Shown: positions 1-64,000 of the stretch, piece by piece
Layout: every line of letters begins with the position of its first letter
Position numbering within the stretch: the first letter of the stretch is position 1
Assembly (NCBI RefSeq): GCF_008642335.1
Contig: NZ_CP029191.1
Coordinates: 7,626,001 to 7,690,000 of the forward strand
Direction of reading: 5' to 3'
DNA length: 64,000 bases
Source of the DNA: Streptomyces venezuelae
GTDB lineage: Bacteria > Actinomycetota > Actinomycetes > Streptomycetales > Streptomycetaceae
Made by a program: the position numbers and the translations under genes
Notes under the pieces: generated by a model
Seen by the model: only the letters and a program-made list of their open reading frames with translations
Database searches by the model: none
What the model was told of the DNA's origin: nothing

Positions 1-1
1 C

Positions 2-568
2 ACCGCCTTCACCCGCACGCTCGTCGCTCCCCTCAAGGCGCTGGCCGTCGCCGCGGTCAGCCTCGGCGCGATCCTCGGGGCGCTGGTCGTCCTCTTCCAG
101 GACGGCCGCGGCAGCGCCCTGCTCGGCGGCTTCACCGCCACGGGCACGCTGGACGCGTCCATGCTCCTGTTCGTCCTGTTCATCGCCCTGGCCCTGTCGG
201 TCGACTATGAGGTCTTCCTGCTCGGCCGTATCCGCGAGGAGTTCGACCGCGGAGCGGACAACCGCACGTCGATCGTCGAGGGCATCGCCCGCACCGGCCG
301 CCTGATGACGTCCGCCGCCGCGGCCGTGGCGATCTCGACGGCCGCGATGGCCACCTCGCAGGTGGCCCTGCTCAAGTTCATCGGCATCGGTGTCGCTCTC
401 GGCGCGCTCGTCGACGCCGTCCTGGTGCGCGGTGTGCTGGTGCCCGCCGTGATGGCCGCCCTGGGCCCCCTCAACTGGTGGTCCCCCACCTGTACCGGGC
501 CCCGGCCCGGGATCGTCGCGACCGAGAAGAGAGGCGGGGCTGATCCAGATGCATCAGGCTCCACATGA
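2..568 (+). CDS. MMPL-family (RND superfamily) transporter, C-terminal part
   Basis: The window starts inside this gene, so only the last 188 residues are visible. They contain hydrophobic helices, the SVDYEVFLL segment typical of the C-terminal membrane half of actinobacterial MMPL proteins, and the GVALGALVDAVLVRG helix shared by the family. These proteins export lipids or drugs using the proton gradient; the substrate cannot be read from this fragment. The end overlaps the start of the polyketide synthase gene by 20 bases, which suggests co-transcription and a possible role in exporting its lipid-like product (inference). The last 30 residues are polar and unconserved. Confidence 0.85.
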   Translation, partial: TAFTRTLVAPLKALAVAAVSLGAILGALVVLFQDGRGSALLGGFTATGTLDASMLLFVLFIALALSVDYEVFLLGRIREEFDRGADNRTSIVEGIARTGRLMTSAAAAVAISTAAMATSQVALLKFIGIGVALGALVDAVLVRGVLVPAVMAALGPLNWWSPTCTGPRPGIVATEKRGGADPDASGST

Positions 569-1661
569 CCACGGCGGACCGTCACCGGCCGGCGCCCCAC
601 GGGTGGCCGCGATCCGGACGGTCTTCCCGCCCTACACGTACCCCCAGCGGGAAATCCTCGCCACCCTGGCCCGCACCACCGCACTGGAGTCCGAAGCGGG
701 CGCTCTCGTGCTCCGTAAGATCGCGCACACTTCGGGCATCGACACCCGGTCCCTGTCACTGCCGCTGGAGAAGCTCGTCGACCTCGCCCGCCAGGAGAAC
801 TTCACCGAGCAGAACCGCATGTGGCTCGACGTGGCCCTGGATCTGGGGGAGCGGGCGATCACCGGCGCCCTGCGCGCCGCCGGCATCCGTCCGCGGGACG
901 TCGACGCGGTGATCAGTACGACCGTCACCGGCCTCGCCGTGCCCTCGCTGGAGGCCCGCCTCGCCCACCGGGTCGGACTGCGTCCCGACGTCAAGCGCGT
1001 CCCGCTGTTCGGCAGCGGCTGCGCGGGCGGCGCCGTCGGCCTGGCCCGGCTCCACGACTACCTCCTGGCCCACCCCGGCCAGGTCGCCGTCCTGCTCGCC
1101 GTCGAACTGTCCAGCCTGGCCTACCAGTTCGCGGACAGTGCCGTCGCCAACGTCGTCGCCGGCAGTCTCTTCGGCGACGGCGCCGCGGCGGTCGTGGCCA
1201 TCGGAGCCGACCGGGACGGCGCGCCCGCGGGGCCCGCCCTGGTGGACACCCACAGCCTGCTGCTCCCCGGCACCGAGGACGTCCTCGGCTGGGACATCGG
1301 CTCGCACGGGCTGCGGGTCCTGCTGTCCCCGGAGGTCCCCACGCTGACGGGGGAGCACCTGCCCACGGCCGTCCACAGCCTCCTCGGACGGCATGAGCTG
1401 ACGCCGGACGAGATCGTCAGCTGGATCGTCCACGGCGGCGGCCCGAAAGTCTTCACCGCCGTGGAGCAGGCCCTCGACCTGCCGCCGCGCGCGCTGGAAC
1501 TCACCCGGCGGTCCGTGGCCGAGCACGGCAACCTCTCGTCCGTCTCCGTACTGGACATCCTGCACTCCGCCATGAAAACGCCCCCACCGCCGAACGCACC
1601 GGGCCTGGTCGCCGCCATGGGTCCGGGCTTCGCCATCGAACTGGTCCTCCTCAGCTGGTAG
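549..1661 (+). CDS. type III polyketide synthase (chalcone synthase-like)
   Basis: The 370-residue protein has the thiolase fold of type III polyketide synthases. The catalytic triad is visible: Cys158 in FGSGCAGG, His295 in WIVHGGG and Asn328 in EHGNLSS; the GFAIELVLL C-terminal motif is also present. These homodimeric enzymes extend an acyl-CoA starter with malonyl-CoA and cyclise it to pyrones or resorcinols. The next two genes encode an acyl-ACP desaturase relative and an ICMT-like methyltransferase. This resembles the synthase plus methyltransferase arrangement of Streptomyces alkylresorcinol and alkylpyrone clusters, so a long-chain phenolic lipid or alkylpyrone is the best guess. The exact product is not determinable. 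The ATG start lies inside the upstream MMPL gene. Confidence 0.9.
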   Translation: MHQAPHDHGGPSPAGAPRVAAIRTVFPPYTYPQREILATLARTTALESEAGALVLRKIAHTSGIDTRSLSLPLEKLVDLARQENFTEQNRMWLDVALDLGERAITGALRAAGIRPRDVDAVISTTVTGLAVPSLEARLAHRVGLRPDVKRVPLFGSGCAGGAVGLARLHDYLLAHPGQVAVLLAVELSSLAYQFADSAVANVVAGSLFGDGAAAVVAIGADRDGAPAGPALVDTHSLLLPGTEDVLGWDIGSHGLRVLLSPEVPTLTGEHLPTAVHSLLGRHELTPDEIVSWIVHGGGPKVFTAVEQALDLPPRALELTRRSVAEHGNLSSVSVLDILHSAMKTPPPPNAPGLVAAMGPGFAIELVLLSW

Positions 1662-1702
1662 CGGACCGGCCACCGAACCCGACGGACCGCACGACAAGAA
1701 CG

Positions 1703-2377
1703 GTGACCATGCGCGCCCTCCCTTACATCCCGTGGAGCCGGGGCCGTGACTACGACGGCCTCCTCGACGGGGAGCCGTGGGACCCCTCCCAGCCGAAACT
1801 GAACGCGGCGGCACGGGACGGCCTGATCCACAACCTGCTCAGCGAGGAGGACCTGCCCAGCTATCACCGGGTCCTCGCGGAGCTGTTCTCGCTGGACGGC
1901 CCCTGGGGGACCTGGGTCAACCGATGGACCCTGGAGGAGGACCGGCACGGCACAGCGATCCGCGACTACCTGGTGGTCACCCGCAACGCCGACCCGGTCG
2001 CGCTGCGGAACGACCGCGCCAGGCACAAGCTCTTCCACCGAACCGTCCTCCAGGCATGCATGACGATGCACCCGGACCGGACCCTCCAAGCCGTGTCCAA
2101 GGTCCTGCGCACCTTCCGTCCCCCGGGTCACGGGGCGCCGGGCTTCGGGCGGCTCGTCAGCTCCATGGCCAGGTCGGGCATCCTCTCGCCGGAGACCTAC
2201 CACAAGGACATCGCCTCGCCCTTCACCCGCATGCTCGGCGCCGTCGACGCCACCGGACTCGGTCCGGTCGGCCGACGGGCCCAGGAAGACGTCGCCGCCC
2301 ATCTGGAAGAGGCCGCCGTCCGTGCCGGGAGATACCGCGCACTCGCCGAACTCCTCGACCACCTCGCGAACACGTGA
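1703..2377 (+). CDS. internally shortened acyl-ACP desaturase-like protein
   Basis: The 224-residue protein aligns by eye with DesA/FAB2 soluble diiron acyl-ACP desaturases at both ends. EEDLPSYH is near residue 50 and WTLEEDRHGTAIRDYL gives Glu79 and His82 of the first ExxH motif; the family C-terminal pattern (APGFGRL, then YHKDI) is also there. About 60 residues normally found between residues 100 and 105, including the helix with the fourth iron ligand, are missing. The second motif reads DRARH, so its Glu is Arg105. Half the diiron site is therefore lost and classical desaturation is doubtful. It overlaps the methyltransferase by 4 bases and lies 41 bases after the synthase. The start is GTG at 1703 or ATG at 1709; the Shine-Dalgarno signal is weak. 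Confidence 0.75.
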   Translation: MTMRALPYIPWSRGRDYDGLLDGEPWDPSQPKLNAAARDGLIHNLLSEEDLPSYHRVLAELFSLDGPWGTWVNRWTLEEDRHGTAIRDYLVVTRNADPVALRNDRARHKLFHRTVLQACMTMHPDRTLQAVSKVLRTFRPPGHGAPGFGRLVSSMARSGILSPETYHKDIASPFTRMLGAVDATGLGPVGRRAQEDVAAHLEEAAVRAGRYRALAELLDHLANT

Positions 2378-2916
2378 CGCCGCCCGCGAGCCTGCTCCTC
2401 CTCGTCACGGCCATCGGCGCCGTGCGCCTGGTCGAACTGGCGGTCGCCCGCCGGAACGCGCGGTGGGCGTTCGCACAAGGCGGCACCGAGTACGGGCAGC
2501 GCCACTACCCCCCGATGGTCGTCCTCCACATCTGCCTGCTCGTCGGCATCCTCGCGGAGGTCTCCCTCGCCGACCGCGCCTTCACACCCCTGATCGGCGG
2601 GCCGTGTCTGGCCGTCCTCGTCCTCGCCCAGGCAGGCCGTGCCTGGTGCATGCGGGCGCTCGGACCCCAGTGGAACACCCGCGTCGTCGTCGTGCCCACG
2701 GCGCCCGTGGTCACCACCGGGCCCTACCGCTGGATGCGGCACCCCAACTACCTCATCGTCGTCATCGAGGGCATCGCCCTGCCCCTCGTCCACACCGCCT
2801 GGCTCACCGCCCTGCTCTTCACCCTCGCCAACACACCCTGGCTCGTCGTCCGCATCCGCACGGAGAACAAAGTGCTGTGGCCCGCGCCGGGCGGGACGGC
2901 GCCGGCCGCGCGGTGA
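2374..2916 (+). CDS. ICMT-family membrane methyltransferase
   Basis: The 180-residue integral membrane protein has about four hydrophobic segments. Its C-terminal signature GPYRWMRHPNY is that of the isoprenylcysteine carboxyl methyltransferase family, which uses S-adenosylmethionine. Bacterial members beside type III polyketide synthases O-methylate the phenolic lipid product, as SrsB does in the Streptomyces griseus srs operon; the same role is inferred here. The GTG start at 2374 overlaps the preceding stop as GTGA, indicating translational coupling. It looks like the last gene of the operon that starts in or before the MMPL gene. Confidence 0.85.
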   Translation: MTPPASLLLLVTAIGAVRLVELAVARRNARWAFAQGGTEYGQRHYPPMVVLHICLLVGILAEVSLADRAFTPLIGGPCLAVLVLAQAGRAWCMRALGPQWNTRVVVVPTAPVVTTGPYRWMRHPNYLIVVIEGIALPLVHTAWLTALLFTLANTPWLVVRIRTENKVLWPAPGGTAPAAR

Positions 2917-3073
2917 GGGCCGGACCGGGCTCCGGACCAACACGCCACCAGGGCAGGGGAGTTCGCGCCGGGGCCCGCGCCACGCACCGGCGCCGCGCGC
3001 CCGTGCCCGCACCGGTCGGCTCCGCCGCCCGCCTCAAGCGCCCCCGGCGCCGTCTGCAAGGATTGGGTCCGCC

Positions 3074-4108
3074 ATGGTGCAGATACCGAAGCAGCAGCCC
3101 GCACAGCGCTCCGTGCCGACGAGCGCCGACGTCGCCCGCCTGGCGGGGGTCTCCCGCGCCACCGTGTCGTACGTCCTCAACAACACCAGCGCCGTCCGCA
3201 TCAGCGAACCCACCCGCCGCCGCGTCCACGAAGCGGCCAGGGAGCTCGGCTACGTCCCGCACGCCGCCGCCCGCAGCCTCCGCGCCGGACACAGCCGCAT
3301 GGTCCTCATGCCGACGCCCGAGATCCCGATGGGCCCGCTCTTCAGCCGGTTCTTCAACGAGCTGCAATGGGCGCTCAGCAGGTTCGACTACACCGTCGTC
3401 CAGTACGCCAGCCTCGGCCTGACCGGCGAGGAGGCGGCCCGCGCCTGGGCCGAGCTGCGCCCCGTCGCCGTCCTCGCGCCCGACGCGTCCGCGCTCAACC
3501 CGCGCGGCGTCACGGTCCTGAAGCGGTCCGGCGCCAAGGCCGTCTTCACGCTCGGCCCGCACCGCGTCGAGGGCGCACACGCCCTGCTCATGGACGGCCG
3601 CAGGGTCGGCGAGGCGGCGGCCCTGCACTTCCTGGCCCGCGGCCGACGCACCATCGGCGTCGTCGTGCCCGAGGAAGAGGGCATGGAGGCCTTCTCACAG
3701 CCCCGCCTCGAAGGGATCCGCCAGACGGTGGAACGGGCCCGCACCGCCGGCGCCTCGGTCACCGAGCTGCCCCTCGCGTACGAGGAGGCGTCCGCCGCCC
3801 GGCTCGCCGCGCGCTGCCGCGCCCGGGGGATCGACGCCGTCTTCGCCTACAACGACGAGTACGCCATGCTCCTGATGCGCGCGCTGCAGGACGAGGGCAT
3901 CGACATACCCGGGGACACCGCCGTGCTCGGCTCCGACGACCTGATGCTGGGCAGACTCCTTCGCCCCCGCCTCAGCACCGTCCGCATAGAGCTGCCGTCG
4001 GGCCGCGGCCTGGCCGAACTGGTCGACCGCGTGGTGCGCGACCCGGGCGCGGAACCCGAAGTGCACGACGTCCTCGGAGCGGACGTCGTGCACCGCGGGT
4101 CCAGCTAG
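3074..4108 (+). CDS. LacI-family transcriptional regulator
   Basis: The 344-residue protein carries a LacI helix-turn-helix at residues 17-65 (TSADVARLAGVSRATVSYVLNN). A periplasmic-binding-protein-like sensor domain follows, including FAYNDEYAMLLMRAL and AVLGSDDLMLGRL, the family's ligand and dimer elements. It probably represses a catabolic operon in response to a small ligand; no sugar or amine operon is adjacent, so the target is unknown. The ATG at 3074 follows AAGGATTGGG. It is 157 bases downstream of the methyltransferase and convergent with thioredoxin. Confidence 0.9.
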   Translation: MVQIPKQQPAQRSVPTSADVARLAGVSRATVSYVLNNTSAVRISEPTRRRVHEAARELGYVPHAAARSLRAGHSRMVLMPTPEIPMGPLFSRFFNELQWALSRFDYTVVQYASLGLTGEEAARAWAELRPVAVLAPDASALNPRGVTVLKRSGAKAVFTLGPHRVEGAHALLMDGRRVGEAAALHFLARGRRTIGVVVPEEEGMEAFSQPRLEGIRQTVERARTAGASVTELPLAYEEASAARLAARCRARGIDAVFAYNDEYAMLLMRALQDEGIDIPGDTAVLGSDDLMLGRLLRPRLSTVRIELPSGRGLAELVDRVVRDPGAEPEVHDVLGADVVHRGSS

Positions 4109-4135
4109 CCCCAGCCCCTACCGCATCAACCGTTC

Positions 4136-4513
4136 CTACTGCTCCTGCTGCTTCGCCTGCTCCTCGGCGACCTGACGGCGGACCTCGTCCATGTCCAGGT
4201 TCCGGGCCTGCCCGATGACGTCCGTCAGCGCGGACTCCGGCAGCGCGCCCGGCTGGGCGAACACGGCCACCTGGTCGCGGACGATCATCAGCGTCGGGAT
4301 GGACTGGATGTTGAAGGCCTGGGCCAGCTCCGGCTGGGCCTCCGTGTCGACCTTGGCGAAGACCAGGTCCGGGTTGGCCTCGGCCGCCTTCTCGTAGACG
4401 GGGGCGAACTGCTTGCAGGGCCCGCACCACTCCGCCCAGAAGTCGATCAGGACGAAACCGTTGTCCGTGACCGTCTGGTCGAAGTTCTCCTTGGTGAGCT
4501 CCACAGTGCTCAT
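4136..4513 (-). CDS. trxA: thioredoxin
   Basis: The 125-residue cytoplasmic thioredoxin has the active site WAEWCGPCK near residues 27-35 and the cis-proline motif SIPTLMI. It reduces protein disulfides, receiving electrons from thioredoxin reductase. Compared with the usual 105-110 residues it has a charged, Gln/Glu-rich C-terminal extension (EEQAKQQEQ). It is transcribed away from a pyridine-nucleotide disulfide oxidoreductase across 175 bases. A Shine-Dalgarno-like AAGGAAG lies upstream of the ATG. Streptomyces usually encode several thioredoxins, so this may not be the main one. Confidence 0.93.
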   Translation of the reverse strand: MSTVELTKENFDQTVTDNGFVLIDFWAEWCGPCKQFAPVYEKAAEANPDLVFAKVDTEAQPELAQAFNIQSIPTLMIVRDQVAVFAQPGALPESALTDVIGQARNLDMDEVRRQVAEEQAKQQEQ

Positions 4514-4688
4514 GGTGTGTCCCTACTTCCTTTTGGGGCCCTTTTGAGGCGTGGCCGCTGTGCACAACGGCCGATCGTGCGGACGTATTCCGCCTGGTCG
4601 CACGCGCGGAAGGTGCCGCGCGCGCAGGGGCGTGTCCGGCGCGCGTACCCATGTGGCCACGGCGCACACCTGCCGACACACTGTCCTC

Positions 4689-6113
4689 ATGACGGATGCC
4701 ATCACGTACGACGTTGTAGTCATCGGAGCCGGCCCTGTGGGGGAGAACGTGGCGGACCGAGCCCGCGCCGCGGGACTCAGTGCCGCGATCGTGGAGAGCG
4801 AGCTCGTGGGGGGCGAGTGCTCCTACTGGGCGTGCATGCCCAGCAAGGCCCTGCTGCGCCCCGTCATCGCCCGTGCCGACGCCCGCCGCGTCCCCGGCCT
4901 GCGCGACTCCGTGCAAGGGCCACTGGACGTGTCCGCGGTCGTTGCGCACCGCGACGACTACACCTCGCACTGGAAGGACGACGGCCAGGTCGGCTGGCTC
5001 GAAGGGGCCGGCGTCGACCTGTACCGGGGCCACGGCCGCATCGCGGGCCCCCGCGAGGTCACGGTCACCGGAACGGACGGCACGGCGCGCACGCTCCGGG
5101 CCCGGCACGCCGTGGCCGTCTGCACCGGCACCCGCGCGGCCCTGCCCGACCTGCCGGGCCTCGCCGACGTCAAGCCGTGGACCAGCCGCGAGGCCACCAG
5201 CGCCGACCATGCGCCCGGCCGCCTCCTGGTGGTCGGCGGCGGTGTCGTCGCCGTCGAGATGGCGACCGCGTGGCAGGCACTCGGGTCGCGGGTCACGGTC
5301 CTCGTACGCGGCGGGGGCCTGCTGCCCCGCATGGAGCCGTTCGCCGGGGAACTGGTGCAGGAGGCCCTCACCGAGGCGGGCGCCGAGGTCCGCTCCGGCG
5401 TCTCGGTCACCGCGGTGCGGCGCGAGGACGGCGTGGTGACGGCGACCCTGGACGACGGCTCCACCCTCCAGGCCGACGAGATCCTCTTCGCCACGGGCCG
5501 CGCCCCGCGCACCGACGACATCGGCCTGGAAACGGTCGGCCTGGAACCGGGCACCTACCTGAAGGTCGACGACAGCCTCCGCGTCGAGGGCAGCGACTGG
5601 CTCTACGCGGTCGGCGACGCCAACCACCGCGCGCTCCTCACCCACCAGGGCAAGTACCAGGCCCGCATCGCGGGCGCCGCCATCGCCGCCCGCGCCCAGG
5701 GCGTCCCGCTCCTGGAGACCGACCGCTGGGGCGCGCACGCCGCCACCGCCGACCACGCCGCCGTCCCGCAGGTCGTCTTCACCGACCCGGAGGCCGCCTC
5801 CGCGGGCCTGACCCTCGCCGAGGCGGAAGCCGCGGGCCACCGCGTCCGCGCCGTCGACTACGACATGTCCGGAGTGGCGGGCGCAGGACTCTACGCCGAC
5901 GGCTACCGGGGCCGCGCCCGCATGATCGTCGACCTGGACCGCGAGATCCTCCTCGGCGTCACCTTCGTCGGCCCCGGAGTGGGCGAACTCATCCACTCGG
6001 CGACGATGGCGATCGCGGGCGAGATCCCCCTCAGCCGCCTGTGGCACGCCGTCCCCGCCTACCCGACGATCAGCGAGGTGTGGCTCCGGCTCCTCGAAAC
6101 GTACCGGGGTTGA
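4689..6113 (+). CDS. NAD(P)/FAD-dependent disulfide-type oxidoreductase
   Basis: The 474-residue flavoprotein belongs to the class I pyridine nucleotide-disulfide oxidoreductases (lipoamide dehydrogenase and mercuric reductase type). It has an N-terminal FAD Rossmann motif (VIGAGPVGENVA), a redox-active CxxxxC (GECSYWACMPSK), a second NAD(P) motif (VVGGGVVAVEMA), the FAD motif WLYAVGDAN and a C-terminal dimerisation domain. No metal-binding N-terminal domain is present, so it is not a classical MerA. A role in thiol redox is inferred from the divergent thioredoxin gene. The substrate is unknown. The ATG at 4689 is the first start in front of the FAD motif. Confidence 0.85.
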   Translation: MTDAITYDVVVIGAGPVGENVADRARAAGLSAAIVESELVGGECSYWACMPSKALLRPVIARADARRVPGLRDSVQGPLDVSAVVAHRDDYTSHWKDDGQVGWLEGAGVDLYRGHGRIAGPREVTVTGTDGTARTLRARHAVAVCTGTRAALPDLPGLADVKPWTSREATSADHAPGRLLVVGGGVVAVEMATAWQALGSRVTVLVRGGGLLPRMEPFAGELVQEALTEAGAEVRSGVSVTAVRREDGVVTATLDDGSTLQADEILFATGRAPRTDDIGLETVGLEPGTYLKVDDSLRVEGSDWLYAVGDANHRALLTHQGKYQARIAGAAIAARAQGVPLLETDRWGAHAATADHAAVPQVVFTDPEAASAGLTLAEAEAAGHRVRAVDYDMSGVAGAGLYADGYRGRARMIVDLDREILLGVTFVGPGVGELIHSATMAIAGEIPLSRLWHAVPAYPTISEVWLRLLETYRG

Positions 6114-6209
6114 GACGCGCCGCGGGGACCGAAGGGGCCCCGCGCACCCTGCCGTACCGGTAGCGGATCGTCCTATGATCGCTGCTCCGCGTACGAGGGG
6201 GGTACTCGC

Positions 6210-8339
6210 ATGACGGCAGGCGGGTCGGCGTCGCGCCGGGCACAGGACGCGCGGCGCCAGGAGCGGCTGCTGCGGGAGCAGTGGCAGGCGGCCCGCCGCC
6301 AGGCGCTCCGCTGGGAGGCGGCAAGCGAGGCCGAGCAGCGCGTCGCCGCCCAACTGCTCGTCCTGACGGAGCGCGGGTGGCGGCTCCTCGTGGACCGGCG
6401 CTGGCCGGGCACGCGTAGCGCCAACGTCGACATGCTGCTCGTAGGGCCCGGCGGTGTCTTCGTCATCGACGTCAAGAACTGGCGGTCCGCGCCGGAGGTG
6501 CGGGACGGCACCCTGCGCGCCGGCGGCGAGCCGCGCGACGAACACACCGCCAAGCTCCTTGCCGTCACGAAGACCGCGGAGAGCGCGGTGGCGTCCCTCG
6601 GCATGTCCCCGGTCGCCGTCCAGCCGCTCATGGTCTTCGCGGGACGGCGCGTGGACGCCGGGCTCGGCAGGATCAGGCTCCTCGGCGAGCACGAGGTCGG
6701 GCCCGTCCTGCTCGCGGAGCCCCGGCGCCTGCGCGCGGAGTCGGTCCGCGCCATGGCCGACCACCTGGAGCGCTTCTTTCCCGAGTACGTGAGCTCGGCG
6801 GTGCGGCGACCGCGGACACAGACACCGCTCCCCGCCCCGCGGCAACCGGCCGAACCGGACGGCCTGTTCGACCTCGAAGGCCTGCGGGACGCGGCGCTGG
6901 AAGAGGCGATGCGCGCCCCGATCGAACAGTGGATGACGTTCCTCCACCCCGACCAGGTCGCGCTGGTCCGCCGCAACTGGTCGGGCCCGGCCCGCATCAG
7001 CGGCCCCGCCGGCACGGGCAAGACGGTCGTCGGTCTGCACCGCGCCGCTCACCTCGCCCGCCGCACCAACGGCCGCGTCCTGTACGTCACCTACGCCAAG
7101 AACCTGCCCAGGGTCCAGGGCACGTTCCTCAGAACCATGTCCCCGTCGATCGCGGAGAAGGTCGACTTCAGCAGCCTGCACGCCTGGGCGCAGGAATTCC
7201 TGCGGGCCCGCGGCGTCCCGGTACGGCTGCACAAGGAGAAGGCCGACACGGCGTTCAGCCTCGCCTGGGCACACGTCGGCCGCGCCGGACGGCTGGCGGA
7301 GATCGATCCGACACCGCTCTACTGGCAGCAGGAGATCGACCACGTCATCAAGGGCCGCGGCATCACCACGTTCGACGAGTATGCCAATGTGCCGCGGCGC
7401 CGCCGCAGGACCGTCCTGCGACGGCCGCACCGGCAGGCCGTGTGGGAGCTCTTCGAGGCCTACGAGTCCTTACGCGTCGAGAAAGGCGTGCACGACTTCA
7501 ACGACGTGCTGTCCCTCGCCCTGGCGGAAGCCGAGCGCGGCACCGACCGGCCCCCGTACTCGGCGGTGATCGTCGACGAGGTCCAGGACCTCACCCTCGT
7601 CGGCGTGCGCCTGCTGCACACGCTGGTGGGCGACGCCCCCAACGCCCTGCTGCTCGTCGGCGACGGACAACAGGCCGTCTACCCCGGCGGCTTCCGCCTC
7701 ACCGACGCGGGCATCGACATCCGCGGCGACCGCGGACAGGTGCTGCGCACCAACTACCGCAACAGCAGGCAGATCCTCGACGCGGCCCTCGACGTCGTCG
7801 CCGACGACACCTTCGACGACATCGACGGGCTGCGCACCCTCGGCCGCAGGGACGTCGACCTCACCTACCACGACGGGCAGGTCGTCCGCGTCGTGAAGCC
7901 GACCGCGGCCGAACACGACCAGGCGCTCCTGACCGCCCTGCGCGACCTGTCCGCCGCCGAACGCGCCGACACTGCAGTCCTGTGCCCCTCGGTCCGCGCC
8001 ATCGGCGCCTACCAACGCCTCCTCACCCGCGCGGGAATCCCGGTCCGCATGCTGGAGCACTACGACGGACACCCGGTCGACGCCGTCAAGCTCGGCAGCT
8101 ATCGCAGAGCGAAGGGCCTGGAGTTCAAGCGGGTGTACCTGCCCCGGCACGACACCGCCCTCGGCCCCGCGACGCCCGCCGACGGCCCCGCCACCGCCCC
8201 ACGGGCCCCCGAAACGGCCGCGGAACACGAGGAACTGCGCCGGAGCCAGCTGTTCGTGGCGATGACGAGGGCCCGCGACGTGCTGTGGCTTGGCAGCGTC
8301 GAGGAGCCGCCAACAGAGCCCCCTCAGGCGCTCACGTAG
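6210..8339 (+). CDS. NERD domain-containing UvrD/Rep-like helicase
   Basis: The 709-residue protein fuses an N-terminal NERD nuclease-related domain (about residues 45-160, with NVDMLLVGPGGVFVIDVKNW resembling the D..D/ExK core) to a superfamily 1 helicase. Walker A is GPAGTGKT near residue 265, Walker B is AVIVDEVQDLT near 450, and motif VI is FVAMTRARD near 690. Such proteins are thought to process DNA ends in repair, recombination or defence; the exact role is unproven. The gene stands alone between a flavoenzyme and the P450 gene. Its 3' end overlaps the convergent P450 gene by 16 bases, so the two stops interleave. Confidence 0.85.
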   Translation: MTAGGSASRRAQDARRQERLLREQWQAARRQALRWEAASEAEQRVAAQLLVLTERGWRLLVDRRWPGTRSANVDMLLVGPGGVFVIDVKNWRSAPEVRDGTLRAGGEPRDEHTAKLLAVTKTAESAVASLGMSPVAVQPLMVFAGRRVDAGLGRIRLLGEHEVGPVLLAEPRRLRAESVRAMADHLERFFPEYVSSAVRRPRTQTPLPAPRQPAEPDGLFDLEGLRDAALEEAMRAPIEQWMTFLHPDQVALVRRNWSGPARISGPAGTGKTVVGLHRAAHLARRTNGRVLYVTYAKNLPRVQGTFLRTMSPSIAEKVDFSSLHAWAQEFLRARGVPVRLHKEKADTAFSLAWAHVGRAGRLAEIDPTPLYWQQEIDHVIKGRGITTFDEYANVPRRRRRTVLRRPHRQAVWELFEAYESLRVEKGVHDFNDVLSLALAEAERGTDRPPYSAVIVDEVQDLTLVGVRLLHTLVGDAPNALLLVGDGQQAVYPGGFRLTDAGIDIRGDRGQVLRTNYRNSRQILDAALDVVADDTFDDIDGLRTLGRRDVDLTYHDGQVVRVVKPTAAEHDQALLTALRDLSAAERADTAVLCPSVRAIGAYQRLLTRAGIPVRMLEHYDGHPVDAVKLGSYRRAKGLEFKRVYLPRHDTALGPATPADGPATAPRAPETAAEHEELRRSQLFVAMTRARDVLWLGSVEEPPTEPPQALT

Positions 8340-11300
8340 ACGTCCTCCACATACCGTCCCTCGGCGACGAGCCCCCGCCACCAGGCGTCGGCCGCCTCCC
8401 GGGACGCATCCCGAGCCGCGTCGGCGCCCGCGTGCTTCACGTGCAGGTCCAGGAACGCGTCGCGGACGCCCGGGGCCATGCGGGCGCCGTCGCCGCAGAC
8501 GTAGACCTGGGCACCGGCCTCCAGGAGCTGCCAGAGCTCCTCGGACTCGGCCGCGATGCGGTGCTGCACGAAGAGGAGCTCGCCCTCGGGGGCCCTGGAG
8601 TAGGTCGGGCGCATCGACACCGCTCCCGCGCGTTCCGCCGCTTCGAGTTCCGCGCGGTGCAGATAGTCGACGTCGGGGTGGTCGCAGCCGAAGTAGCAGA
8701 GTGCGGGGGCGAGGTGTGTGCCGTCGCGGAGGAGTTCCACGCGGTCGGCGATGGCGCCGCGGAAGGGGGCGAGACCCGTGCCCGCGCCGATCATGATGAC
8801 CGGGGTGTGCGCGTCCGCGGGGATGCGGAAGGCGTCGCGGCAGGGCTGCACGCGCGCGTGGAGTGTGTCGCCGGGGCGCAGGCCATGGAGGTACGAGGAG
8901 CCGGTGCCGCGGAACGTGCCGCGTCCGGAGCGGTCCGGTGCCGAGAGGAGCGACACCATCAGGTCGGCGTGGCCGGGCGCGGCGGCGGGTGACGACGAGA
9001 TCGAGTAGTGGCGGGCGCGGCGGGGCGGAAGGAGTTCGAGCAGGACGGGCCAGGGGAGTCGGCCGCGCAGGGCCGGGTGGTCCTCGACGAGGTCGAGCAG
9101 GTTGCCCTGCCGCGTGGACAGCTCGTCCGGGGCGGTCGCCAGCCGCTCCAGGGCGGCGCGCTCGGGCGGGCACGGGTTGTGCTCCGCGAGCAGGGCGACG
9201 TGCGCCGCGGTGGGTGCGTCGCTCAACTCGACGTACCGGCCGAGGAGTTCCCGTACGGACACCGGGCGGTCCAGCGGCAGCGTGGTGCGGCCGGGGCGGT
9301 GTGCGCGGATGTTCAGGACCGTGTCCAGGCGGACGCCGAACACGGACGCCGCGCGCTCGACCGACGCGGGGTCGTTGACGGGGAGCACGGCGAGATGGTC
9401 GGCGGTGCGGTACGTGACGTCGTCCGGGAGCGCCACCCGCAGGAACCGCTTCGGGCGGGCCAGGGGGTGGCTGAGGTCCGCGAGGTCGGCCGTCTCCGTC
9501 ACGGTCATCGGCGCCGTGCCGTGCCGGGCGTCCAGTGCGTCCAGCGGCCCGCCGGACACCTCGACGACGTCGTAGACCCTGGCTTCCCCTGGCGCGGTGG
9601 CGGTGGCTCCCGCGCTCTCCGGGTCCCCGTACTCCCGCAACAGCGTCTCGCGGAGCGCCGCCGTGAAGCGCTCCACGGACCCGGTCAGGTCGCCGGAGGC
9701 GTCGGCCTCGGCGCGCTCCAGGAGGCGCGTCGCGCCGGCGGCGGCGAGCCCGTCGTCGACGAGCGTGGGCACGTGCTGGTACGTCGCCGCCCAGTTGCGG
9801 TCGCCGACGCCGAGGACCGCGTACCGCACACCGTCGGCCGCGTCCTGCGCGGCGCCGGACAGCCAGGACACGAACTCGCGCGCGTCGTCGGTGGGCCTGC
9901 CGTTGTAGGAGGCGGTGACGATCACGACGGGGGAGCCGGTGGGCAGCGCGCCCGCGGCGTCGTCCAGCGGCGCGACGCGCGCGTCGAAGCCGAGGTCGGC
10001 GGCGAGGTCGGCGAGCTGTTCGGCGTAGCCGCGGCAGGTCCCGAAGTTGGAGCCGTGCAGCAGCGTCAGGGCGGTGCCGGGCACCGCACGCGTGGGCAGA
10101 CCGTCCTCGGTGGCCTGGCTGCCCTGGGGCTGCGCGGCGGCCCCGCCGTGCGTGTTCCCCGCCGCCGCGCGGCTCCGCGCCCGGTCCTCGGCGGTCCGCG
10201 CCGCCAGCGTCATGGTGAAGCCCTCGGGTTTGAGGGTGAGGGTCTCCTTGACCTTCAGGCGGTAGGCGGCGCGGTCGATGAACCGGTAGCGGTGCACGAG
10301 CATGCCGAGCAGCATGGTCGCTTCGTGCAGCGCGAACTGCCGCCCGATGCAGGCGCGTTCGCCCGTGCCGAAGGGCTTGTACGCGTGCGGGGAGCGGGCC
10401 GCCTCCGTCGCCGGGGCGAAGCGTTCGGGGTCGAACTCCTCGACGTTGTCGCCCCAGACCGGGTCCCGGTGCAGCATCGGCGTCAGCACGACCACGTACT
10501 GTCCCGCCTTCACCGGATGCCCGCCGAGCGTCGTGTCGACGCGGGCCCTGCGCTGGAACGCGGGCGCGGTGGGCCACAGCCGCAGCGCTTCGTTGAGCAC
10601 CTGCCGCACGTACCGGAGCTTCCCCACGTCCTCGTACGTCGGATCGGGATCCGGCTCGTCGCCCCACAGGGCGTCGACCTCGGCCTGCGCGAGGTGCAGG
10701 ACCGCCGGGTTCTTCACCAGGTGGTGAAGGGCGAAGGCGAGCGTGCCCGACGTCGTCTCGTGCCCGGCGATCAGGAACGTGATGACCTGGTTGCGGATGT
10801 TCGCCTCGTCCAGGTGTTCCCCGCTGGCGGGGTGTGGGGAGTTGAGCATCAGACCGAGCAGATCGTCGGCGGAGGTGTCGCCCGACGCCGTCCGGGTCTC
10901 GATGACCTCGTCGACGACGCGGGCGACGAAGGCGGCGTCTTCCTTGAACGCGGCGTCGTCGGCGGTGTAGTCACCCGCGGGGTCGCGGGCCAGCTTCGCC
11001 TGACTGTGCGCCAGGCCCCGTACGAGAGCCTGGACGAAGGGGTGGGGATCGGTGCGGCCGAACGACTCGAAGTCGTAGCCGAAGCCGGACAGGCCGATGG
11101 TGTCCAGCGTCATCCTGGTCATGTCCTCCGAGACCTCCACCGGCGCGGACTCGGCCGCGCCCGGCGCGAACCGGCCGTCCCACGAGGAGATGAGGCGCCG
11201 GGCCACGCGCAGCATGTGCGGGTGGTACGTCCGCATCGAGTTCATGGCGAACGCGGGGAGCAGGATGTCGTGCGCCTTGGCCCAGTTGGGCTCGTCGTCG

Positions 11301-11626
11301 TACGCCGTGAACAGGCCGTCGCCCGCGATGCCGCGGACGTTCTCCAGGGCGGGTCCGACGCCCTTCGCGAACCGCGTCTCGTCGGACAGCTCCTCGACGA
11401 GCTCGAGCGAGGAGGCCCACACGGAATCGCGCCCGTGGAAGCGGCGGACGTACAGGGGACCGTGCCGCCGAGCGAGCTCAACGGCCTGCTGAACGGGGGT
11501 GGCGGTCAGCCCGACGGCCGTCACGTCGACGGTGGGCAGCACGAGGTCCGGGTCGCCCCGGAGACCGCAGACCTCGACGGTGTGTTCTTCGGCGGCGTGT
11601 TCTGCGGCGGTGTGTTCTGCGCGCAT
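8324..11626 (-). CDS. self-sufficient cytochrome P450/NADPH-P450 reductase fusion (CYP102-like)
   Basis: The 1100-residue protein is organised like P450 BM3. The heme domain has the oxygen-activation helix AGHETTSG, the ExxR in EALRLWP and the heme loop PFGTGERACIG with Cys426. An FMN-binding flavodoxin domain begins near residue 500 (HGSNFGTCRGYAEQLA). A FAD/NADPH ferredoxin-reductase domain follows, with RHYSISSSP and GTGLAPFRG, ending in DVYVSA. Family members hydroxylate fatty acids near the omega end in the cytoplasm; the substrate is inferred only. The ATG at 11626 is preceded by GGAAGGGG. The N-terminus holds a short Ala/Glu/His-rich repeat. A PAS-LuxR regulator is divergently transcribed and is the likely regulator. 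Confidence 0.93.
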   Translation of the reverse strand: MRAEHTAAEHAAEEHTVEVCGLRGDPDLVLPTVDVTAVGLTATPVQQAVELARRHGPLYVRRFHGRDSVWASSLELVEELSDETRFAKGVGPALENVRGIAGDGLFTAYDDEPNWAKAHDILLPAFAMNSMRTYHPHMLRVARRLISSWDGRFAPGAAESAPVEVSEDMTRMTLDTIGLSGFGYDFESFGRTDPHPFVQALVRGLAHSQAKLARDPAGDYTADDAAFKEDAAFVARVVDEVIETRTASGDTSADDLLGLMLNSPHPASGEHLDEANIRNQVITFLIAGHETTSGTLAFALHHLVKNPAVLHLAQAEVDALWGDEPDPDPTYEDVGKLRYVRQVLNEALRLWPTAPAFQRRARVDTTLGGHPVKAGQYVVVLTPMLHRDPVWGDNVEEFDPERFAPATEAARSPHAYKPFGTGERACIGRQFALHEATMLLGMLVHRYRFIDRAAYRLKVKETLTLKPEGFTMTLAARTAEDRARSRAAAGNTHGGAAAQPQGSQATEDGLPTRAVPGTALTLLHGSNFGTCRGYAEQLADLAADLGFDARVAPLDDAAGALPTGSPVVIVTASYNGRPTDDAREFVSWLSGAAQDAADGVRYAVLGVGDRNWAATYQHVPTLVDDGLAAAGATRLLERAEADASGDLTGSVERFTAALRETLLREYGDPESAGATATAPGEARVYDVVEVSGGPLDALDARHGTAPMTVTETADLADLSHPLARPKRFLRVALPDDVTYRTADHLAVLPVNDPASVERAASVFGVRLDTVLNIRAHRPGRTTLPLDRPVSVRELLGRYVELSDAPTAAHVALLAEHNPCPPERAALERLATAPDELSTRQGNLLDLVEDHPALRGRLPWPVLLELLPPRRARHYSISSSPAAAPGHADLMVSLLSAPDRSGRGTFRGTGSSYLHGLRPGDTLHARVQPCRDAFRIPADAHTPVIMIGAGTGLAPFRGAIADRVELLRDGTHLAPALCYFGCDHPDVDYLHRAELEAAERAGAVSMRPTYSRAPEGELLFVQHRIAAESEELWQLLEAGAQVYVCGDGARMAPGVRDAFLDLHVKHAGADAARDASREAADAWWRGLVAEGRYVEDVYVSA

Positions 11627-11729
11627 GGTGACAGGGCCCCTTCCCTTGGACGCGGAGGAGTTGGGCGCCCGGCAGGAGGGGGCGCGTTCTCCACGGTGGC
11701 GTCCGGGGAGCGGCGGGTCCGGACGAGGA

Positions 11730-11745
11730 CTACGTAATCTTGTAG
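11730..11745. promoter_or_regulatory. imperfect palindrome between P450 and PAS-LuxR genes
   Basis: The 205-base divergent intergenic region contains CTACGTAATCTTGTAG, an AT-rich island whose ends (CTAC/GTAG) are inverted repeats. It sits about 100 bases from each start and may be an operator for the adjacent LuxR-type regulator. No convincing -35/-10 pair was found. Confidence 0.3.
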
Positions 11746-11831
11746 GGCGCTTTTCCGCCCCGGCGCTTGCGCGGCGGACGCGAATGCGTTGTGCACGGCG
11801 GACGTGGGTGCGGATGTGAAGAGAGGGCGGA

Positions 11832-12584
11832 GTGGCCGTGAAGAGGGAGCCGAGGGGCGCGCCGGACGACACGTCGGAGACAGCCGCGGCGAAGCCCAGG
11901 GAGGCCGACGCCGCCGTGTGGCGTGGGCGGTTCGTGACGCTCCTCGACCGTTCCCCGACGCCGACCGCGATCGCGGGCACGAACGGGCTCGTCTCCGTCG
12001 CCAACCCGGCCTTCACCGCCGCCCTGGGACTCCAGCCGGGCGGCGTGGCGGGCCGGCTCCTGCTCGACCTGCTCACCCCCACCAACAGCGACCAGCTCCG
12101 CAAACTGGACGAGGCCATGCGCTCCGGCCGCAGGTCCCGCTACCCGGTCGAGGCGTGCTGGAGGGCACGTGGGACCGTCCGCCACGGACAGGTCACCGTC
12201 GAACCCGTCACCGACCCGCTGGAGGACACCCCGCCGCTCATCGTGACGCTGCGCGTGGCGGACGAGGGGGAGGAGACGGGCGGCGACGGCGTCGGGGACG
12301 CGGAGGACGAGCTCGCCCACCCCGCGCTCAGCGCCCAGGAGGCCCGCATCCTGCGCCTGGTCGCGGGCGGCGCCACGACAGCCGTCGTCGCGCGCACGAT
12401 CGGCATCGGCGTCGACGGCGTCAACTACCACCTCACGCGCCTCTGCCGCCGCCTGCGCGTCCCGAACCGCACGGCGCTGGTGGCCCGTGCCTACGTACTC
12501 GGACTCCTCGCCCCGGAGGCGTGGCCACCGCGGGTGTCCGGCCCGGCCGGGCGCCGAACCGGTCCCGCCAGGGGCGGTGCGTGA
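11832..12584 (+). CDS. PAS domain-containing LuxR-type transcriptional regulator
   Basis: The 250-residue protein has an N-terminal PAS domain (about residues 30-140, including NGLVSVANPAF) and a C-terminal LuxR-type helix-turn-helix (residues 165-225, starting LSAQEARILRLVAGG). PAS domains sense small ligands or redox state. Because it is divergent from the P450-reductase gene, regulation of that gene is a reasonable inference. The start is GTG at 11832 or GTG at 11838; GAGAGGGCGGAG precedes them. The C-terminal tail is Pro/Arg/Gly-rich and probably disordered. Confidence 0.85.
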   Translation: MAVKREPRGAPDDTSETAAAKPREADAAVWRGRFVTLLDRSPTPTAIAGTNGLVSVANPAFTAALGLQPGGVAGRLLLDLLTPTNSDQLRKLDEAMRSGRRSRYPVEACWRARGTVRHGQVTVEPVTDPLEDTPPLIVTLRVADEGEETGGDGVGDAEDELAHPALSAQEARILRLVAGGATTAVVARTIGIGVDGVNYHLTRLCRRLRVPNRTALVARAYVLGLLAPEAWPPRVSGPAGRRTGPARGGA

Positions 12585-12606
12585 CCGCGCACGTACCCTG
12601 TCGGGC

Positions 12607-13719
12607 GTGACGATGCGCGAGCCGGCCGACGTGAACGTCGACGCGATGATCGAGGACCTCAGGACACTCGTGGAGGTCGAGTCGCCGTCGCGCGACCGCG
12701 ACGCCCTGACGGAGTCGGCGAAAACCGTCGCGGGCGTCATCGAGGCCCGTCTCGGCGGAAAGGCCACCCTCGTCGACAGCGAGGCGGGCCCGCACGTCCA
12801 CTGGTCCGGGGGCGGCGCTCCCCGCGTCCTGATCCTCGGCCACCACGACACGGTGTTCCCGCTGGGCACCCTCGCCCGCCGCCCGTTCGCCGTCGAGGAC
12901 GGGCACGCGACAGGGCCCGGCGTCTTCGACATGCTGGGCGGCCTGGTGCAGGCCGTGCACGGACTGGCGGCGCTCGACGACCTCTCGGGCGTCGAGATCC
13001 TCGTGACGGCGGACGAAGAGGTCGGCTCCGGCTCGTCCCGCGCCCTCATCGAGGAACGCGCCCGCGCCTGCGGCGCGGTCCTCGTGTTCGAGGGCGCCGC
13101 CGACGGCGGGGGAGTGAAGACGGGACGCAAGGGCTGCGGCACGTTCGAGGTCTCCATCACCGGCCGCGCGTCGCACGCGGGCCTCGAACCCGAGGCGGGC
13201 GTCAACGCCCTGGTCGAGGCGGCCCACCAGGTCCTCGCCATCGAGGCGCTCGGCGCCCCCGGCATCGGCACGACCGTCACCCCGACCGTCGCGTCCGCCG
13301 GCACGCTGGACAACGTGGTCCCCGCGGCGGCGACCGTCGTCGTCGACGTCCGGGTCGAGTCGCCCGAGGAGAAGGACCGCGTCGAAGCCGCCTTCGCCGC
13401 TCTGACGCCCCGCCTCGAAGGGGCGGAGATCACCGTCAAGGGAGGCATCGGCCGCCCGCCGATGCCCGAGTCGGCGGCGGCCGGGCTCTTCGCGGCGGCT
13501 CGGCGGCTGATCCCGGGCCTTGAGGGCAAGGCGGTCGGCGGCGGCAGCGACGGCAACTTCACGGCAGCGCTCGGCATACCGACCCTCGACGGCCTCGGGG
13601 CGGTCGGCGGCGGAGCACACGCCGACCACGAGTACGTGGTGGTCGAGGCGATGGCCGAGCGGGCGAACCTGGTGCGGGGCCTGGTGCGGGCGATCCGTGA
13701 GGGCGAGGCCGCGCACTAG
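12607..13719 (+). CDS. M20-family metallopeptidase (CPG2/ArgE type)
   Basis: The roughly 370-residue cytoplasmic protein is an M20 di-zinc hydrolase. Metal-ligand motifs are GHHDTVFP, TADEEVGSGSS with the catalytic Glu, and GGGAHADHEYV near the C-terminus; a dimerisation insert containing SHAGLEPEAGVNA lies between. The SHAG-EP-GVNA pattern is typical of glutamate carboxypeptidase and acetylornithine deacetylase-like enzymes that cut N-acyl or peptide bonds. The substrate is not predictable. The start is GTG at 12607 or ATG at 12613. It lies 22 bases after the PAS-LuxR gene and could be co-transcribed with it. Confidence 0.88.
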   Translation: MTMREPADVNVDAMIEDLRTLVEVESPSRDRDALTESAKTVAGVIEARLGGKATLVDSEAGPHVHWSGGGAPRVLILGHHDTVFPLGTLARRPFAVEDGHATGPGVFDMLGGLVQAVHGLAALDDLSGVEILVTADEEVGSGSSRALIEERARACGAVLVFEGAADGGGVKTGRKGCGTFEVSITGRASHAGLEPEAGVNALVEAAHQVLAIEALGAPGIGTTVTPTVASAGTLDNVVPAAATVVVDVRVESPEEKDRVEAAFAALTPRLEGAEITVKGGIGRPPMPESAAAGLFAAARRLIPGLEGKAVGGGSDGNFTAALGIPTLDGLGAVGGGAHADHEYVVVEAMAERANLVRGLVRAIREGEAAH

Positions 13720-13787
13720 CCGCTCGACGGCCCCCCGCCCTCGTGCGGTCCTGTGCCCGGCCCGTCCGCCGTGAGAGGCTCCCGTTC

Positions 13788-14900
13788 ATGAGAGCCGAGG
13801 GACGGATGTCGTTCGGGGTGGAGGAGGAGTACCTCGTCGTCGACCCGGCGTCGCGCGAGGTACGGCCGTACGGGGCGCGGGTGGCCGCCCTGGCCGCCCA
13901 GCGGCTCGGCGAGGAGCGGGTGGGCGACGAGCTCACCGGCTTCCAGGTGGAGGCGAGGACGAGCCCGCACACCCGCCTGGCCGATCTCGCCGACGACATC
14001 ACCGCGATGCGCGGCGCGGTCGCGGACGCGGCACAGGAGCAGGGGCTCGCGGTCGTGTCGTCCGGCGCGCCGGTCCTGGGAGAGGTGCGACCACTTCCGC
14101 TCACCCGCGGGCCGCGCTACGCCGGGAGCCTGGCGGCGTTCCGCGCACTGGACGACGAGCAGTGCGCGGCCGCCTGCCACGTCCATGTCGGCATCGCGGA
14201 CCGGGCGACGGCCCTTGCGGTCAGCAACCGGCTGCGGCCGTGGCTTCCGGTGCTGGTGTCGCTCACCGCCAACTCCCCGTACTGGGCGGGTCGGTGGACC
14301 GGATACGCGAGCTGGCGCACCCTGTCCTGGGCGCGCTGGCCGGTGGCGGGACCACCGCCGTACTTCGACTCCGTGGCGCACTTCGACGAACTGGTGGGCC
14401 ATCTGCACGCGGGCGGGGCGGTCATGGACCAGGGCGGCCTGTACTGGGACGTACGGCCCTCGGCGCACCTGCCGACACTGGAGATCCGCGTGGCGGACGC
14501 GCAGCCGACCGCGGGGGAGACGGTCATGTACGCGGCGTTGGTACGGGCGTTGGCGCTGACGGAGCTGCGCGCCGTCCACGCCGGCGAACCGGTCGTGAAC
14601 CCCGCGCCGGAGGTGCTGCGGGCGGCGTACTGGCGAGCGGCCCGTGACGGCCTGCGCGGCCACGGCCTCGACGCGCGCACCCAACGGCTCGAACCCGCTC
14701 CCGTACTCGCCGAGCGGCTCTACGCGCACGTCCGCCCGGCGCTGGAGGCCAACGGGGACGCCGCCTGGATCCGGGCCGCCTGGACGCGTCTCCGCGCGCA
14801 CGGCACCGGCGCCGAACGGCAGCGAGCGGCGCACCGGGGCGGGAACCGCCTGGAGGACACGGTGGACGCGATGACCGACTGCTTCCGTGACGTGGCCTGA
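13788..14900 (+). CDS. YbdK-type carboxylate-amine ligase (GCS2 family)
   Basis: The 370-residue protein starts with FGVEEEYLVVD, the ATP-grasp-like N-terminal signature of glutamate-cysteine ligase 2 / YbdK proteins. It also has the conserved CHVHVGI and ANSPYWAG motifs and LEIRVADAQPT. Family members form gamma-glutamyl-type amide bonds with ATP and have weak glutamate-cysteine ligase activity in E. coli YbdK. In actinobacteria the physiological product is usually unknown. ATG at 13788 is favoured; ATG at 13806 is an alternative. A hairpin terminator follows the stop. Confidence 0.88.
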   Translation: MRAEGRMSFGVEEEYLVVDPASREVRPYGARVAALAAQRLGEERVGDELTGFQVEARTSPHTRLADLADDITAMRGAVADAAQEQGLAVVSSGAPVLGEVRPLPLTRGPRYAGSLAAFRALDDEQCAAACHVHVGIADRATALAVSNRLRPWLPVLVSLTANSPYWAGRWTGYASWRTLSWARWPVAGPPPYFDSVAHFDELVGHLHAGGAVMDQGGLYWDVRPSAHLPTLEIRVADAQPTAGETVMYAALVRALALTELRAVHAGEPVVNPAPEVLRAAYWRAARDGLRGHGLDARTQRLEPAPVLAERLYAHVRPALEANGDAAWIRAAWTRLRAHGTGAERQRAAHRGGNRLEDTVDAMTDCFRDVA

Positions 14901-14908
14901 TCCAGCGA

Positions 14909-14932
14909 AGGCCCGCCCCCGCTCGCGGGCCT
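14909..14932 (+). terminator. hairpin terminator after the YbdK-type gene
   Basis: AGGCCCGC and GCGGGCCT form a perfect 8-bp stem around an 8-base loop, starting 9 bases after the stop. There is no U-tract, as is common in Streptomyces. It separates the ligase gene from the fluoride riboswitch unit. Confidence 0.6.
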
Positions 14933-14992
14933 GACGACGCGGTGCCCGTCCGCGCCGGTTAACCTTGACCGAGCGGCGATCTCGCGCCGCGC

Positions 14993-15050
14993 GGCGGTGG
15001 GGCTCGCCGTACCCGAACCGCGGCGACGACGCCGCCAACGGTCCCTACTT
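14993..15050 (+). ncRNA. fluoride riboswitch (crcB RNA)
   Basis: The segment matches the crcB-motif architecture and sits 45 bases upstream of the first crcB start. GGCG (14993-14996) pairs with CGCC (15005-15008) as the pseudoknot. GGGGCU pairs with GGUCCC near 15040 as P1 (two G-U wobbles). GCGGCG and CGCCGC form a 6-bp P2 with an ACGA loop. The conserved CUAC follows P1 at the 3' side. The GCUGAUGG-type joining sequence reads GCCAACGG here. Known members bind fluoride and turn on fluoride exporter expression. The call rests on hand pairing, not on a covariance model. Confidence 0.8.
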
Positions 15051-15094
15051 GCGAACGAGTGCGCCCGCGAGGGCGCCGGCGAGTAGGAGGAACG

Positions 15095-15517
15095 TTGACG
15101 CGGGACGAAGGAAGGGTCGTCGCGGCGGTGGCCGCGGGCGGCGGCATGGGCGCGGTGTCCCGGTACGCGCTGTCGCTGGGGTGGCCGACGGCCCCCGACG
15201 GATTCCCCTGGACGACCCTCGTGGTGAACGCGGCGGGCTGCGCCGCGATCGGCGTCCTCATGGTGCTGGTCACGGAAGTGCGGCAACAGACCCACCCACT
15301 GGTGCGGCCCTTCCTCGGCACGGGCTTCCTCGGCGGCTTCACCACGTTCTCGACGTACGCGGTGGACATCGAACGCCTCGTACGCGGCGGCCACCCCCGT
15401 ACGGGCCTCGCCTACCTGGCCCTGACGCTGATCGCGGCGCTCGCGGCGGTGTGGGGCGCGGCGTGGACGACGCGCCGGGTGGCGGCGCGCCGGACGGCGG
15501 CGGGGAGTCGGCCGTGA
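15095..15517 (+). CDS. crcB: CrcB/Fluc fluoride channel subunit 1
   Basis: The 140-residue, four-helix membrane protein has the family motifs [15 protein letters not shown] and [17 protein letters not shown], which line the fluoride pore in Fluc dual-topology channels. A TTG start at 15095 is chosen because AGGAGG at 15085-15090 sits 4 bases upstream and the sequence begins just before the first conserved motif. It overlaps the second crcB by 4 bases. Paired actinobacterial crcB genes form antiparallel heterodimers. The upstream fluoride riboswitch indicates induction by fluoride. Confidence 0.93.
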
Positions 15518-15888
15518 ACTGGCTGCTCGTGATCGTCGGCGGCATGATCGGCGCTCCCCTGCGCCACCTCACCGACGTGGCCGTGCGGAAGCGGTACGGC
15601 ACCGACTTCCCGTGGGGCATCCTCGCCGTCAACGTCGCGGGCTGTCTGATCCTCGGCGTGCTGACGGGTGCGGTCGTGGCGGGCGCCGCGTCGTCGCACG
15701 TCCAGCTGTTCCTGGGCACGGGGCTGTGCGGGGCGCTGACGACGTACTCCACCTTCTCGTACGAGACACTGCGGCTCGCCGAGTCCGGCTCGCGCTGCCA
15801 CGCGGCGGCCAACGCGCTGGGAAGCGTGGCGGCGGGCCTCGGCGCGGCCTTTGTCGGGGTGGCCGCTGCCGAGGCCCTGTGGGGGTGA
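15514..15888 (+). CDS. crcB: CrcB/Fluc fluoride channel subunit 2
   Basis: The 124-residue, four-helix protein has [19 protein letters not shown] and [17 protein letters not shown], all CrcB signatures. It is the partner of the preceding subunit, which it overlaps as GTGA, so the two are translated in a fixed ratio. Fluoride is exported passively across the cytoplasmic membrane. The charged residues just after the Asn-rich pore motif differ between the two subunits, as expected for an obligate heterodimer. Confidence 0.92.
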
Positions 15889-15910
15889 ACCGCGCTCCTT
15901 GTACCTCCGC

Positions 15911-16252
15911 TCATACCTCCGCGAAGTCCCCGTTCAGCGCGGCCGCCATGCGCAGGTGGGACGCCGCGTCGTCGGGGCGGTTCTGCCGCTGCAGGGTGCG
16001 TCCGAGCATGAGCCGGGCGTAGGCCTCGACCGGGTCGAGCTCGATCACCTCGCGCAACGCGCTCTCGGCGCGCCCCAGTTGGGCGGAGTGGTAGTACGCG
16101 CGGGCGAGCAGCAGACGCGGGGCCACCTGCTCCGGGGCCTCGTCGACCAGGGCGTCGAGGATGCGGGCCGCCGTGGCGTACTCCTTGGCGTCGAAGAAGA
16201 GCTGTGCGCGCTCCCAGCGCTCGGCCGCGGTTCCGTGCTCGTAGTAGGTCAT
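15911..16252 (-). CDS. tetratricopeptide repeat protein
   Basis: The 113-residue protein consists almost entirely of TPR-like helix pairs. The clearest units are residues 12-45 (WERAQLFFDAKEYATAARILD), 46-79 and 80-110. TPRs mediate protein contacts; no enzymatic domain is present and no partner can be named. It is convergent with the crcB pair and divergent from the pirin gene. The ATG at 16252 has GAGGAA just upstream. Confidence 0.85.
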   Translation of the reverse strand: MTYYEHGTAAERWERAQLFFDAKEYATAARILDALVDEAPEQVAPRLLLARAYYHSAQLGRAESALREVIELDPVEAYARLMLGRTLQRQNRPDDAASHLRMAAALNGDFAEV

Positions 16253-16392
16253 TGTTCCTCCTTGGTGGCCTGTAACGAGACCCTGTAGTTGAATATTCCA
16301 CGACTGTTTGCGACGGTGCCGAGGGTGCCGAGGGGACGTGGTGGCGGATAGCCGACTGCCTCCCGGGCGTCCGCGGGGCTAGGTTGTGCGGC

Positions 16393-17358
16393 ATGAGCAA
16401 TCTTGATCGCGAAGCGGTCCCCTCCCTGTGCGGCGGCCGGGGCTTCGTCGTCGCGGAGCCGGTACGGGAACTCCTCAGTCCGCGGCGGGTCAGACTCGGC
16501 GAGTCCACCGAGGTCCGTCGCCTGCTGCCGAACCTCGGGCGCCGCATGGTCGGAGCCTGGTGCTTCGTCGATCACTACGGCCCCGACGACATCGCCGACG
16601 AGCCCGGCATGCAGGTCCCGCCCCACCCGCACATGGGCCTGCAGACCGTCAGCTGGCTGCACGACGGCGAGGTGCTGCACCGCGACTCCACCGGCAGCCT
16701 GCAGACCATCCGCCCCCGCGAGCTGGGCCTCATGACCTCGGGCCGTGCGATCTCCCACTCCGAGGAGAGCCCCCGCCCGCACGCCCGCTTCCTGCACGGA
16801 GCCCAGCTGTGGGTGGCCCTGCCCGACAGCGACCGCCACACCGCCCCGCACTTCGAGCATCACGCGGATCTCCCGCAGGTCACGGCCCCGGGCCTGACCG
16901 CGACGCTCCTCCTCGGCACCCTGGACGGCTCGACGTCACCCGGTACGACGTACACCCCCATCGTGGGCGCGGACCTCGCCCTCTCCCGCGGCGCGGACGT
17001 ACGCCTCCCGCTGGACCGGGACTTCGAGTACGCGGTCCTGGCCATGTCCGGCGAGACGCACGTCGACGGGGTCCCCGTTCTCCCCGGCTCGATGCTCTAC
17101 CTGGGCTGCGGCCGCACGGAACTCTCCCTGCGCGCGGAGTCGGAGGCGGGCCTGATGCTCCTGGGCGGAGAGCCGTTCGAGGAGGAACTCGTCATGTGGT
17201 GGAACTTCGTCGGCCGTACCCACGAGGAGATCGCGACGGCCCGCCACGACTGGACGGAGACCACCCGCTTCGGCGAGGTGCAGGGCTACGACGGCGCACC
17301 GCTGCGGGCGCCCGAGCTGCCGCCGGGGGCGCTGAAGGCGCGGGGGAGGGTGCGCTGA
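16393..17358 (+). CDS. pirin family protein
   Basis: The 321-residue bicupin has the pirin N-terminal metal site: His-x-His in PPHPHMGLQT and the following HSEESP. A pirin C-terminal domain (FEEELVMWWNFVG) is also present. Bacterial pirins include quercetinase-like dioxygenases and metabolic regulators. The metal ligands are intact, so catalysis is possible, but the substrate is unknown. ATG at 16393 is chosen; a TTG nine bases upstream is possible. It is divergent from the TPR gene over 140 bases that include an AT-rich GAATATTC. Confidence 0.9.
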   Translation: MSNLDREAVPSLCGGRGFVVAEPVRELLSPRRVRLGESTEVRRLLPNLGRRMVGAWCFVDHYGPDDIADEPGMQVPPHPHMGLQTVSWLHDGEVLHRDSTGSLQTIRPRELGLMTSGRAISHSEESPRPHARFLHGAQLWVALPDSDRHTAPHFEHHADLPQVTAPGLTATLLLGTLDGSTSPGTTYTPIVGADLALSRGADVRLPLDRDFEYAVLAMSGETHVDGVPVLPGSMLYLGCGRTELSLRAESEAGLMLLGGEPFEEELVMWWNFVGRTHEEIATARHDWTETTRFGEVQGYDGAPLRAPELPPGALKARGRVR

Positions 17359-17521
17359 GCCCCGGGAAGCCGCCTGGCACCGCACCGGCCGGTCACCGGT
17401 CCCGCCGCTCACGCGGCCGGGAATGTACCTGGTCCAACCGCTGACACGCGCCTACCGTGCGCGGCAGGACGGCGTCGCGGTGGGCGCACGCCGCGTTCAG
17501 GGGTGCTCCAAGGAGGTCACC

Positions 17522-18073
17522 ATGGCGCAGACCAGCATCGAGCAGAAGTTCACCACCCTGTTCGCTTGGTTCGACCGCAACGGCGACGGCTCGCTGACCC
17601 GGGACGACTTCCAGGCGTTCGGCGAGGTGTTCGCCGCGGTGGCGCCACGGGAGGAGGAGAAGAGCGCGCTGCGCGAGGCGTTCGTGCTCTGGTGGGACGT
17701 CCTGGGCGAGGCCGGTGCGCCCGACGCGCAGGGCCGCATCGGGCCCGACCGGTTCATCACCGCCATGCGGACCCACATCGCCGCCGACGCCAAGACCGTC
17801 GAACGCCTGGTGATGCCCATCATCGACGCCCTCATGCGGGCCCTGGACACCGACGGGAGCGGCACCCTCACCGCTGACGAATACGTCCGCATGTACGACG
17901 CGCTCGGCATCGACCCGGCCACCTCCGGTGCCGCCTTCCAGCGCCTGGACCGCAACGGGAGCGGCACCATCACCCACGACGAGTTCCGCACCGCCATCGA
18001 GGAGTTCTACCTCAGCACCGACACGGAGGCCCCCGGCAACTGGCTGCTCGGTTCGCCGCTGCCGCAGGGGTGA
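17522..18073 (+). CDS. EF-hand calcium-binding protein (calerythrin-like)
   Basis: The 183-residue protein has three canonical 12-residue EF-hand loops beginning DRNGDGSLT (about residue 18), DTDGSGTLT (about 117) and DRNGSGTIT (about 150). A fourth site around residues 60-75 has lost its ligands. This pattern of four EF-hands with one dead site is typical of calerythrin-like proteins of actinobacteria, thought to be calcium buffers or sensors. The start is secure: AAGGAGG lies 6 bases before the ATG. It stands alone and is convergent with the PucR-type gene. Confidence 0.9.
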   Translation: MAQTSIEQKFTTLFAWFDRNGDGSLTRDDFQAFGEVFAAVAPREEEKSALREAFVLWWDVLGEAGAPDAQGRIGPDRFITAMRTHIAADAKTVERLVMPIIDALMRALDTDGSGTLTADEYVRMYDALGIDPATSGAAFQRLDRNGSGTITHDEFRTAIEEFYLSTDTEAPGNWLLGSPLPQG

Positions 18074-18098
18074 GGCGCAAGCACCCGGCTCGGCTACG

Positions 18099-19238
18099 TC
18101 AGCCGGACCGAAGACCGACCGCCAGCGTCAGTTCGAGGACACGCTGCGGCGACCCGAGATCCGGGAACAGCTCCCGCAGCTGCGACATCCGGTACCGGAC
18201 CGTCTGAGGGTGGACGAACAGCGCCGCCGCCACCTCGTCCCGCCTCCCCTGGTGCAGCAGCCACGCCCGCAACGTCTCCTCCAGCCGCCGCGCGGTCGCG
18301 TCGGGCAGGGCCCGCAACGGTGCGAGGGCTCGGGCGCGCAGGTCCGCGAACGCCTCCGTGTCGGCGCTCAGCACCAGCTCGGACAGGTGGTCCTCGGTGT
18401 CGCGGATGTCGGGGGAGAGGGAGCGTGCGCGTACGGCCCGTGCGTACGAGGCGGACGCCCGCGTCCATGGCCGGGCCGGGCCGACGACGGCGGTGCGCTC
18501 GGTCAGCTGCCGCAGGAGACGGGACCGGTCGGCATCGGGGACGAACAGCACACCGGTGGCGTCCGGCAGATCGTCGAGGACGAGGGTGCTCGGGTCGAGC
18601 GTGCGGTAGGCGGGCCGGGCCTGGGCGGCGGGCAGGAGGACCGCGGTCAGGGAAACCGGTGGCTGCCACCCGGCCCGCTGCGCGGAGGAGAGGAGCACGT
18701 CCGGGGTCGCGCCGGCGAGGAGGTCGCGGGCCAGGTGTTCCAGGTGGAGCTCGTGGGCCCGGCCCCGGGCGGCCAGTTCGTCGGCGTGGCCCGCGGCGCT
18801 CGCGGCGGAGAGCTCGTCGATGTAGGCGAAGGTCAGCTCGGCGAACTTGGCGACCTCGGCGGCGGGCAGACCGGCCGGTACGGCGCCCGCCGCCAGGCAT
18901 CGCCAGGCCACGCGGGCGCCGACGCGGTAGGCACCGAGCAGGGCGTCCATCGAGCGGCCGTCGCGCACCTCGCCGCGGCCCAGCTCGTAGGCGGCGTCAC
19001 CGGCGTCGCCGCCCGTGGCGTTCCCGCTCGCGAGGTCCAGGTAGTGCCCCAGGGCGGTGCGGACGGCTCGGCGGATGGTGGCGCCCATCTTGCCCGAGAG
19101 GGCGTTGGCGTAGGGCGGGACCTCGTCGATGATCGCCTGAACGATCTCGTCGGCGGTGGTCCGCAACCTGGCCCGCAGCGCGGTGACTGTCGTCTCGTCC
19201 AGGGCCAGCTCGCTGACCCTCTGGATTGCATGGCTCAC
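18099..19238 (-). CDS. PucR/CdaR-type helix-turn-helix regulator
   Basis: The 379-residue protein has an N-terminal all-helical sensor region and a C-terminal PucR-type helix-turn-helix (DEVAAALFVHPQTVRYRMSQL, just before LELTLAVGLR). It is divergent from a ferredoxin-reductase/fatty-acid-desaturase pair and likely controls it in response to acyl chains or fluidity (inference). The GTG at 19238 (MSHAIQRVSEL) is favoured because GGGAA lies about 9 bases upstream. A TTG at 19259 would extend it by 7 residues into a perfect inverted repeat that looks like its operator. Confidence 0.82.
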   Translation of the reverse strand: MSHAIQRVSELALDETTVTALRARLRTTADEIVQAIIDEVPPYANALSGKMGATIRRAVRTALGHYLDLASGNATGGDAGDAAYELGRGEVRDGRSMDALLGAYRVGARVAWRCLAAGAVPAGLPAAEVAKFAELTFAYIDELSAASAAGHADELAARGRAHELHLEHLARDLLAGATPDVLLSSAQRAGWQPPVSLTAVLLPAAQARPAYRTLDPSTLVLDDLPDATGVLFVPDADRSRLLRQLTERTAVVGPARPWTRASASYARAVRARSLSPDIRDTEDHLSELVLSADTEAFADLRARALAPLRALPDATARRLEETLRAWLLHQGRRDEVAAALFVHPQTVRYRMSQLRELFPDLGSPQRVLELTLAVGLRSG

Positions 19239-19241
19239 GAT

Positions 19242-19260
19242 TTTGTTCCCTGCGAACAAA
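19242..19260. promoter_or_regulatory. perfect 7-bp inverted repeat, likely operator
   Basis: TTTGTTC and GAACAAA flank a 5-base spacer directly upstream of the PucR-type gene's start and 66 bases before the reductase start. The AT-rich perfect palindrome in GC-rich DNA suggests a binding site for the adjacent regulator, affecting itself and the divergent operon. Confidence 0.6.
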
Positions 19261-19325
19261 TAGGTCGTCCAGATTTACGTCCTGCGGTCAGGACTTTACG
19301 CCTTGAGGCGCAGCAAGCTGGAACC

Positions 19326-20381
19326 ATGACGAGTACAGCCCTCCGCAGCAGGGCGTGGAAACTACTGGAGATGGTCACGACGCCGCTGCTGCCGTCGGAC
19401 TACCTCGACCTGGTCAGCCCGCTGCGCGCGGGCGCCGACCTGCGCGGGCGCATCGAGGCCGTGCACCCCGAGACGGATGACGCCGCGACCATCGTGATCA
19501 GACCGGGACGGGGCTGGCGCGGTCACACGGCCGGTCAGTACGTGCGGATCGGGGTCGACGTCGACGGGGTGCGCCTGTGGCGTGCCTACTCCCTCACGTC
19601 GCCGACACACCGCAGGGACGGGCGCGTCACGATCACCGTGAAGGCGATCCCGGACGGCAAGGTCAGCAACCACCTGGTCCGCAGGGCGCGACCGGGCACG
19701 CTCATCCAGCTCGACCAGCCGACCGGTGACTTCGTGCTGCCGCCGGCCAAACCCGCCAAGGTGCTCTACCTGACGGCCGGCAGCGGCATCACGCCCGTGA
19801 TGGGCATGCTGCGCGACACCCGTTTCGACGACGTCGTCATGGTCCACTGCGCGCCGCGCCCGCAGGACGTGATCTTCCGCGACGAACTGCACGGCCTGGT
19901 CGGGGAGAAGAAGCTGCGGCTCACCGAGGTGCACACCGACACGGACGGCATGCTCGACATCGCCCGCCTCGACGAACTCGTGCCCGACTGGACCGAGCGC
20001 GAGACCTGGGCCTGCGGGCCCGCGGGCCTGCTCGACGCCGCCGAGAAGCAGTGGAGCGAGTACGGCGTACCGGAGCGCCTGCACACCGAACGTTTCCGTC
20101 CGAGCGTCGTCGTCGCCGGCGACGGCGGCGAGGTCACGTTCAGTGCCACCGGCAGGACCGCCGCCGCGGACGGCGCCACGCCGTTGCTGGACGTCGGCGA
20201 GGAGGCCGGTGTGCTCATGCCCTCCGGGTGCCGCATGGGCATCTGCTTCGGCTGCATCACACCGCTCAAGTCGGGCGCCGTCCGTGACCTGCGCACCGGC
20301 GAGATCACCGAGGCCGAGCCGGGCGTCCTCATCCAGACCTGCGTGTCCGCCGCCGCGGGCCCCTGTGACATCGAACGGTAG
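19326..20381 (+). CDS. ferredoxin reductase with C-terminal 2Fe-2S domain (desaturase electron donor)
   Basis: The 351-residue protein has a FAD domain (LWRAYSLTSP), an NAD(P) domain (LYLTAGSGITPVMGML) and a C-terminal plant-type 2Fe-2S domain whose cysteines appear in SGCRMGICFGC and, later, QTC. It should pass electrons from NAD(P)H to the desaturase encoded 7 bases downstream. The same arrangement is known for mycobacterial Rv3230c with DesA3. The ATG at 19326 follows AGCTGGAACC. Confidence 0.92.
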   Translation: MTSTALRSRAWKLLEMVTTPLLPSDYLDLVSPLRAGADLRGRIEAVHPETDDAATIVIRPGRGWRGHTAGQYVRIGVDVDGVRLWRAYSLTSPTHRRDGRVTITVKAIPDGKVSNHLVRRARPGTLIQLDQPTGDFVLPPAKPAKVLYLTAGSGITPVMGMLRDTRFDDVVMVHCAPRPQDVIFRDELHGLVGEKKLRLTEVHTDTDGMLDIARLDELVPDWTERETWACGPAGLLDAAEKQWSEYGVPERLHTERFRPSVVVAGDGGEVTFSATGRTAAADGATPLLDVGEEAGVLMPSGCRMGICFGCITPLKSGAVRDLRTGEITEAEPGVLIQTCVSAAAGPCDIER

Positions 20382-20388
20382 GAGCACC

Positions 20389-21507
20389 TTGACCGCCATC
20401 GACCCCACCGCCCATCTGACCGCGGAGCAGATCGAGGAGCTCGGCCGCGAGCTGGACGCGATCCGCGACGAGGTGATCGCAGGACGCGGCGAGAAGGACG
20501 CCGCCTACATCCGAAAGGTGATCTCGGCGCAGCGCAAGCTGGAGCTGGTCAGCCGGGGTGTGCTGCTGTTCTCGATCTTCCCGCCCGCGTGGCTGCTCGG
20601 CACCGCGGGTCTGTCCGTGGCGAAGATCATGGACAACATGGAGATCGGCCACAACGTCCTGCACGGCCAGTGGGACTGGATGCGGGACCCGAAGATCCAC
20701 TCCACCACCTGGGAGTGGGACCACGTCTCGCCGTCCGACCAGTGGAAGCACTCCCACAACGAGCTGCACCACACGTACACCAACGTGATCGGCAAGGACA
20801 ACGACCTCGGCTACGGCATCATGCGCGTCGACGAGGACCAGAAGTGGCACCCGATGCACCTCGGCCAGCCGCTGTGGAACTTCATCAACGCCTGCTTCTT
20901 CGAGTACGGCATCGCGGCGTACGACCTGGAGCTCGGCAAGAACCTGAGCAAGCGCCGCCGCAAGAACCCGGAGTTCCGCGCGCGGGCCAAGGCCGTGGGC
21001 CGCAAGATCCGCAAGCAGGTGCTCAAGGACTACGTGATCCACCCGCTCCTTTCGGGCCCGTCGTTCCTCCCCACGCTCGGCGCCACGTTCACCGCGAACC
21101 TGGTCCGCAACATCTGGTCCCACTCGGTGATCATGTGCGGGCACTTCCCCGAGGGCGTGCAGGTCTTCGAGCGCCGGTCGATCAAGGGCGAGACGCGCGG
21201 CCAGTGGTACCTGCGCCAGATGATGGGCTCGGCGAACATCAGCGGCAGCAAGGCCATGCACTTCATGACCGGCAACCTGTCGCACCAGATCGAGCACCAC
21301 CTGTTCCCGGACCTGCCGAGCAACCGGTACGCCGAGGTCGCGGTGAAGGTGCGCGCACTGTTCGAGAAGTACGAGCTGGAGTACGTCACAGGACCGCTCC
21401 CCAAGCAGGTGTTCTCCGCTTGGCGCAAGGTCTTCCGCCTCTCCCTGCCGAACAAGAAGCCCGGCGTCAGGACGCCGGACCGCGAGCGGGAACTCGTCGC
21501 GGCCTGA
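20389..21507 (+). CDS. membrane fatty acid desaturase
   Basis: The 372-residue di-iron membrane desaturase has the three histidine boxes: HNVLH, HSHNELHH and NLSHQIEHH. It introduces a cis double bond into acyl chains of CoA or phospholipid, probably delta-9, with electrons from the upstream reductase. The start is TTG at 20389, supported by TAGGAGC overlapping the previous stop. Unusually few membrane helices are hydrophobic enough to be obvious, as in other DesA3-type proteins. The operon is likely controlled by the divergent PucR-type regulator. Confidence 0.93.
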   Translation: MTAIDPTAHLTAEQIEELGRELDAIRDEVIAGRGEKDAAYIRKVISAQRKLELVSRGVLLFSIFPPAWLLGTAGLSVAKIMDNMEIGHNVLHGQWDWMRDPKIHSTTWEWDHVSPSDQWKHSHNELHHTYTNVIGKDNDLGYGIMRVDEDQKWHPMHLGQPLWNFINACFFEYGIAAYDLELGKNLSKRRRKNPEFRARAKAVGRKIRKQVLKDYVIHPLLSGPSFLPTLGATFTANLVRNIWSHSVIMCGHFPEGVQVFERRSIKGETRGQWYLRQMMGSANISGSKAMHFMTGNLSHQIEHHLFPDLPSNRYAEVAVKVRALFEKYELEYVTGPLPKQVFSAWRKVFRLSLPNKKPGVRTPDRERELVAA

Positions 21508-21555
21508 CGGCCGTTGGGGAACCGTAGGCGGGACCTCTTCCTGAGTGGGGGAAAA

Positions 21556-22674
21556 ATGAACAGACACACGGACCGGAGCGGCAGACGTGTGCGGCGCGCT
21601 TTAGGGGCCGCGGTGGTGATGGGTGCGCTCACCGCGGTGCTGCCCGGAGTCGCCTCGGCCGATGCGGCGAGCGGCGCGCGTGACAGCAGTGGCAGCAGTG
21701 TCGGAGTCGGTGTCGAGAGGATCAGTGTCGCCGCCGACGGCACTCAGCTGGACGGCGATTCCGCCGGTGGCGCGATCACGACCGACGGAGGCCGCACCGT
21801 CTTCACGTCGTCGGCGACCAACCTGACGCCCGGCAACGCCGCGGGCAGCGAGCGGGTGTACCTGCGCGACGAGCCGTCGGGGCAGATCAAGCACGTGGGC
21901 AGCTACCCCATCGACGCACCGGTGATCAGCGGCAACGGCGAATACTCCGCGTACTGGGTGCTGCTGTTCAGGGACACCAAGGTCAAGCTGGCCCAGTGGA
22001 CCGCGGGCAGCTCGATCGGCCTCAACTGCGATGCCCTCAACTGCAGTCAGCCGTCGGTGAGCGGCGACGGCCGCTACGTCGCCAACGTCGCCACCATCGG
22101 CCGGCCGTCGACCAGCCAGCGCATCGACGTGTGGGACTGGCAGGCCGGCACCAAGCAGGAACTCGCCTGGTTCGCCCACACCGCGCCGTCCCGGCCGTCC
22201 ATCAGCGGCGACGGCCGCTTCGTCGCCTACCAGGACGGCAAGACCAAGGACGTCTTCCTGTGGGACGGGGACCACGGCTCCATCTCCGGGCCGATCGAGG
22301 GCCCGGCCAAGGAGGCGGAGATCGTCCAGGTCAGCGAGGATGGCAGCAAGGTCGTCTACCTCTCGGGCGCCGACACGTACGTCCACGACGTGAGCTCGGG
22401 CACGGCCCGGCGCATCCCGGACGTCAAGGGCCTGGCCATCGACCCCACCGGCAACCATCTGCTGTACGCCCCGAACGACCCGACCGGACCGTCGCTCGTG
22501 CTGCGCGACCTGCGGACGGACACCGACAAGACCGTCTCGGACCGGCCCGCCTCGGCAGAGGTCGACGCGGTCAGCGCCGACGGGCACGACGTGGTCTTCA
22601 CGTCCACGGCCGACGACATCGTGCCGGGTGACACCAACGGCAAGTCGGACGTGTTCGTACGCCGCTTCGCCTGA
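21556..22674 (+). CDS. secreted TolB-like beta-propeller protein
   Basis: The 372-residue protein has a signal peptide (RRVRR, hydrophobic stretch, cleavage after VASADA). Repeated blades follow, marked by SGNGEYSAYW, SGDGRYVANV, SGDGRFVAYQ and SEDGSKVVYL, each about 45 residues. This is the TolB/WD40-like propeller common in secreted Streptomyces proteins. No catalytic residues are evident; a ligand- or protein-binding role outside the cell is inferred. Downstream are an MFS transporter and a small membrane protein in the same direction. Confidence 0.85.
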   Translation: MNRHTDRSGRRVRRALGAAVVMGALTAVLPGVASADAASGARDSSGSSVGVGVERISVAADGTQLDGDSAGGAITTDGGRTVFTSSATNLTPGNAAGSERVYLRDEPSGQIKHVGSYPIDAPVISGNGEYSAYWVLLFRDTKVKLAQWTAGSSIGLNCDALNCSQPSVSGDGRYVANVATIGRPSTSQRIDVWDWQAGTKQELAWFAHTAPSRPSISGDGRFVAYQDGKTKDVFLWDGDHGSISGPIEGPAKEAEIVQVSEDGSKVVYLSGADTYVHDVSSGTARRIPDVKGLAIDPTGNHLLYAPNDPTGPSLVLRDLRTDTDKTVSDRPASAEVDAVSADGHDVVFTSTADDIVPGDTNGKSDVFVRRFA

Positions 22675-22777
22675 CCGTCGCCGGGCAAGGGTGACGTCGG
22701 GGAACCGCCAGCTCCGCCCCCGTACAGCCTGTTGAACTGACAGCCGTGTCACACCGGGCTTTCACAGGGCGGAATCC

Positions 22778-24007
22778 ATGACCTCGCTGAACACCACGAC
22801 CGCAGCCACCCACCCCTCCGGAGGAGACGGACCGCCGGGCCCGTCTCCCTCGGTGCGGTGGCTCGCGGTGGCCGCCGTGACCTCGGGGATCTTCTCCATC
22901 GTCACGACGGAGATCCTGCCCATCGGGCTCCTCGACGAGATCGGGTCCGATTTCGGGGTCTCCGACGGCACCGCCGGGCTCATGATGACCATGCCGGGTC
23001 TCCTCGCCGCCCTCTGCGCGCCCCTGGCCACCGCGGCGACGGCGCGCGTCGACCGCCGCCTGATGCTGTGTCTGTTCACGACCCTGCTGCTCGTCGCGAA
23101 CCTGCTGGTCGCGGCGGCGCCCGGCTACTGGCTCGTGCTGGTGTCCCGCGTCCTCGTCGGCGTGGTCATCGGCGGGTTCTGGTCCATCGCCATCGGCCTG
23201 GCCGAACGCCTCGTGCCGGCCGAGTCGGTCGGGCGCGCCACGGCGGTGATCTTCTCCGCCGTGCCGCTCGGCTCCGTACTGGGCGTACCGGCCGGCACGT
23301 TCATCGGAAACACCGCCGGCTGGCGCACCGCCTTCGTCGTGATGAGCGCCTTCACCCTTGCCGTCCTGATCCTGATCGTCCTCGTCATGCCGCCCCTGCC
23401 GCCCACCGGGACGACCGACCTGCGGGCACTGGCCGGGCTGTTGAAGCGGGTGAACACCCGCTTCGCCCTGCTGCTGACGTTCTTGGTGGTGCTCGCGCAC
23501 TTCGGGACCTACACCTACGTCATCCCCTTCCTGCACGATGTCACGGGCGCGGGACCCCACCTGACGACGGCCGCACTCCTGGCCTACGGCGCCGCGGGAA
23601 TCGCGGGCAACTTCCTCGCCGGGGCGACGATCGCTCGTCACCCCCGAGCCGTCTTCGGGACCGTCGCCGCGGTGATCGCGGCCGTGACCCTGCTGCTGCC
23701 CGTCGCGGGGCGCGATCCGGTCGCGGCGCTGGCACTGCTCATCGTCTGGGGCCTGGCCTACGGCGCCGTACCCCTCTGTTCCCAGACGTGGTTCGTCAAG
23801 GCGGCCCCGGCCGCGCCGGAAGCGGCATCGGTCCTGTTCACCGCGTCCTTCCAGGCGACCCTTTCCCTCGGCGCGCTGACCGGAGGCGCCGTCCTGGACC
23901 GGACCTCACCCTCCGCGGTGATGGTGTGCGGCAGCGTCGTCGCGACACTCACGGTCCTGGCCGTCCTCCGTGCTGCCGCAGTTCCTCCGGCCGGGCGCAC
24001 TGACTAA
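22778..24007 (+). CDS. MFS transporter (DHA1/AraJ-like drug or sugar efflux)
   Basis: The 409-residue protein has about 12 membrane helices. The N-terminal half begins IFSIVTTEILPIGLL and contains the motif-A-like stretch around ATARVDRRLM; SRVLVGVVIGGFW lies in helix 4. These are typical of the AraJ/YdhP/YdeA branch of the major facilitator superfamily, proton-driven exporters of drugs or sugars. The substrate is unknown. It may share a transcript with the small membrane protein 33 bases downstream. Confidence 0.9.
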   Translation: MTSLNTTTAATHPSGGDGPPGPSPSVRWLAVAAVTSGIFSIVTTEILPIGLLDEIGSDFGVSDGTAGLMMTMPGLLAALCAPLATAATARVDRRLMLCLFTTLLLVANLLVAAAPGYWLVLVSRVLVGVVIGGFWSIAIGLAERLVPAESVGRATAVIFSAVPLGSVLGVPAGTFIGNTAGWRTAFVVMSAFTLAVLILIVLVMPPLPPTGTTDLRALAGLLKRVNTRFALLLTFLVVLAHFGTYTYVIPFLHDVTGAGPHLTTAALLAYGAAGIAGNFLAGATIARHPRAVFGTVAAVIAAVTLLLPVAGRDPVAALALLIVWGLAYGAVPLCSQTWFVKAAPAAPEAASVLFTASFQATLSLGALTGGAVLDRTSPSAVMVCGSVVATLTVLAVLRAAAVPPAGRTD

Positions 24008-24039
24008 GATCCTCGGCAGGCGAGTTGTCGGGGGGACAC

Positions 24040-24456
24040 ATGTCGGCCGGGCTTGACGAAGGGCGGATGCGGCATCTGGAGTTGATCCAGACGATCGTGA
24101 CCCGCATGGGCAACAACTCCTTTCTCATCAAAGGGTGGTCCTTGACGGTCACGGGCGCCCTGCTCGCCTACGCCGTCGGCAACGACAAGAGCGCCATCGC
24201 GCTCGTCGGCTTCGTGCCGGTGTTCGCCTTCTGGGCCCTGGACGGCTACTTCCTGTACCAGGAGCGGCTGTTCCGGCGGCTCTACGAGCGGGTGCGCAGC
24301 ACGTCGTCCGCGAACACGATCGAGCCGTTCGCCATGGACGTGGCGCCGGGCAGGGAGAAGGCGGGCGTCCTGAAGGCCGCCGGCTCCTTCACCGTCGCCG
24401 GGTTCTACGGAGGCCTCACCCTGGCCCAGGCGTTCGCGCTGCTATTCGTGCTGTAG
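24040..24456 (+). CDS. small membrane protein of unknown function
   Basis: The 138-residue protein starts with a helical segment (LELIQTIVTRMGNNSFLIKGW), then two adjacent membrane helices (residues 42-58 and 62-80), an amphipathic YQERLFRRLYERVR segment and a C-terminal hydrophobic helix. I recognise it only as a widespread uncharacterised membrane protein. ATG at 24040 follows GGGGGGACAC. Its last 15 bases overlap the convergent HIT gene, and a 15-bp tandem repeat forms both 3' ends. A role with the adjacent TIR operon is possible but unsupported beyond proximity. Confidence 0.75.
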   Translation: MSAGLDEGRMRHLELIQTIVTRMGNNSFLIKGWSLTVTGALLAYAVGNDKSAIALVGFVPVFAFWALDGYFLYQERLFRRLYERVRSTSSANTIEPFAMDVAPGREKAGVLKAAGSFTVAGFYGGLTLAQAFALLFVL

Positions 24457-24936
24457 GGATTCGTGCTGTAGGGATGCGTGCCGGAGGGCAGGGTTTCGCG
24501 GGATGGCGAGTGCCGCGCGCAGGCGCCGGGCCGAGTCGTCGAGGCGGTCCGCGTCCGTCTCGGCCGCCTCGGGCCACAGCCGCGGCATCCTGTCGCCCGT
24601 GTAGCGCGGTACGACGTGGACGTGGAGGTGGAACACGGACTGGGTGGCGACCGCGCCGGACGACTGGATGACGTTGAGCCCCTCGGGGCGGTGGACCGCC
24701 CGGACCGCGTGTGCGGCCCTGAGCACCGCCGTCCCGACGGCCGCCGCCGTCGCCTCGTCGAGGTCCCAGATGTCCACGACGTGGCGGCGGGGCACGACGA
24801 GGACGTGTCCCGGGTGGACCGGGTCGAGCGGGAGGAAGGTCAGGGTGTCGGCTGTTGCGGCGACGACACGGGCCGGTCGGGTTCCCGCTCCGACCTCGCA
24901 GAAGACGCAGCCGGGGGCGTGGTGTCCGGTGCTCAT
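24442..24936 (-). CDS. HIT-family nucleotide hydrolase
   Basis: The 164-residue protein has the histidine-triad motif HLHVHVVPR near residue 105 and upstream HPGHVLVVPRRH. HIT proteins cleave nucleotide phosphoramidates, dinucleoside polyphosphates or nucleotidylated sulfates. The ATG at 24936 overlaps the stop of the NB/TIR gene as ATGA, making it the third translationally coupled gene of the TIR operon; action on a TIR-derived nucleotide is an attractive inference. The last residues (SLQHESLQHE) come from a 15-bp tandem repeat. Confidence 0.9.
   Translation of the reverse strand: MSTGHHAPGCVFCEVGAGTRPARVVAATADTLTFLPLDPVHPGHVLVVPRRHVVDIWDLDEATAAAVGTAVLRAAHAVRAVHRPEGLNVIQSSGAVATQSVFHLHVHVVPRYTGDRMPRLWPEAAETDADRLDDSARRLRAALAIPRNPALRHASLQHESLQHE
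24444..24488. repeat. 15-bp tandem repeat, three copies
   Basis: ATTCGTGCTGTAGGG occurs at 24444-24458 and 24459-24473 exactly, with a diverged third copy at 24474-24488. It encodes the stop of the rightward membrane protein and, on the other strand, the repetitive C-terminus of the HIT protein. Confidence 0.9.
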
Positions 24937-26681
24937 GGACGAACGATAGGCCCCGGCCCGGCGACGTCCCTGAACGCCAGCGGCAGCTTCTTCACCAGGT
25001 CCCTGTCCAGGTGCGGCAGTTGGGTACTCGCCTGGGCGACCATGGACTGCGCGAGCGTGGACACGTAGTTGTTCAGCTCCCGCTCCTTGTTGTCCGCCAC
25101 CAGATCGAAGACGTCCCCCTCGTACTCCGGCTTGCCCCCCGAATGGACCCAGTACTGGTACGGCGCGAAGTCGGCCGGCATCTGCCAGTCCGAGAGAGGC
25201 CTGATCCAGAACACCGGCATGATGGCGATGGGCTCCTGGCCCGGGACCGCGTTGAGGTTCGCCATCCGCTGCACCATGACGGCCCACTCGCGCCGGCACC
25301 AGTCCCGCTGGAAGTACCCCTCCGTGATCAGGGGGACCATCAGTCGCGTCGTGCGGATCGCCTCGATCATCTTCGGCTCCCACGTCGCCCCGTGCTGCAT
25401 GAGCTTGTCGAAGAAGCCGGACTTCGTCACCCGCCCGCCGAGCTTCGCCGTCACCCGCTTCTCCAGCAGATTGTGGAACCTGAGCGCCTCGTCGAAGTCG
25501 ACCTCCCGGTTGTGCCAGCTGGTGAAGAAGAAGCAGGACGACGCCTCGGCCGGCTCCGCAGCCCCGGCCCGCCCCGCCGACGACGCCTGCCCCGCCGTCC
25601 GCAGCGTCCCGTGCCAGAGCTCCGCCAGCTCCCCGGCGAGACCTCGTACGCTGTCCGCCATCTGACGGCCGGTCCCCGCCGCCTCGGCCGCCTCCGACAC
25701 CGTGTCGGCCAGCGCCCGGACGAATCCCGGATCCTCCTGCTCGAACACGGTGTCGAGCAGCAGGTCGACGCGCTCGGCCATGGACAGGAGTTCCACGCCC
25801 ACGGACGCCGTCTTGGGCAGCACGGTCGCCGTCGGCCGCGACCGCAGGGCCTCCATCCAGCGCAGGTAACTGCCGGTGTTCTCGCACACCGTCGCGCGCA
25901 ACAGGCTGGACCGCAGGCTCGTGCGCGCCGTGTCGAGCACGTCGGCCCGCCGTGGCGGGGGGAGCGAGGGGGACGGTTCCGGGCGCGCGGGCGGCGGGGG
26001 AACCATGCGGGCTATCTCCGTGACGGTGGCGACCTGTTCCACGGTGACCTTGCCCGACAGGACCGCTTCGCCGGCGCGCACGATCTGGCGCGGATGCCCG
26101 TCGAACATGTCGGCGAGCCGTGCGGCCTGCCGATTGTCGAGACCCATGTTCTCCATGAGGAGCCGGACCACGTCGGTACCGGCCAGCGGCCCCACCAGCA
26201 GCCGGGCGTCCTGCTGCCACGACCCGGTCCCGCGCGACGTGACCAGAACGCGCGCGTTGCCCTCCGGGAAATGCTGCCGCAGCCCGTCCGGGTCCGCCGC
26301 GTTGTCGAAGATGTAGAGCCAGTCGGCCGCCGTCGGACCGTCGAGCGGCCGCCCCAGATCCCGCTCGAACCGCTCGCGCAGCCGCTCCGTCTCCTCCGCC
26401 ACCCGCCCGGCGAGCCGGACCGGGTCCGGTTCCCTGGCGCAGTCGAAGACCCACATCAGTTCGTAGTGCTGGGTGAAGAGATGGGCGTAGGAGATGGCGA
26501 GCTGCGATGTCCCGTACCCGTGCGGACGGCCCTCCGGGTCGTGTACCAGCACGGCGCGGTGGTCCATGAGCAGCCGGTGCGCGTCCGCGATCTCCTCGTC
26601 CCTGCCGACGAACGGGGCCGGCAGCGGTGGGAGGTTGTTGATCCGCGGCAGCTCCCGGGGCGGACGACGTGACGGGCTCAC
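24933..26681 (-). CDS. degenerate NB-ARC-like plus TIR domain protein
   Basis: The 582-residue protein begins with an NB-ARC-like region (VGRDEEIADAH, then WLYIFDNAADPDGL as Walker B and ARVLVTSR). The expected P-loop is replaced by HDPEGRPHGYG, so ATP binding is doubtful. The C-terminal half from about residue 386 is a TIR-like domain (SCFFFTSW) that keeps the WCRRE motif with a candidate catalytic Glu near residue 465, as in NAD-cleaving TIRs. The two domains are joined by a helical linker. The GTG start at 26681 overlaps the upstream TIR gene, and the stop overlaps the HIT gene; all three must be one operon. I infer a sensor-effector role in the conflict-type locus. Confidence 0.75.
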   Translation of the reverse strand: MSPSRRPPRELPRINNLPPLPAPFVGRDEEIADAHRLLMDHRAVLVHDPEGRPHGYGTSQLAISYAHLFTQHYELMWVFDCAREPDPVRLAGRVAEETERLRERFERDLGRPLDGPTAADWLYIFDNAADPDGLRQHFPEGNARVLVTSRGTGSWQQDARLLVGPLAGTDVVRLLMENMGLDNRQAARLADMFDGHPRQIVRAGEAVLSGKVTVEQVATVTEIARMVPPPPARPEPSPSLPPPRRADVLDTARTSLRSSLLRATVCENTGSYLRWMEALRSRPTATVLPKTASVGVELLSMAERVDLLLDTVFEQEDPGFVRALADTVSEAAEAAGTGRQMADSVRGLAGELAELWHGTLRTAGQASSAGRAGAAEPAEASSCFFFTSWHNREVDFDEALRFHNLLEKRVTAKLGGRVTKSGFFDKLMQHGATWEPKMIEAIRTTRLMVPLITEGYFQRDWCRREWAVMVQRMANLNAVPGQEPIAIMPVFWIRPLSDWQMPADFAPYQYWVHSGGKPEYEGDVFDLVADNKERELNNYVSTLAQSMVAQASTQLPHLDRDLVKKLPLAFRDVAGPGPIVRP

Positions 26682-27772
26682 CGGCCGCTCCCACGATCCG
26701 CCGACCGCTGCGGGGACTCGGGGAGCACCTGCTCGATCAGGTGCTCGGCCTCCGCCGGGTCCGCGCCGGCCAGGACGACGACGTTCGCGTCACGGACGAG
26801 CAGCGGCCGGGGCGCCTTGTCGATCTGCACCAGGACGGCCTGCGAAGGCCGCCCGGGGGAGTGGGCGAACGTGTCCGCCCACTCGGTGGGGCTCGTGTTC
26901 CCGGCGGCGAAGTAGTTGCGCGAGAAGATGACGAGCATCCGCTCTGCGGCGGCCCGCGCCTGGGCGACCGCGTCCTGGAGACTCTCCCTGCTGGCACGCC
27001 AGCGGCGCTGCACGACGTCGTGCCCCCGCTGGCCGAGCACCTCCGACATCCAGTCGGCCCAGGGCTGGTCGGCACCGACGTAACTGATGGCGACGGAGCC
27101 CGGCGCGCGCCGCTGCAGCGTGCCGGAGTCGATGATCTCGGTCCAGCGCGCCCAGTCGCGCACGCTGCCGGTGTCCGCCGTCTGCCCCGCCTGCGCGGCG
27201 CTCTCGCTGCCGAACGCCGGGTCCAGCTCCTGGGCGTCGGCCGGGTCGAGTCGTTCCAGTTCCGTACGCCCCGCCTCGGCAATGGTTTTGGCCAATTGTT
27301 CGAGCAGTGTGTAATACCGTACTTCGTTCTCCGCATGGGTGGGGGCCGCCAGGGACTCGAGGCCGTACTGCCGCAGCCAGTCGAAGGCTCCGGGCCCCTC
27401 CACCGATGGGCGTACGCCCTCCGGAAGCTGGTCGTCGGCGACGGGCTTCCAGCACAGGGGGACCAGGCAGCCACGCGCCGTGACGCCCCGGATGTCCTCG
27501 TGATGGCGCATGCGGGCGTCGAAGACCGCCCACTCGAGCCCGGCGCCGCGGTCGGTGAAGTAGCGGGGGGAGTACAGCACGATCATGACTCCGGCCCTGG
27601 TCACGGCGGACTCGCGGACCGACTCCGGCTCCGCGACCGCGCCCAGTACGCCGCTGACGCCGAACCCCTCCTGGATGCGCAGCTGGTACTCCAGATCGGC
27701 GTGGAAGCGCGTCAGCGCGCGCCAGCCATCGGCACGTACACAACTCGTATAGAAGAAAGCGGCTGGATCCAC
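26678..27772 (-). CDS. double TIR-like domain protein
   Basis: The 364-residue protein has two TIR-like domains. The N-terminal one (AAFFYTSCVRADGW, later IVLYSPRYF and LEWAVF) resembles the FxsC family. The C-terminal one from about residue 225 (GSVAISYVGADQPWADWM, later VIFSRNYF and SPTEWADTF) resembles classical TIRs. Each retains a Glu-Trp at the catalytic Glu position. It opens the three-gene operon divergent from the FxSxx-type RiPP genes. The start is uncertain: GTG at 27772 has GAGGGG close by, while TTG at 27796 would add 8 residues without a ribosome site. Confidence 0.75.
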   Translation of the reverse strand: MDPAAFFYTSCVRADGWRALTRFHADLEYQLRIQEGFGVSGVLGAVAEPESVRESAVTRAGVMIVLYSPRYFTDRGAGLEWAVFDARMRHHEDIRGVTARGCLVPLCWKPVADDQLPEGVRPSVEGPGAFDWLRQYGLESLAAPTHAENEVRYYTLLEQLAKTIAEAGRTELERLDPADAQELDPAFGSESAAQAGQTADTGSVRDWARWTEIIDSGTLQRRAPGSVAISYVGADQPWADWMSEVLGQRGHDVVQRRWRASRESLQDAVAQARAAAERMLVIFSRNYFAAGNTSPTEWADTFAHSPGRPSQAVLVQIDKAPRPLLVRDANVVVLAGADPAEAEHLIEQVLPESPQRSADRGSGR

Positions 27773-28128
27773 GCGCCCCTCACAAACTTCCGCCAACGGT
27801 CCGGCGTGATGGACATTCGCGCAGACTCGGTGAGAACGGATGGCCGGTCATTCGGCGGCGGCTCCCCCGAGGCCGGTTCATGCTGCCTCAATACCCCAGA
27901 GGATAGGCTTACTTGGCCCCGGCCGATATACTCACAGGCATCTGGGGGGAGCGCTCGGTGAGCGCACCGACGCATTCGCGAGCGGGGGGACGACCGGTCC
28001 GAGGATGCACGAGCCCCGGACTGTAGCAGCAGTCGCACGATTCCCTTCAGAGGCACTTTCGTTCGACCGTGGCATGTTGGACGGCCTCCGCGCGTCGCGG
28101 AGCCGAGCAGTCGGGGGGAGCCTGCGTT
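27773..28128. promoter_or_regulatory. divergent promoter region of the TIR and RiPP operons
   Basis: This 356-base gap holds no convincing gene. It contains an AT-rich stretch near 27895-27935 with TATCCT-like (minus strand) and TATACT (27927-27932) hexamers that could be -10 elements, and a short inverted repeat CGGTG-AGCG-CACCG near 27957-27970. No -35 match is convincing. Both operons must start here. Confidence 0.45.
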
Positions 28129-28314
28129 ATGGCACATGACGCGGCACAGCACACGGCACACGCCATCGCGTTATCCGCGGACAACGCACCGAACGGCCCG
28201 CCCGACGCCCTCGCCCTCAGCCGGCTCCCCCGCAGCGCCCTCGTCGAGGCCCTGCTGCGCAACACCGGCCGCGCCGCCGGACCCGAGCGCCCGAGGTGGG
28301 AAAGTGCGGTGTGA
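28129..28314 (+). CDS. fxsA: FxSxx-COOH-type RiPP precursor peptide with WESAV terminus
   Basis: The 61-residue peptide starts at ATG 28129 behind GGGGGAG. A short helical leader-like segment (DALALSRLPRSALVEALLR) resembles the LxxLP...L pattern of FxSxx precursors. It ends in RWESAV. Family members end in Phe-x-Ser-x-x, and the partner radical SAM enzyme makes a three-residue cyclophane between the aromatic ring and the Ser side-chain carbon. Here Trp replaces Phe, so a Trp-Glu-Ser cyclophane is predicted. It overlaps the maturase gene by 11 bases, ruling out an unrelated reading frame. Confidence 0.72.
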   Translation: MAHDAAQHTAHAIALSADNAPNGPPDALALSRLPRSALVEALLRNTGRAAGPERPRWESAV

Positions 28315-29515
28315 GACCGCACCCCGCGCCACTCCGCCGCCCGACGGACCGGCGGCGACGTTCACCCAGTTCGTGGTGAAGCTCTACAGCCGCTGCAACT
28401 TCGGCTGCCCCGACTGCTACATCTACGAGCACCGCGACAGCGGCTGGACCGAACAGCCCCTTGTCATGGGCCCCGCCGTGATGAGACGGCTGTCCGCGAG
28501 AATCACCGAGCACCTGCGCAGGCACACCCCCGAACGGGCCCAGGTCGTCCTGCACGGAGGCGAACCCCTGCTGGCCGGGCCCGCGATCCTGGAGCGCTTC
28601 GCCCGCCGCCTGCGCGCCGACTGCCAGGGCCTCACCACCCGGGTCGACCTGCTCGTCCAGACCAACGCCTCCCGTATCGACCGCACCTTCCTGGAGATCT
28701 TCCGCCGCTACGACGTCACCGTCGGCGTCAGCGTCGACGGCACCGCCCGCTCGCACGACCGCAGACGCCCCGACCGGGCGGGCCGGGGAACGTACACCGA
28801 AGTGGCCCGCGCCCTGACCCTGCTGCGCTCCCCGCGCTACCGGCAGCTGTACGGCGGACTGCTGTGCGTCGTGGACATCGAGGCCGACCCCGTGGAGACG
28901 TACGAGGCGCTCCTCACACACGAGCCGCCCACCGTCGACCTGCTCCTCCCGCACGCCACCTGGCAGTTCCCGCCGCCCCGGCCACCGGGTGCGGACGACG
29001 CGCCTTACGGCCGCTGGCTGGCCGCCGTCTTCGACCGCTGGTTCGACGCCCCGCGGCGTGAGACCTCGCTGCGGCTCTTCGACTCGCTGCTCGACCTGCA
29101 CCTCGGCGGCACCAGCACCAGCGAGATGTGGGGCCCCTATGGCTCGGATGTCGTGGTGATCCAGCCGTCCGGACTCATCGAGTACAACGACATCCTCAAG
29201 ACGGTCAGCGCACGGGCCGCCCGCTCCGTACTCCACATCGGCGCCCACGACTTCGACCGCGCGGCCGCCGACCCCGGCTTCGCCGCCGAGCGCGCCGGTC
29301 TCACCGGACTCTGCGCGCAGTGCAGGGCCTGCCCGGTCGTCGACATCTGCGGAGGCGGGCTCCGCGCCCACCGCCACCGCCCCGACAACGGCTTCGACAA
29401 CCCGTCGTGCTTCTGCGCCGACCTCCGGTACCTCATCGACCACGTACGGCAGCGGCTCACGCACGGCGTCAGCACCCTGCGCACGCACCTTGACCGAGAG
29501 GGGTGGAGCGCATGA
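28304..29515 (+). CDS. fxsB: FxsB-type radical SAM/SPASM peptide maturase
   Basis: The 403-residue protein has the radical SAM cluster motif CNFGCPDC near residue 30 and a C-terminal SPASM-type cysteine cluster (CAQCRACPVVDIC, then CFC). It should bind a reducible 4Fe-4S cluster with SAM plus auxiliary clusters and crosslink the precursor's C-terminus. GTG at 28304 is chosen: GAGGTGGGA precedes it and it starts inside the precursor's last codons. The longer upstream frame would only duplicate the precursor region. Its stop overlaps the FxsC start as ATGA. Confidence 0.88.
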   Translation: MRCETAPRATPPPDGPAATFTQFVVKLYSRCNFGCPDCYIYEHRDSGWTEQPLVMGPAVMRRLSARITEHLRRHTPERAQVVLHGGEPLLAGPAILERFARRLRADCQGLTTRVDLLVQTNASRIDRTFLEIFRRYDVTVGVSVDGTARSHDRRRPDRAGRGTYTEVARALTLLRSPRYRQLYGGLLCVVDIEADPVETYEALLTHEPPTVDLLLPHATWQFPPPRPPGADDAPYGRWLAAVFDRWFDAPRRETSLRLFDSLLDLHLGGTSTSEMWGPYGSDVVVIQPSGLIEYNDILKTVSARAARSVLHIGAHDFDRAAADPGFAAERAGLTGLCAQCRACPVVDICGGGLRAHRHRPDNGFDNPSCFCADLRYLIDHVRQRLTHGVSTLRTHLDREGWSA

Positions 29516-30285
29516 CCGCGCACCGCAGTCCGGACGCTCCCTACTACTACATCAGCCACGCCCTGCCCGTGCCGTCGGACCCCTGGCTGCGCGCGTTCCA
29601 CACCGACGTCCAGACCGAGATGCACCGCCGCGTGGGCCCCGGCCACGCGGGCCTCCTCTCCGAACCCTGCCACGGCCACGCCCCCGCGGAAGGCCCGGAC
29701 TGGACGCCCGCGATGCGCTGCCGCACGCTCCTCGTCCTGCTCACCGAGCGCTACTACAAGGAACCCCGCACCGTCCGCGACCTGGAGGTGTTCCGCCGAC
29801 GGCTGCAGTGGGGCCAGCACCAGACCGGCGAACGGTCGCCCGCGCTGGTGCTCGTGCCGTGGAACACCAAGGGGCTGCCGCCGCGCAAGGAACCCGACAC
29901 CCTGTCCGTGCCCGTCGGCGACTACACACGATCCGGTCTCGGAGGACTCGTAGGGGCACCACAGGCCCGCGGCGGCTATTTGAAGGTGCTGCGCGCCGTC
30001 GTCGAACGAATCCTCACCGGGGCCCGTCACTCGCCTCCCGTCATGACGCCCGAAGACCTGTACTTTACTGTTTCCCCAGGTGTTTCGGGAATGCCGAGAA
30101 TTCCGCTCTCGGGCAGGAAATTCCTGGATAGGCAGTTCGCTCCGGTGCGGGTACCGTGGCAGCCAACGCACGCCGCACCACCGTCCCGCCCTGCCGAGGC
30201 ATGGTGGGAGGCAGCCCCTCACCGTTCCTGGTTCTCCACTCCGGAGGGCGACGGGCGGCCCATCCTCCGGGGGCCTCACAGCTGA
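29512..30285 (+). CDS. fxsC: TIR-like protein FxsC
   Basis: The 257-residue protein begins with APYYYISHALP and continues with TLLVLLTERYY and DLEVF, matching the TIR-like fold of FxsC proteins in FxSxx-COOH loci. The C-terminal 70 residues are Pro-rich and less conserved. The precise function in the family is unknown; binding or cleaving nucleotides is a reasonable expectation. It is coupled to the maturase gene by an ATGA overlap and followed after 24 bases by the FxsT gene. Confidence 0.75.
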   Translation: MTAHRSPDAPYYYISHALPVPSDPWLRAFHTDVQTEMHRRVGPGHAGLLSEPCHGHAPAEGPDWTPAMRCRTLLVLLTERYYKEPRTVRDLEVFRRRLQWGQHQTGERSPALVLVPWNTKGLPPRKEPDTLSVPVGDYTRSGLGGLVGAPQARGGYLKVLRAVVERILTGARHSPPVMTPEDLYFTVSPGVSGMPRIPLSGRKFLDRQFAPVRVPWQPTHAAPPSRPAEAWWEAAPHRSWFSTPEGDGRPILRGPHS

Positions 30286-30309
30286 CGCACCCACGCTGGA
30301 GCGACATCG

Positions 30310-33300
30310 ATGAGCAGTGCCGAAGCGTCCGGTTCCGTACGTGGTGGACACCAGGCGACCGTCGTCACCTTCTACTCGTACAAAGGCGGGGTCGGGCGGA
30401 CGATGGCACTGGCCAACGTCGCCTGGCTGCTCGCCGACGCGGGCCGTCGCGTCCTCGTCGTCGACTGGGACCTCGAGTCACCCGGCCTCCACCGCTACCT
30501 GCGCCCCTTCCTGCGCAACCCCGAACTGACCGAGTCCACCGGCGTGGTGGAGATGGTCCAGGACTACGGCCGGGCCGTGGAGGCGCTGGCGGCCGAGAAC
30601 CTCCCCGACGCCGAGAAGGAGACCAGACTCGCGGAGCTCCTCGAGCGGCACACCCAGGTGGGCATGCACACCGACTCGCTCTCCTACCGCTTCGCGCGCC
30701 CCACCGGCAGGATCGACTTCCTCGGACCCGGCCGCCAGGACGGCCTCTACGGCCGGCGCGTCGCGACCTTCGACTGGGCCCGCTTCTACCAGGAGCAGAG
30801 CGGCCGGCTCTTCGCCGACGCGCTCAGGGAGAGCCTGCGCACCGCCGACTACGACTACGTGCTCATCGACAGCCGCACCGGCCACTCGGACAACGCCAGC
30901 CTGTGCACGCTGCTCCTGCCGGACGTGGTCGTCGTCGGCTTCAACTTCAGCAACCAGTCCATCGAAGGGTCCGCCGCCGTCGCCCGGCAGGTGCGCGAAC
31001 AGTCCGGCAGCCGGATCAGGGTCCTGCCGGTCCCGATGCGCGTGGACCGCTCCCACCCGGAACAGGCCGAGCGCCGCCGCTCCCGGGCCAGGGACCAGTT
31101 CGCGGGCGCGGCGAGCCCGATCCTGCTCACCAGCGAGGAGCAGTACTGGCGCGAGGTCGAGGTGGCACACCTGCCGAACGTCGCGTACGAGGAAGTCCTC
31201 ATCCCCTTCGCCCTGCAGAACTACGAACCCTCGCTGCAGAAGCAGGCCTACGAACGGCTCGGCCGGGAGATCAGCGGCGACGCCGACCTGCGCTTCGCCC
31301 CCGTCGCGCCCGACGTCCGCGAGAACCTGGTCGAGCGGTTCGCCGAGGTGCCCGCGGCCTCCCGCGTCGTACGTCTCGTGTTCGAGCCGCAGGAGCGCCG
31401 GTGGGCGGACTGGATCCGTGCCGAACTCTTCGCGAACGGGGTGATGTGCGAGTTCGACCGCGGCTCCGGCGAGCGGACCGGCCGGAGCGACACGACCGTC
31501 ACCTACCTCGTCCTGATGTCATCCGTCATGGTCGGCTCCGCCCGCCTCACCGGTCTGATGGCCCACCTGAACCCGGACGGGCTCATCGGCCGGCCGAAGG
31601 TCGACGTGGCCTGGCTCGAGGACGTCGAGGTGCACCCGCCGTTCCGTGACCGGCCGGGCCCCAGGCTGCACACGCTGGAGGAGGGCCCGGCACGCAACGC
31701 CCTCCTGACCCACTTCCTCCCCGGCGACCGCCGCGGCGTCCCGTGGGCGGACCGGTCCGGGAACGGGCCGCGCTTCCCCGGCAGGCACCCCCAGATCTCC
31801 CACGTCCCGCCGCTGCGCCAGGGCGAGTTCCTCGGCCGCGAGGACTGCCTGCAAGAGCTGCGCAACGCGCTGCCCCCGGGCCAGGCGGCGAGGAAGCCGG
31901 TCGTGCTGTACGGCCCGCCCGGAGTGGGCAAGCGGACCTACGCGCTCGAATACCTCAACCGGTTCCGCGCCGACTACGACATCGTGTGGTGGATGCCCGC
32001 CGACAGCTCGGAGAACGTCGTACGCGAACTCGTGCTCCTGAGCGCCCAGTTGGGTGCGTCCCGGCGCTCGTCGCCCCGGGCCGTGGACGCGCTGCGCGAG
32101 CTCCTCGAGGGCCGGCACGGCGGACCCGAGCGGCTGCTCCTCGTCTACGAGGACGCACGCCACCCCGACGAGATCGAGAGCCTGCTCTTCAACAGCAACC
32201 AGGTGCACGTCCTCATCACGTCCGAGAACCCGGAGTGGGGCACGCTGGCCCACCCCATCTGCATCGAGCCGCCGTCCCCCGAGGAGGCCGTACGGTACCT
32301 GCGGCGCAAGGCGCCGCAGCTGACCCCCGAACTCGCCGCACGTCTGGTGGGGTTGGGGGAGACGCTGCCGCAGCTCCTCGACCAGATGGCCGCGTACCTG
32401 CAGAGCACCGCACGCCCGCCCGAGGCCGCGGTCGCCGAGTTCGTGCAGGGAGTCGGCAACCGGCAGGCCGTCGGCCAGGAGTTCTCCTCCGCGGTCTGGC
32501 AGAGCGTCGTCGAGGACCTGGGCAAGGAGCGCCCGGCCTCCCTCGACCTGCTGCGGATGCTGACGGCGCTGTCGCCGGAAGGCGTCGGCTGGGACCTCCT
32601 GGAGTCCCCGGCCGCCCTGGAGTTCCTCGGGCTGCCCGAGGGCGCGGAGGGCCGCCATCAGCTCGGCTTCGCGGCCCGCGGTCTGCTCAGCAGGTCCCAG
32701 GCGCGCCGCGGCCAGGACGGCAAGCGGCTCACGGCGTCCCGGATGATCCTCGCGGCACAGCTCGGCGAACTGGAGCCGACCGAAGCGGCGGAGATAGCCG
32801 CCGGGGTCCGCCGCGTCCTCGCCGCCTACGCACCCCCGGACGACCGGGTCGACGACCAGGACATGTACCCGCGCTACGCGGAGCTCGACCTCCACGTCGA
32901 GTCCTCGGGCGCGGTGATGGACGACAGCCCCGAGGTCCGCCGCTGGCTCGTCAACCAGGTGCGCTACCGGCGCCGCACCCAGTGCCTGGAAGCCGCCTTC
33001 ACCCTGGCCCAGCGGCTTGAGCAGACCTGGACCGCGTCCGCCGGCGACGACGAACGCCTGCTTCTCCTGCTGCGCCTGCGCGTCGAACTGGCCAACATCC
33101 ACACCGACGCCGGACGGTTCCCGGAGGCCAACCGGATCAACGGCGCCGCGCTGGAGGAACTGCGCAGGCTGCAGGGCCTGGACGGCGAGTTCACGCTGCG
33201 CAGCGCGCTCGGGCGCGGCGGTGAGCTGCGGGCCCTGGGCCGCCCCCAGGACGCCCTCGCCGAGGACCAGTCCACCCGGGACATCCTGCGCTGCAAGTAC

Positions 33301-34230
33301 GGACCCGAGAACCACTTCACGCTCATGGCGGGCAGCAACCTCGGACTCTCGCTCGACATGGTCGGCCTGCCCAACGACTCCCTGGAGCAGCACCAGGAGG
33401 TGCACGAGCAGCGGGTGCGGGTCCTCGGCGAGCAGCACGAGCTGACCCTGCGCAGCTCCGTGCACGTGGCCAGCAGGCTGCGCGAGACAGGACGGTACGA
33501 CGACTCGCTCACCCGGCTCCAGGAGATCTACCGCCTCACCCAGACCAACGAGGAGCTCGGCTGGGCCCACATGACGACGCTCCTCGCGGCCTGCTCACTG
33601 GCCTCGACGCTGCGGCACATCGCCACGCTCTCCCCGGCGCTGTCCTCGCAGACGCGGAGGGCGAAGGCGGACTCGGCCCGCATGCTCAACGCGCGGGCGC
33701 GGGACGCCTTCGTCGTGTATGGAGGGCCCCGGCACCCCGAAGCCCTCGTCGCGGGCGTGGGCCTCGCGGCCGACCTCCGGTTCCTCGGCCGGATCGACGG
33801 GCCCCACGGGGCACGGGCGCTGGCCGAGGAGAACCTCGCCGCGTTCCGCGAGTGGGGCGAGGACCACCTCTTCACCCGGATATGCGAGGTCAACCTCGCC
33901 CTGGTGCTGCGCGACGCGGAGGACGAGACCGCCGCCGAACTCAGCGAGCGGGGCCTGCGCGGCCTCAGGGAGACCCTCCATGTGGATTCGCACCATCCGC
34001 TGATCCTCACCGCGGCCCTGTGCCACGCCAACATGCTCGTCTTCGCGGGCGACTCACGGGCGGCGCGGGAGCTCGACGAGGTGACGCACCAGGGCCTGCT
34101 GGAGAAGTTCGGCCCCGACCACCCCCTCACGCTGACCGTGGCCGCGCATCTGGGGCTGCGGGCGGACGCCGGGGGCCACGCGAGCCCGGACAACCGGATC
34201 AGCATCGAACTGGACGTACCGAAGATCTGA
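30310..34230 (+). CDS. fxsT: FxsT: ParA-like, TIR-like, NB-ARC and TPR multidomain protein
   Basis: This 1306-residue protein is a fusion. Residues 17-290 are a ParA/MinD-like domain with deviant Walker A KGGVGRT (Lys25, but Arg in place of the second Lys) and VLVVDWDLESPG. Residues 350-445 are TIR-like (VVRLVFEPQERRWADWIRAEL). An NB-ARC ATPase follows, with intact P-loop GPPGVGKRT near residue 534 and LLLVYEDA. From about residue 880 to the end are TPR-type repeats. This STAND-like design is the FxSxx-COOH system TPR protein. It probably senses a signal and assembles the system. It is in the RiPP operon. Confidence 0.85.
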   Translation: MSSAEASGSVRGGHQATVVTFYSYKGGVGRTMALANVAWLLADAGRRVLVVDWDLESPGLHRYLRPFLRNPELTESTGVVEMVQDYGRAVEALAAENLPDAEKETRLAELLERHTQVGMHTDSLSYRFARPTGRIDFLGPGRQDGLYGRRVATFDWARFYQEQSGRLFADALRESLRTADYDYVLIDSRTGHSDNASLCTLLLPDVVVVGFNFSNQSIEGSAAVARQVREQSGSRIRVLPVPMRVDRSHPEQAERRRSRARDQFAGAASPILLTSEEQYWREVEVAHLPNVAYEEVLIPFALQNYEPSLQKQAYERLGREISGDADLRFAPVAPDVRENLVERFAEVPAASRVVRLVFEPQERRWADWIRAELFANGVMCEFDRGSGERTGRSDTTVTYLVLMSSVMVGSARLTGLMAHLNPDGLIGRPKVDVAWLEDVEVHPPFRDRPGPRLHTLEEGPARNALLTHFLPGDRRGVPWADRSGNGPRFPGRHPQISHVPPLRQGEFLGREDCLQELRNALPPGQAARKPVVLYGPPGVGKRTYALEYLNRFRADYDIVWWMPADSSENVVRELVLLSAQLGASRRSSPRAVDALRELLEGRHGGPERLLLVYEDARHPDEIESLLFNSNQVHVLITSENPEWGTLAHPICIEPPSPEEAVRYLRRKAPQLTPELAARLVGLGETLPQLLDQMAAYLQSTARPPEAAVAEFVQGVGNRQAVGQEFSSAVWQSVVEDLGKERPASLDLLRMLTALSPEGVGWDLLESPAALEFLGLPEGAEGRHQLGFAARGLLSRSQARRGQDGKRLTASRMILAAQLGELEPTEAAEIAAGVRRVLAAYAPPDDRVDDQDMYPRYAELDLHVESSGAVMDDSPEVRRWLVNQVRYRRRTQCLEAAFTLAQRLEQTWTASAGDDERLLLLLRLRVELANIHTDAGRFPEANRINGAALEELRRLQGLDGEFTLRSALGRGGELRALGRPQDALAEDQSTRDILRCKYGPENHFTLMAGSNLGLSLDMVGLPNDSLEQHQEVHEQRVRVLGEQHELTLRSSVHVASRLRETGRYDDSLTRLQEIYRLTQTNEELGWAHMTTLLAACSLASTLRHIATLSPALSSQTRRAKADSARMLNARARDAFVVYGGPRHPEALVAGVGLAADLRFLGRIDGPHGARALAEENLAAFREWGEDHLFTRICEVNLALVLRDAEDETAAELSERGLRGLRETLHVDSHHPLILTAALCHANMLVFAGDSRAARELDEVTHQGLLEKFGPDHPLTLTVAAHLGLRADAGGHASPDNRISIELDVPKI

Positions 34231-34275
34231 GCGGACTACACAGTGCGGCGGACAGCACGGAAAGAGGAGGACCCG

Positions 34276-35103
34276 ATGGCGTATCCGTGGACGGGGTCGA
34301 TCGGCGTCCCGCACGCCGTCGCGGTGCTCTCCACGGCCCGCGGCTGCGGCGCGACGCTCCTGACGGCCGCGGCCGGCCTGGTCGTCGACGACGCGGTGGG
34401 CCGCGTCGGGCAGACGGTGGTCCTGATGGACGCCGACACCGACGGCGGCGGTCTCACCGAGCTGACCCGGTACTGGAACGCCCACTCCGACGCCAGGGCC
34501 GACGGCCTCATCGGGTTCGCCGAGGACCCCATCGAGCTGGCCAACCGCTCCGTGCACCGCTATCTGCGGCACGTGCACACCGGTGACCCGCGCCGCCAGG
34601 ACATGGCCGTGTTCCCCCTCGGCCCCGGCGACAAGCCCGGCGAACACCTGCCGACGAACGGAACGCTCCAGGAGACCGTAGGTGCCGCTGTCGAACGGCT
34701 GATGGACCTGCAGGGCTGTCTGATCGTCGACTGCGGTGTCGTCCGCACCCCGGTCACGCTCGAAGTGTGCCGGCAGGTCCAGCACATCATCCTGATCGGC
34801 CGGGCGGGGCCGACGAGCGACATGGAGACCGCCGAGCTCATGGCGTGGCTGACGGAGCGCGGCCTGCGCGAGAAGGTCCTAGGCCGGGTGTGCAACGACC
34901 CGAGCGGCGCGCGACCGTCGGCGCCCGAGGCCACGGAGGCCTCTCCCGCACTGATGCGACTGCCGTACGACCGGGGCGGCGCGGCCACGATCGCCCTGGG
35001 GCGGCTGCCGGGCCCCGGCAGTCCGCTGGTTCAGGCGCTGGGCGAGCAGATGCTGGCACGGTGGCCTGACGTTCTCAACGACGGGGCCATGGGGGCGAGA
35101 TGA
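34276..35103 (+). CDS. MinD/ParA-like protein lacking P-loop lysines
   Basis: The 275-residue protein has the ParA-family layout: VAVLSTARGCGATLLTAAAG in place of the deviant Walker A, VVLMDADTDGGGLT as the switch region, and CLIVDCGVV. Both lysines of KGGVGKT are absent (ARGCGAT, residues 21-27), so nucleotide hydrolysis is unlikely and binding may be lost. AGAGGAGG precedes the ATG. It sits 45 bases after fxsT and overlaps the next gene as ATGA, so it belongs to the RiPP operon. A structural or regulatory partner of FxsT's ParA-like domain is inferred. Confidence 0.72.
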   Translation: MAYPWTGSIGVPHAVAVLSTARGCGATLLTAAAGLVVDDAVGRVGQTVVLMDADTDGGGLTELTRYWNAHSDARADGLIGFAEDPIELANRSVHRYLRHVHTGDPRRQDMAVFPLGPGDKPGEHLPTNGTLQETVGAAVERLMDLQGCLIVDCGVVRTPVTLEVCRQVQHIILIGRAGPTSDMETAELMAWLTERGLREKVLGRVCNDPSGARPSAPEATEASPALMRLPYDRGGAATIALGRLPGPGSPLVQALGEQMLARWPDVLNDGAMGAR

Positions 35104-36149
35104 GCGATGACAGGACCGTGACCGGCACCGGTGCGCCGCCGGAGGTGCGCCGCGCGTCGCACGTGACCGACGACAGCGACGTGTTCGTGGAGCTGTGCGC
35201 GAACGCGCTGAGCGAGACCGGGCTTCATCATGTGGCCCAGTACCGCTGGGGCGTCTTCGGCTACTCGGTGGACATCCTCGACCGGCTTCCCGAGGCACAG
35301 GGCGGCGGGTTCGGCGGCTCCGGCGGCAAGGAACAGGACGTCAGGCGCGAACGGTTCGTACGCCTGGGACGGCAACTCCACTACGTTCTCGGCCGGATGG
35401 ACCACGTACTGCGCTCCGTCGACAGCGGCAAGCTGATCCGCAGCGTGCTCCAGGTCGGCGACGGCGCCGTCTTCCACTACTACTTCCGCGCGGACGACTG
35501 CCTGACCGGCGTCTCGCTGGGCGCCGACACGGTGGACGCGGGCGACCGGGCCATGGCCGAACTCGTGGGGGCCTTCCGCCAGGAGATCGGGTTGCCCCTG
35601 ATGAATCCGGGCGGCTTCGATTCGGAGACGTCGCTGCCGGTGATCGAACGGACGCCCCTCGCCCTGTCGAAGGAGCCGCACCGGGTCGTGGAGGGGGAGT
35701 GGGGGACGACGGAACCCGCGCTCCTCGAGCACTGCGTCGAGGCGGTCTCGCCCGACACCCTGCACTACGCCGGATACGTCGCACCGGGCACCGGCCGGCT
35801 CAGCGCCGACGTGTTCAACGACCCCGAACTGTCCCGCTTCTTCGGCGGCAGCCTCACCCGCGACGAACGCCGCACCCGCTACACGGAGCTCGGCGAGCGC
35901 CTCCACTACGTCGTGGCACGCCTCAACCAGTCCCTGCGTGCGGTGATGCCGGGCAAACTGTCGCGGGTCGTCCTCGACGTCGAGGAGGGCGCCCTCTTCT
36001 ACGTCGACCGCCCCGATGACCACTTCCTGCTCGGCGTCACCCTCGACCAGAGCCAAGTGGCCCGCGCCGACCGCAGGATGAACGACCTGGTGCATCAAGT
36101 GACGAGGACGGACGCAGAACCGGACGCAGAACCGAACGGAATCCGCTGA
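35100..36149 (+). CDS. tandem-duplicated two-domain protein of unknown function
   Basis: The 349-residue soluble protein contains two diverged copies of one domain, about residues 25-165 and 205-335. Matching landmarks are RLGRQLHYVLGRMDHVLRSV versus ELGERLHYVVARLNQSLRAV, SGKLIRSVLQVGDGAVF versus PGKLSRVVLDVEEGALF, and CLTGVSL versus LLGVTL. The predicted alternation of helices and strands could be roadblock/LC7-like, but I cannot assign a family. Coupling to the MinD-like gene suggests a joint role. It ends the RiPP operon; the next gene follows after 81 bases. Confidence 0.7.
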   Translation: MSDDRTVTGTGAPPEVRRASHVTDDSDVFVELCANALSETGLHHVAQYRWGVFGYSVDILDRLPEAQGGGFGGSGGKEQDVRRERFVRLGRQLHYVLGRMDHVLRSVDSGKLIRSVLQVGDGAVFHYYFRADDCLTGVSLGADTVDAGDRAMAELVGAFRQEIGLPLMNPGGFDSETSLPVIERTPLALSKEPHRVVEGEWGTTEPALLEHCVEAVSPDTLHYAGYVAPGTGRLSADVFNDPELSRFFGGSLTRDERRTRYTELGERLHYVVARLNQSLRAVMPGKLSRVVLDVEEGALFYVDRPDDHFLLGVTLDQSQVARADRRMNDLVHQVTRTDAEPDAEPNGIR

Positions 36150-36230
36150 ACTCCCGGGCATTCGGTCCCGACTCCGCCGCACTGCTGGGATGCTCGTCGC
36201 CGTAGGCAGCCGACCGGACGGGAGCGGGGC

Positions 36231-37412
36231 ATGGTGGCAAGGACGCTGAGAGCGGCGTACCACCTGTGGATCATGCTCGCCGTCCTCGGTTCCTGCTGGG
36301 CGCTCTCCGCCGCCACGGGGACCGGCCTCCTGACCGACTCCGCGGCCTACCCGGTGCTCGTATCGCTCCTGCTCGCAGTCGGCCTCTACGGCTCGACCTC
36401 CGGCATCGACCTCGCCGAGGCGCGCGGCGATCTCCGCACGCTGCTGCTCGCGGTCACCGTCGGTGTGCTGGCCAAGGCCGCGCTGATCGTGCCGGTGCTG
36501 TGGCTCGCGGTCGGGGAACCGGCGTATCTGATCCTGGCGGTCGCGGTCGCCCAGATCGACCCGCTCTCGGTGGCGGCCCTGCGCTCGCGCAGCGGCATGT
36601 CGGAGCGCGGCAAGACCGTGCTGTCCGTCTGGTCGTCCTTCGACGACCCGGTCACCGTGCTGCTCACGGCGTATCTGGCTCCGGTGGCGCTGAGCGCGCT
36701 GGACGACGGGACGGACGCGTCCGCGCTGCCCGTCACGCCGGACGCTTACGCCTTGACCATGCTGGGGAACGTGGCGCTGGTCGTCGTGGCCGCACTGGCG
36801 TGGTACGCGCTGCGGCCGGGGCGCGGGGCGGCGGCGGGGAGCGGGGCGGCGGTGCGGAGCGGGTGGCGCGGTGTGCTGCGCACGGCGGGCTGTCTGCTGG
36901 TGCTGGCCGGGGTCCTCGCGGCGGCCACCGCGTACGGTCTGATGCTCGGCGTCGCGGTCGTCGGCCTGTTCTACCGGTCGCCCGTGCTGGTACCGGTGCT
37001 CGGCCGGGCGCTGACCACCGCGTACTACCTGGCGCTCGTCGCTCTGGGGCTGCTGCTGGTCGACGGTGTCGAGCCGGGGCCGGGGATCGCGCTCGGGGCG
37101 GCGGCCTTCACCGCCCAGATGATCGTCGGCTGGCTGATCGCCCGGAACCTGGACCGCTACGACAGGGTGTCCCTGGCGCTCGGCCAGCAGAACGGTGTGA
37201 CGGCGGTCGTTCTCGCGCTGTCCCTGCAGCCCGCGTTCCCGCGCACGGTGGCGATCGTCGCGCCGGCCGTCGTCACGGTCAACGTCCTGCATTTCGTGAC
37301 GAACGAGCTGTGGGGCCGACGTCGGCAGCCTCTGCCGGACGAGTCCGCTCCGACCGATCAGCCCCGTTGTCCCCCGCCGCCGTCGTCATGGGTGATCAAG
37401 TCACCCGGCTGA
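36231..37412 (+). CDS. CPA1-like cation:proton antiporter
   Basis: The 393-residue protein has about 11-12 membrane helices. AQIDPLSVAALRSR followed by SVWSSFDDPVTVLLTAYL corresponds to the CPA1 antiporter core, where two acidic motifs bind the cation. It probably exchanges sodium or potassium for protons at the cytoplasmic membrane. GGAG lies 6 bases before the ATG. The last 55 bases overlap the convergent HTH gene, and the final 30 residues are a Pro-rich tail lacking hydrophobicity. Confidence 0.78.
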   Translation: MVARTLRAAYHLWIMLAVLGSCWALSAATGTGLLTDSAAYPVLVSLLLAVGLYGSTSGIDLAEARGDLRTLLLAVTVGVLAKAALIVPVLWLAVGEPAYLILAVAVAQIDPLSVAALRSRSGMSERGKTVLSVWSSFDDPVTVLLTAYLAPVALSALDDGTDASALPVTPDAYALTMLGNVALVVVAALAWYALRPGRGAAAGSGAAVRSGWRGVLRTAGCLLVLAGVLAAATAYGLMLGVAVVGLFYRSPVLVPVLGRALTTAYYLALVALGLLLVDGVEPGPGIALGAAAFTAQMIVGWLIARNLDRYDRVSLALGQQNGVTAVVLALSLQPAFPRTVAIVAPAVVTVNVLHFVTNELWGRRRQPLPDESAPTDQPRCPPPPSSWVIKSPG

Positions 37413-37600
37413 CATCGCAGCACCTCGCAGATCCGCGACAGGGTCGAGAACCGGACGGCTTTGGCCCGCCCGTTCTTGAGCACGGACAGATTGACGACGG
37501 TGATCCCGACCTTCTCCGACAGTTCGGTGAGGGTCATGCCGCGCTCGGCCAGGAGCCGGTCCAGGTGGATCCGGATCGAGTGCAGTTCCTCTTCGGGCAT
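37358..37600 (-). CDS. small XRE/YozG-like helix-turn-helix regulator
   Basis: The 80-residue protein is a single Cro/C1-type helix-turn-helix (MTLTELSEKVGITVVNLSVLKNG, then FSTLSRICEVLRCQPGDLI). This size and sequence match YozG-like regulators that usually accompany DUF2975 membrane proteins, as here. Its start lies at the end of a 20-bp tandem repeat array. It probably autoregulates the two-gene operon through the inverted repeat upstream of the DUF2975 gene. Confidence 0.88.
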   Translation of the reverse strand: MPEEELHSIRIHLDRLLAERGMTLTELSEKVGITVVNLSVLKNGRAKAVRFSTLSRICEVLRCQPGDLITHDDGGGGQRG

Positions 37601-37660
37601 CGGACAGTCTCTTCGGGTATCAGACAGTCTTTTCGGTTGTCAGACGGTCTCTTCGGTCGT
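37581..37660. repeat. 20-bp tandem repeat, four copies
   Basis: Units at 37601-37620, 37621-37640 and 37641-37660 share CAGACAGTCTCTTCGG-type sequence. A diverged fourth unit (37581-37600) forms the first seven codons of the HTH gene. On the minus strand each unit reads CGAAGAGACTGTC, which resembles a ribosome-binding site, so the array may affect translation start. Confidence 0.85.
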
Positions 37661-37665
37661 GGGCC

Positions 37666-38256
37666 TCAGATGGTCCCTTCCAGATCCTCCCGCATGCGGA
37701 CGCCCTCGCGCATGATCTTGCCCATGATCACCGCGGCGAGGCCGGCGAGGATGAGCGCCTGCGGCCCGGCGACCGTCGGTTCCGAACCCACGATCGGTGC
37801 CATGCTCGCGACGAGCCAGGAGTGCGACCAGCCGACGACGAGCCCGGCGACGGGCGTGCCCACGGTGACCAGCCAGCCGAGGGCGGAGAGGCGGCGCGAC
37901 ACGGCGTCGGTGAACGGACCCTGCGCGAGGACGGCGTCGAGCAGCCGCGAGAAGAGCAGCAGGGCCAGGGCGCCGAACAGCAGCCAGGGCAGTTCGTTCC
38001 CGAGATCGGCGGCGCGCTGCGCGACGGACGGGCCGTCCTGGCAGAGGCGGGTGGCGCTGCTCGCCGCGTCGACGCCCTTGTGGGTCGGCAGGGGTTCGTC
38101 CGACGCGAGCTTCGCGTTCTGCCAGAAGTCCGTCTGCACGCAGACCGCCCCGTCGTCGAGCATGTGCGTGACCGCCGTGCCGACGAACGCGAGCCCGCAG
38201 AGCACCGCCAGCGCGAAGGTCACGGACGCCAGGGTCCTCGTAAGTCGCGAGTTCAC
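37666..38256 (-). CDS. DUF2975 membrane protein
   Basis: The 196-residue protein has four membrane helices, with a long extracytoplasmic loop containing two cysteines between helices 1 and 2. The FTDAVSRRLSALGWLV segment and the C-terminal amphipathic helix (MREGVRMREDLEGTI) are characteristic of DUF2975 proteins. The function is unknown. It is the first gene of an operon with the YozG-like regulator downstream, a conserved pairing. A large inverted repeat lies just upstream. Confidence 0.85.
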   Translation of the reverse strand: MNSRLTRTLASVTFALAVLCGLAFVGTAVTHMLDDGAVCVQTDFWQNAKLASDEPLPTHKGVDAASSATRLCQDGPSVAQRAADLGNELPWLLFGALALLLFSRLLDAVLAQGPFTDAVSRRLSALGWLVTVGTPVAGLVVGWSHSWLVASMAPIVGSEPTVAGPQALILAGLAAVIMGKIMREGVRMREDLEGTI

Positions 38257-38270
38257 TGCAAGCCTTCCTA

Positions 38271-38317
38271 TCGTTTTTCGATATGCCCGTAGACTAGAGG
38301 ACCATATCGATAAACGA
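38271..38317. promoter_or_regulatory. 15-bp inverted repeat in divergent promoter
   Basis: TCGTTTTTCGATATG (38271-38285) and CATATCGATAAACGA (38303-38317) are inverted repeats matching at 14 of 15 positions. They flank a 17-base spacer with TAGACT on the plus strand and TAGTCT on the minus strand as possible -10 elements. Each arm is itself nearly palindromic. It is a strong operator candidate for the YozG-like regulator, also affecting the Imm5-type gene. Confidence 0.7.
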
Positions 38318-38345
38318 CAAGTGGCTGCTGTCCCGGGAGAAGACC

Positions 38346-38861
38346 ATGATCCTTCCGAAGGTCCGCGATCCGCGCTTCATCACCATCCGGCGCGGCGGCA
38401 CGCTCACGGACTCCGACCACCAGCTCATGGCCCTGTGGGCCGCCGCCTGCGCGGAGCGCGTCCTGCCGTTCTTCGAGGCGACACAGCCCTCGGATATGCG
38501 GCCCCGCGAGGCGATCGAGCAGGTCCGGGCGTGGACCCGCGGCGACATCAAGATGTCCGAGTCCCGGGCGGCGGGCGGCCACGCCATGGCCGCGGCACGG
38601 GTGCTGAGCGGCGCCGCCCGGCACGCCGCGTTCGCCGCGGGGCAGGCGGCGGTGGTGGCACACGTGGCCGCGCACGAACTCGGCGCCGCGGCCTACGCGA
38701 TCAAGGCCGTGCGGGCGGCGGCCCCGCGGGGGCAGGGTGAGGAGGCCGGCAGGCTCGAATGCCGATGGCAGCGCGATCAGCTCCCGGCCGGGATCCGTGC
38801 ACTCGTCCTGGATGACCAGCGGTTGCGGAACGGGATCTGCTGGTCGGTGTTCGAGTGCTGA
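38346..38861 (+). CDS. Imm5-type putative immunity protein
   Basis: The 171-residue helical protein shows the pattern of Imm5-like proteins: LWAAACAERVLPFFEA, then PREAIEQVRAWTRGDIKMSESRAAG, and the Ala/His-rich repeats HAAFAAGQAAVVAHVAAHELGAAAYAIKA. Such proteins are annotated as immunity partners of polymorphic toxins. No toxin gene is visible nearby, so it may be an orphan guard. Its 3' end overlaps the convergent membrane gene by 85 bases. The divergent DUF2975 operon shares its promoter region. Confidence 0.75.
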   Translation: MILPKVRDPRFITIRRGGTLTDSDHQLMALWAAACAERVLPFFEATQPSDMRPREAIEQVRAWTRGDIKMSESRAAGGHAMAAARVLSGAARHAAFAAGQAAVVAHVAAHELGAAAYAIKAVRAAAPRGQGEEAGRLECRWQRDQLPAGIRALVLDDQRLRNGICWSVFEC

Positions 38862-39478
38862 GTGCTGTTCACGGGTGTTGCGTGAGGGCTTTCCGGACGG
38901 CGTGACGGCGTTCCGGTGGGCCGCCGCAGGGCGGTTGCGAGCCAGGTCAAGGTGGCGCCGACCACGACGTGCAGCGCGCTGGTGAGCACGGAGTCGGGCA
39001 GGGCTGCCAGGAGGGCGAAGAGGGGCAGCGCCGTCGCGTACGACCAGGACGGCACGCGCGGGAGCACGCGGGCCCGGATCATCGCCGTCCCGAACAGGGC
39101 GCTGCCCACCGCGAAGACGGCCGCGGAGCCGATGAGCGCCGGGACGGTGGGGCCGGTCAGGGTTTCCTCGATGATGTCGTCGTCGAAGTAGAACAGGACC
39201 AGGTTGGCGGCGTACGCGGCCCCGCCGAACAGGCCGAGGCCGACGAGGTTGGCGACGTACGCCGTCTCCCCGAAGCGCCCGGCGACCGAGGCCTGGCGCC
39301 GGTGCAGGGCGGCCAGCAGCGGCAGCGAGAACGCGGGGGACAGCGCGAGGAAGAAGCTGGTCGCGGCGGTCTCCCCGGTGAACGCCTCGACGAGCCCGGG
39401 CAGGACGATGAGCAGCCCGGCCAGTACGCCGGACAGGGCGCCGAGACGAACGGGGCGGTCGGACAGCGGGACGGACAT
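38777..39478 (-). CDS. six-helix membrane protein of unknown function
   Basis: The 233-residue protein has about six membrane helices (for example LSGVLAGLLIVLPGLVEAF and TYVANLVGLGLFGGAAYAANLVL-like stretches), then a hydrophilic Ser/Pro/Thr-rich tail of about 50 residues that overlaps the convergent Imm5-type gene. I do not recognise a family. ATG at 39478 is preferred over GTG at 39484 because GGAG lies 8 bases upstream. Confidence 0.7.
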   Translation of the reverse strand: MSVPLSDRPVRLGALSGVLAGLLIVLPGLVEAFTGETAATSFFLALSPAFSLPLLAALHRRQASVAGRFGETAYVANLVGLGLFGGAAYAANLVLFYFDDDIIEETLTGPTVPALIGSAAVFAVGSALFGTAMIRARVLPRVPSWSYATALPLFALLAALPDSVLTSALHVVVGATLTWLATALRRPTGTPSRRPESPHATPVNSTQHSNTDQQIPFRNRWSSRTSARIPAGS

Positions 39479-39922
39479 GGGCACGCTCCGGTGAGTTGTG
39501 GGGTCGGGGTGGTGGTGTGGTGGGTCGGTGTCCGGGCCCGACGCGACGCGGTGGGATGCGGTGCGGTGTGAGGGGGCGCATGCGGTGCGGTGCGGTGCGG
39601 TGTGATGCGTGCGGGCCTGGGATGCGAACGTATGGATTCGTGGGGTGCGTACGGCAGATGAAGAAGGGCGAGAGTGCGCCCGCCGTTCGTCACGGGCCTG
39701 CGTTCTCTCGCCGCGCCGTTCGTTACGGGCCCGCGTTCTCTCGCCGCGCCGTTCGTCACGGGTGCACGTTCCCTCGCCCGGCGATCGTCACCGGTCCCGT
39801 CTTCCCCCGCCCGCCGAGCGGCACGTGTCGAACGGCCGCTCCCCGTCGGGGCTTCGTCCCGGCCCTCGCCCGCGGGGCGTCGGCCCGCCTAGCCTGGGCG
39901 GCACGTGGAAGGGGGTGCGCGC
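39479..39922. other. 444-base intergenic region with two repeat arrays
   Basis: Between the membrane gene and the histidine kinase there is no supported gene. The left part has GGTGCGGTGTG-type simple repeats at 39560-39605. The right part holds 33-bp tandem repeats (39681-39812). Reading frames through it are open on both strands only because of the repeats and high GC. Confidence 0.7.
39681..39812. repeat. 33-bp tandem repeat, three to four copies
   Basis: Units begin at 39681, 39714 and 39747 with CGCCGTTCGTCACGGG followed by CGTTCTCTCGCC-like sequence; a diverged fourth starts at 39780. They lie 110 bases upstream of the histidine kinase start. Confidence 0.85.
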
Positions 39923-41089
39923 ATGGCCGCGTACGTGCCCGTGCGGTGGGTGTCGCCGTTGCTGTACACCGCGGTGCTGGCCGGCGGGCTCTACTGCGCG
40001 GTCGCGGGCCTCGGCTCCGACCGCCCCCCGTACTGGCGCACCGGCGCCTTCGCCGCGGGGCTCGCTGCGCTGGTCGCGCTGGACGAGGTGGAGCGGCGCG
40101 GCGGGACGCGCGCCCGGCACGCGCTCCTGCTGGCCGCCCGGTGCGCGCTGATCGCGGCCGTGGTCGCCGTCGACACGTCCGAACTCGCCCAAGTCCTGTT
40201 CGTGCTGCTGCCGTTCACCGCCTACTTCGTCTTCGGGCGTGGCGTGGCCCTGTCCTTGGGTGCGTTGTGCGTGGCCGGGCTTCTCATCGGCTATGTGGTC
40301 GACGCGCCCCTGTGGTACCGGGACCAGGAGCGCGTGTCGGACCTGCTGATGCTCTGTGTCGGTCTGGTGCTCGCGCTCTCCATGGCGGGCGTCGCCGTCG
40401 GCGAGCAGCGGGCGCGACGCGCCTTGGAGGAGTACGCCGCACGGATAGCCGAACTCTCCGCCGCGAGCGAGCGCGTCCGCCTCGCACGGGAGATCCACGA
40501 CAGCCTGGGTCACCATCTCACCGCCGTGTCCGTGCAGTTGGAGCTCTCTGCCGAGTTCCACGACCGGGATCCCGACTCCGCCCGGCGTGCGGTGGACGAG
40601 GCGAGGCTGTCGGTGAAACGCGCGTTGGGCGACGTACGGCAGTCCGTACGAGCGCTGCGCGCCGACCCGCCTGGCGCATCCCTGAAGTCGGCACTCGCGG
40701 ACCTCACGCGAACCGGTCGGGCCGCTCAGGATGCGCAGTTCGCCCCGCGCGTCACCCTGGAGGTGAGCGGTTCCGAAAAGGGTTACGGAGCGCAAGAGGT
40801 GAGCGTGTTGTACCGCGCCGCGCAGGAGGGGCTGACCAACGTCCGGCGCCACGCGCGGGCCACCCGCGTGACGGTGGCGCTTCGCTTGGGCGAAGACGTC
40901 GCGCGGCTGGTGGTGACCGACGACGGCTGCGGCTTCGTGTCCGACGGTATGGCTGCGGGGTACGGGCTGCTCGGCATGCGGGAGCGGGCGCACCTGGTGG
41001 GAGGGAGCGTGGACGTCGACAGCGTTCCGGGGGCGGGGACGCGGCTGACGGTGACGGTGCCTCGTGGCGGCGGGGGAGGGGACGGGTGA
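39923..41089 (+). CDS. NarL-type sensor histidine kinase
   Basis: The 388-residue protein has about five or six N-terminal membrane helices (residues 8-170) and a HisKA_3 domain with the phosphoacceptor in REIHDSLGHHL near residue 197. The HATPase domain has N- and G-box motifs (EGLTNVRRHA, DDGCGF and YGLLGMRER). It autophosphorylates on His and passes phosphate to the response regulator, whose GTG overlaps its stop. The sensing part is entirely membrane-embedded, as in kinases that respond to envelope stress. ATG at 39923 follows GGAAGGGGG. Confidence 0.93.
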   Translation: MAAYVPVRWVSPLLYTAVLAGGLYCAVAGLGSDRPPYWRTGAFAAGLAALVALDEVERRGGTRARHALLLAARCALIAAVVAVDTSELAQVLFVLLPFTAYFVFGRGVALSLGALCVAGLLIGYVVDAPLWYRDQERVSDLLMLCVGLVLALSMAGVAVGEQRARRALEEYAARIAELSAASERVRLAREIHDSLGHHLTAVSVQLELSAEFHDRDPDSARRAVDEARLSVKRALGDVRQSVRALRADPPGASLKSALADLTRTGRAAQDAQFAPRVTLEVSGSEKGYGAQEVSVLYRAAQEGLTNVRRHARATRVTVALRLGEDVARLVVTDDGCGFVSDGMAAGYGLLGMRERAHLVGGSVDVDSVPGAGTRLTVTVPRGGGGGDG

Positions 41090-41751
41090 GCACGGAGGAG
41101 GAGGCGGCGCTTGCGCCGGTGCGCGTCCTCGTCGTGGACGACCAGCGGCTCATCCGGGACGGCATCGCCGCACTGCTCGGCGCCCGGCCCGGCATCACCG
41201 TCCTCGACACCGCGACGGACGGACGTGAAGCCGTTGCGAAGACGCTGGAACTCCGCCCGGACATCGTCCTGATGGACGTCCGGATGCCCGGAATGGACGG
41301 CGTCGAGGCCACGGCCGTTCTCAGCGGCGAGGCGCCGGAGTGCCGGGTGGTGATGCTGACGACGTTCGACGACGAGGAGTACGTCGTCCGGGCACTGCGC
41401 GCGGGAGCGTACGGCTACCTGCTCAAGGATCTGCCGGCCGACGAACTCGCCCGCGCGGTCCGCCTGGCCCATGCCGGCGTCACCCAGCTCGATGCCTCGG
41501 TGACCCGCACCCTCGCGGCCTCGCTGCCCGCCCCGGAGCCGCCGCGGAAGCCGCCGGACGTCGCCCTCAGCCCACGAGAGATCGACATCCTGCGGCTCCT
41601 GGCCCGAGGCGGCACCAACCGGGAGATCGCGGCGGAGCTGTACCTCAGCGAGGGCACCGTGAAGAACCACGTCTCCCGCGTCCTCGCCCGCCTCGGCCTG
41701 CGGGACCGCACCCAGGCCGCGCTGCACGCGCGCGACCTGGGTCTGCTGTGA
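41086..41751 (+). CDS. NarL/LuxR-type response regulator
   Basis: The 221-residue protein has a receiver domain with the acidic pair (VVDDQRLI), the phosphorylated Asp in VLMDVRMPGMDG near residue 64, and the Lys in YLLKD. A LuxR-type DNA-binding domain follows (LSPREIDILRLLARGGTNREIA). It is coupled to the kinase by a GTGA overlap, forming a two-component system. Targets are unknown; the nearest genes are a secreted amidase and a ligase. Confidence 0.95.
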   Translation: MSTEEEAALAPVRVLVVDDQRLIRDGIAALLGARPGITVLDTATDGREAVAKTLELRPDIVLMDVRMPGMDGVEATAVLSGEAPECRVVMLTTFDDEEYVVRALRAGAYGYLLKDLPADELARAVRLAHAGVTQLDASVTRTLAASLPAPEPPRKPPDVALSPREIDILRLLARGGTNREIAAELYLSEGTVKNHVSRVLARLGLRDRTQAALHARDLGLL

Positions 41752-41772
41752 GCGGCTGGCAGGCGTGGGTGC

Positions 41773-43371
41773 TCACCGCAGATAGCGCGGCGCCCGCCAG
41801 GCCTTGAGCCGGTCCTCCACCGACGCTCCCAGCGACAGCAGCTTCGCGTCCTGGTGGTTGCCGGACATCAGGAGCAGCCCGACCGGGAGCTCGCCCACGG
41901 ATCCGGCGGGAACCGAGAGCGAGGGGTAGCCGGCGACGGCCGCGGGGGTGGAGGAGGGGATGACGTCGTTGTCGCCGCGTGCGCAGTCCGTCGTCCAGGC
42001 GGGCGGGTTCGTGGGCGCGGCGATGGCGTCGAGACGGTGGGTGGCGAGGGTCTCGTCCAGGGAACGCTGCGAGAGCTCCTTCAACTCGGCTCGCATCGCA
42101 CGGTACTTGGGGTCGGTCGTGGGCGGCGCGTCGAGAGCCTGCTCGAAGAGTTCCTGGCCCGCGAAGCAGCTCTGCTCCTGTGGGTGGGTGCGGTTGAACT
42201 CGATGAGCTCCGCGAGGTTCCGCGGGCCCTCGCGCGTCGCGAGGTACGCGTCGATGTCCCGATGGAACTCGCTGAGCAGCGCGGGGAATTCGAGTTCGGC
42301 GAGCCGCGCCTGGTACGGGGGCGTCACCTCGACGACCACGGCCCCGGCCTTGCGCAGCTTCTCCGCGGTACGCGTCATCAGCGCGTCCACATCGGGACCG
42401 AGCGAGGGCAGGCGCCACAGACCGATCCGCTTGCCGTGAAGATCGCCGCGGAGATCGCCGGGCAGGGCGCCTCGGGGATCGCCGCGGAGACCCTCTCGGG
42501 CGGCGGCGTCACCGTATACGCCCTTGTCCTCGCTCAGTACGGACAGTGTGAGCGCCGTGTCGGTCACGTTGCGCGCCATGGGCCCCGCGGTGTCCTGCTC
42601 GGCGGAGATCGGGACCACGCCCGACTGGCTGACCACGCCGAGGCTGGGCTTGTGGCCGACGACGCCGTTCATGCCGGCCGGGCACACGATGGAGCCGTCC
42701 GTCTCGGTGCCGATCGCCACCTGCGCCAGCGACGCGGCCAGCGCGGCGGCCGAGCCGGACGACGAACCGCACGGGTTGCGGTCGAGGACGTAGGGGTTCT
42801 TGGTCTGACCGCCCACCGCAGACCAGCCCGATGTCGGCTTCGCCGCACGGAAGTTGGCCCACTCGGACAGGTTCGTCTTGCCGAGGATCACGGCCCCCGC
42901 CTTGCGGAGCCGGGTCACGAGTGCGGCGTCCGTCTCCGGCGGGGCCCCGGCGAGCGCCAGCGACCCGGCCGTGGTCGGCATGTCGCGGGTGTTCACATTG
43001 TCCTTGAGCAGGACGGGGATACCGTCCAGCGGCCCGAGGGTCTTGCCGTGCCGGTGGCGCTCGTCGCTCGCGGCCGCCTGGCGCAGCGCCGTCGGGCTGG
43101 TGCGCAGTACGGCGTGAATGGTGGGATCAACCTTCTTGATCCGTCGAAGGTACGCCCGGGTCAGCGCCGACGAGGTCAGCGAACCCCGCGCCATGCGGGC
43201 CTGTAACTGCGGGATGGTCACGGTGTCGAGGTCGACCCCGGACAGCCGGTCCGAGCCGGTCGACCGTGCGTCCGCGGGAGTGCCGGCGTTAGCACTCGTA
43301 CCCGATAGGCCTGTCAGTAGGGACCCCGCGACAAGGGCGGCGGTCATTGCGGCAGTGCTTCTCTTCCCCAT
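41773..43371 (-). CDS. secreted amidase (amidase signature family)
   Basis: The 532-residue protein has a signal peptide (MGKRSTAAMTAALVAGSLLTGLSG). The amidase-signature triad is Lys in VLLKDNVN, the cis-Ser region GSSSGSAAA, and the nucleophile Ser in TDGSIVCPAG. It hydrolyses amides outside the cell, possibly peptide or N-acyl bonds. An unusual segment with repeated Gly-Asp (RGDPRGALPGDLRGDLHG) around residue 300 comes from short tandem repeats at 42440-42495 and is probably a surface loop. It is convergent with the response regulator and divergent from the ligase. Confidence 0.88.
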   Translation of the reverse strand: MGKRSTAAMTAALVAGSLLTGLSGTSANAGTPADARSTGSDRLSGVDLDTVTIPQLQARMARGSLTSSALTRAYLRRIKKVDPTIHAVLRTSPTALRQAAASDERHRHGKTLGPLDGIPVLLKDNVNTRDMPTTAGSLALAGAPPETDAALVTRLRKAGAVILGKTNLSEWANFRAAKPTSGWSAVGGQTKNPYVLDRNPCGSSSGSAAALAASLAQVAIGTETDGSIVCPAGMNGVVGHKPSLGVVSQSGVVPISAEQDTAGPMARNVTDTALTLSVLSEDKGVYGDAAAREGLRGDPRGALPGDLRGDLHGKRIGLWRLPSLGPDVDALMTRTAEKLRKAGAVVVEVTPPYQARLAELEFPALLSEFHRDIDAYLATREGPRNLAELIEFNRTHPQEQSCFAGQELFEQALDAPPTTDPKYRAMRAELKELSQRSLDETLATHRLDAIAAPTNPPAWTTDCARGDNDVIPSSTPAAVAGYPSLSVPAGSVGELPVGLLLMSGNHQDAKLLSLGASVEDRLKAWRAPRYLR

Positions 43372-43543
43372 GGGGATCAGCGCACTACACGCGCACCACT
43401 CGACGCAAGGGGTACGAGGTGTCCGCGACGTGAACCGCCGTCCCCACGACGGCGAGCGCCGTGCAGCGGGGCATGGTACTCCGCCTGTTTCCGGCCGAAT
43501 CCGCCCCCTGCGCCGCCCCGGCCCCCGCGCCGCATGTTTGCAT

Positions 43544-45163
43544 ATGTCCATGATCAACAACGCGCAGCAAACAACCGGGCCGCGGACGTACGTGGACCGC
43601 ATCCTGGAGCAGTGGCACACGGACGACAGCGCCGAAGCGCTCGTCCAGGGTGAGCGGCGGCTGACCAGGAGAGAGGCTCGGGAGCGGCTGTTCGGTCTGG
43701 GGCACGCCCTGCGGCGGCATGGTCTGGAGCCCGGCGACGGCGTGGGTCTGTTCCTGGCCAATCGCGTGGACTCCGTACTGGTGCAGCTCGCCGTGCATCT
43801 CATCGGCTGCCGCGTCGTCTTCCTGCCGCCCGAGCCGGGCCCCGGCGAACTCGCCGCGCTCGTCGAGCAGTCCCGGGCGCGCGCCGTCGTCACGGACCCG
43901 CTCTTCGCGGACCGGGCCGCCGACGCGGCCGGCCGCAGCGTCCACGCCCCCGCCCTGCTCAGCCTCGGGCCCTGTGCGGAGCAGTGCGCGGACCTCCTCG
44001 CCCTGGCCGCCGAGTGCCCGACCGTACGCCCCGATGGCATACCCGCCCCGGCGGCGGACGAGGCCGTCACCGTCCTCTACACCGGCGGCACCCTCGGCCG
44101 CCCCAAGCTCGCCGCGCACAGCCACCGGCTGTACGACACGCTGGTGGGCCTGGTGGACGACGCGCAGCAGGACGCACCCCGGAACTCCAGCTTCTTCCCG
44201 CCCATGGCCCCGGCGGCGGACCGCGTGCTCGTCGCCACGCTGCTCACCCACGGCAGCGGCCACCTCACCTCGCTTCAGGCGCTGGTGACGGGGGCGCCCC
44301 TCGTCGTACTCCCCGAATTCGAGGCGGGCGCGGCGCTCACGGCGCTGCGCGAGGAACGGATCACGGCCACGATGTTCGTACCGCCCATGCTGTACGCGCT
44401 CCTCGACCACCCGGAGTGCCAGCCGGGGGCCCTCCCCGACCTGCGGCGCGTCATCGTCGGCGGCGCGGCGACGTCGCCCAGCCGCCTGCAGCAGGCCGTC
44501 GACGTCTTCGGACCCGTGCTCAGTCAGGGCTACGGGCAGTCGGAGGCGCTCGGCATCGCCGCGTTCGGCGCGGACGACCTCGCGTCGGAGGCGGCCCGGC
44601 GCCCCGAACTCTGGCGCAGCTGCGGCCGCGCCATCACCGACACCGAGATCGAGATCCGCGCCGAGGACGGCACGGTGGCCCTGCCCACCAGGCAGGTCGG
44701 CGAGGTGTGCGTGCGCGGCGAGACGGTGATGCTCGGCTACTACGAGGACCCGCAGCGCACCGCCGAGGCGCTGCACGACGGCTGGCTGCGCACCGGCGAC
44801 ATGGGCTACCTCGACGCGGAGGGCTACCTCTACCTCGTCGACCGGGCCAAGGACATCATCGTCACCGGCAGCACCAGCGACAACGTCTACTCGCGGGTCC
44901 TGGAGGACTTCCTGCTCACGCTGCCCGGCGTGCGCAACGCGGCGGCGCTGGGCGTACCGGACGAGGAGTACGGCGAGGCCGTGCAGATCTTCCTCGCGAC
45001 GGCGGACGGCGTCGACGTCGACCCGGCCGCGGTCGGCGCGGCGGTGACCGCGGAGCTGGGGGAGCTGTACACGCCCCGCAAGACGGTCCTGCTCGACCGG
45101 CTGCCGACGACGAAGGTCGGCAAGGTCGACAAGAAGGCGCTGCGCGCGACGCTGGCAAGCTGA
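43544..45163 (+). CDS. AMP-dependent acyl-CoA synthetase/ligase
   Basis: The 539-residue adenylating enzyme has the P-loop-like YTGGTLGRPK (Leu where Ser or Thr is usual), SQGYGQSEALG, RTGDMGYLD, and the C-terminal lysine in TTKVGKVDKKALR. The GGxN loop after DIIVTG is replaced by STSDNVYS. It activates a carboxylic acid with ATP and CoA (or carrier protein). Substrate and pathway are unknown, and no other lipid gene is adjacent. ATG at 43544 or 43550 starts it; the first follows an AT-rich segment. A strong hairpin terminates it together with the convergent enolase gene. Confidence 0.85.
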   Translation: MSMINNAQQTTGPRTYVDRILEQWHTDDSAEALVQGERRLTRREARERLFGLGHALRRHGLEPGDGVGLFLANRVDSVLVQLAVHLIGCRVVFLPPEPGPGELAALVEQSRARAVVTDPLFADRAADAAGRSVHAPALLSLGPCAEQCADLLALAAECPTVRPDGIPAPAADEAVTVLYTGGTLGRPKLAAHSHRLYDTLVGLVDDAQQDAPRNSSFFPPMAPAADRVLVATLLTHGSGHLTSLQALVTGAPLVVLPEFEAGAALTALREERITATMFVPPMLYALLDHPECQPGALPDLRRVIVGGAATSPSRLQQAVDVFGPVLSQGYGQSEALGIAAFGADDLASEAARRPELWRSCGRAITDTEIEIRAEDGTVALPTRQVGEVCVRGETVMLGYYEDPQRTAEALHDGWLRTGDMGYLDAEGYLYLVDRAKDIIVTGSTSDNVYSRVLEDFLLTLPGVRNAAALGVPDEEYGEAVQIFLATADGVDVDPAAVGAAVTAELGELYTPRKTVLLDRLPTTKVGKVDKKALRATLAS

Positions 45164-45178
45164 CCGCACGCCGCGCGA

Positions 45179-45218
45179 CCTGTGCGGGCCCCCGAGCGTG
45201 AGGGGGGACCCGCACAGG
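45179..45218. terminator. bidirectional hairpin between ligase and enolase genes
   Basis: CCTGTGCGGG (45179-45188) pairs with CCCGCACAGG (45209-45218), extended by CCCCC/GGGGG after one bulged A. The stem of about 15 bp lies between two convergent stops and should terminate both. Confidence 0.75.
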
Positions 45219-45234
45219 CCGACGCGGCCCGCCG

Positions 45235-46692
<1,458 letters not shown>

Positions 46693-46747
46693 CATATCCC
46701 TGCAGGTCAGATACGCGACGCCACCGACCAGCGCGATAAAGTGCCCT

Positions 46748-47197
46748 ATGCCCTCCTCGCCCGCATCGCCGACCGCGCGCCCCTCGGAAGCCGCCGCTAT
46801 CGCCGCCGAACTGCGTACCGCGATGGGCAAGCTCACCCGGCGCGTCAAGCACGAGGACCGGATTCCGCTGGGCCAGGTCGCCGTCCTGGGCGCGCTCGAC
46901 CGCGACGGCGCCATGACCACCAGCGACCTCGCCGCCGATCAGCGCGTACGCCCCCAGTCGATGGCGCGGGCGGTGGGACTGCTGATGGAACAGAACCTGA
47001 TCACGCGCAGGGCGCATCCCACGGACGGCCGCAAGTCACTGGTCGAGCTGACGGACGAGGGCCGCGCCGCGCTGGAGGCGGAGCGCGGCCGCAGGGTCGG
47101 CTGGCTCGCGCAGGCCATCGAGGACGAACTCACGGACGAGGAACGGGCGTTGCTGGAACGCAGCGCGGCACTGCTGGAGCGACTCGCCTCGCGCTGA
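46748..47197 (+). CDS. MarR-family transcriptional regulator
   Basis: The 149-residue protein has the winged-helix fold of MarR: MTTSDLAADQRVRPQSMARAVGLLMEQNLITRRAHPTDGRKSLVELTDEG is the DNA-binding part (residues 58-107), with flanking dimerisation helices. It is divergent from enolase and next to an operator-like palindrome, so it probably represses itself and perhaps enolase in response to a small ligand. The ATG at 46748 lies just before the first helix. Confidence 0.9.
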   Translation: MPSSPASPTARPSEAAAIAAELRTAMGKLTRRVKHEDRIPLGQVAVLGALDRDGAMTTSDLAADQRVRPQSMARAVGLLMEQNLITRRAHPTDGRKSLVELTDEGRAALEAERGRRVGWLAQAIEDELTDEERALLERSAALLERLASR

Positions 47198-47203
47198 ACC
47201 CGT

Positions 47204-47655
47204 CACACGGACGACGGCGACAGCGATGACCGGTTTGCCTGTGCGTTCCTCGAGGTCGGGGAGGGCGTTGTACGTGGGCAGGGCCGTGCAGCTGATGATG
47301 ATCGCGTCGGTGTCGGGGTGGTCTCCCTTGTCGAGTACGTGCTGCTCCTCCACCTCGTAGACGTCGCCGACCGCGTCTAGGCCCTCCGGAGCGCCCGCTC
47401 GCCCGCCGCTCCGGCGACGAACGTGCAGGCCGTGCACCGGTATGCCACGGCCTGCGCCCCGTGTTCGACGAGAGTGCGGGTCGGTTCCGCCAGCAGGTCC
47501 GGGCTGCCCAGGCCGGAGACGAGCTCCAGGTTGTCCCGGTACGCGACCCGCTCCGTGAACGTCAGCGTGTACTCCGCCCCCGGCGGGAACCAGCGGCGCA
47601 GCTCCGCCTCGCGCGTGAAGTCGTACGACGCGATCACGCCGACGTGTGGCCTCAT
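47204..47655 (-). pseudogene. Asp/Glu racemase/maleate isomerase-family pseudogene
   Basis: The first part (from ATG 47655) reads MRPHVGVIASYDFTRE and reaches CTACTFVAGAAGERALR, the first catalytic-Cys region of the maleate cis-trans isomerase/arylmalonate decarboxylase family, then hits a stop at 47377. A second frame (about 47380 to 47204) continues with DHPDTDAIIISCTALPTYNALPDLEERTGKPVIAV, the second-Cys region. Compared with the usual 240 residues, about 85 central residues are missing and the frame changes. The C-terminus ends abruptly at the MarR stop. I infer an inactive remnant. Confidence 0.75.
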
Positions 47656-47656
47656 G

Positions 47657-48775
47657 TCATGAGCTCCGAGTGTCAGGTGTCTGGCCCGCCTTGTCGACCA
47701 CGGCGAAGTCGATCACGGCCTCGGCCGACATGAGCGTTCCCGCCTTGCCGTACTGCGTGTCCTTGAAGAGGTAGCTCCGTGACCCGAGGAACGTGAGGTC
47801 CCGGGCGTCGAAGACCCACTCGGTGCGGGCGCCGAACGTCGTGTCGTCGCGGGCGATGCCGACGCCGGTCCGCCCGGTGACGTCCTTGGCCGTGGGCACC
47901 TTCGTGACGCCGGGGATCCTGGCCGCGGCGCGGTAGAGGGCGGCGGCCGTCTCGGGTGGCGTCACTCCGCCGAGCAGGCCGCCGATGCAGTCGAAGACGG
48001 CCTGGTCGCGCTCCGCTCCGTCGGACTTCGGCACCTCGGCGTACAGGTAGGCCAGCAGCTTCTCCGGGTCGGTGGGCAGGGTGGACAGCCAGCGGTACGT
48101 GGGCCGCCCGAGCCCCGCCGGTGTTCCGTGGGTGTCACCCAGTTCGGCGTTGATGGGCAGGGTCTCTCCCTCGCTGCGGACGAGTCCGAGTTTCCGCAGC
48201 GGGCCCGGCTCCTGGGACACCCAGGACTCCCTGTCCCTGAGCGGGCCGACCACCGCCTTGCCGCTGGTGAGGTCCGCCCCGCGGACCTTGGACCTGGTGT
48301 ACGCGAACTGGTCGTCCCTGACCCGCAGCGCGTCTCCCTTGCCCGCGGCGTCGGAGATCTGGTCGAGGAGCGCCGCCGCGGGCCGCATGTCCCGTGCGTC
48401 GTGCCGGCCGGTCGCCGCGGTGGCCGGTGCGTCGTCACCGTTCGTGAGGGCGACGCCCGTGGCGAGGATGCCGCCGAGGGCGAGGGCCGTGACGGGTACG
48501 AGGAGGGCGGGGCGCAGCAGGCGGCGGGCGGAGCGGGCGCCGGGGCGGCCCTCGCGGGTCCTGCCGGTGCGGTCGGCCCGGGCGTCAGCGTGGTCGTGGT
48601 CGATGCTTCGCATCAGTCGTTCCTTGCGGTGGAGGTACTGCTCGTGCGGGAGGTCCCGATGGGCCGGGGGCGGCAGCAGCCGGGCGATCTCCTCGACGTC
48701 GGCGTCCGAACGCCGGGCCCGGGAAGAAGGGTCCGAGGCGGTCGAGGCGGTCGAGTCGGTGTCCCTGTGGTTCAT
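47657..48775 (-). CDS. CU044_5270-family membrane-anchored protein
   Basis: The 372-residue protein has a cytoplasmic N-terminus with EEIARLLPPPAHRDLP and RKERLMRSI, a single membrane helix (ALLVPVTALALGGILATGVAL, about residues 92-112) and an extracytoplasmic domain. The latter contains conserved SWVSQEPGP and PTDPEKLLAYLY. This matches the actinobacterial CU044_5270 family, always next to an ECF sigma factor and presumed to be its anti-sigma or sensor partner. The ATG overlaps the sigma gene's stop as ATGA. Confidence 0.85.
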   Translation of the reverse strand: MNHRDTDSTASTASDPSSRARRSDADVEEIARLLPPPAHRDLPHEQYLHRKERLMRSIDHDHADARADRTGRTREGRPGARSARRLLRPALLVPVTALALGGILATGVALTNGDDAPATAATGRHDARDMRPAAALLDQISDAAGKGDALRVRDDQFAYTRSKVRGADLTSGKAVVGPLRDRESWVSQEPGPLRKLGLVRSEGETLPINAELGDTHGTPAGLGRPTYRWLSTLPTDPEKLLAYLYAEVPKSDGAERDQAVFDCIGGLLGGVTPPETAAALYRAAARIPGVTKVPTAKDVTGRTGVGIARDDTTFGARTEWVFDARDLTFLGSRSYLFKDTQYGKAGTLMSAEAVIDFAVVDKAGQTPDTRSS

Positions 48776-49431
48776 GCCGTTTCCTCCCGCAGGGGCAGGG
48801 CCGCGAGCGCGGCTTCACCCGTCATCTCTCCGCGAGCGTCACGCGGTTCCCTGTCTTCTCCCGTTTTTTCGGCCGCGGACGCCTCGTCCGCGAACCGGGC
48901 GAGCTTCGCCCGCGCCCGGGACAGCCGCGACCGCACGGTGCCGACGGGAACGCCGAGCGCCTCTGCCGTCTGCTGATAGTCGAGGCCCGACCACACGCAC
49001 AGCGTCAGCACTTCCCGCTCATGCCGCTTCAGCCGGCCCAGCGCGGCCTCTACGGCGTGCAGCCGCCGTGTGTCGTCGATGCGCCCCGCGACCTCGGGGG
49101 CGAAGTCGGCGACCACGGTCTGCTGCCGCTGGCGGGCCAGGAACGCCAGGCGGCGGCGCAGACCGCGCCGCGTGTTCTCCGCCTTGTGCGTGGCGATGCC
49201 CAGCAGCCAGGGCCGCAGCGAGCCCTCGTCCGGCTGGAGCCGTTCCCGCCCCCGCCACGCCGCCAGGAATGTCTCCGACATGATGTCCTCCGCGGTCGAC
49301 CAGTCACCGGTGAGCCACAGCGCATGCCGGTAGACCTGCCGGGCGTACCGGTCGTACAGCTCGGCGAACGCGTCACGCTCGCCGGCTCTCACGCGTTCGC
49401 GCAGATCGTTCTCTGAGTCCCTCACGGTCAC
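48772..49431 (-). CDS. ECF-type RNA polymerase sigma factor
   Basis: The 219-residue protein has sigma region 2 (FAELYDRYARQVYRHALWLTGDWSTAEDIMSETFLAAW) and region 4 (LKRHEREVLTLCVWSGLDYQQTAEALGVPVGTVRSRLSRAR). It directs RNA polymerase to a small regulon and is probably held in check by the coupled downstream membrane protein. GTG at 49431 with GGAGAGGGA is chosen; a longer GTG start is possible. The 30-residue C-terminal tail is charged. Confidence 0.93.
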   Translation of the reverse strand: MTVRDSENDLRERVRAGERDAFAELYDRYARQVYRHALWLTGDWSTAEDIMSETFLAAWRGRERLQPDEGSLRPWLLGIATHKAENTRRGLRRRLAFLARQRQQTVVADFAPEVAGRIDDTRRLHAVEAALGRLKRHEREVLTLCVWSGLDYQQTAEALGVPVGTVRSRLSRARAKLARFADEASAAEKTGEDREPRDARGEMTGEAALAALPLREETA

Positions 49432-49529
49432 TCCCTCTCCGCCGCACCGGCGGAGTTCCCGTGACCTGCGCCATACGTCGACGGTATGGCCCATGGTGTG
49501 GGCGTGAGACGCGGGGGCAGTGTGGGGGC

Positions 49530-49904
49530 ATGACTACGACGCTCGCCGCTTACGTCCTCGGTACGCCCGATCCGCCCGCGCTGGCCGACTTCTACCGTGC
49601 CCTGCTGGGCTGGGAGGAGGTCGAGAACAGCCCGGAGTGGGTCCGTCTGCGGCCGTTGGAGGCGGAGCGCCCCGGCCTCAGCTTCCAGCTCGAACCCGAC
49701 CACACGCCCCCGACGTGGCCCCAACGCCCCGGTACGCAACAGATGCAGGCCCACCTGGACATCCAGGTCGACGACCTGGACGCGGAGACCGAGCGCGCCT
49801 GCGCGCTGGGCGCCACGGTGGAGGAGCATCAGCCGCTGAAGCACGTACGGATCCTCCGTGACCCGCACGGCCATCTGCTCTGCCTCTTCCTCCCGGGAGC
49901 GTGA
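49530..49904 (+). CDS. VOC-family (glyoxalase-like) protein
   Basis: The 124-residue protein has two beta-alpha-beta-beta-beta modules of the vicinal oxygen chelate fold. PALADFYRALLGWE is at the start, HLDIQVDD is in the middle and RILRDPHGHLLCLF is at the end. A metal-ligand His and Glu pattern is only partly visible. Possible roles include resistance, isomerase or dioxygenase functions; none can be assigned. It is divergent from the ECF sigma operon. Confidence 0.85.
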   Translation: MTTTLAAYVLGTPDPPALADFYRALLGWEEVENSPEWVRLRPLEAERPGLSFQLEPDHTPPTWPQRPGTQQMQAHLDIQVDDLDAETERACALGATVEEHQPLKHVRILRDPHGHLLCLFLPGA

Positions 49905-49962
49905 CCGCTGGGGCCTGATCGCCGGGAGCTTGGCCGCCGGGAGCCTGACCGACAGGCGCCGT

Positions 49963-50880
49963 TCAGCCGATCAGCGCCTCGGTGATCTGCCGGGACGTCT
50001 GCGCGGCGACCCGGGGGCTGACGGCGGCGTACGTCGTGTAGGCGTTGAGACCCGTGGCCAGCGCCCAGCCGCGGCCCCGGGTCCAGGTGGCCTCGTCGAC
50101 GCCGAGCGCGGTGCGGAAGACCGACCGGCTTCCGGCGGACATCAGGGTGTAGGCGATCATCAGGTCGCAGGCAGGATCGCCGACACCGAGGCCGCCGAAG
50201 TCGATGACCGCGCTGAGGCGGCCGTCGACGGTCAGCAGGTTGCCGGTGTGGAAGTCGCCGTGGAACCAGACGGGTGGGCGGTCCCACGCCGGCGCGTCGA
50301 GCGCCGCGTCCCACAGCTCGGTCATGGCCGCGGCGTCGAACACGCCGTCGAGCTCGGCGATGGCGGCCCGTGTCGCGCGGTCCCGTACGGCCAGCGGTTC
50401 ACCGGCCAGCCCCTCGCCGCCGCCCGCGATGTCGGCACCCCCGTCCACCGGGAGGTCCTCCGGTACGCACGCCTGCAGAGCGGTGAGGAATTCGGCGAGT
50501 TGGACGGCGGCCCGGGGTGAGTCGCCCAGCGACTCCGCGGTCGCGACCTCGCCGTCCAGCCACCGGGACACGGCCCACGGCCACGGGTAGCCGAAGTCGG
50601 GCCTGCCCACCGCGACCGGGACCGGGATCGCCAACGGCAGGTGCGGCGCGAGCCGGGGGAGCCACGCGGCCTCCTTCGCGGCCTGTCCGATCGCATCCGC
50701 GTGGCGGGGCAACCGGACGGTCAGATCGTCCCCCAAGCGGTAGATCACGTGGTCCGAGCCCGCCGGTTCGAGCAGTTCGAGAGGGAGCGCGGACCACTGC
50801 GGGAACTGCGTGTCGACGAGGCGTCCGGCCAGTGCGGCGTCGATCGCCGGACGGGGGACCGCGGTGCTTCCGGTCGTCAA
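49963..50880 (-). CDS. aminoglycoside phosphotransferase-fold kinase
   Basis: The 305-residue protein has the Brenner motif HGDFHTGNLL and the metal motif VIDFGGLGVGDPACDL of the APH/choline kinase fold. An N-terminal lobe contains VIYRLGDDLTVRLPR. It could phosphorylate an aminoglycoside or another small hydroxylated metabolite; the motif does not give the substrate. The TTG at 50880 is chosen because AGGAG lies 7 bases upstream. A GTG at 50949 would add 23 unconserved residues. Confidence 0.88.
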   Translation of the reverse strand: MTTGSTAVPRPAIDAALAGRLVDTQFPQWSALPLELLEPAGSDHVIYRLGDDLTVRLPRHADAIGQAAKEAAWLPRLAPHLPLAIPVPVAVGRPDFGYPWPWAVSRWLDGEVATAESLGDSPRAAVQLAEFLTALQACVPEDLPVDGGADIAGGGEGLAGEPLAVRDRATRAAIAELDGVFDAAAMTELWDAALDAPAWDRPPVWFHGDFHTGNLLTVDGRLSAVIDFGGLGVGDPACDLMIAYTLMSAGSRSVFRTALGVDEATWTRGRGWALATGLNAYTTYAAVSPRVAAQTSRQITEALIG

Positions 50881-50997
50881 GAACAACTCCTGCGCTGGGC
50901 CCACTCGTCGTGGCGGGCGGTCGGAGTCATCCCAGCGCCACACGGGCACGTATGTCGATCCATTTTCCCGGCGCCCGGCCGACCCCGGCGGTCGGAT

Positions 50998-51846
50998 TCA
51001 GAGCCGAGTGGCGGTCCGCACGAGCCCGGCGACCGCCCGGGACCGGCTGTGGGGCGGCCACGCGATCACCGTCGTGACCTGCGGCGCGTCCACGACCGGC
51101 ACACCGGCGAGGTCGTCGCCGAGCTGCGCACGGCACGACTCCGGCGCGATCCAGCACGCTCGGCCGAGCGCGATCAGCTGGAACAGCTGCGCGTGGTCCC
51201 TGGCCCGCGGGCCGGGCCCGTCCGGATACGTACCGTCGCGGCCGGGCCAGCGAGGCAGCGGCAGATCGGGCAGCCCGGCGACCTCGGCCGCCCGCACCTG
51301 CTCGCGGGCGGCGAGCGGGTGCCCGGCCGGCAGCACCACGATCTGCCCCTCGGAGTGGAGCTCCTCGGTGTCGAAACCGGCCGTGTCGTCGAACGGCAGG
51401 TGCAGCAGGGCCACGTCGGCCCGGCCGTCGCGCAGCATCGGCTCCTGCTCGCCGATCCCGCAGAGCAGCAGGTCGACGGCGACGGCGTCGGGCTCAGCCG
51501 CGTACGCGTCGAGCAGTTTCGCCAGCAGCTCGCTGGAGGCGCCCGCCTTCGTGGCGAGGACCACGCCGGGGCGGCCGGTCGCGGCGAGGGCGGCGCGGCG
51601 GGTACGTCGTTCGGCGGCCTCGACGGCGTCCAGCGCCGCCCGGGCCTCCCGCAGGAGGACCGACCCGGCCTCCGTCAGGGCCACCGAGCGGCTCGTGCGT
51701 TCCAGCAGCACCGCGTCGAGGCGCCGTTCGAGCCGGTGGATCGCCCGCGACAGCGGGGGCTGCGCGATCCCGAGCCGCTGAGCGGCCCTGCCGAAGTGCA
51801 GCTCCTCTGCCACGGCGACGAAGTACCGCAACTCCCTTGTCTCCAC
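50998..51846 (-). CDS. LysR-family transcriptional regulator
   Basis: The 282-residue protein has an N-terminal winged helix (ELRYFVAVAEELHFGRAAQRLGIAQPPLSRAIHRLE) and a LysR substrate-binding domain (VVLATKAGASSELLAKLLDAY). It is divergent from an SDR gene across 96 bases that hold a T-N11-A box, the classical LysR arrangement. It therefore probably activates the SDR gene in response to a ligand. Confidence 0.93.
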   Translation of the reverse strand: METRELRYFVAVAEELHFGRAAQRLGIAQPPLSRAIHRLERRLDAVLLERTSRSVALTEAGSVLLREARAALDAVEAAERRTRRAALAATGRPGVVLATKAGASSELLAKLLDAYAAEPDAVAVDLLLCGIGEQEPMLRDGRADVALLHLPFDDTAGFDTEELHSEGQIVVLPAGHPLAAREQVRAAEVAGLPDLPLPRWPGRDGTYPDGPGPRARDHAQLFQLIALGRACWIAPESCRAQLGDDLAGVPVVDAPQVTTVIAWPPHSRSRAVAGLVRTATRL

Positions 51847-51869
51847 GGAGCAATGCTATGCCCGGATCA

Positions 51870-51884
51870 ATACCCGTGCGGTAT
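51870..51884. promoter_or_regulatory. LysR-type box (ATACC-N5-GGTAT)
   Basis: ATACC and GGTAT form a perfect inverted repeat with a 5-base spacer, fitting the T-N11-A LysR consensus. It lies 23 bases from the regulator's start and 58 from the SDR start. Flanking bases extend the symmetry to about 7 of 10 positions per arm. Confidence 0.65.
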
Positions 51885-51942
51885 CGACGCCCACCCGATC
51901 GGTGTTGGCCCCCTCCCGCCGTGCCCGCGCAGGATGAACACC

Positions 51943-52683
51943 ATGAACGGACAGAACACGAGCGAACAGAAGATCGCGCTGGTCACCGGCGCGAACAAGG
52001 GGATCGGGTACGAGATCGCGGCCGGTCTCGGCGCCCTCGGCTGGCAGGTCGGAGTCGGCGCCCGGGACGAGGAGCGCCGCGAGACCGCGGTCGCGAAACT
52101 GCGGGCGGCCGGCGCCGACGCGTTCGGCGTACCGCTCGACGTGACCGACGACGCGAGCGTGACCGCGGCGGCCGAGCAGCTCGAGAACCGCGCCGGACGT
52201 CTCGACGTGCTCGTCAACAACGCCGGGATCACCGGCAGCGCGCCGCAGACGCCGACCACGGTCGACGTCGCGACCGTGCGCGCGGCCGTGGAGACCAACG
52301 TGATCGGCGTCATCCGCGTGACCAACGCGCTGCTGCCGCTGCTGCGCCGCTCGCCGTCGCCGCGGATCGTCAACATGTCCAGTGGCGTCGGCTCCCTCAC
52401 CCGGCAGACCGCCCCCGGGGGCGACACGGGCCCGATCTCCGTCGCGTACGCGCCGTCGAAGACGTTCCTGAACGCGGTCACGGTCCAGTACGCCAAGGAG
52501 CTGAGCGACACGAACATCCTCATCAACGCGGCCTGCCCCGGCTTCTGCGCGACCGACCTCAACGAGTTCCGCGGCGTCCGCACCCCGGAGCAGGGCGCGG
52601 CGGTCGCCATCCGGCTGGCGAATCTGCCCGACGGCGGCACGACGGGCGGCTTCTTCGACGACGAGGGGGAGGTGCCGTGGTGA
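51943..52683 (+). CDS. short-chain dehydrogenase/reductase
   Basis: The 246-residue enzyme has the NAD(P) motif TGANKGIG, NNAG in VLVNNAGITG, the catalytic Ser in VNMSSGVGS, and Tyr in YAPSKTF with Lys three residues later. It resembles carbonyl-reductase-like SDRs that reduce small ketones or aldehydes with NADPH. Control by the divergent LysR regulator is inferred. ATG at 51943 is preferred because AGGA lies 8 bases upstream; an in-frame ATG lies 9 bases earlier. Confidence 0.92.
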   Translation: MNGQNTSEQKIALVTGANKGIGYEIAAGLGALGWQVGVGARDEERRETAVAKLRAAGADAFGVPLDVTDDASVTAAAEQLENRAGRLDVLVNNAGITGSAPQTPTTVDVATVRAAVETNVIGVIRVTNALLPLLRRSPSPRIVNMSSGVGSLTRQTAPGGDTGPISVAYAPSKTFLNAVTVQYAKELSDTNILINAACPGFCATDLNEFRGVRTPEQGAAVAIRLANLPDGGTTGGFFDDEGEVPW

Positions 52684-52696
52684 CGTGAACACCCCG

Positions 52697-53961
52697 TCAG
52701 GGCGGCTCCGTTCCCCATCCGTCGGTGCCCAGCCAGGTGTACGTGGGGTGCCCCTCGTGACCGCTGGTGCGGAACGGCTTGCCCTGGTCGTCGACGCGCA
52801 GCACGCCGTGCCGCTCGCCGCTGGACCACTTCAGGTCCAGGTACCACCGCACGTCGTGCAGCGCGGTGCTTGCCGTGACGAGGAAGACCTGCGGGCCGCT
52901 CTCGCTCACCGTGTACGGGAAATCGCGCTGTCCCGTCATGGGCACGGCGCGCGGCACCGCCTCGTCGAGGTCGACGGTGAAGGACTTGGCGTAGATCTGG
53001 TCCTCGCAGCGCGTCCGTATCTCGAAGTTGTTCCAGGGCAGCGGCGCGTCGCTGCTGCGCACACGGACGTCCATGGCGTCCAGGACGACCCGGTCCTTGC
53101 CGGTGCCCTGCACGGTGACCTCGATGTACTGGTGACGGGCCGACACCGCGCCGAATGCACGCAGCCGTCGTAGAGGAACGGCCGGACGCGTGTCGTCAGA
53201 GGCGGACCGGGGGCGGGGGTCTTGCTCCGCCCGGGACCGGGTCCGGGTCCTCCCTTGTCGTCGCCGCTCTGGGGAGTGCCGGGTGTTGTCCGGCCGCGAT
53301 GCCCCTTCTCGTACGGCTTCCGCTCCTTCCCCTCGGCTTGGACACGGGGCGAGACGCCGGCACCGGGGCGGTCGGTGTCGACGCCCCTCTCCGCCCGGTC
53401 GGACGGCGAGGGGCCGGCGGAGCCACGGGGCGGCGGGGCGGTGGGACCGGCGATGTGCCGCTGTGTCCGTCCTTCGTCATCGCTGCCGTGCAGGGCGAGC
53501 GAGACCGAGCTGATGCCGATCACCGCTGCCAAGACGGCCGCGAGGAGGAGCACCCGCGGCCGCGGGTACGGGACCTGCGGGGAAGAGACGGCCGAGGCCC
53601 CCGCCTCCGGCACCGAACTTACCTCCGGCACAGCCCCGACCTCCGGCACCGAACCGACCACCAACACACCGGAATTGCCGACTCCGTCGGACCGCGCCCC
53701 CCTCGGCCCCCGCCCCGCGTCCGCCAGCACCCACAGCCGGTGGGCCTCCACGAGTTCCCCCGGCGACGCCGCGCAGAGCCGCACGAACCGCTCCACCGTC
53801 ACGAACTCGGCCGGCACCGCGTCGCCGTTGCAGTACCGGTGCACCGCCGACGTACTCAAGCGCAGCCGCCTGGCCAGCGCTCCGTAACTGAGGCCGGACC
53901 GTTCCTTGAGTCCCCGCAGCAGTTCCGCGAGCGACTCCGCCCCGGCCCCGCCCGAACTCAC
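52697..53961 (-). pseudogene. membrane-anchored XRE-type HTH gene with frameshift
   Basis: From GTG 53961 the first frame encodes an XRE helix-turn-helix (LSYGALARRLRLSTSAVHRYCNG), a linker with repeated SVPE-type motifs, a membrane helix (VLLLAAVLAAVIGISSVSLAL) and an external domain reaching RPFLYDGCVHSA. Here the expected domain stops and the frame runs on with Arg/Pro-rich sequence to 52936. The domain resumes in another frame from about 53146 (HQYIEVTVQGTGKDRVVLDAMDVRV to WGTEPP at 52697). About 40 residues appear deleted at the junction. Either this is a disrupted gene or the sequence lost bases. GTGA overlap couples it to the acetyltransferase. Confidence 0.75.
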
Positions 53962-54500
53962 CACTGGCGGTTGACGGTCGCCTTGTCCCCGGTCACCAGG
54001 CTGGCCGGTGGCACGTCGTCGGCCACGACCGCGCCCGCGGCGATCACGGCGTCGCGGCCGATGCTGACGCCGGGAAGGATCGTGGCACCGGCGCCGATCC
54101 ACACGTTTTCCGCCACGTCGATGGGCCCGCCGGTGAGCCAGCTCCGGCGCTCCACGGGGTCGACCGGGTGGCCGACGGTGATGAACGTGACCTTGGGGGC
54201 GATCATCACGCGCTCGCCGATCCGGATACCGGCGTAATCCAGGAACGTGCAGTTCTGGTTGATGAACACGCGCTCCGCGAGGTCCAGATTGAGGCCGTGG
54301 TCCGTGTAGAAGGGCGGGTAGATCGTGGTTCGCGGGGGCAGGGGCTTGCCCAGGATCCGCTCGAACAGGTCTGCCTTGCCCTCCTCGTCCTCGAAAGGCA
54401 GGACGTTCAGACGGGACGTCAGCTCGGTGGCCCGCAGGACCCGCTCGGACATGGCCTTGAACTCGGGGCCGTGGATGCGCATGAACCGGTCGCCGGACAT
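53958..54500 (-). CDS. sugar O-acetyltransferase (Maa/LacA type)
   Basis: The 180-residue protein has a left-handed beta-helix of hexapeptide repeats (for example GIRIGERVMIAPKVTFITV and IGAGATILPGVSIGRDAVIAAGAVVADDV). The conserved His is in GHPVDPVER. It transfers acetyl from acetyl-CoA to a sugar hydroxyl. The coupled HTH gene downstream has no clear functional link. Its N-terminus (MSERVLRATELTSRLN) matches the family, although usual proteins have a slightly longer helical start. Confidence 0.9.
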   Translation of the reverse strand: MSGDRFMRIHGPEFKAMSERVLRATELTSRLNVLPFEDEEGKADLFERILGKPLPPRTTIYPPFYTDHGLNLDLAERVFINQNCTFLDYAGIRIGERVMIAPKVTFITVGHPVDPVERRSWLTGGPIDVAENVWIGAGATILPGVSIGRDAVIAAGAVVADDVPPASLVTGDKATVNRQW

Positions 54501-54597
54501 GTGAGGGTCCTTTCGTCTGGTGTTCCGAGGCCGTCACATAATCTCGTGCATGCACACTGCAGGGATCGCGGGGAGTGGCCGGACCAAGGGGGCGAGA

Positions 54598-55434
54598 GTG
54601 TTCCGTAAGGGCACGAGGTTGCCGGCGGGCACCGTGTTCGCGGTCTTCATGCTGCTCGTCGGCCCCAGCGCCCCGAGCGGCGCCCTCTTCGTCAGGTCGC
54701 TGCCGGTCGACGCGGTCGGCGAGATCGTGCCGGACCGGGTCATGACGTGGAACATCTGCAACCCCTGCGACGTGAGCGACATCGACCGGGCGGCGGACAT
54801 CGCCACGTACGCGCCACAGGTCATCGGGCTGCAGGAGGCGTGCGTACGGGACGTCGAGCGGATCAGGAACTACCTGCGGAGCTTCTACGGCCTCGAGTAC
54901 CACGTCCGGTACGGGACGGTCCTCCAGGACTGGGGCCGCTGCGGGGGAGTGCCCTGGAATCCGGGAGGCTTCGGGCAGGCGATCCTCTCGGCCGCGGCGA
55001 TGACGGACCCCGTCCTCGTGGAGTATCCCGACGGCGGCTCGGAGGACCGCGGCTACATGGCCGTCACGACCACCGTGGGCGGCCGGTCGGTGCGGGTCTT
55101 CAACACGCACCTCGCCCAGCGGCAGCAGGAGTCGTTCCGGGCCGCCCAGGTCCGCGTACTGGCCGAGGCCGTCGCCCGGCACGACCGTGCGATCGTTCTC
55201 GGCGACTTCAACGCGGTGCCGGATGCCCCCGAACTCCGCCCCCTCTGGGAGTTGGCCGAGGACACGGACTCCGAGTGCCACCCCGAGCCCACGGGGCCCT
55301 GCGAGCCGACGACGGACTGGCACAGCAAGTTCGACTACGTCTTCCTGCGGGGGTTCGCCGCGCGCGAGCACCGCGTGCGGCCCACGCCGTACTCGGACCA
55401 CCACATGCTGCACACCGACGTAGAGGCGAAATAG
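54598..55434 (+). CDS. secreted endonuclease/exonuclease/phosphatase-family protein
   Basis: The 278-residue protein begins with a signal or anchor (AGTVFAVFMLLVGPSAPSGALF). It then has the EEP fold motifs TWNICN, GLQEA, FNTHLA, GDFNAVPD and YSDHHML, including the Asp-His dyad of metal-dependent phosphodiesterases. It may cleave DNA, phospholipid or another phosphodiester outside the cell. GTG at 54598 is favoured because AAGGGGG lies 5 bases upstream and the signal follows at once; ATG at 54550 is an alternative. Confidence 0.85.
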   Translation: MFRKGTRLPAGTVFAVFMLLVGPSAPSGALFVRSLPVDAVGEIVPDRVMTWNICNPCDVSDIDRAADIATYAPQVIGLQEACVRDVERIRNYLRSFYGLEYHVRYGTVLQDWGRCGGVPWNPGGFGQAILSAAAMTDPVLVEYPDGGSEDRGYMAVTTTVGGRSVRVFNTHLAQRQQESFRAAQVRVLAEAVARHDRAIVLGDFNAVPDAPELRPLWELAEDTDSECHPEPTGPCEPTTDWHSKFDYVFLRGFAAREHRVRPTPYSDHHMLHTDVEAK

Positions 55435-55435
55435 C

Positions 55436-55909
55436 CTAGTCCTCCTCGTCCGCCTCGTTCACGTCGTTCTTGGACGCGCGGCGCCCCCTCGTGACGGCGA
55501 GGACGCTGCCCGCGACGGCGATCACCGCGATGGCCAGGGCGATGCTGATCCCGCCCTGCGTGTCCCAGTACACGTCCTCCAGGCTGATCAGCAGCGCCGC
55601 CTCGTCGACGACGAGCGCGAGCCCCACTCCGTAGGCGAGCCCTATCCAGGCGCGCGCCCGCGCGGAGCGTTCGGCGAGGCCCGCCGCGCCCACTCCCGCG
55701 AGCAACAGGATTCCCCACACGTAGTGGTGGATGTGCACCCCGCCGGCCTGCATGTCGCCGATCCCGGCCGCGTCGATGTGGATGAGCCAGGTGAGCAGCC
55801 GCATCCCGCCGAAGGTCAGGGCGAACCCCCACCAGGCGAGGATGAAACCGCGGCGCTTCGGCGAGATGCCGGGCAGCAGACGCAGCCAGGGAGAACGGTG
55901 GGACGTCAT
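55436..55909 (-). CDS. conserved small membrane protein with HIHHYVWG motif
   Basis: The 157-residue protein has four membrane helices. The first loop contains GGVHIHHYVWGI, whose clustered histidines could bind a metal, and later ALVVDEAALLISLEDVYW. It looks like a conserved actinobacterial family, but I know no function. Its ATG overlaps the stop of the alpha/beta-hydrolase gene as ATGA. The C-terminus is a charged cytoplasmic tail (NEADEED). Confidence 0.75.
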   Translation of the reverse strand: MTSHRSPWLRLLPGISPKRRGFILAWWGFALTFGGMRLLTWLIHIDAAGIGDMQAGGVHIHHYVWGILLLAGVGAAGLAERSARARAWIGLAYGVGLALVVDEAALLISLEDVYWDTQGGISIALAIAVIAVAGSVLAVTRGRRASKNDVNEADEED

Positions 55910-56697
55910 CCGGGCTCTCCTGCCGTGGACTGCTCGCTCGTGAACCCCTCGCTCGTGTACTGCTCGCTCGTGAACTTCTCGATCAGCGCGGCGAGGGCGT
56001 CCGGCGCGCCGTAGTGGGCCGCGTGGGCGGCGCCCGGGATGTCCCGCGCGTACCCGTCGGCGACGAGATCCGCCACGCGCCGCGTCCATGCGACGGAGGC
56101 GATGGTGTCACCCGCCCCCCGTACGGCGAGGGTGGGCGCGCGGACCCGCGACAGGTTCACCTCGAATGCCGCGGCCGCGTCCCGCAGCGCGTGCCGGAAG
56201 GAGGCCGCGCAGCGCAGCGGACCCGTGACGAGGTAATCGAACCCGGCCAGCGCGAGCAGGCCGAGGGGCTCTCTGGGGGCGTCGGCGACGAGCCGCACGC
56301 ATTGCCGGGCACCGGAGGCGCCCGGGTCGAGCGCGGGTCCGACCAGCACGAGGTGGCTCACCAGGCGGGGGTGGCGGGCGGCCAGGGCGGCGACCACCTG
56401 GCAGCCGACCGAGTTCGCCACGAGGACGACGGGCCCCGGCGGCAGGGCACGCTCCAGGCCGTGCGCCAGAGCGTCCGCGAGCCGTCCGACGTCGGGCGCG
56501 CGGCGTACGACGGACCGCGAGCGCCCGTTGCCCGGCAGGTCGGGCACGAGGACGCTCGCGCCGCCCGCGGCCAGCCGGCGCGCGAGCGGCACGAAGTAGC
56601 GGCCCGAGAGCCCGAGTCCGTGGACGAGCACGAAGGCCGGGCGGCCCTCGCGCGGAGGAGGCCCGTACCTGCGGGCGTAGAAGCCGACGTCAGTCAT
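55906..56697 (-). CDS. alpha/beta hydrolase
   Basis: The 263-residue protein has an alpha/beta hydrolase fold: VLVHGLGLSGRYF near residue 25, nucleophile Ser in VANSVGCQV near 95, and PDLPGNGRS. The late His is in GAAHAAHYG. The nucleophile elbow begins with Asn rather than the usual Gly. Substrate unknown. The C-terminus is lengthened by three repeats (FTSEQ, YTSEG, FTSEQ) from a 15-bp DNA repeat. It is coupled to the membrane protein gene. Confidence 0.85.
   Translation of the reverse strand: MTDVGFYARRYGPPPREGRPAFVLVHGLGLSGRYFVPLARRLAAGGASVLVPDLPGNGRSRSVVRRAPDVGRLADALAHGLERALPPGPVVLVANSVGCQVVAALAARHPRLVSHLVLVGPALDPGASGARQCVRLVADAPREPLGLLALAGFDYLVTGPLRCAASFRHALRDAAAAFEVNLSRVRAPTLAVRGAGDTIASVAWTRRVADLVADGYARDIPGAAHAAHYGAPDALAALIEKFTSEQYTSEGFTSEQSTAGEPG
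55931..55975. repeat. 15-bp tandem repeat, three copies
   Basis: TGCTCGCTCGTGAAC at 55931-55945 and 55961-55975 flanks the variant CCCTCGCTCGTGTAC. The repeats encode a pentapeptide series just before the hydrolase stop. Confidence 0.9.
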
Positions 56698-56786
56698 GTG
56701 ATCCACATGCCCACGATCGCTTCTCGTATCGCCCAAAAGGGATGACACGCCTAAAACCTTCGAGGGGCGGTCGGCCTCCCGGTGTC

Positions 56787-57560
56787 TCAGGCGTTGACGT
56801 CGAAAGGCACGCCCGACGGCAGGGCCGCGGCCAGGTGACCGGGGAAGCTCGCGTCCTTGAGCCCGAAGGTGGCGCTGCCGAAGTCGTGGGCGCTCAGCTT
56901 GTCCCGGAGACCCGCCGGGTAGCCGTTCCAGCCGACCAGGGCGGGGAACTGCCAGGCGCCGCGGTGGTTCTCGGGCGGCTCGTCGCCCGCGGTCGCGGCG
57001 CGGAAGCAGTGGGTCCCGATGCCGTCCTTGTGGTAGACGACCTTCGGATGCGTGCCGTCCCAGCGGATCTGGTCGCGCGAGTGGACGCGGAACTTGCCGT
57101 GGGCCGAGGTGGCGACGTACTCGGCGCGGCCGTCCTTCACCCACACCACGACGTGCTCCCAGTCGTGCCGGTGGCCGCCGAGGCCGCTGCCGGCCACGGC
57201 CTGGTCCTTCTCGAAGTAGAGGCCGTACATGACGGCGCACCAGCCGTTGTTGCACTTGGTGCGGGAGTAGCCGTTGGTGTTGGCGAGGTCGCTCGCGTCA
57301 CGGCACTGGCCGTTGACGGCACCGCTCGGCTTGAGCCCGCCGTTCACCGTTCCGTCGGGTCCGATGGCGGGCGTCGGATAACAGCCGTCGCCGTCGTAGT
57401 CGTACGCGGGCTGGAACGTCTGCTCGGTGCCGTCGGCGTTCGCGGGCAGGGCCTGTGGCGGCGCGGCGAGAGCTGGTCCGGCGAAGGCCACGACCAGGGT
57501 GAGGGCGCCGCCGACGGACAGGGAGGCGCGGCGGATCGCTCTGCTCGACTTCAGCTTCAT
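56787..57560 (-). CDS. secreted NPP1/Nep1-like protein (NLP)
   Basis: The 257-residue protein has a signal peptide (ALTLVVAFAGPALAAPP). The NLP core motif GHRHDWEHVVVW follows, with the acidic/His cluster that binds calcium and is needed for cytolysis in plant-pathogen NLPs. NPP1 proteins in eukaryotic pathogens and some bacteria permeabilise plant plasma membranes by binding sphingolipids. In Streptomyces the role is less clear. GAGGAGACC before the ATG is a strong ribosome site. It is not in an operon. Confidence 0.9.
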   Translation of the reverse strand: MKLKSSRAIRRASLSVGGALTLVVAFAGPALAAPPQALPANADGTEQTFQPAYDYDGDGCYPTPAIGPDGTVNGGLKPSGAVNGQCRDASDLANTNGYSRTKCNNGWCAVMYGLYFEKDQAVAGSGLGGHRHDWEHVVVWVKDGRAEYVATSAHGKFRVHSRDQIRWDGTHPKVVYHKDGIGTHCFRAATAGDEPPENHRGAWQFPALVGWNGYPAGLRDKLSAHDFGSATFGLKDASFPGHLAAALPSGVPFDVNA

Positions 57561-57739
57561 GGGGGGTCTCCTCGGGCGCTGCGGGACGGCCGTGGGTGGC
57601 TCGGGCAGCCTTGTCATGCCCGCAACATCTCCCGGTCACGCGTACGAGGAGTTACGCGTATCCGTACGGGAGTTGACGCATGGGCATGGGGGCCGGGAGT
57701 CTCGCGCGGGGGACACGTCGGCCTTCGAGGGGGAATCAG

Positions 57740-58153
57740 GTGGTCTACGCACAACCGATGGCGCGGGCGGTCGTGGAACCGGCCCTGCGCGAACTGATGC
57801 AGCAGTGCGCCGACGGCCGCGAGCACTCCGCGACGGTCACGCTCGGCGGGGACGGCTTCGACATGCACGCCCACGTCCGCGTGCGTGCGACCGCTCCCGG
57901 CCGGTTCGAGGTCGCGCTCGCCTGCTGGGTCGCGAACAAGGACACGGCTCGGTACTTCGGCGACAGCCCGCCGAGCCGTGACGAGGCCCGGCTGCCTCCG
58001 GAGGGCACGGCCACACCGGACGGGTCGCTCACCGCCCGGGTGATCGGCCACCTGGCCACCCGCCTGGAGGCCGTCGACGCCCCTCGCCCGGACCGCGACG
58101 GCCACCTGGCCATCACCGTCCCCGAGGCCGCCCCTCGCGGGGGCACGGACTGA
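57740..58153 (+). CDS. conserved hypothetical protein
   Basis: The 137-residue soluble protein (QPMARAVVEPALRELMQQCADGREHSATVTLGGDGFDMHAHVR) contains no motif that I recognise. The middle part is beta-rich (RFEVALACWVANKD). GTG at 57740 is preferred because GAGGGGGAA lies upstream; an in-frame ATG at 57680 would add 20 unconserved residues. Upstream lie two 17-base repeats (57641-57657, 57663-57679) that may be regulatory. Confidence 0.6.
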   Translation: MVYAQPMARAVVEPALRELMQQCADGREHSATVTLGGDGFDMHAHVRVRATAPGRFEVALACWVANKDTARYFGDSPPSRDEARLPPEGTATPDGSLTARVIGHLATRLEAVDAPRPDRDGHLAITVPEAAPRGGTD

Positions 58154-58164
58154 GGAAAAGGTTC

Positions 58165-58189
58165 ACGTGTTCGAATCGCGTTGGCTCCA
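58165..58189 (+). other. tRNA 3'-end-like remnant
   Basis: ACGTG-TTCGAAT-CGCGT forms a T-arm (five pairs, one G-U), followed by TGGCTCC and A, which look like the acceptor 3' strand and discriminator base. No matching GGAGCCA 5' acceptor strand is found in the preceding 100 bases, so a complete tRNA is absent. Such remnants often mark attachment sites of integrative elements. No integrase is visible. Confidence 0.45.
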
Positions 58190-58269
58190 CAGGATGCGGA
58201 TCCGGCCTCGCGCCCTGAATCTGGAGGAGCAGGGGAGGAAAGCGAAGAGTCGAGAGGCAGGTACAGCCC

Positions 58270-58464
58270 ATGTCGGTCATGGACAAGCTCAAGCAGATGC
58301 TCAAGGGGCACGAGGACAAGGCCGGGCAGGGAATCGACAAGGCAGGGGACTTCGTCGACGACAGGACCCAGGGCAAGTACTCCAGCCAGGTCGACACCGC
58401 CCAGGACAAGCTCCGGGACCAGTTCGGCTCGGACCGGTCCCAGCAGGACCCGCCGCAGAGCTAG
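58270..58464 (+). CDS. Rv0909-type antitoxin-like small protein
   Basis: The 64-residue, highly charged protein (MDKLKQMLKGHEDKAGQGIDKAGDFVDDRTQGKYSSQVD and DKLRDQFG) resembles the MT0933-like/Rv0909 antitoxin family of actinobacteria, which also resembles CsbD-like stress proteins. The usual toxin partner (Rv0910-like) is not visible nearby, so a true antitoxin role is unsure. It is predicted to be soluble and largely disordered or helical. Confidence 0.8.
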   Translation: MSVMDKLKQMLKGHEDKAGQGIDKAGDFVDDRTQGKYSSQVDTAQDKLRDQFGSDRSQQDPPQS

Positions 58465-58541
58465 GCGGGCGGCGCATTCGAACACGGTGCGGGCCCCCGG
58501 TCCGCCGCGTCCTTCGTGGGGCACGGCGGACCGGGGGCCGC

Positions 58542-59156
58542 GTGCGCTTCGACGGGTGGATCGCGGGACTCGGCACCAGTTCCGGCGTGCGGCTCGTCGT
58601 CGGTCACTGGCCGGTGTCCCCGCTGGGGCCCTTTGCCGACGTCATGGTGGAGCACGCCGACGGCCGCCGCGTGCTGCTCGCGCCGTCGCTGCGGGTCGCG
58701 GAGTTCGTCGCCGCCACCTACCGCTTCGACGACATCGCCATCTGGCCCGTGACCGTCGACGCCGGGCAGGGGCGGGAAGAGTGGACCGTGACCGCGGGGC
58801 CGCTGCGGCTCGCCTTCGAACCCGGGTCCTCCACGGCGCTCGGGCACCTGCTGCGCCTGGTCCCGGGCCGTCTCGCGCGGAGCCCCGGCTGGGCCGCCCT
58901 GTGCGACGTGCCGGCCCGTCTGCTGATGCCGGGCGTACGGACGCGCGGCAGCGCGGGCGGAGGGCGCCGCGAGTGGTACGCCGCCAGGGACCTGCGCACC
59001 CTCACCTCGGCGCGCGCGTCATGGGACGGGCAGGACCTGGGCGCACTCACCGCCGTGGACCCCCCGGTCCGCTTCGGCTTCGGGTCCGTGCCCCGCAAGC
59101 CCTCCCTGACCCGCGTCGTCACCACGGTGGAACTCCCGGACACCCAGCACCCGTGA
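58542..59156 (+). CDS. conserved hypothetical protein
   Basis: The 204-residue soluble protein (RFDGWIAGLGTSSGVRLVVGHWPVSPLG) looks like a conserved Streptomyces family, with beta-rich halves (VMVEHADGRRVLLAPS and RVVTTVELPD) and a central Arg-rich segment. I know no function. GTG at 58542 lies behind CGGGGGCC. It is 77 bases after the antitoxin-like gene and not coupled to it. Confidence 0.6.
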   Translation: MRFDGWIAGLGTSSGVRLVVGHWPVSPLGPFADVMVEHADGRRVLLAPSLRVAEFVAATYRFDDIAIWPVTVDAGQGREEWTVTAGPLRLAFEPGSSTALGHLLRLVPGRLARSPGWAALCDVPARLLMPGVRTRGSAGGGRREWYAARDLRTLTSARASWDGQDLGALTAVDPPVRFGFGSVPRKPSLTRVVTTVELPDTQHP

Positions 59157-59241
59157 CGGACCGAATGAGCGCTCACGCGTGACCGCGCACGCCCTCACAC
59201 GTTCTCCATGTCTTCGAGACTTGACCGAGAACACGCATCTA

Positions 59242-59270
59242 TTGACGTGACTCGTTCAGGAAATTTATGG
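59242..59270 (+). promoter_or_regulatory. promoter candidate upstream of GH65 gene
   Basis: TTGACG (59242-59247), 17 bases and TTATGG (59265-59270) fit a sigma-HrdB-like promoter; the AAATTTAT stretch is the most AT-rich nearby. The perfect repeat GGTCC-CT-GGACC (59269-59280) overlaps its end and may be an operator. Confidence 0.5.
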
Positions 59271-59311
59271 TCCCTGGACCCTCGCAAGGCGAACCAGAGT
59301 GACGGAGAACA

Positions 59312-62047
59312 ATGACGTACTCCCTTGGTGCGCGGCCCCGCGCCGCCCGAATGACCGCGGTGCTGCTGGCCGGAACCCTCGTCGCCTCGGTGCCGTCGGT
59401 CGCCGCGAGGACGGCCGCGGACGGTGACACGACATCCGCCGCACAGTGCCGCACGGGCGACGGCTGGACCCTCGGCACCACCACCCGCGCCGATGCCAAG
59501 GACACCCACCACGCCTTCGTCGGCAACGGCTACCTGGGGCAACGCGTACCGCCCAACGGCGCCGGATACACCGACAGCGAGGCCAAGACGGGGTGGCCGT
59601 TGTTCACCCCGCGCTACGACGGATCCTTCGTGTCCGGGCTCTACGCGCACAACAAGAAGACCGCCGAGAACCGTCAGGCGGTCGCCGCCCTGCCCAACTG
59701 GACCGCCCTCACGGTCAGCACGGGCGGAGCACACGGCGATACCTTCAACTCTTCTACGCCGTCCGGCCGCATCTCCGACTACAGCCAGTCGCTCCTCCTG
59801 CACTGCGGTGTCGTCCGTACGTCACTGACCTGGACGGCCGTCGACGGGCGCCGCACCGACCTCGTCTACGAAGTGCTCGCCGACCGCACCAACCCACACG
59901 TCGGGGCCGTCCGGATGAGGATGACCCCGCACTGGAGCGGCAAGGCCACCGTCACCGACATGCTGGACGGCCGCGGCGCCCGGCGGATCCGGCAGACCGG
60001 CGGCGGCGACCGGACCGGCGGACACCGCCACGGTTCCCGGACCACGCCGAGCATGGACGTCGCCTTCCGCACGGACGGCACGAAGGTCGACGGAGCCGTC
60101 GCCTCCACGCTCCGCGCCGACCAAGGGGTCCGCGGTGCCAAGGCGCAACTGGCAAAGCGCGCAGCGAATCTGACGTCGCGCCAGGGCATCGCCCTGCCGG
60201 TCCGGCGCGGACAGTCGTACGACTTCACCAAGTACGTCGGGATCGACACGGGCCTGACCTCCCGCGCACCCCGCAAGGATGCCACCGCCGCCTCGCAGCG
60301 AGCCGCCGGCCGCGGTTGGCAGACCATGCTGCGCTCCCACACCGCCGCCTGGGCCGAGCTGTGGCGCGGCGACATCGAGGTGCGCGGGCAGCGCGAGATG
60401 CAGTCATGGGTGCGGTCCGCGCAGTACGGACTGCTCGCCAACACCCGCGAAGGCGCCGCAAACAGCATCGCGCCCGCGGGTCTGACCAGCGACAACTACG
60501 CCGGCCTCGTCTTCTGGGACGCCGAGACCTGGATGTACCCGGGCCTGCTCGCCACCCGCCCCGAACTCGCCAGGTCCGTGGTCGACTACCGCTACCGCAC
60601 TCGCGCGGGAGCCCGCGAGAACGCCCGCAAGTTCGGCTACGAAGGGCTCTTCTACCCCTGGAACAGCGGCAGTTCGGGCAACCTCGCCGAGGAGTGCCAC
60701 AGTGTCGCCCCGCCGCACTGCCGCACCCAGATCCACCTCCAGTCCGACATCTCCCTCGCCACCTGGCAGTACTACCTCGCCACCAAGGACACACACTGGC
60801 TGCGCGAGCGCGGCTACCCGGTCATGAAGGGCATCGCCGAGTTCTGGGCGGGCCGCGTCAGCCGCAACGAGGACGGCAGCTACTCGATCAAGGACACGGC
60901 AGGGCCCGACGAGTACAGCAACGGCGTCGACGACGCGGTCTTCACCAACGCGGGCGCCGTCACCGCCCTGCGCCACGCCACCCGCGCCGCCGAACTCGCG
61001 GGCGAGCGGCCCCCGGCCCAGTGGCGGACCATCGCCGACCGCATCCGCATCCCGTACGACGAGGGACGCAAGGTCTTCCAGCAGTACGACGGCTACAAGG
61101 GCAGCACCATCAAGCAGGCCGACACCGTCCTCCTGATGTACCCGCTGGAGTGGAAGATGCCCGAGGGCGCGGCGGCCGCCACCCTCGACTACTACGCGCA
61201 GCGCACCGACCCGGACGGCCCGGCCATGACCGACTCGGTGCACGCCATCGACGCCGCCGGGATCGGTGAGCCGGGCTGCTCCACGTACACCTACCTGGAG
61301 CGCTCCATCAAGCCGTTCGTCCGCGGCCCGTTCGCGCAGTTCTCGGAGGCCCGCGGCGACAAGGCGGGGGCCTCGGACCCCCTGTCGGGCTCGCCCGCGC
61401 ACGACTTCCTCACCGGCAAGGGCGGTTTCCTGCAGACCTTCACCAACGGCCTGACCGGCATGCGGATGCGCGAGAACAGCCTCCACCTCGACCCGATGCT
61501 GCCCCCGCAGCTCGACCGCGGCGTCACCCTGCGCGGCCTCGCCTGGCAGGGGCGCACGTACGACATCGAGATCGGCGCCCGCCGCACGACCGTCCGCCTC
61601 ACCGACGGCGCGCCGATGACGCTTGACACCCCGCAGGGCAAGCGGGCCCTCGGCATGGGCAGCCCGGTCGTCCTGGAGACCCGCCGCCCGGACCTGACAC
61701 CCACCACCAACGCGGCCCGCTGCACCACCGCCACGGCCTCCTCCGAGCAGCCCGGCATGTACGCGGGCGCCGCCTTCGACGGCAACTCCGCGACCGCCTG
61801 GGTCCCGGACGGCGCGAATGGCCGCCTCACCACGGACCTCGGCGAGCCGGTGCGCGTCAAGAAGGCCACGCCCACCTGGAGCGACACGAAGCCTGCCGCC
61901 CATGGCGTCGAGGTCTCCCTCGACGGGCGGAACTGGCACCGGGTGGAGGCGGACGACCCGCGGCTCGCACGGTACGTGCGGGTGACGGTACGCGGCGAGG
62001 AGGGCGCGAAGAAGCACCCGGGAGTCGCGGAGCTGACGGTCAATTAG
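59312..62047 (+). CDS. secreted GH65-family glycosidase/phosphorylase-like enzyme with F5/8-type domain
   Basis: The 911-residue protein has a signal peptide (MTAVLLAGTLVASVPSVAA). The GH65 sandwich N-domain is followed by an (alpha/alpha)6 barrel with the catalytic Glu in TAGPDEYSNG near residue 530. The late barrel segment GGFLQTFTNG is also conserved. C-terminal residues from about 760 resemble an F5/8-type/CBM32 module (ATASSEQPGMYAGAAFDGN). Secreted GH65 members in actinobacteria include acid trehalases and related alpha-glucosidases. Hydrolysis of trehalose or another alpha-glucoside is likely. It is not in an operon; a promoter candidate lies upstream. Confidence 0.9.
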   Translation: MTYSLGARPRAARMTAVLLAGTLVASVPSVAARTAADGDTTSAAQCRTGDGWTLGTTTRADAKDTHHAFVGNGYLGQRVPPNGAGYTDSEAKTGWPLFTPRYDGSFVSGLYAHNKKTAENRQAVAALPNWTALTVSTGGAHGDTFNSSTPSGRISDYSQSLLLHCGVVRTSLTWTAVDGRRTDLVYEVLADRTNPHVGAVRMRMTPHWSGKATVTDMLDGRGARRIRQTGGGDRTGGHRHGSRTTPSMDVAFRTDGTKVDGAVASTLRADQGVRGAKAQLAKRAANLTSRQGIALPVRRGQSYDFTKYVGIDTGLTSRAPRKDATAASQRAAGRGWQTMLRSHTAAWAELWRGDIEVRGQREMQSWVRSAQYGLLANTREGAANSIAPAGLTSDNYAGLVFWDAETWMYPGLLATRPELARSVVDYRYRTRAGARENARKFGYEGLFYPWNSGSSGNLAEECHSVAPPHCRTQIHLQSDISLATWQYYLATKDTHWLRERGYPVMKGIAEFWAGRVSRNEDGSYSIKDTAGPDEYSNGVDDAVFTNAGAVTALRHATRAAELAGERPPAQWRTIADRIRIPYDEGRKVFQQYDGYKGSTIKQADTVLLMYPLEWKMPEGAAAATLDYYAQRTDPDGPAMTDSVHAIDAAGIGEPGCSTYTYLERSIKPFVRGPFAQFSEARGDKAGASDPLSGSPAHDFLTGKGGFLQTFTNGLTGMRMRENSLHLDPMLPPQLDRGVTLRGLAWQGRTYDIEIGARRTTVRLTDGAPMTLDTPQGKRALGMGSPVVLETRRPDLTPTTNAARCTTATASSEQPGMYAGAAFDGNSATAWVPDGANGRLTTDLGEPVRVKKATPTWSDTKPAAHGVEVSLDGRNWHRVEADDPRLARYVRVTVRGEEGAKKHPGVAELTVN

Positions 62048-62048
62048 C

Positions 62049-62939
62049 TCAGGCTCGTGTCGGTTCCGGAGCGGACCTGCTCCAGAACTCGACCAGGGCG
62101 GCGGCGAGTTGCTCGGGGGCCTCCTCCGCGATGTGGTGGCCGGACTCCACGGGGCCCCCGGTCGGCGGTGCTTCCGCCCAGTCGCGCCAGACGTCCAGTA
62201 CGTCGCCGTAGAGATCGACCATGTCGTCGCGGGTGGCCCACAGCACCTGCAGAGGGCACGCGATGCGCCGGCCGGCCCGCCGGTCGGCGTCGTCGTGTTC
62301 CCGGTCGACACCGAGCCCCGCCCGGTAGTCCTCGCACATGGCGTGCACGGTGGCCGGGTCGTGGATCGCGCGCCGGTAGTCCTCGTACGCCTCGTCGCCC
62401 ATGTGCTCGGACGTGGCCTTGTACCAGGCGTCGGGGTCGGCGTTGATGACGCGTTCGGCGGGCTTGTCGGTCTGCCCGAGGAAGAACCAGTGCCACCAGC
62501 TCGCGGCGAACCTCGCGTCGCAGCGCCCCAGCGCCTCGCCGATGGGGACGGCGTCGAGGACGCTCAGAGCGGACACGGCCTCGGGGTGATCCAGGGTGAG
62601 GCGCGTCGCCACGTAGGCGCCCCGGTCGTGCCCCACCACGGCGAACCGTTCGTGCCCGAGTCCGCGCATCACCGCGAGGCAGTCACGCGCCATGGCGCGC
62701 TTGGAGTACGGGCCGTGCCGCTCGTCGGTCGGCGGCTTCTCGGAGCCTCCGTAGCCCCGCAGGTCCGGGCAGACGACCGTGTACCCGGCCGCGACCAGCA
62801 GTGGGGCGACGCGGTGCCAGGTCGCGTGGGTGCGGGGATGGCCGTGCAGGAGCAGCACCGCGGGCCCGGCGCCGCCGTGCCTGACCCGCAGTCGCACGCC
62901 GTCGCCCTCGCGCCGCGTCAGCTCGAAGTCGTCGAACAC
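62049..62939 (-). CDS. alpha/beta hydrolase similar to haloacetate dehalogenases
   Basis: The 296-residue protein has the nucleophile Asp105 in VVGHDRGAY, with the oxyanion HGHPRTHATW and the late His in ESGHHIAEE. His150-Trp151 (SWWHWFFLG) and Tyr205 match the halide pocket of fluoroacetate dehalogenases, which cleave haloacetates. Of the two Arg that bind carboxylate, Arg106 is present but the other position is Tyr109, so an altered substrate is likely. GTG at 62939 follows AGGAGGTCAT. It is divergent from a MarR regulator. Confidence 0.8.
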   Translation of the reverse strand: MFDDFELTRREGDGVRLRVRHGGAGPAVLLLHGHPRTHATWHRVAPLLVAAGYTVVCPDLRGYGGSEKPPTDERHGPYSKRAMARDCLAVMRGLGHERFAVVGHDRGAYVATRLTLDHPEAVSALSVLDAVPIGEALGRCDARFAASWWHWFFLGQTDKPAERVINADPDAWYKATSEHMGDEAYEDYRRAIHDPATVHAMCEDYRAGLGVDREHDDADRRAGRRIACPLQVLWATRDDMVDLYGDVLDVWRDWAEAPPTGGPVESGHHIAEEAPEQLAAALVEFWSRSAPEPTRA

Positions 62940-63019
62940 ATGACCTCCTGTGTCTCAACCGGTGCCTCGAACACCGTAGGGGCGGACGAGTACCCACCAG
63001 GGGAGGGTAGAAAGGACTC

Positions 63020-63547
63020 ATGGTCGAACCCGGGAAGTGTCCTGAGGACGCGGACGACGTCGACGCGGTGACGCGGGCGGTCCTGACGGCGTCGAGACTG
63101 CTGATCGCCGTGTCGGCGCGGTCCCTCGCGCAGGTCGAGGAGCGGGTGACGCTCCCTCAGTTCCGTATGCTCGTCGTACTTTCGACGCGCGGGGCCACGA
63201 AACTGGTCACGCTCGCCGAGCACTTGCGGGTGGCGCCGTCGACCGCCATGCGGATGGTGGACCGGCTCATCGCGATGGGCCTGGCCGACCGGCAGGTCAA
63301 TCCCCGCAACCGCCGTGAGACGTTGCTCCGGGTCACCGAGGAGGGGCGGCGGACCGTCGAGACCGTCACCGCCCGGCGCAGGGAAGAGGTCACGGCGATC
63401 GTCGAGCGGCTCGCACCGGAGCAACGCGGGGCTCTGGTCGCGGCGTTGACCGCGTTCAACGAGGCCGGCGGCGAGCCGCCGGTCGCGGACACGGACGGCA
63501 GGGAATCGCATCCGCTCGGCTGGGCGGAGGCGACGACCGGGGCCTGA
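63020..63547 (+). CDS. MarR-family transcriptional regulator
   Basis: The 175-residue protein has a MarR winged helix: [14 protein letters not shown], then [48 protein letters not shown]. The flanking helices mediate dimerisation. The C-terminal 25 residues are a hydrophilic extension. Being divergent from the dehalogenase-like gene over 80 bases, it probably controls that gene. AAAGGA lies just before the ATG. Confidence 0.92.
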
Positions 63548-63623
63548 GAGCCCGTGTCATCAGCGCGGACAGGTCAGCGCCGGTGGCCCAGCGGGCGATG
63601 AGCGAGCGATACGAGCCATGGGG

Positions 63624-63661
63624 GTGTGCGGCGCTCCGGTTCGAGCCGGAGCGCCGCACAC
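63624..63661. terminator. strong 16-bp hairpin terminator
   Basis: GTGTGCGGCGCTCCGG and its perfect complement flank a TTCGAG loop. It lies between the MarR stop and the metE stop, so it probably terminates both convergent genes, chiefly metE. Confidence 0.85.
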
Positions 63662-63664
63662 GCG

Positions 63665-64000
63665 TCAGGACGCGCTCGTCCCGATCTCCGCGCGGACCGT
63701 CCTGGCCGCCGCGACCAGGTTCTCCAGCGACGCGCGGGTCTCGGGCCAGCCACGCGTCTTCAGGCCGCAGTCCGGGTTGACCCAGAGCCGTTCGGCGGGG
63801 ATGGCGTCGAGCCCCTTGCGCAGCAGCGCGGCCGCCTCATCGGCGCCGGGGACGCGCGGGGAGTGGATGTCGTACACGCCGGGGCCCGCCTCGCGCGGAT
63901 AGCCGTGGGCGGCGAGTTCGCGCGCCACCTGCATGTGCGAGCGGGCCGCCTCCAGGCTGATGACATCGGCGTCGAGGTCGTCGATGGCCTGGACGACATC
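63665..64000 (-). CDS. metE: cobalamin-independent methionine synthase, C-terminal end
   Basis: Only the last 111 residues are in the window; the gene continues past the right edge. They include [13 protein letters not shown] and [22 protein letters not shown], the C-terminal MetE signature with one of the zinc-binding cysteines. The enzyme transfers a methyl group from methyltetrahydrofolate to homocysteine in the cytoplasm. Regulation (often by a B12 riboswitch) cannot be seen from this end. A strong hairpin follows the stop. Confidence 0.96.

Follow-up and report, generated by a model that had tools for sequence, protein, structure and literature searches.

We consider it fairly probable that the operon diverging from the FxSxx-type peptide conflict locus described here comprises the TIR and HIT genes of a Thoeris-kind TIR/3TM/HIT immune module that has become attached to this locus, an assignment based on protein profiles and gene neighbourhoods. 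The genes concerned lie in the window, the whole analysed stretch of 64,000 nucleotides from Streptomyces venezuelae, and are listed below by their positions in it.

24040..24456, + strand: 3TM membrane protein, PADLOC PDC-M50A (138 aa; approximately three long helices)
24442..24936, - strand: HIT-family nucleotide hydrolase, PADLOC ThsC (164 aa; ATG start at 24936, stop at 24442)
24933..26681, - strand: NB-TIR protein, NB region followed by a C-terminal FxsC-type TIR (582 aa; GTG start at 26681, stop at 24933)
26678..27772, - strand: double-TIR protein, FxsC-type TIR followed by TIR_2 (364 aa; GTG start at 27772, stop at 26678)
28129..28314, + strand: candidate RiPP precursor in the FxsA position (61 aa; C-terminus RWESAV, i.e. 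WxSxx and not FxSxx)
28136..29515, + strand (longest ORF; the true start is probably downstream of 28314): FxsB cyclophane-forming radical SAM/SPASM maturase (TIGR04269, 417.9 bits, cut-off 370, residues 76-439)
29503..30285, + strand: FxsC-type TIR-like protein (NF040588, 53.2 bits, below the 130-bit cut-off)
30310..34230, + strand: FxsT, with KGGVGR-type AAA, NB-ARC-like and TPR regions (NF040586, 526.3 bits, cut-off 300; NF047398, 134 bits)

The coordinates agree with the first-pass annotation: both junctions between the double-TIR, NB-TIR and HIT genes are 4-nt overlaps (GTGA at 26678-26681 and ATGA at 24933-24936), and the three genes diverge from the FxSxx-type locus. The set of three genes was nevertheless incomplete, since the adjoining 3TM gene, which shares its last 15 nt (24442-24456) with the convergent HIT gene, had been missed. 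Stop/start overlaps of 4 nt are ordinary in actinobacterial operons, and such an overlap is by itself not unusual. In the closest relative, Streptomyces atriruber (L001), the double-TIR/NB-TIR overlap is kept, whereas the NB-TIR and HIT genes are separated by a gap of 35 nt. Owing to this loss and to their commonness, the overlaps alone were dropped as evidence of linkage. Moreover, the HIT gene is on the opposite strand to its TIR neighbour in four Streptomyces genomes (G104, G097, G020 and G094), which together with the S. atriruber arrangement indicates that co-transcription of TIR and HIT genes is not general.

The 3TM protein matched the PADLOC profile PDC-M50A with E=1.8e-36 (profile positions 4-129 of 134), and no Pfam or NCBIfam match was found for it. 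Its AF2 model (pLDDT 82) has helices at residues 7-45, 50-87 and 117-137. The comparison of this model with PDB folds gave nothing above the helical background, a result with which a known fold is still compatible, and the search of PDB sequences with the 3TM profile gave nothing convincing (best E 0.076); as the model has no convincing likeness to a solved structure, to call the protein a "pore" would be a guess.

The neighbourhood of the 3TM gene was more informative. A TIR gene lies within 2 kb of it in 12 of 17 Streptomyces genomes, where 0.04 genomes would be expected (P about 1e-28), a chance estimate whose assumptions, random placement and independent genomes, are violated by related loci; not all loci are independent, as G104/G097/G049/G061, G088/G112/G117 and G000/G081 each seem to form a related set. 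In G097 the 3TM gene, reported in two pieces, was counted as one. In the remaining five genomes the TIR gene is 9.2 kb (G017) or 6.5 kb (G064 and G080) away, or there is none near (G049 and G061). Among three further genomes at class level, the TIR gene is within 2 kb of the 3TM gene in two (G728 and G462). In G191 the TIR domain is 4.5 kb away. The TIR is a small ThsB-type protein (PF08937) in 4/17 Streptomyces and 2/3 class-level genomes; no PF08937 match was found in G000. An annotated TIR gene was also present within 1 kb of the 3TM gene in 19 of the 20 plasmid records examined, which were taken from 30 listed among 135 matching records after 9 further Campylobacter records and one unannotated E. 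coli record had been set aside; the sole plasmid record lacking a TIR, that of Piscirickettsia, has a partial 3TM match followed by an IS30 gene. The same arrangement (TIR within 1 kb) was found in the single phage record examined, one of three that all carry the same match, and a TIR detected by profile is next to the 3TM gene in 10 of the 11 confirmed viral contig loci, all of which were covered and two of which (L214 and L215) look like the same arrangement. Across the loci examined, be they bacterial, haloarchaeal, plasmid or phage, the predicted 3TM protein is thus almost always encoded next to a TIR gene. A search of PHROGs returned one 3TM family and HIT families, whose function is given there as unknown.

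The HIT protein matched Pfam HIT (76.9 bits) and PADLOC ThsC (PDLC00441, E=1e-19, residues 8-142), its histidine triad HxHxHxx is intact (HLHVHVV), and its best PDB sequence match is 1y23 (85 bits). It adjoins the 3TM gene in 15/17 Streptomyces genomes and in all three class-level genomes. HIT genes are common, with matches at E<=1e-15 in 92 of 150 Streptomyces genomes, so that the protein could be an unrelated housekeeping nucleotide hydrolase located downstream of the TIR genes by chance. This idea was first suggested by HIT genes beside 3TM genes that lacked TIRs of the window type; position searches with PF13676 and PF08937 overturned it. The lost NB-TIR/HIT overlap in S. atriruber, and the absence of a detected HIT gene at the FxSxx loci of G094 and G026, would fit such a chance placement, but the HIT subfamily follows the 3TM and TIR genes: among 125 listed HIT matches, every one of the 14 best is a neighbour of a 3TM gene, and in the same genomes (HIT positions at E<=1e-15 only) a TIR is within 2 kb of 12/16 HIT genes adjoining 3TM and of 0/10 other HIT genes. 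In addition, HIT is fused to 3TM in G088, G112, G117, Rhodococcus ruber and the viral contigs L214 and L215, and TIR-to-HIT overlaps are recurrent, if not universal (7 nt in L101, L103 and L105; 23 nt in L138 and in Dietzia; 4 nt in Arthrobacter, Rhodococcus p52 and R. ruber). The housekeeping explanation is consequently largely refuted, and we regard it as very improbable.

The suggestion that the TIR and HIT proteins form a maker-eraser pair holds in part. TIR and HIT do belong together, as the counts and the recurring overlaps indicate, but the unit also includes 3TM; the neighbourhood counts point to a TIR/3TM/HIT module that is related to Thoeris (PDC-M50 plus ThsC) and in which the pairing of TIR with HIT is real. 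The idea itself is not new, because the PADLOC paper of 2021, in which the HIT-bearing Thoeris was named "type II", already suggested ThsC as an off-switch (PMC8565338, consulted in part). In the literature available to us, which excluded most subscription papers and bioRxiv and was in part seen as excerpts, this was the only report found of TIR with HIT.

The link between 3TM and TIR, as far as it can be predicted from gene order, is more constant than that between TIR and HIT. In 14 of 20 plasmid and phage loci with TIR next to 3TM, no HIT was found by tblastn (E<=1e-4) in 3-kb flanks, and HIT is thus not essential; it is an apparent accessory that in some loci overlaps the TIR gene or is fused to 3TM. 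This frequent absence also speaks against another role for HIT, that of a receptor gating 3TM upon binding of a TIR product, or of a maker converting a first product into the active signal. The HIT-3TM fusions resemble the joining of macro and TM parts in type II Thoeris effectors (PMC11204291, in the parts consulted) and favour this role, whereas a mere receptor would not need the triad, which is intact in the window protein as well as in its fused counterpart from G088 (HVHFHVV). We therefore consider a receptor or maker role possible but doubtful.

As for the TIR proteins, the first half of the double-TIR protein matched the FxsC-type TIR NF040588 (66 bits, residues 17-167) and the second half matched Pfam TIR_2 (66.7 bits, residues 227-345). 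The C-terminus of NB-TIR also matched NF040588 (84.6 bits, residues 392-552); both NF040588 scores are below the 130-bit cut-off. The NB region matched NF040586 with 76.9 bits (residues 18-216), below the cut-off of 300, and no Pfam match to NB-ARC was found in this protein. The description of its NB-ARC as degenerate proved correct: the P-loop reads YGTSQLA in both the window and S. atriruber, without the Lys of the Walker A motif GxxxxGK[T/S], while the relative in G094 (L032) is intact (GMGKTQ). Neither the double-TIR nor the NB-TIR protein matched any PADLOC family at E<=0.01, and a PDB sequence search with the double-TIR protein gave nothing at the same threshold; its AF2 model (pLDDT 41.7) was left out of the interpretation.

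The Glu of helix alpha-C, which we take to be the catalytic position for NAD+ cleavage in TIR domains, is aligned in all three operon TIR domains (GLEWA and PTEWA in double-TIR, CRREWA in NB-TIR), as well as in the S. atriruber TIRs and the G094 equivalents; in the G026 (L139) double-TIR protein, Asp replaces it in the first domain. The retained Glu would also be expected if the TIRs killed directly by NAD+ depletion, with 3TM and HIT only restraining them or disposing of products and no relayed signal. Bacterial TIRs can indeed be direct NADase effectors (PMC12847820, as far as consulted), but the partner that stays constant here is a membrane protein, and some 3TM loci carry the small ThsB-type TIR, a class reported as signal-making in the parts of PMC11204291 that were consulted. 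Direct killing is, in our estimation, unlikely.

The mechanism that we infer for the TIR/3TM/HIT module is a relay in which the TIRs make a signal, 3TM is the membrane effector and HIT hydrolyses the signal. An invader would be sensed by the NB/TPR proteins or by the TIRs themselves, the TIRs would then cleave NAD+ to give a nucleotide signal, and 3TM would answer by membrane perturbation (abortive infection). HIT may cleave this signal or one of its products close to the effector, thereby setting a threshold and shutting off the response, and the FxSxx peptide system could act in parallel or as a trigger. A precedent is provided by the TM-macro effectors activated by His-ADPR (PMC12847820 and PMC11204291, consulted in part). 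If HIT acts with the membrane effector on TIR-made signals, as suggested, TIR immunity would possess a built-in off-switch, which in the consulted part of PMC8565338 is likened to the ring nucleases in type III CRISPR. What was a plausible guess has thus become a testable four-gene unit, and the FxSxx peptide system, for which a toxin or signal role is only proposed in the consulted part of the 2020 paper (PMC7159879), would gain a second-messenger partner to test.

The FxSxx locus itself deviates from the expected pattern in its precursor, which ends in W-E-S-A-V instead of F-x-S-x-x; the corresponding termini are RWESAV in S. atriruber and RWQSAL in G094, and no NCBIfam match was found for the 61-aa ORF. 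A neighbourhood search did not sustain the expected coupling of HIT genes next to fxsB: of the 142 FxsB places, three have HIT (E<=1e-15) no more than 20 kb away and only two, both from one close clade, combine HIT with 3TM, from which we conclude that the HIT-fxsB coupling is not conserved. In G094, double-TIR, NB and TIR genes are beside FxsB without HIT or 3TM, and a TIR/HIT/3TM set is located approximately 2 Mb away, which indicates that the TIR/FxsB and TIR/HIT/3TM modules are separable. No double TIR was found with home-made TIR profiles in the other 60 FxsB places read, where some could be missed, as these profiles failed to detect the second TIR of L139. These 60 of the 142 places were a non-random sample, all below 500 bits and mostly in list order, with contig edges, close neighbours and some low-scoring places skipped.

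The G094 arrangement would also be consistent with a TIR operon that serves only FxSxx, as scaffolds or peptide sensors, next to a separate HIT/3TM defence element that landed alongside; the same applies to FxsC, in which Asp stands in place of the Glu in all of the window, S. atriruber and G094. We nevertheless regard this as quite unlikely, given that two unlike FxSxx loci, those of the window clade and of G026, both cluster a divergent double-TIR gene with a 3TM gene, and that in the two genomes of the window clade HIT lies downstream of NB-TIR in the same orientation. The DNA homology between the window and S. atriruber, which speaks for the module, starts 53 nt before the 3TM start codon and includes no more of the MFS gene than its last 21 nt. 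Against it, synteny at the Fxs end continues beyond the locus as far as 38322, and again at 41778-45171, which means that the block does not form an isolated island.

Returning to the TIR/3TM/HIT module, a bolder extension, which we put forward only tentatively and hold to be rather improbable, is that a catalytically live HIT, present as its own protein or in a fusion like those of G088 and R. ruber, forms with 3TM a TIR-signal effector of a separate class, in which HIT replaces the SLOG or macro receptor and the membrane switch clears itself. In this Streptomyces clade it would have been captured by a WxSxx-peptide conflict system, such that RiPP and TIR second-messenger pathways are controlled from a single locus, together with a STAND-like protein in which ATP hydrolysis has probably been lost.

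The first-pass annotation knew of no described system with this gene set beside an FxSxx locus. TIR/AP-ATPase genes beside FxSxx genes were in fact described in eLife in 2020 (PMC7159879), but in the parts of that paper available to us the divergent operon with 3TM is not described. These FxSxx-COOH/AP-ATPase-TIR conflict systems share with the window FxsB and FxsT with its MinD/ParA-like AAA, and the window has a TIR-like candidate for their FxsC; the window adds the divergent double-TIR/NB-TIR/HIT operon and 3TM, and its precursor ends in WxSxx.

Among the closest defence systems is PDC-M50, which consists of the membrane protein PDC-M50A and the ThsB-like TIR PDC-M50B, and which we take to be a phage defence candidate of PADLOC-DB 2.0.0; no paper naming it was found in the literature searched, which lacked most subscription papers. 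The 3TM protein is PDC-M50A and has TIR neighbours, and the ThsB homologues in L105 and L137 match PDC-M50B. The window differs in having FxsC-type double-TIR and NB-TIR proteins instead of PDC-M50B, and an added HIT gene; the occupation of the TIR slot by these FxSxx-linked genes is what is unusual here. The Thoeris "type II" of PADLOC 2021 (ThsA, ThsB and ThsC), as far as that source was consulted, resembles the window in combining TIR with a ThsC-matching HIT and in the off-switch idea, whereas the window has 3TM instead, and a scan of seven locus proteins found neither ThsA nor ThsB. What is now called type II Thoeris (TIR and TM-macro ThsA, with His-ADPR) follows the same logic of a TIR signal and a membrane effector (PMC12847820 and PMC11204291, in part), but the window has no macro domain, its 3TM protein is small, and HIT is a separate or fused partner. 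Finally, the phage pairs of TIR and 2TM SLATT genes (PMC9503650, Viruses 2022, consulted in part) likewise place a TIR beside a small membrane protein, there predicted to respond to an ADPr-type signal; the likeness drawn here is one of gene arrangement.

All three genes of the operon reported in the first-pass annotation, which encode a double-TIR protein, an NB-TIR protein and a HIT protein, were confirmed, and their overlaps were as described there. FxsC-type TIR domains (NF040588) were detected in the double-TIR protein (66 bits) and in the NB-TIR protein (84.6 bits), both scores lying below the 130-bit cut-off; the second TIR domain of the double-TIR protein is TIR_2, and the N-terminal NB region of the NB-TIR protein is related to that of FxsT. 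The alignments showed a Glu at the catalytic position of all three operon TIR domains, whereas FxsC, across the divide, has an Asp. Neither the window nor S. atriruber retains the P-loop lysine of the NB-TIR protein, which is present in the relative from genome G094 (G and L numbers denote the genomes and loci compared). The histidine triad of the HIT protein is intact.

A fourth gene, which the first-pass annotation had missed, adjoins the operon and is referred to here as 3TM:

24040–24456, + strand: 3TM membrane protein of 138 aa, tail to tail with the HIT gene (15-nt overlap)
24442–24936, - strand: HIT protein
24933–26681, - strand: NB-TIR protein
26678–27772, - strand: double-TIR protein

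The 3TM protein had no match in Pfam or NCBIfam, and was assigned by PADLOC to PDC-M50A (E = 1.8e-36); the HIT protein was assigned to ThsC (E = 1e-19). Three long helices are present in the predicted 3TM structure (pLDDT 82), and comparison of this model with the PDB was uninformative as to fold.

Of 150 Streptomyces genomes, 17 carry the 3TM gene, and 12 of these have a TIR domain within 2 kb of it (PF13676 or ThsB-type PF08937, scoring above the curated cut-off in each genome counted), compared with 0.04 expected if placement is random and the genomes are independent, some of the loci being related. In the other five genomes the TIR domain was 9.2 kb (G017) or 6.5 kb (G064 and G080) away, or none was near (G049 and G061). 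A HIT gene was located within 700 bp of 3TM in all but two genomes (15/17; exceptions G026 and G061), and for ten further HIT genes in these genomes no TIR domain lay within 2 kb. A class-level profile search of 394 genomes detected 3TM (E ≤ 1e-6) in five, three of them new; HIT adjoins 3TM in all three, and a ThsB-type TIR in two (G728 and G462). The third, G191, has a WD40-TIR gene at a distance of one predicted gene, with 4.5 kb between the TIR domain and 3TM.

Beyond the genomes sampled, 20 plasmid records were examined, drawn from Actinomycetota, Bacillota, Pseudomonadota, Thermodesulfobacteriota, Campylobacterota, Cyanobacteriota, Deinococcota and haloarchaea; 19 of them have an annotated TIR no more than 1 kb from 3TM, as does the one phage record examined. 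Among viral contigs, profiles placed TIR next to 3TM in 10 of 11. HIT was present in three of these 11 contigs and, by annotation with a tblastn check, in six of the 20 plasmid or phage loci with TIR next to 3TM (five from Actinomycetota, one from a haloarchaeon).

Several neighborhoods deserve separate mention. The G191 WD40 protein (L136, 4355-8407; 1351 aa), near a 3TM/HIT pair, carries WD40 repeats and a C-terminal ThsB-type TIR. Next to the pair in G069 is a TIR-NB-ARC-TPR protein (L095, 6083-8848), a further case of a STAND-type TIR in this position. The pairs of G064 and G080 (L141 and L142) stand beside similar clusters with a vWA-type protein, identified by domain search in L141 and by eye in L142, and the TIR gene is approximately 6.5 kb off. 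HIT, 3TM and a TIR that is ThsB-like by eye occur together on a plasmid of the haloarchaeon Haladaptatus salinisoli (L222).

TIR and HIT genes overlap elsewhere by 7 nt (L101, L103 and L105), 23 nt (L138 and Dietzia) or 4 nt (Arthrobacter, Rhodococcus p52 and R. ruber), but this is not general, since they are on opposite strands in G104, G097, G020 and G094. The set shrinks across apparent orthologs, from TIR, HIT and 3TM in G104 and G097 to HIT and 3TM in G049 and 3TM alone in G061; judging from the flanking genes, these loci (L096, L098, L099 and L140) look like one orthologous Streptomyces locus with stepwise loss. HIT and 3TM form a single polypeptide in G088, G112, G117, R. ruber, L214 and L215.

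What the comparisons show is the gene associations; their simplest account is a Thoeris-like relay, whose product, target and phenotype we infer: the TIR protein would convert NAD+ into a nucleotide signal, the small membrane protein 3TM would be the effector, and HIT would cleave the signal. The HIT-3TM fusion, which puts the hydrolase at the effector, fits a local off-switch; it is also compatible with a receptor role for HIT. The closest tested precedent for the proposed relay is TIR-made His-ADPR acting on TM-macro effectors (PMC12847820, PMC11204291).

The lack of conservation that the first-pass annotation named as refuting its reading does apply beside FxSxx genes, where the TIR/HIT coupling is not conserved. 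Full-length NB-TIR was found in one of 149 other Streptomyces genomes, that of S. atriruber (83%), where a 35-nt gap separates it from HIT. The G094 FxSxx locus has no HIT, both modules being present in that genome approximately 2 Mb apart, and its NB-TIR counterpart is encoded by two genes, one for NB and one for TIR. FxsB matches (E ≤ 1e-60) numbered 142, in 95 of 150 genomes; within 20 kb of them, HIT was found at three places (the window, S. atriruber and G042), 3TM at three (the window, S. atriruber and G026) and both at two. In G042 (L196) the HIT gene (42%) is 5.3 kb from FxsB with no 3TM gene, perhaps by chance. At the independent FxSxx locus of G026, 3TM and a divergently oriented double TIR, whose second domain is bSEFIR/TIR_2, are present and HIT is absent. 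Among the other 292 genomes sampled from the order, none yielded a full-length double-TIR protein; neither S. atriruber nor G094 is among the matches from that sample. In 60 other FxsB loci searched with home-made profiles, TIR was on the FxsB strand in 45, on the opposite strand only in four and absent in 11, and no double-TIR gene was seen; the four opposite-strand cases have one TIR each, in a protein of ~1244 aa.

The left limit of the DNA shared with S. atriruber lies 53 nt ahead of the 3TM start codon, and of the MFS gene beyond it only 21 nt are included; on the Fxs side synteny runs on past the Fxs genes, giving a sharp left edge and no bounded island.

PDC-M50 of PADLOC-DB already couples the 3TM protein with a ThsB-type TIR. 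Thoeris with HIT has been reported in 167 systems (2.4%), with an off-switch proposed (PMC8565338), and the occurrence of AP-ATPase and TIR genes alongside FxSxx peptide genes was described in 2020 (eLife, PMC7159879). The literature searches, which took in few subscription papers and no bioRxiv collection, turned up neither a unit of HIT with PDC-M50A, nor a fusion of the two, nor an FxSxx locus with either at its side.

In G094 the separate NB and TIR genes are at 8526-9641 and 9687-10886 of L032. The NB gene encodes an EAD2 domain (Pfam E = 8.9e-6), and the C-terminus of the TIR gene product resembles EAD2 by eye; these sequences suggest EAD-EAD docking, replaced by gene fusion in the window clade. 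The four FxsB loci with an opposite-strand TIR are L145, L147, L150 and L152; each has a divergent single-TIR gene (~1244 aa), the usual arrangement being a same-strand TIR gene. The FxsA-position peptide (window 28129-28314) ends in RWESAV in the window and S. atriruber and in RWQSAL in G094, that is, WxSxx rather than FxSxx, and Trp may stand in for Phe in a cyclophane.
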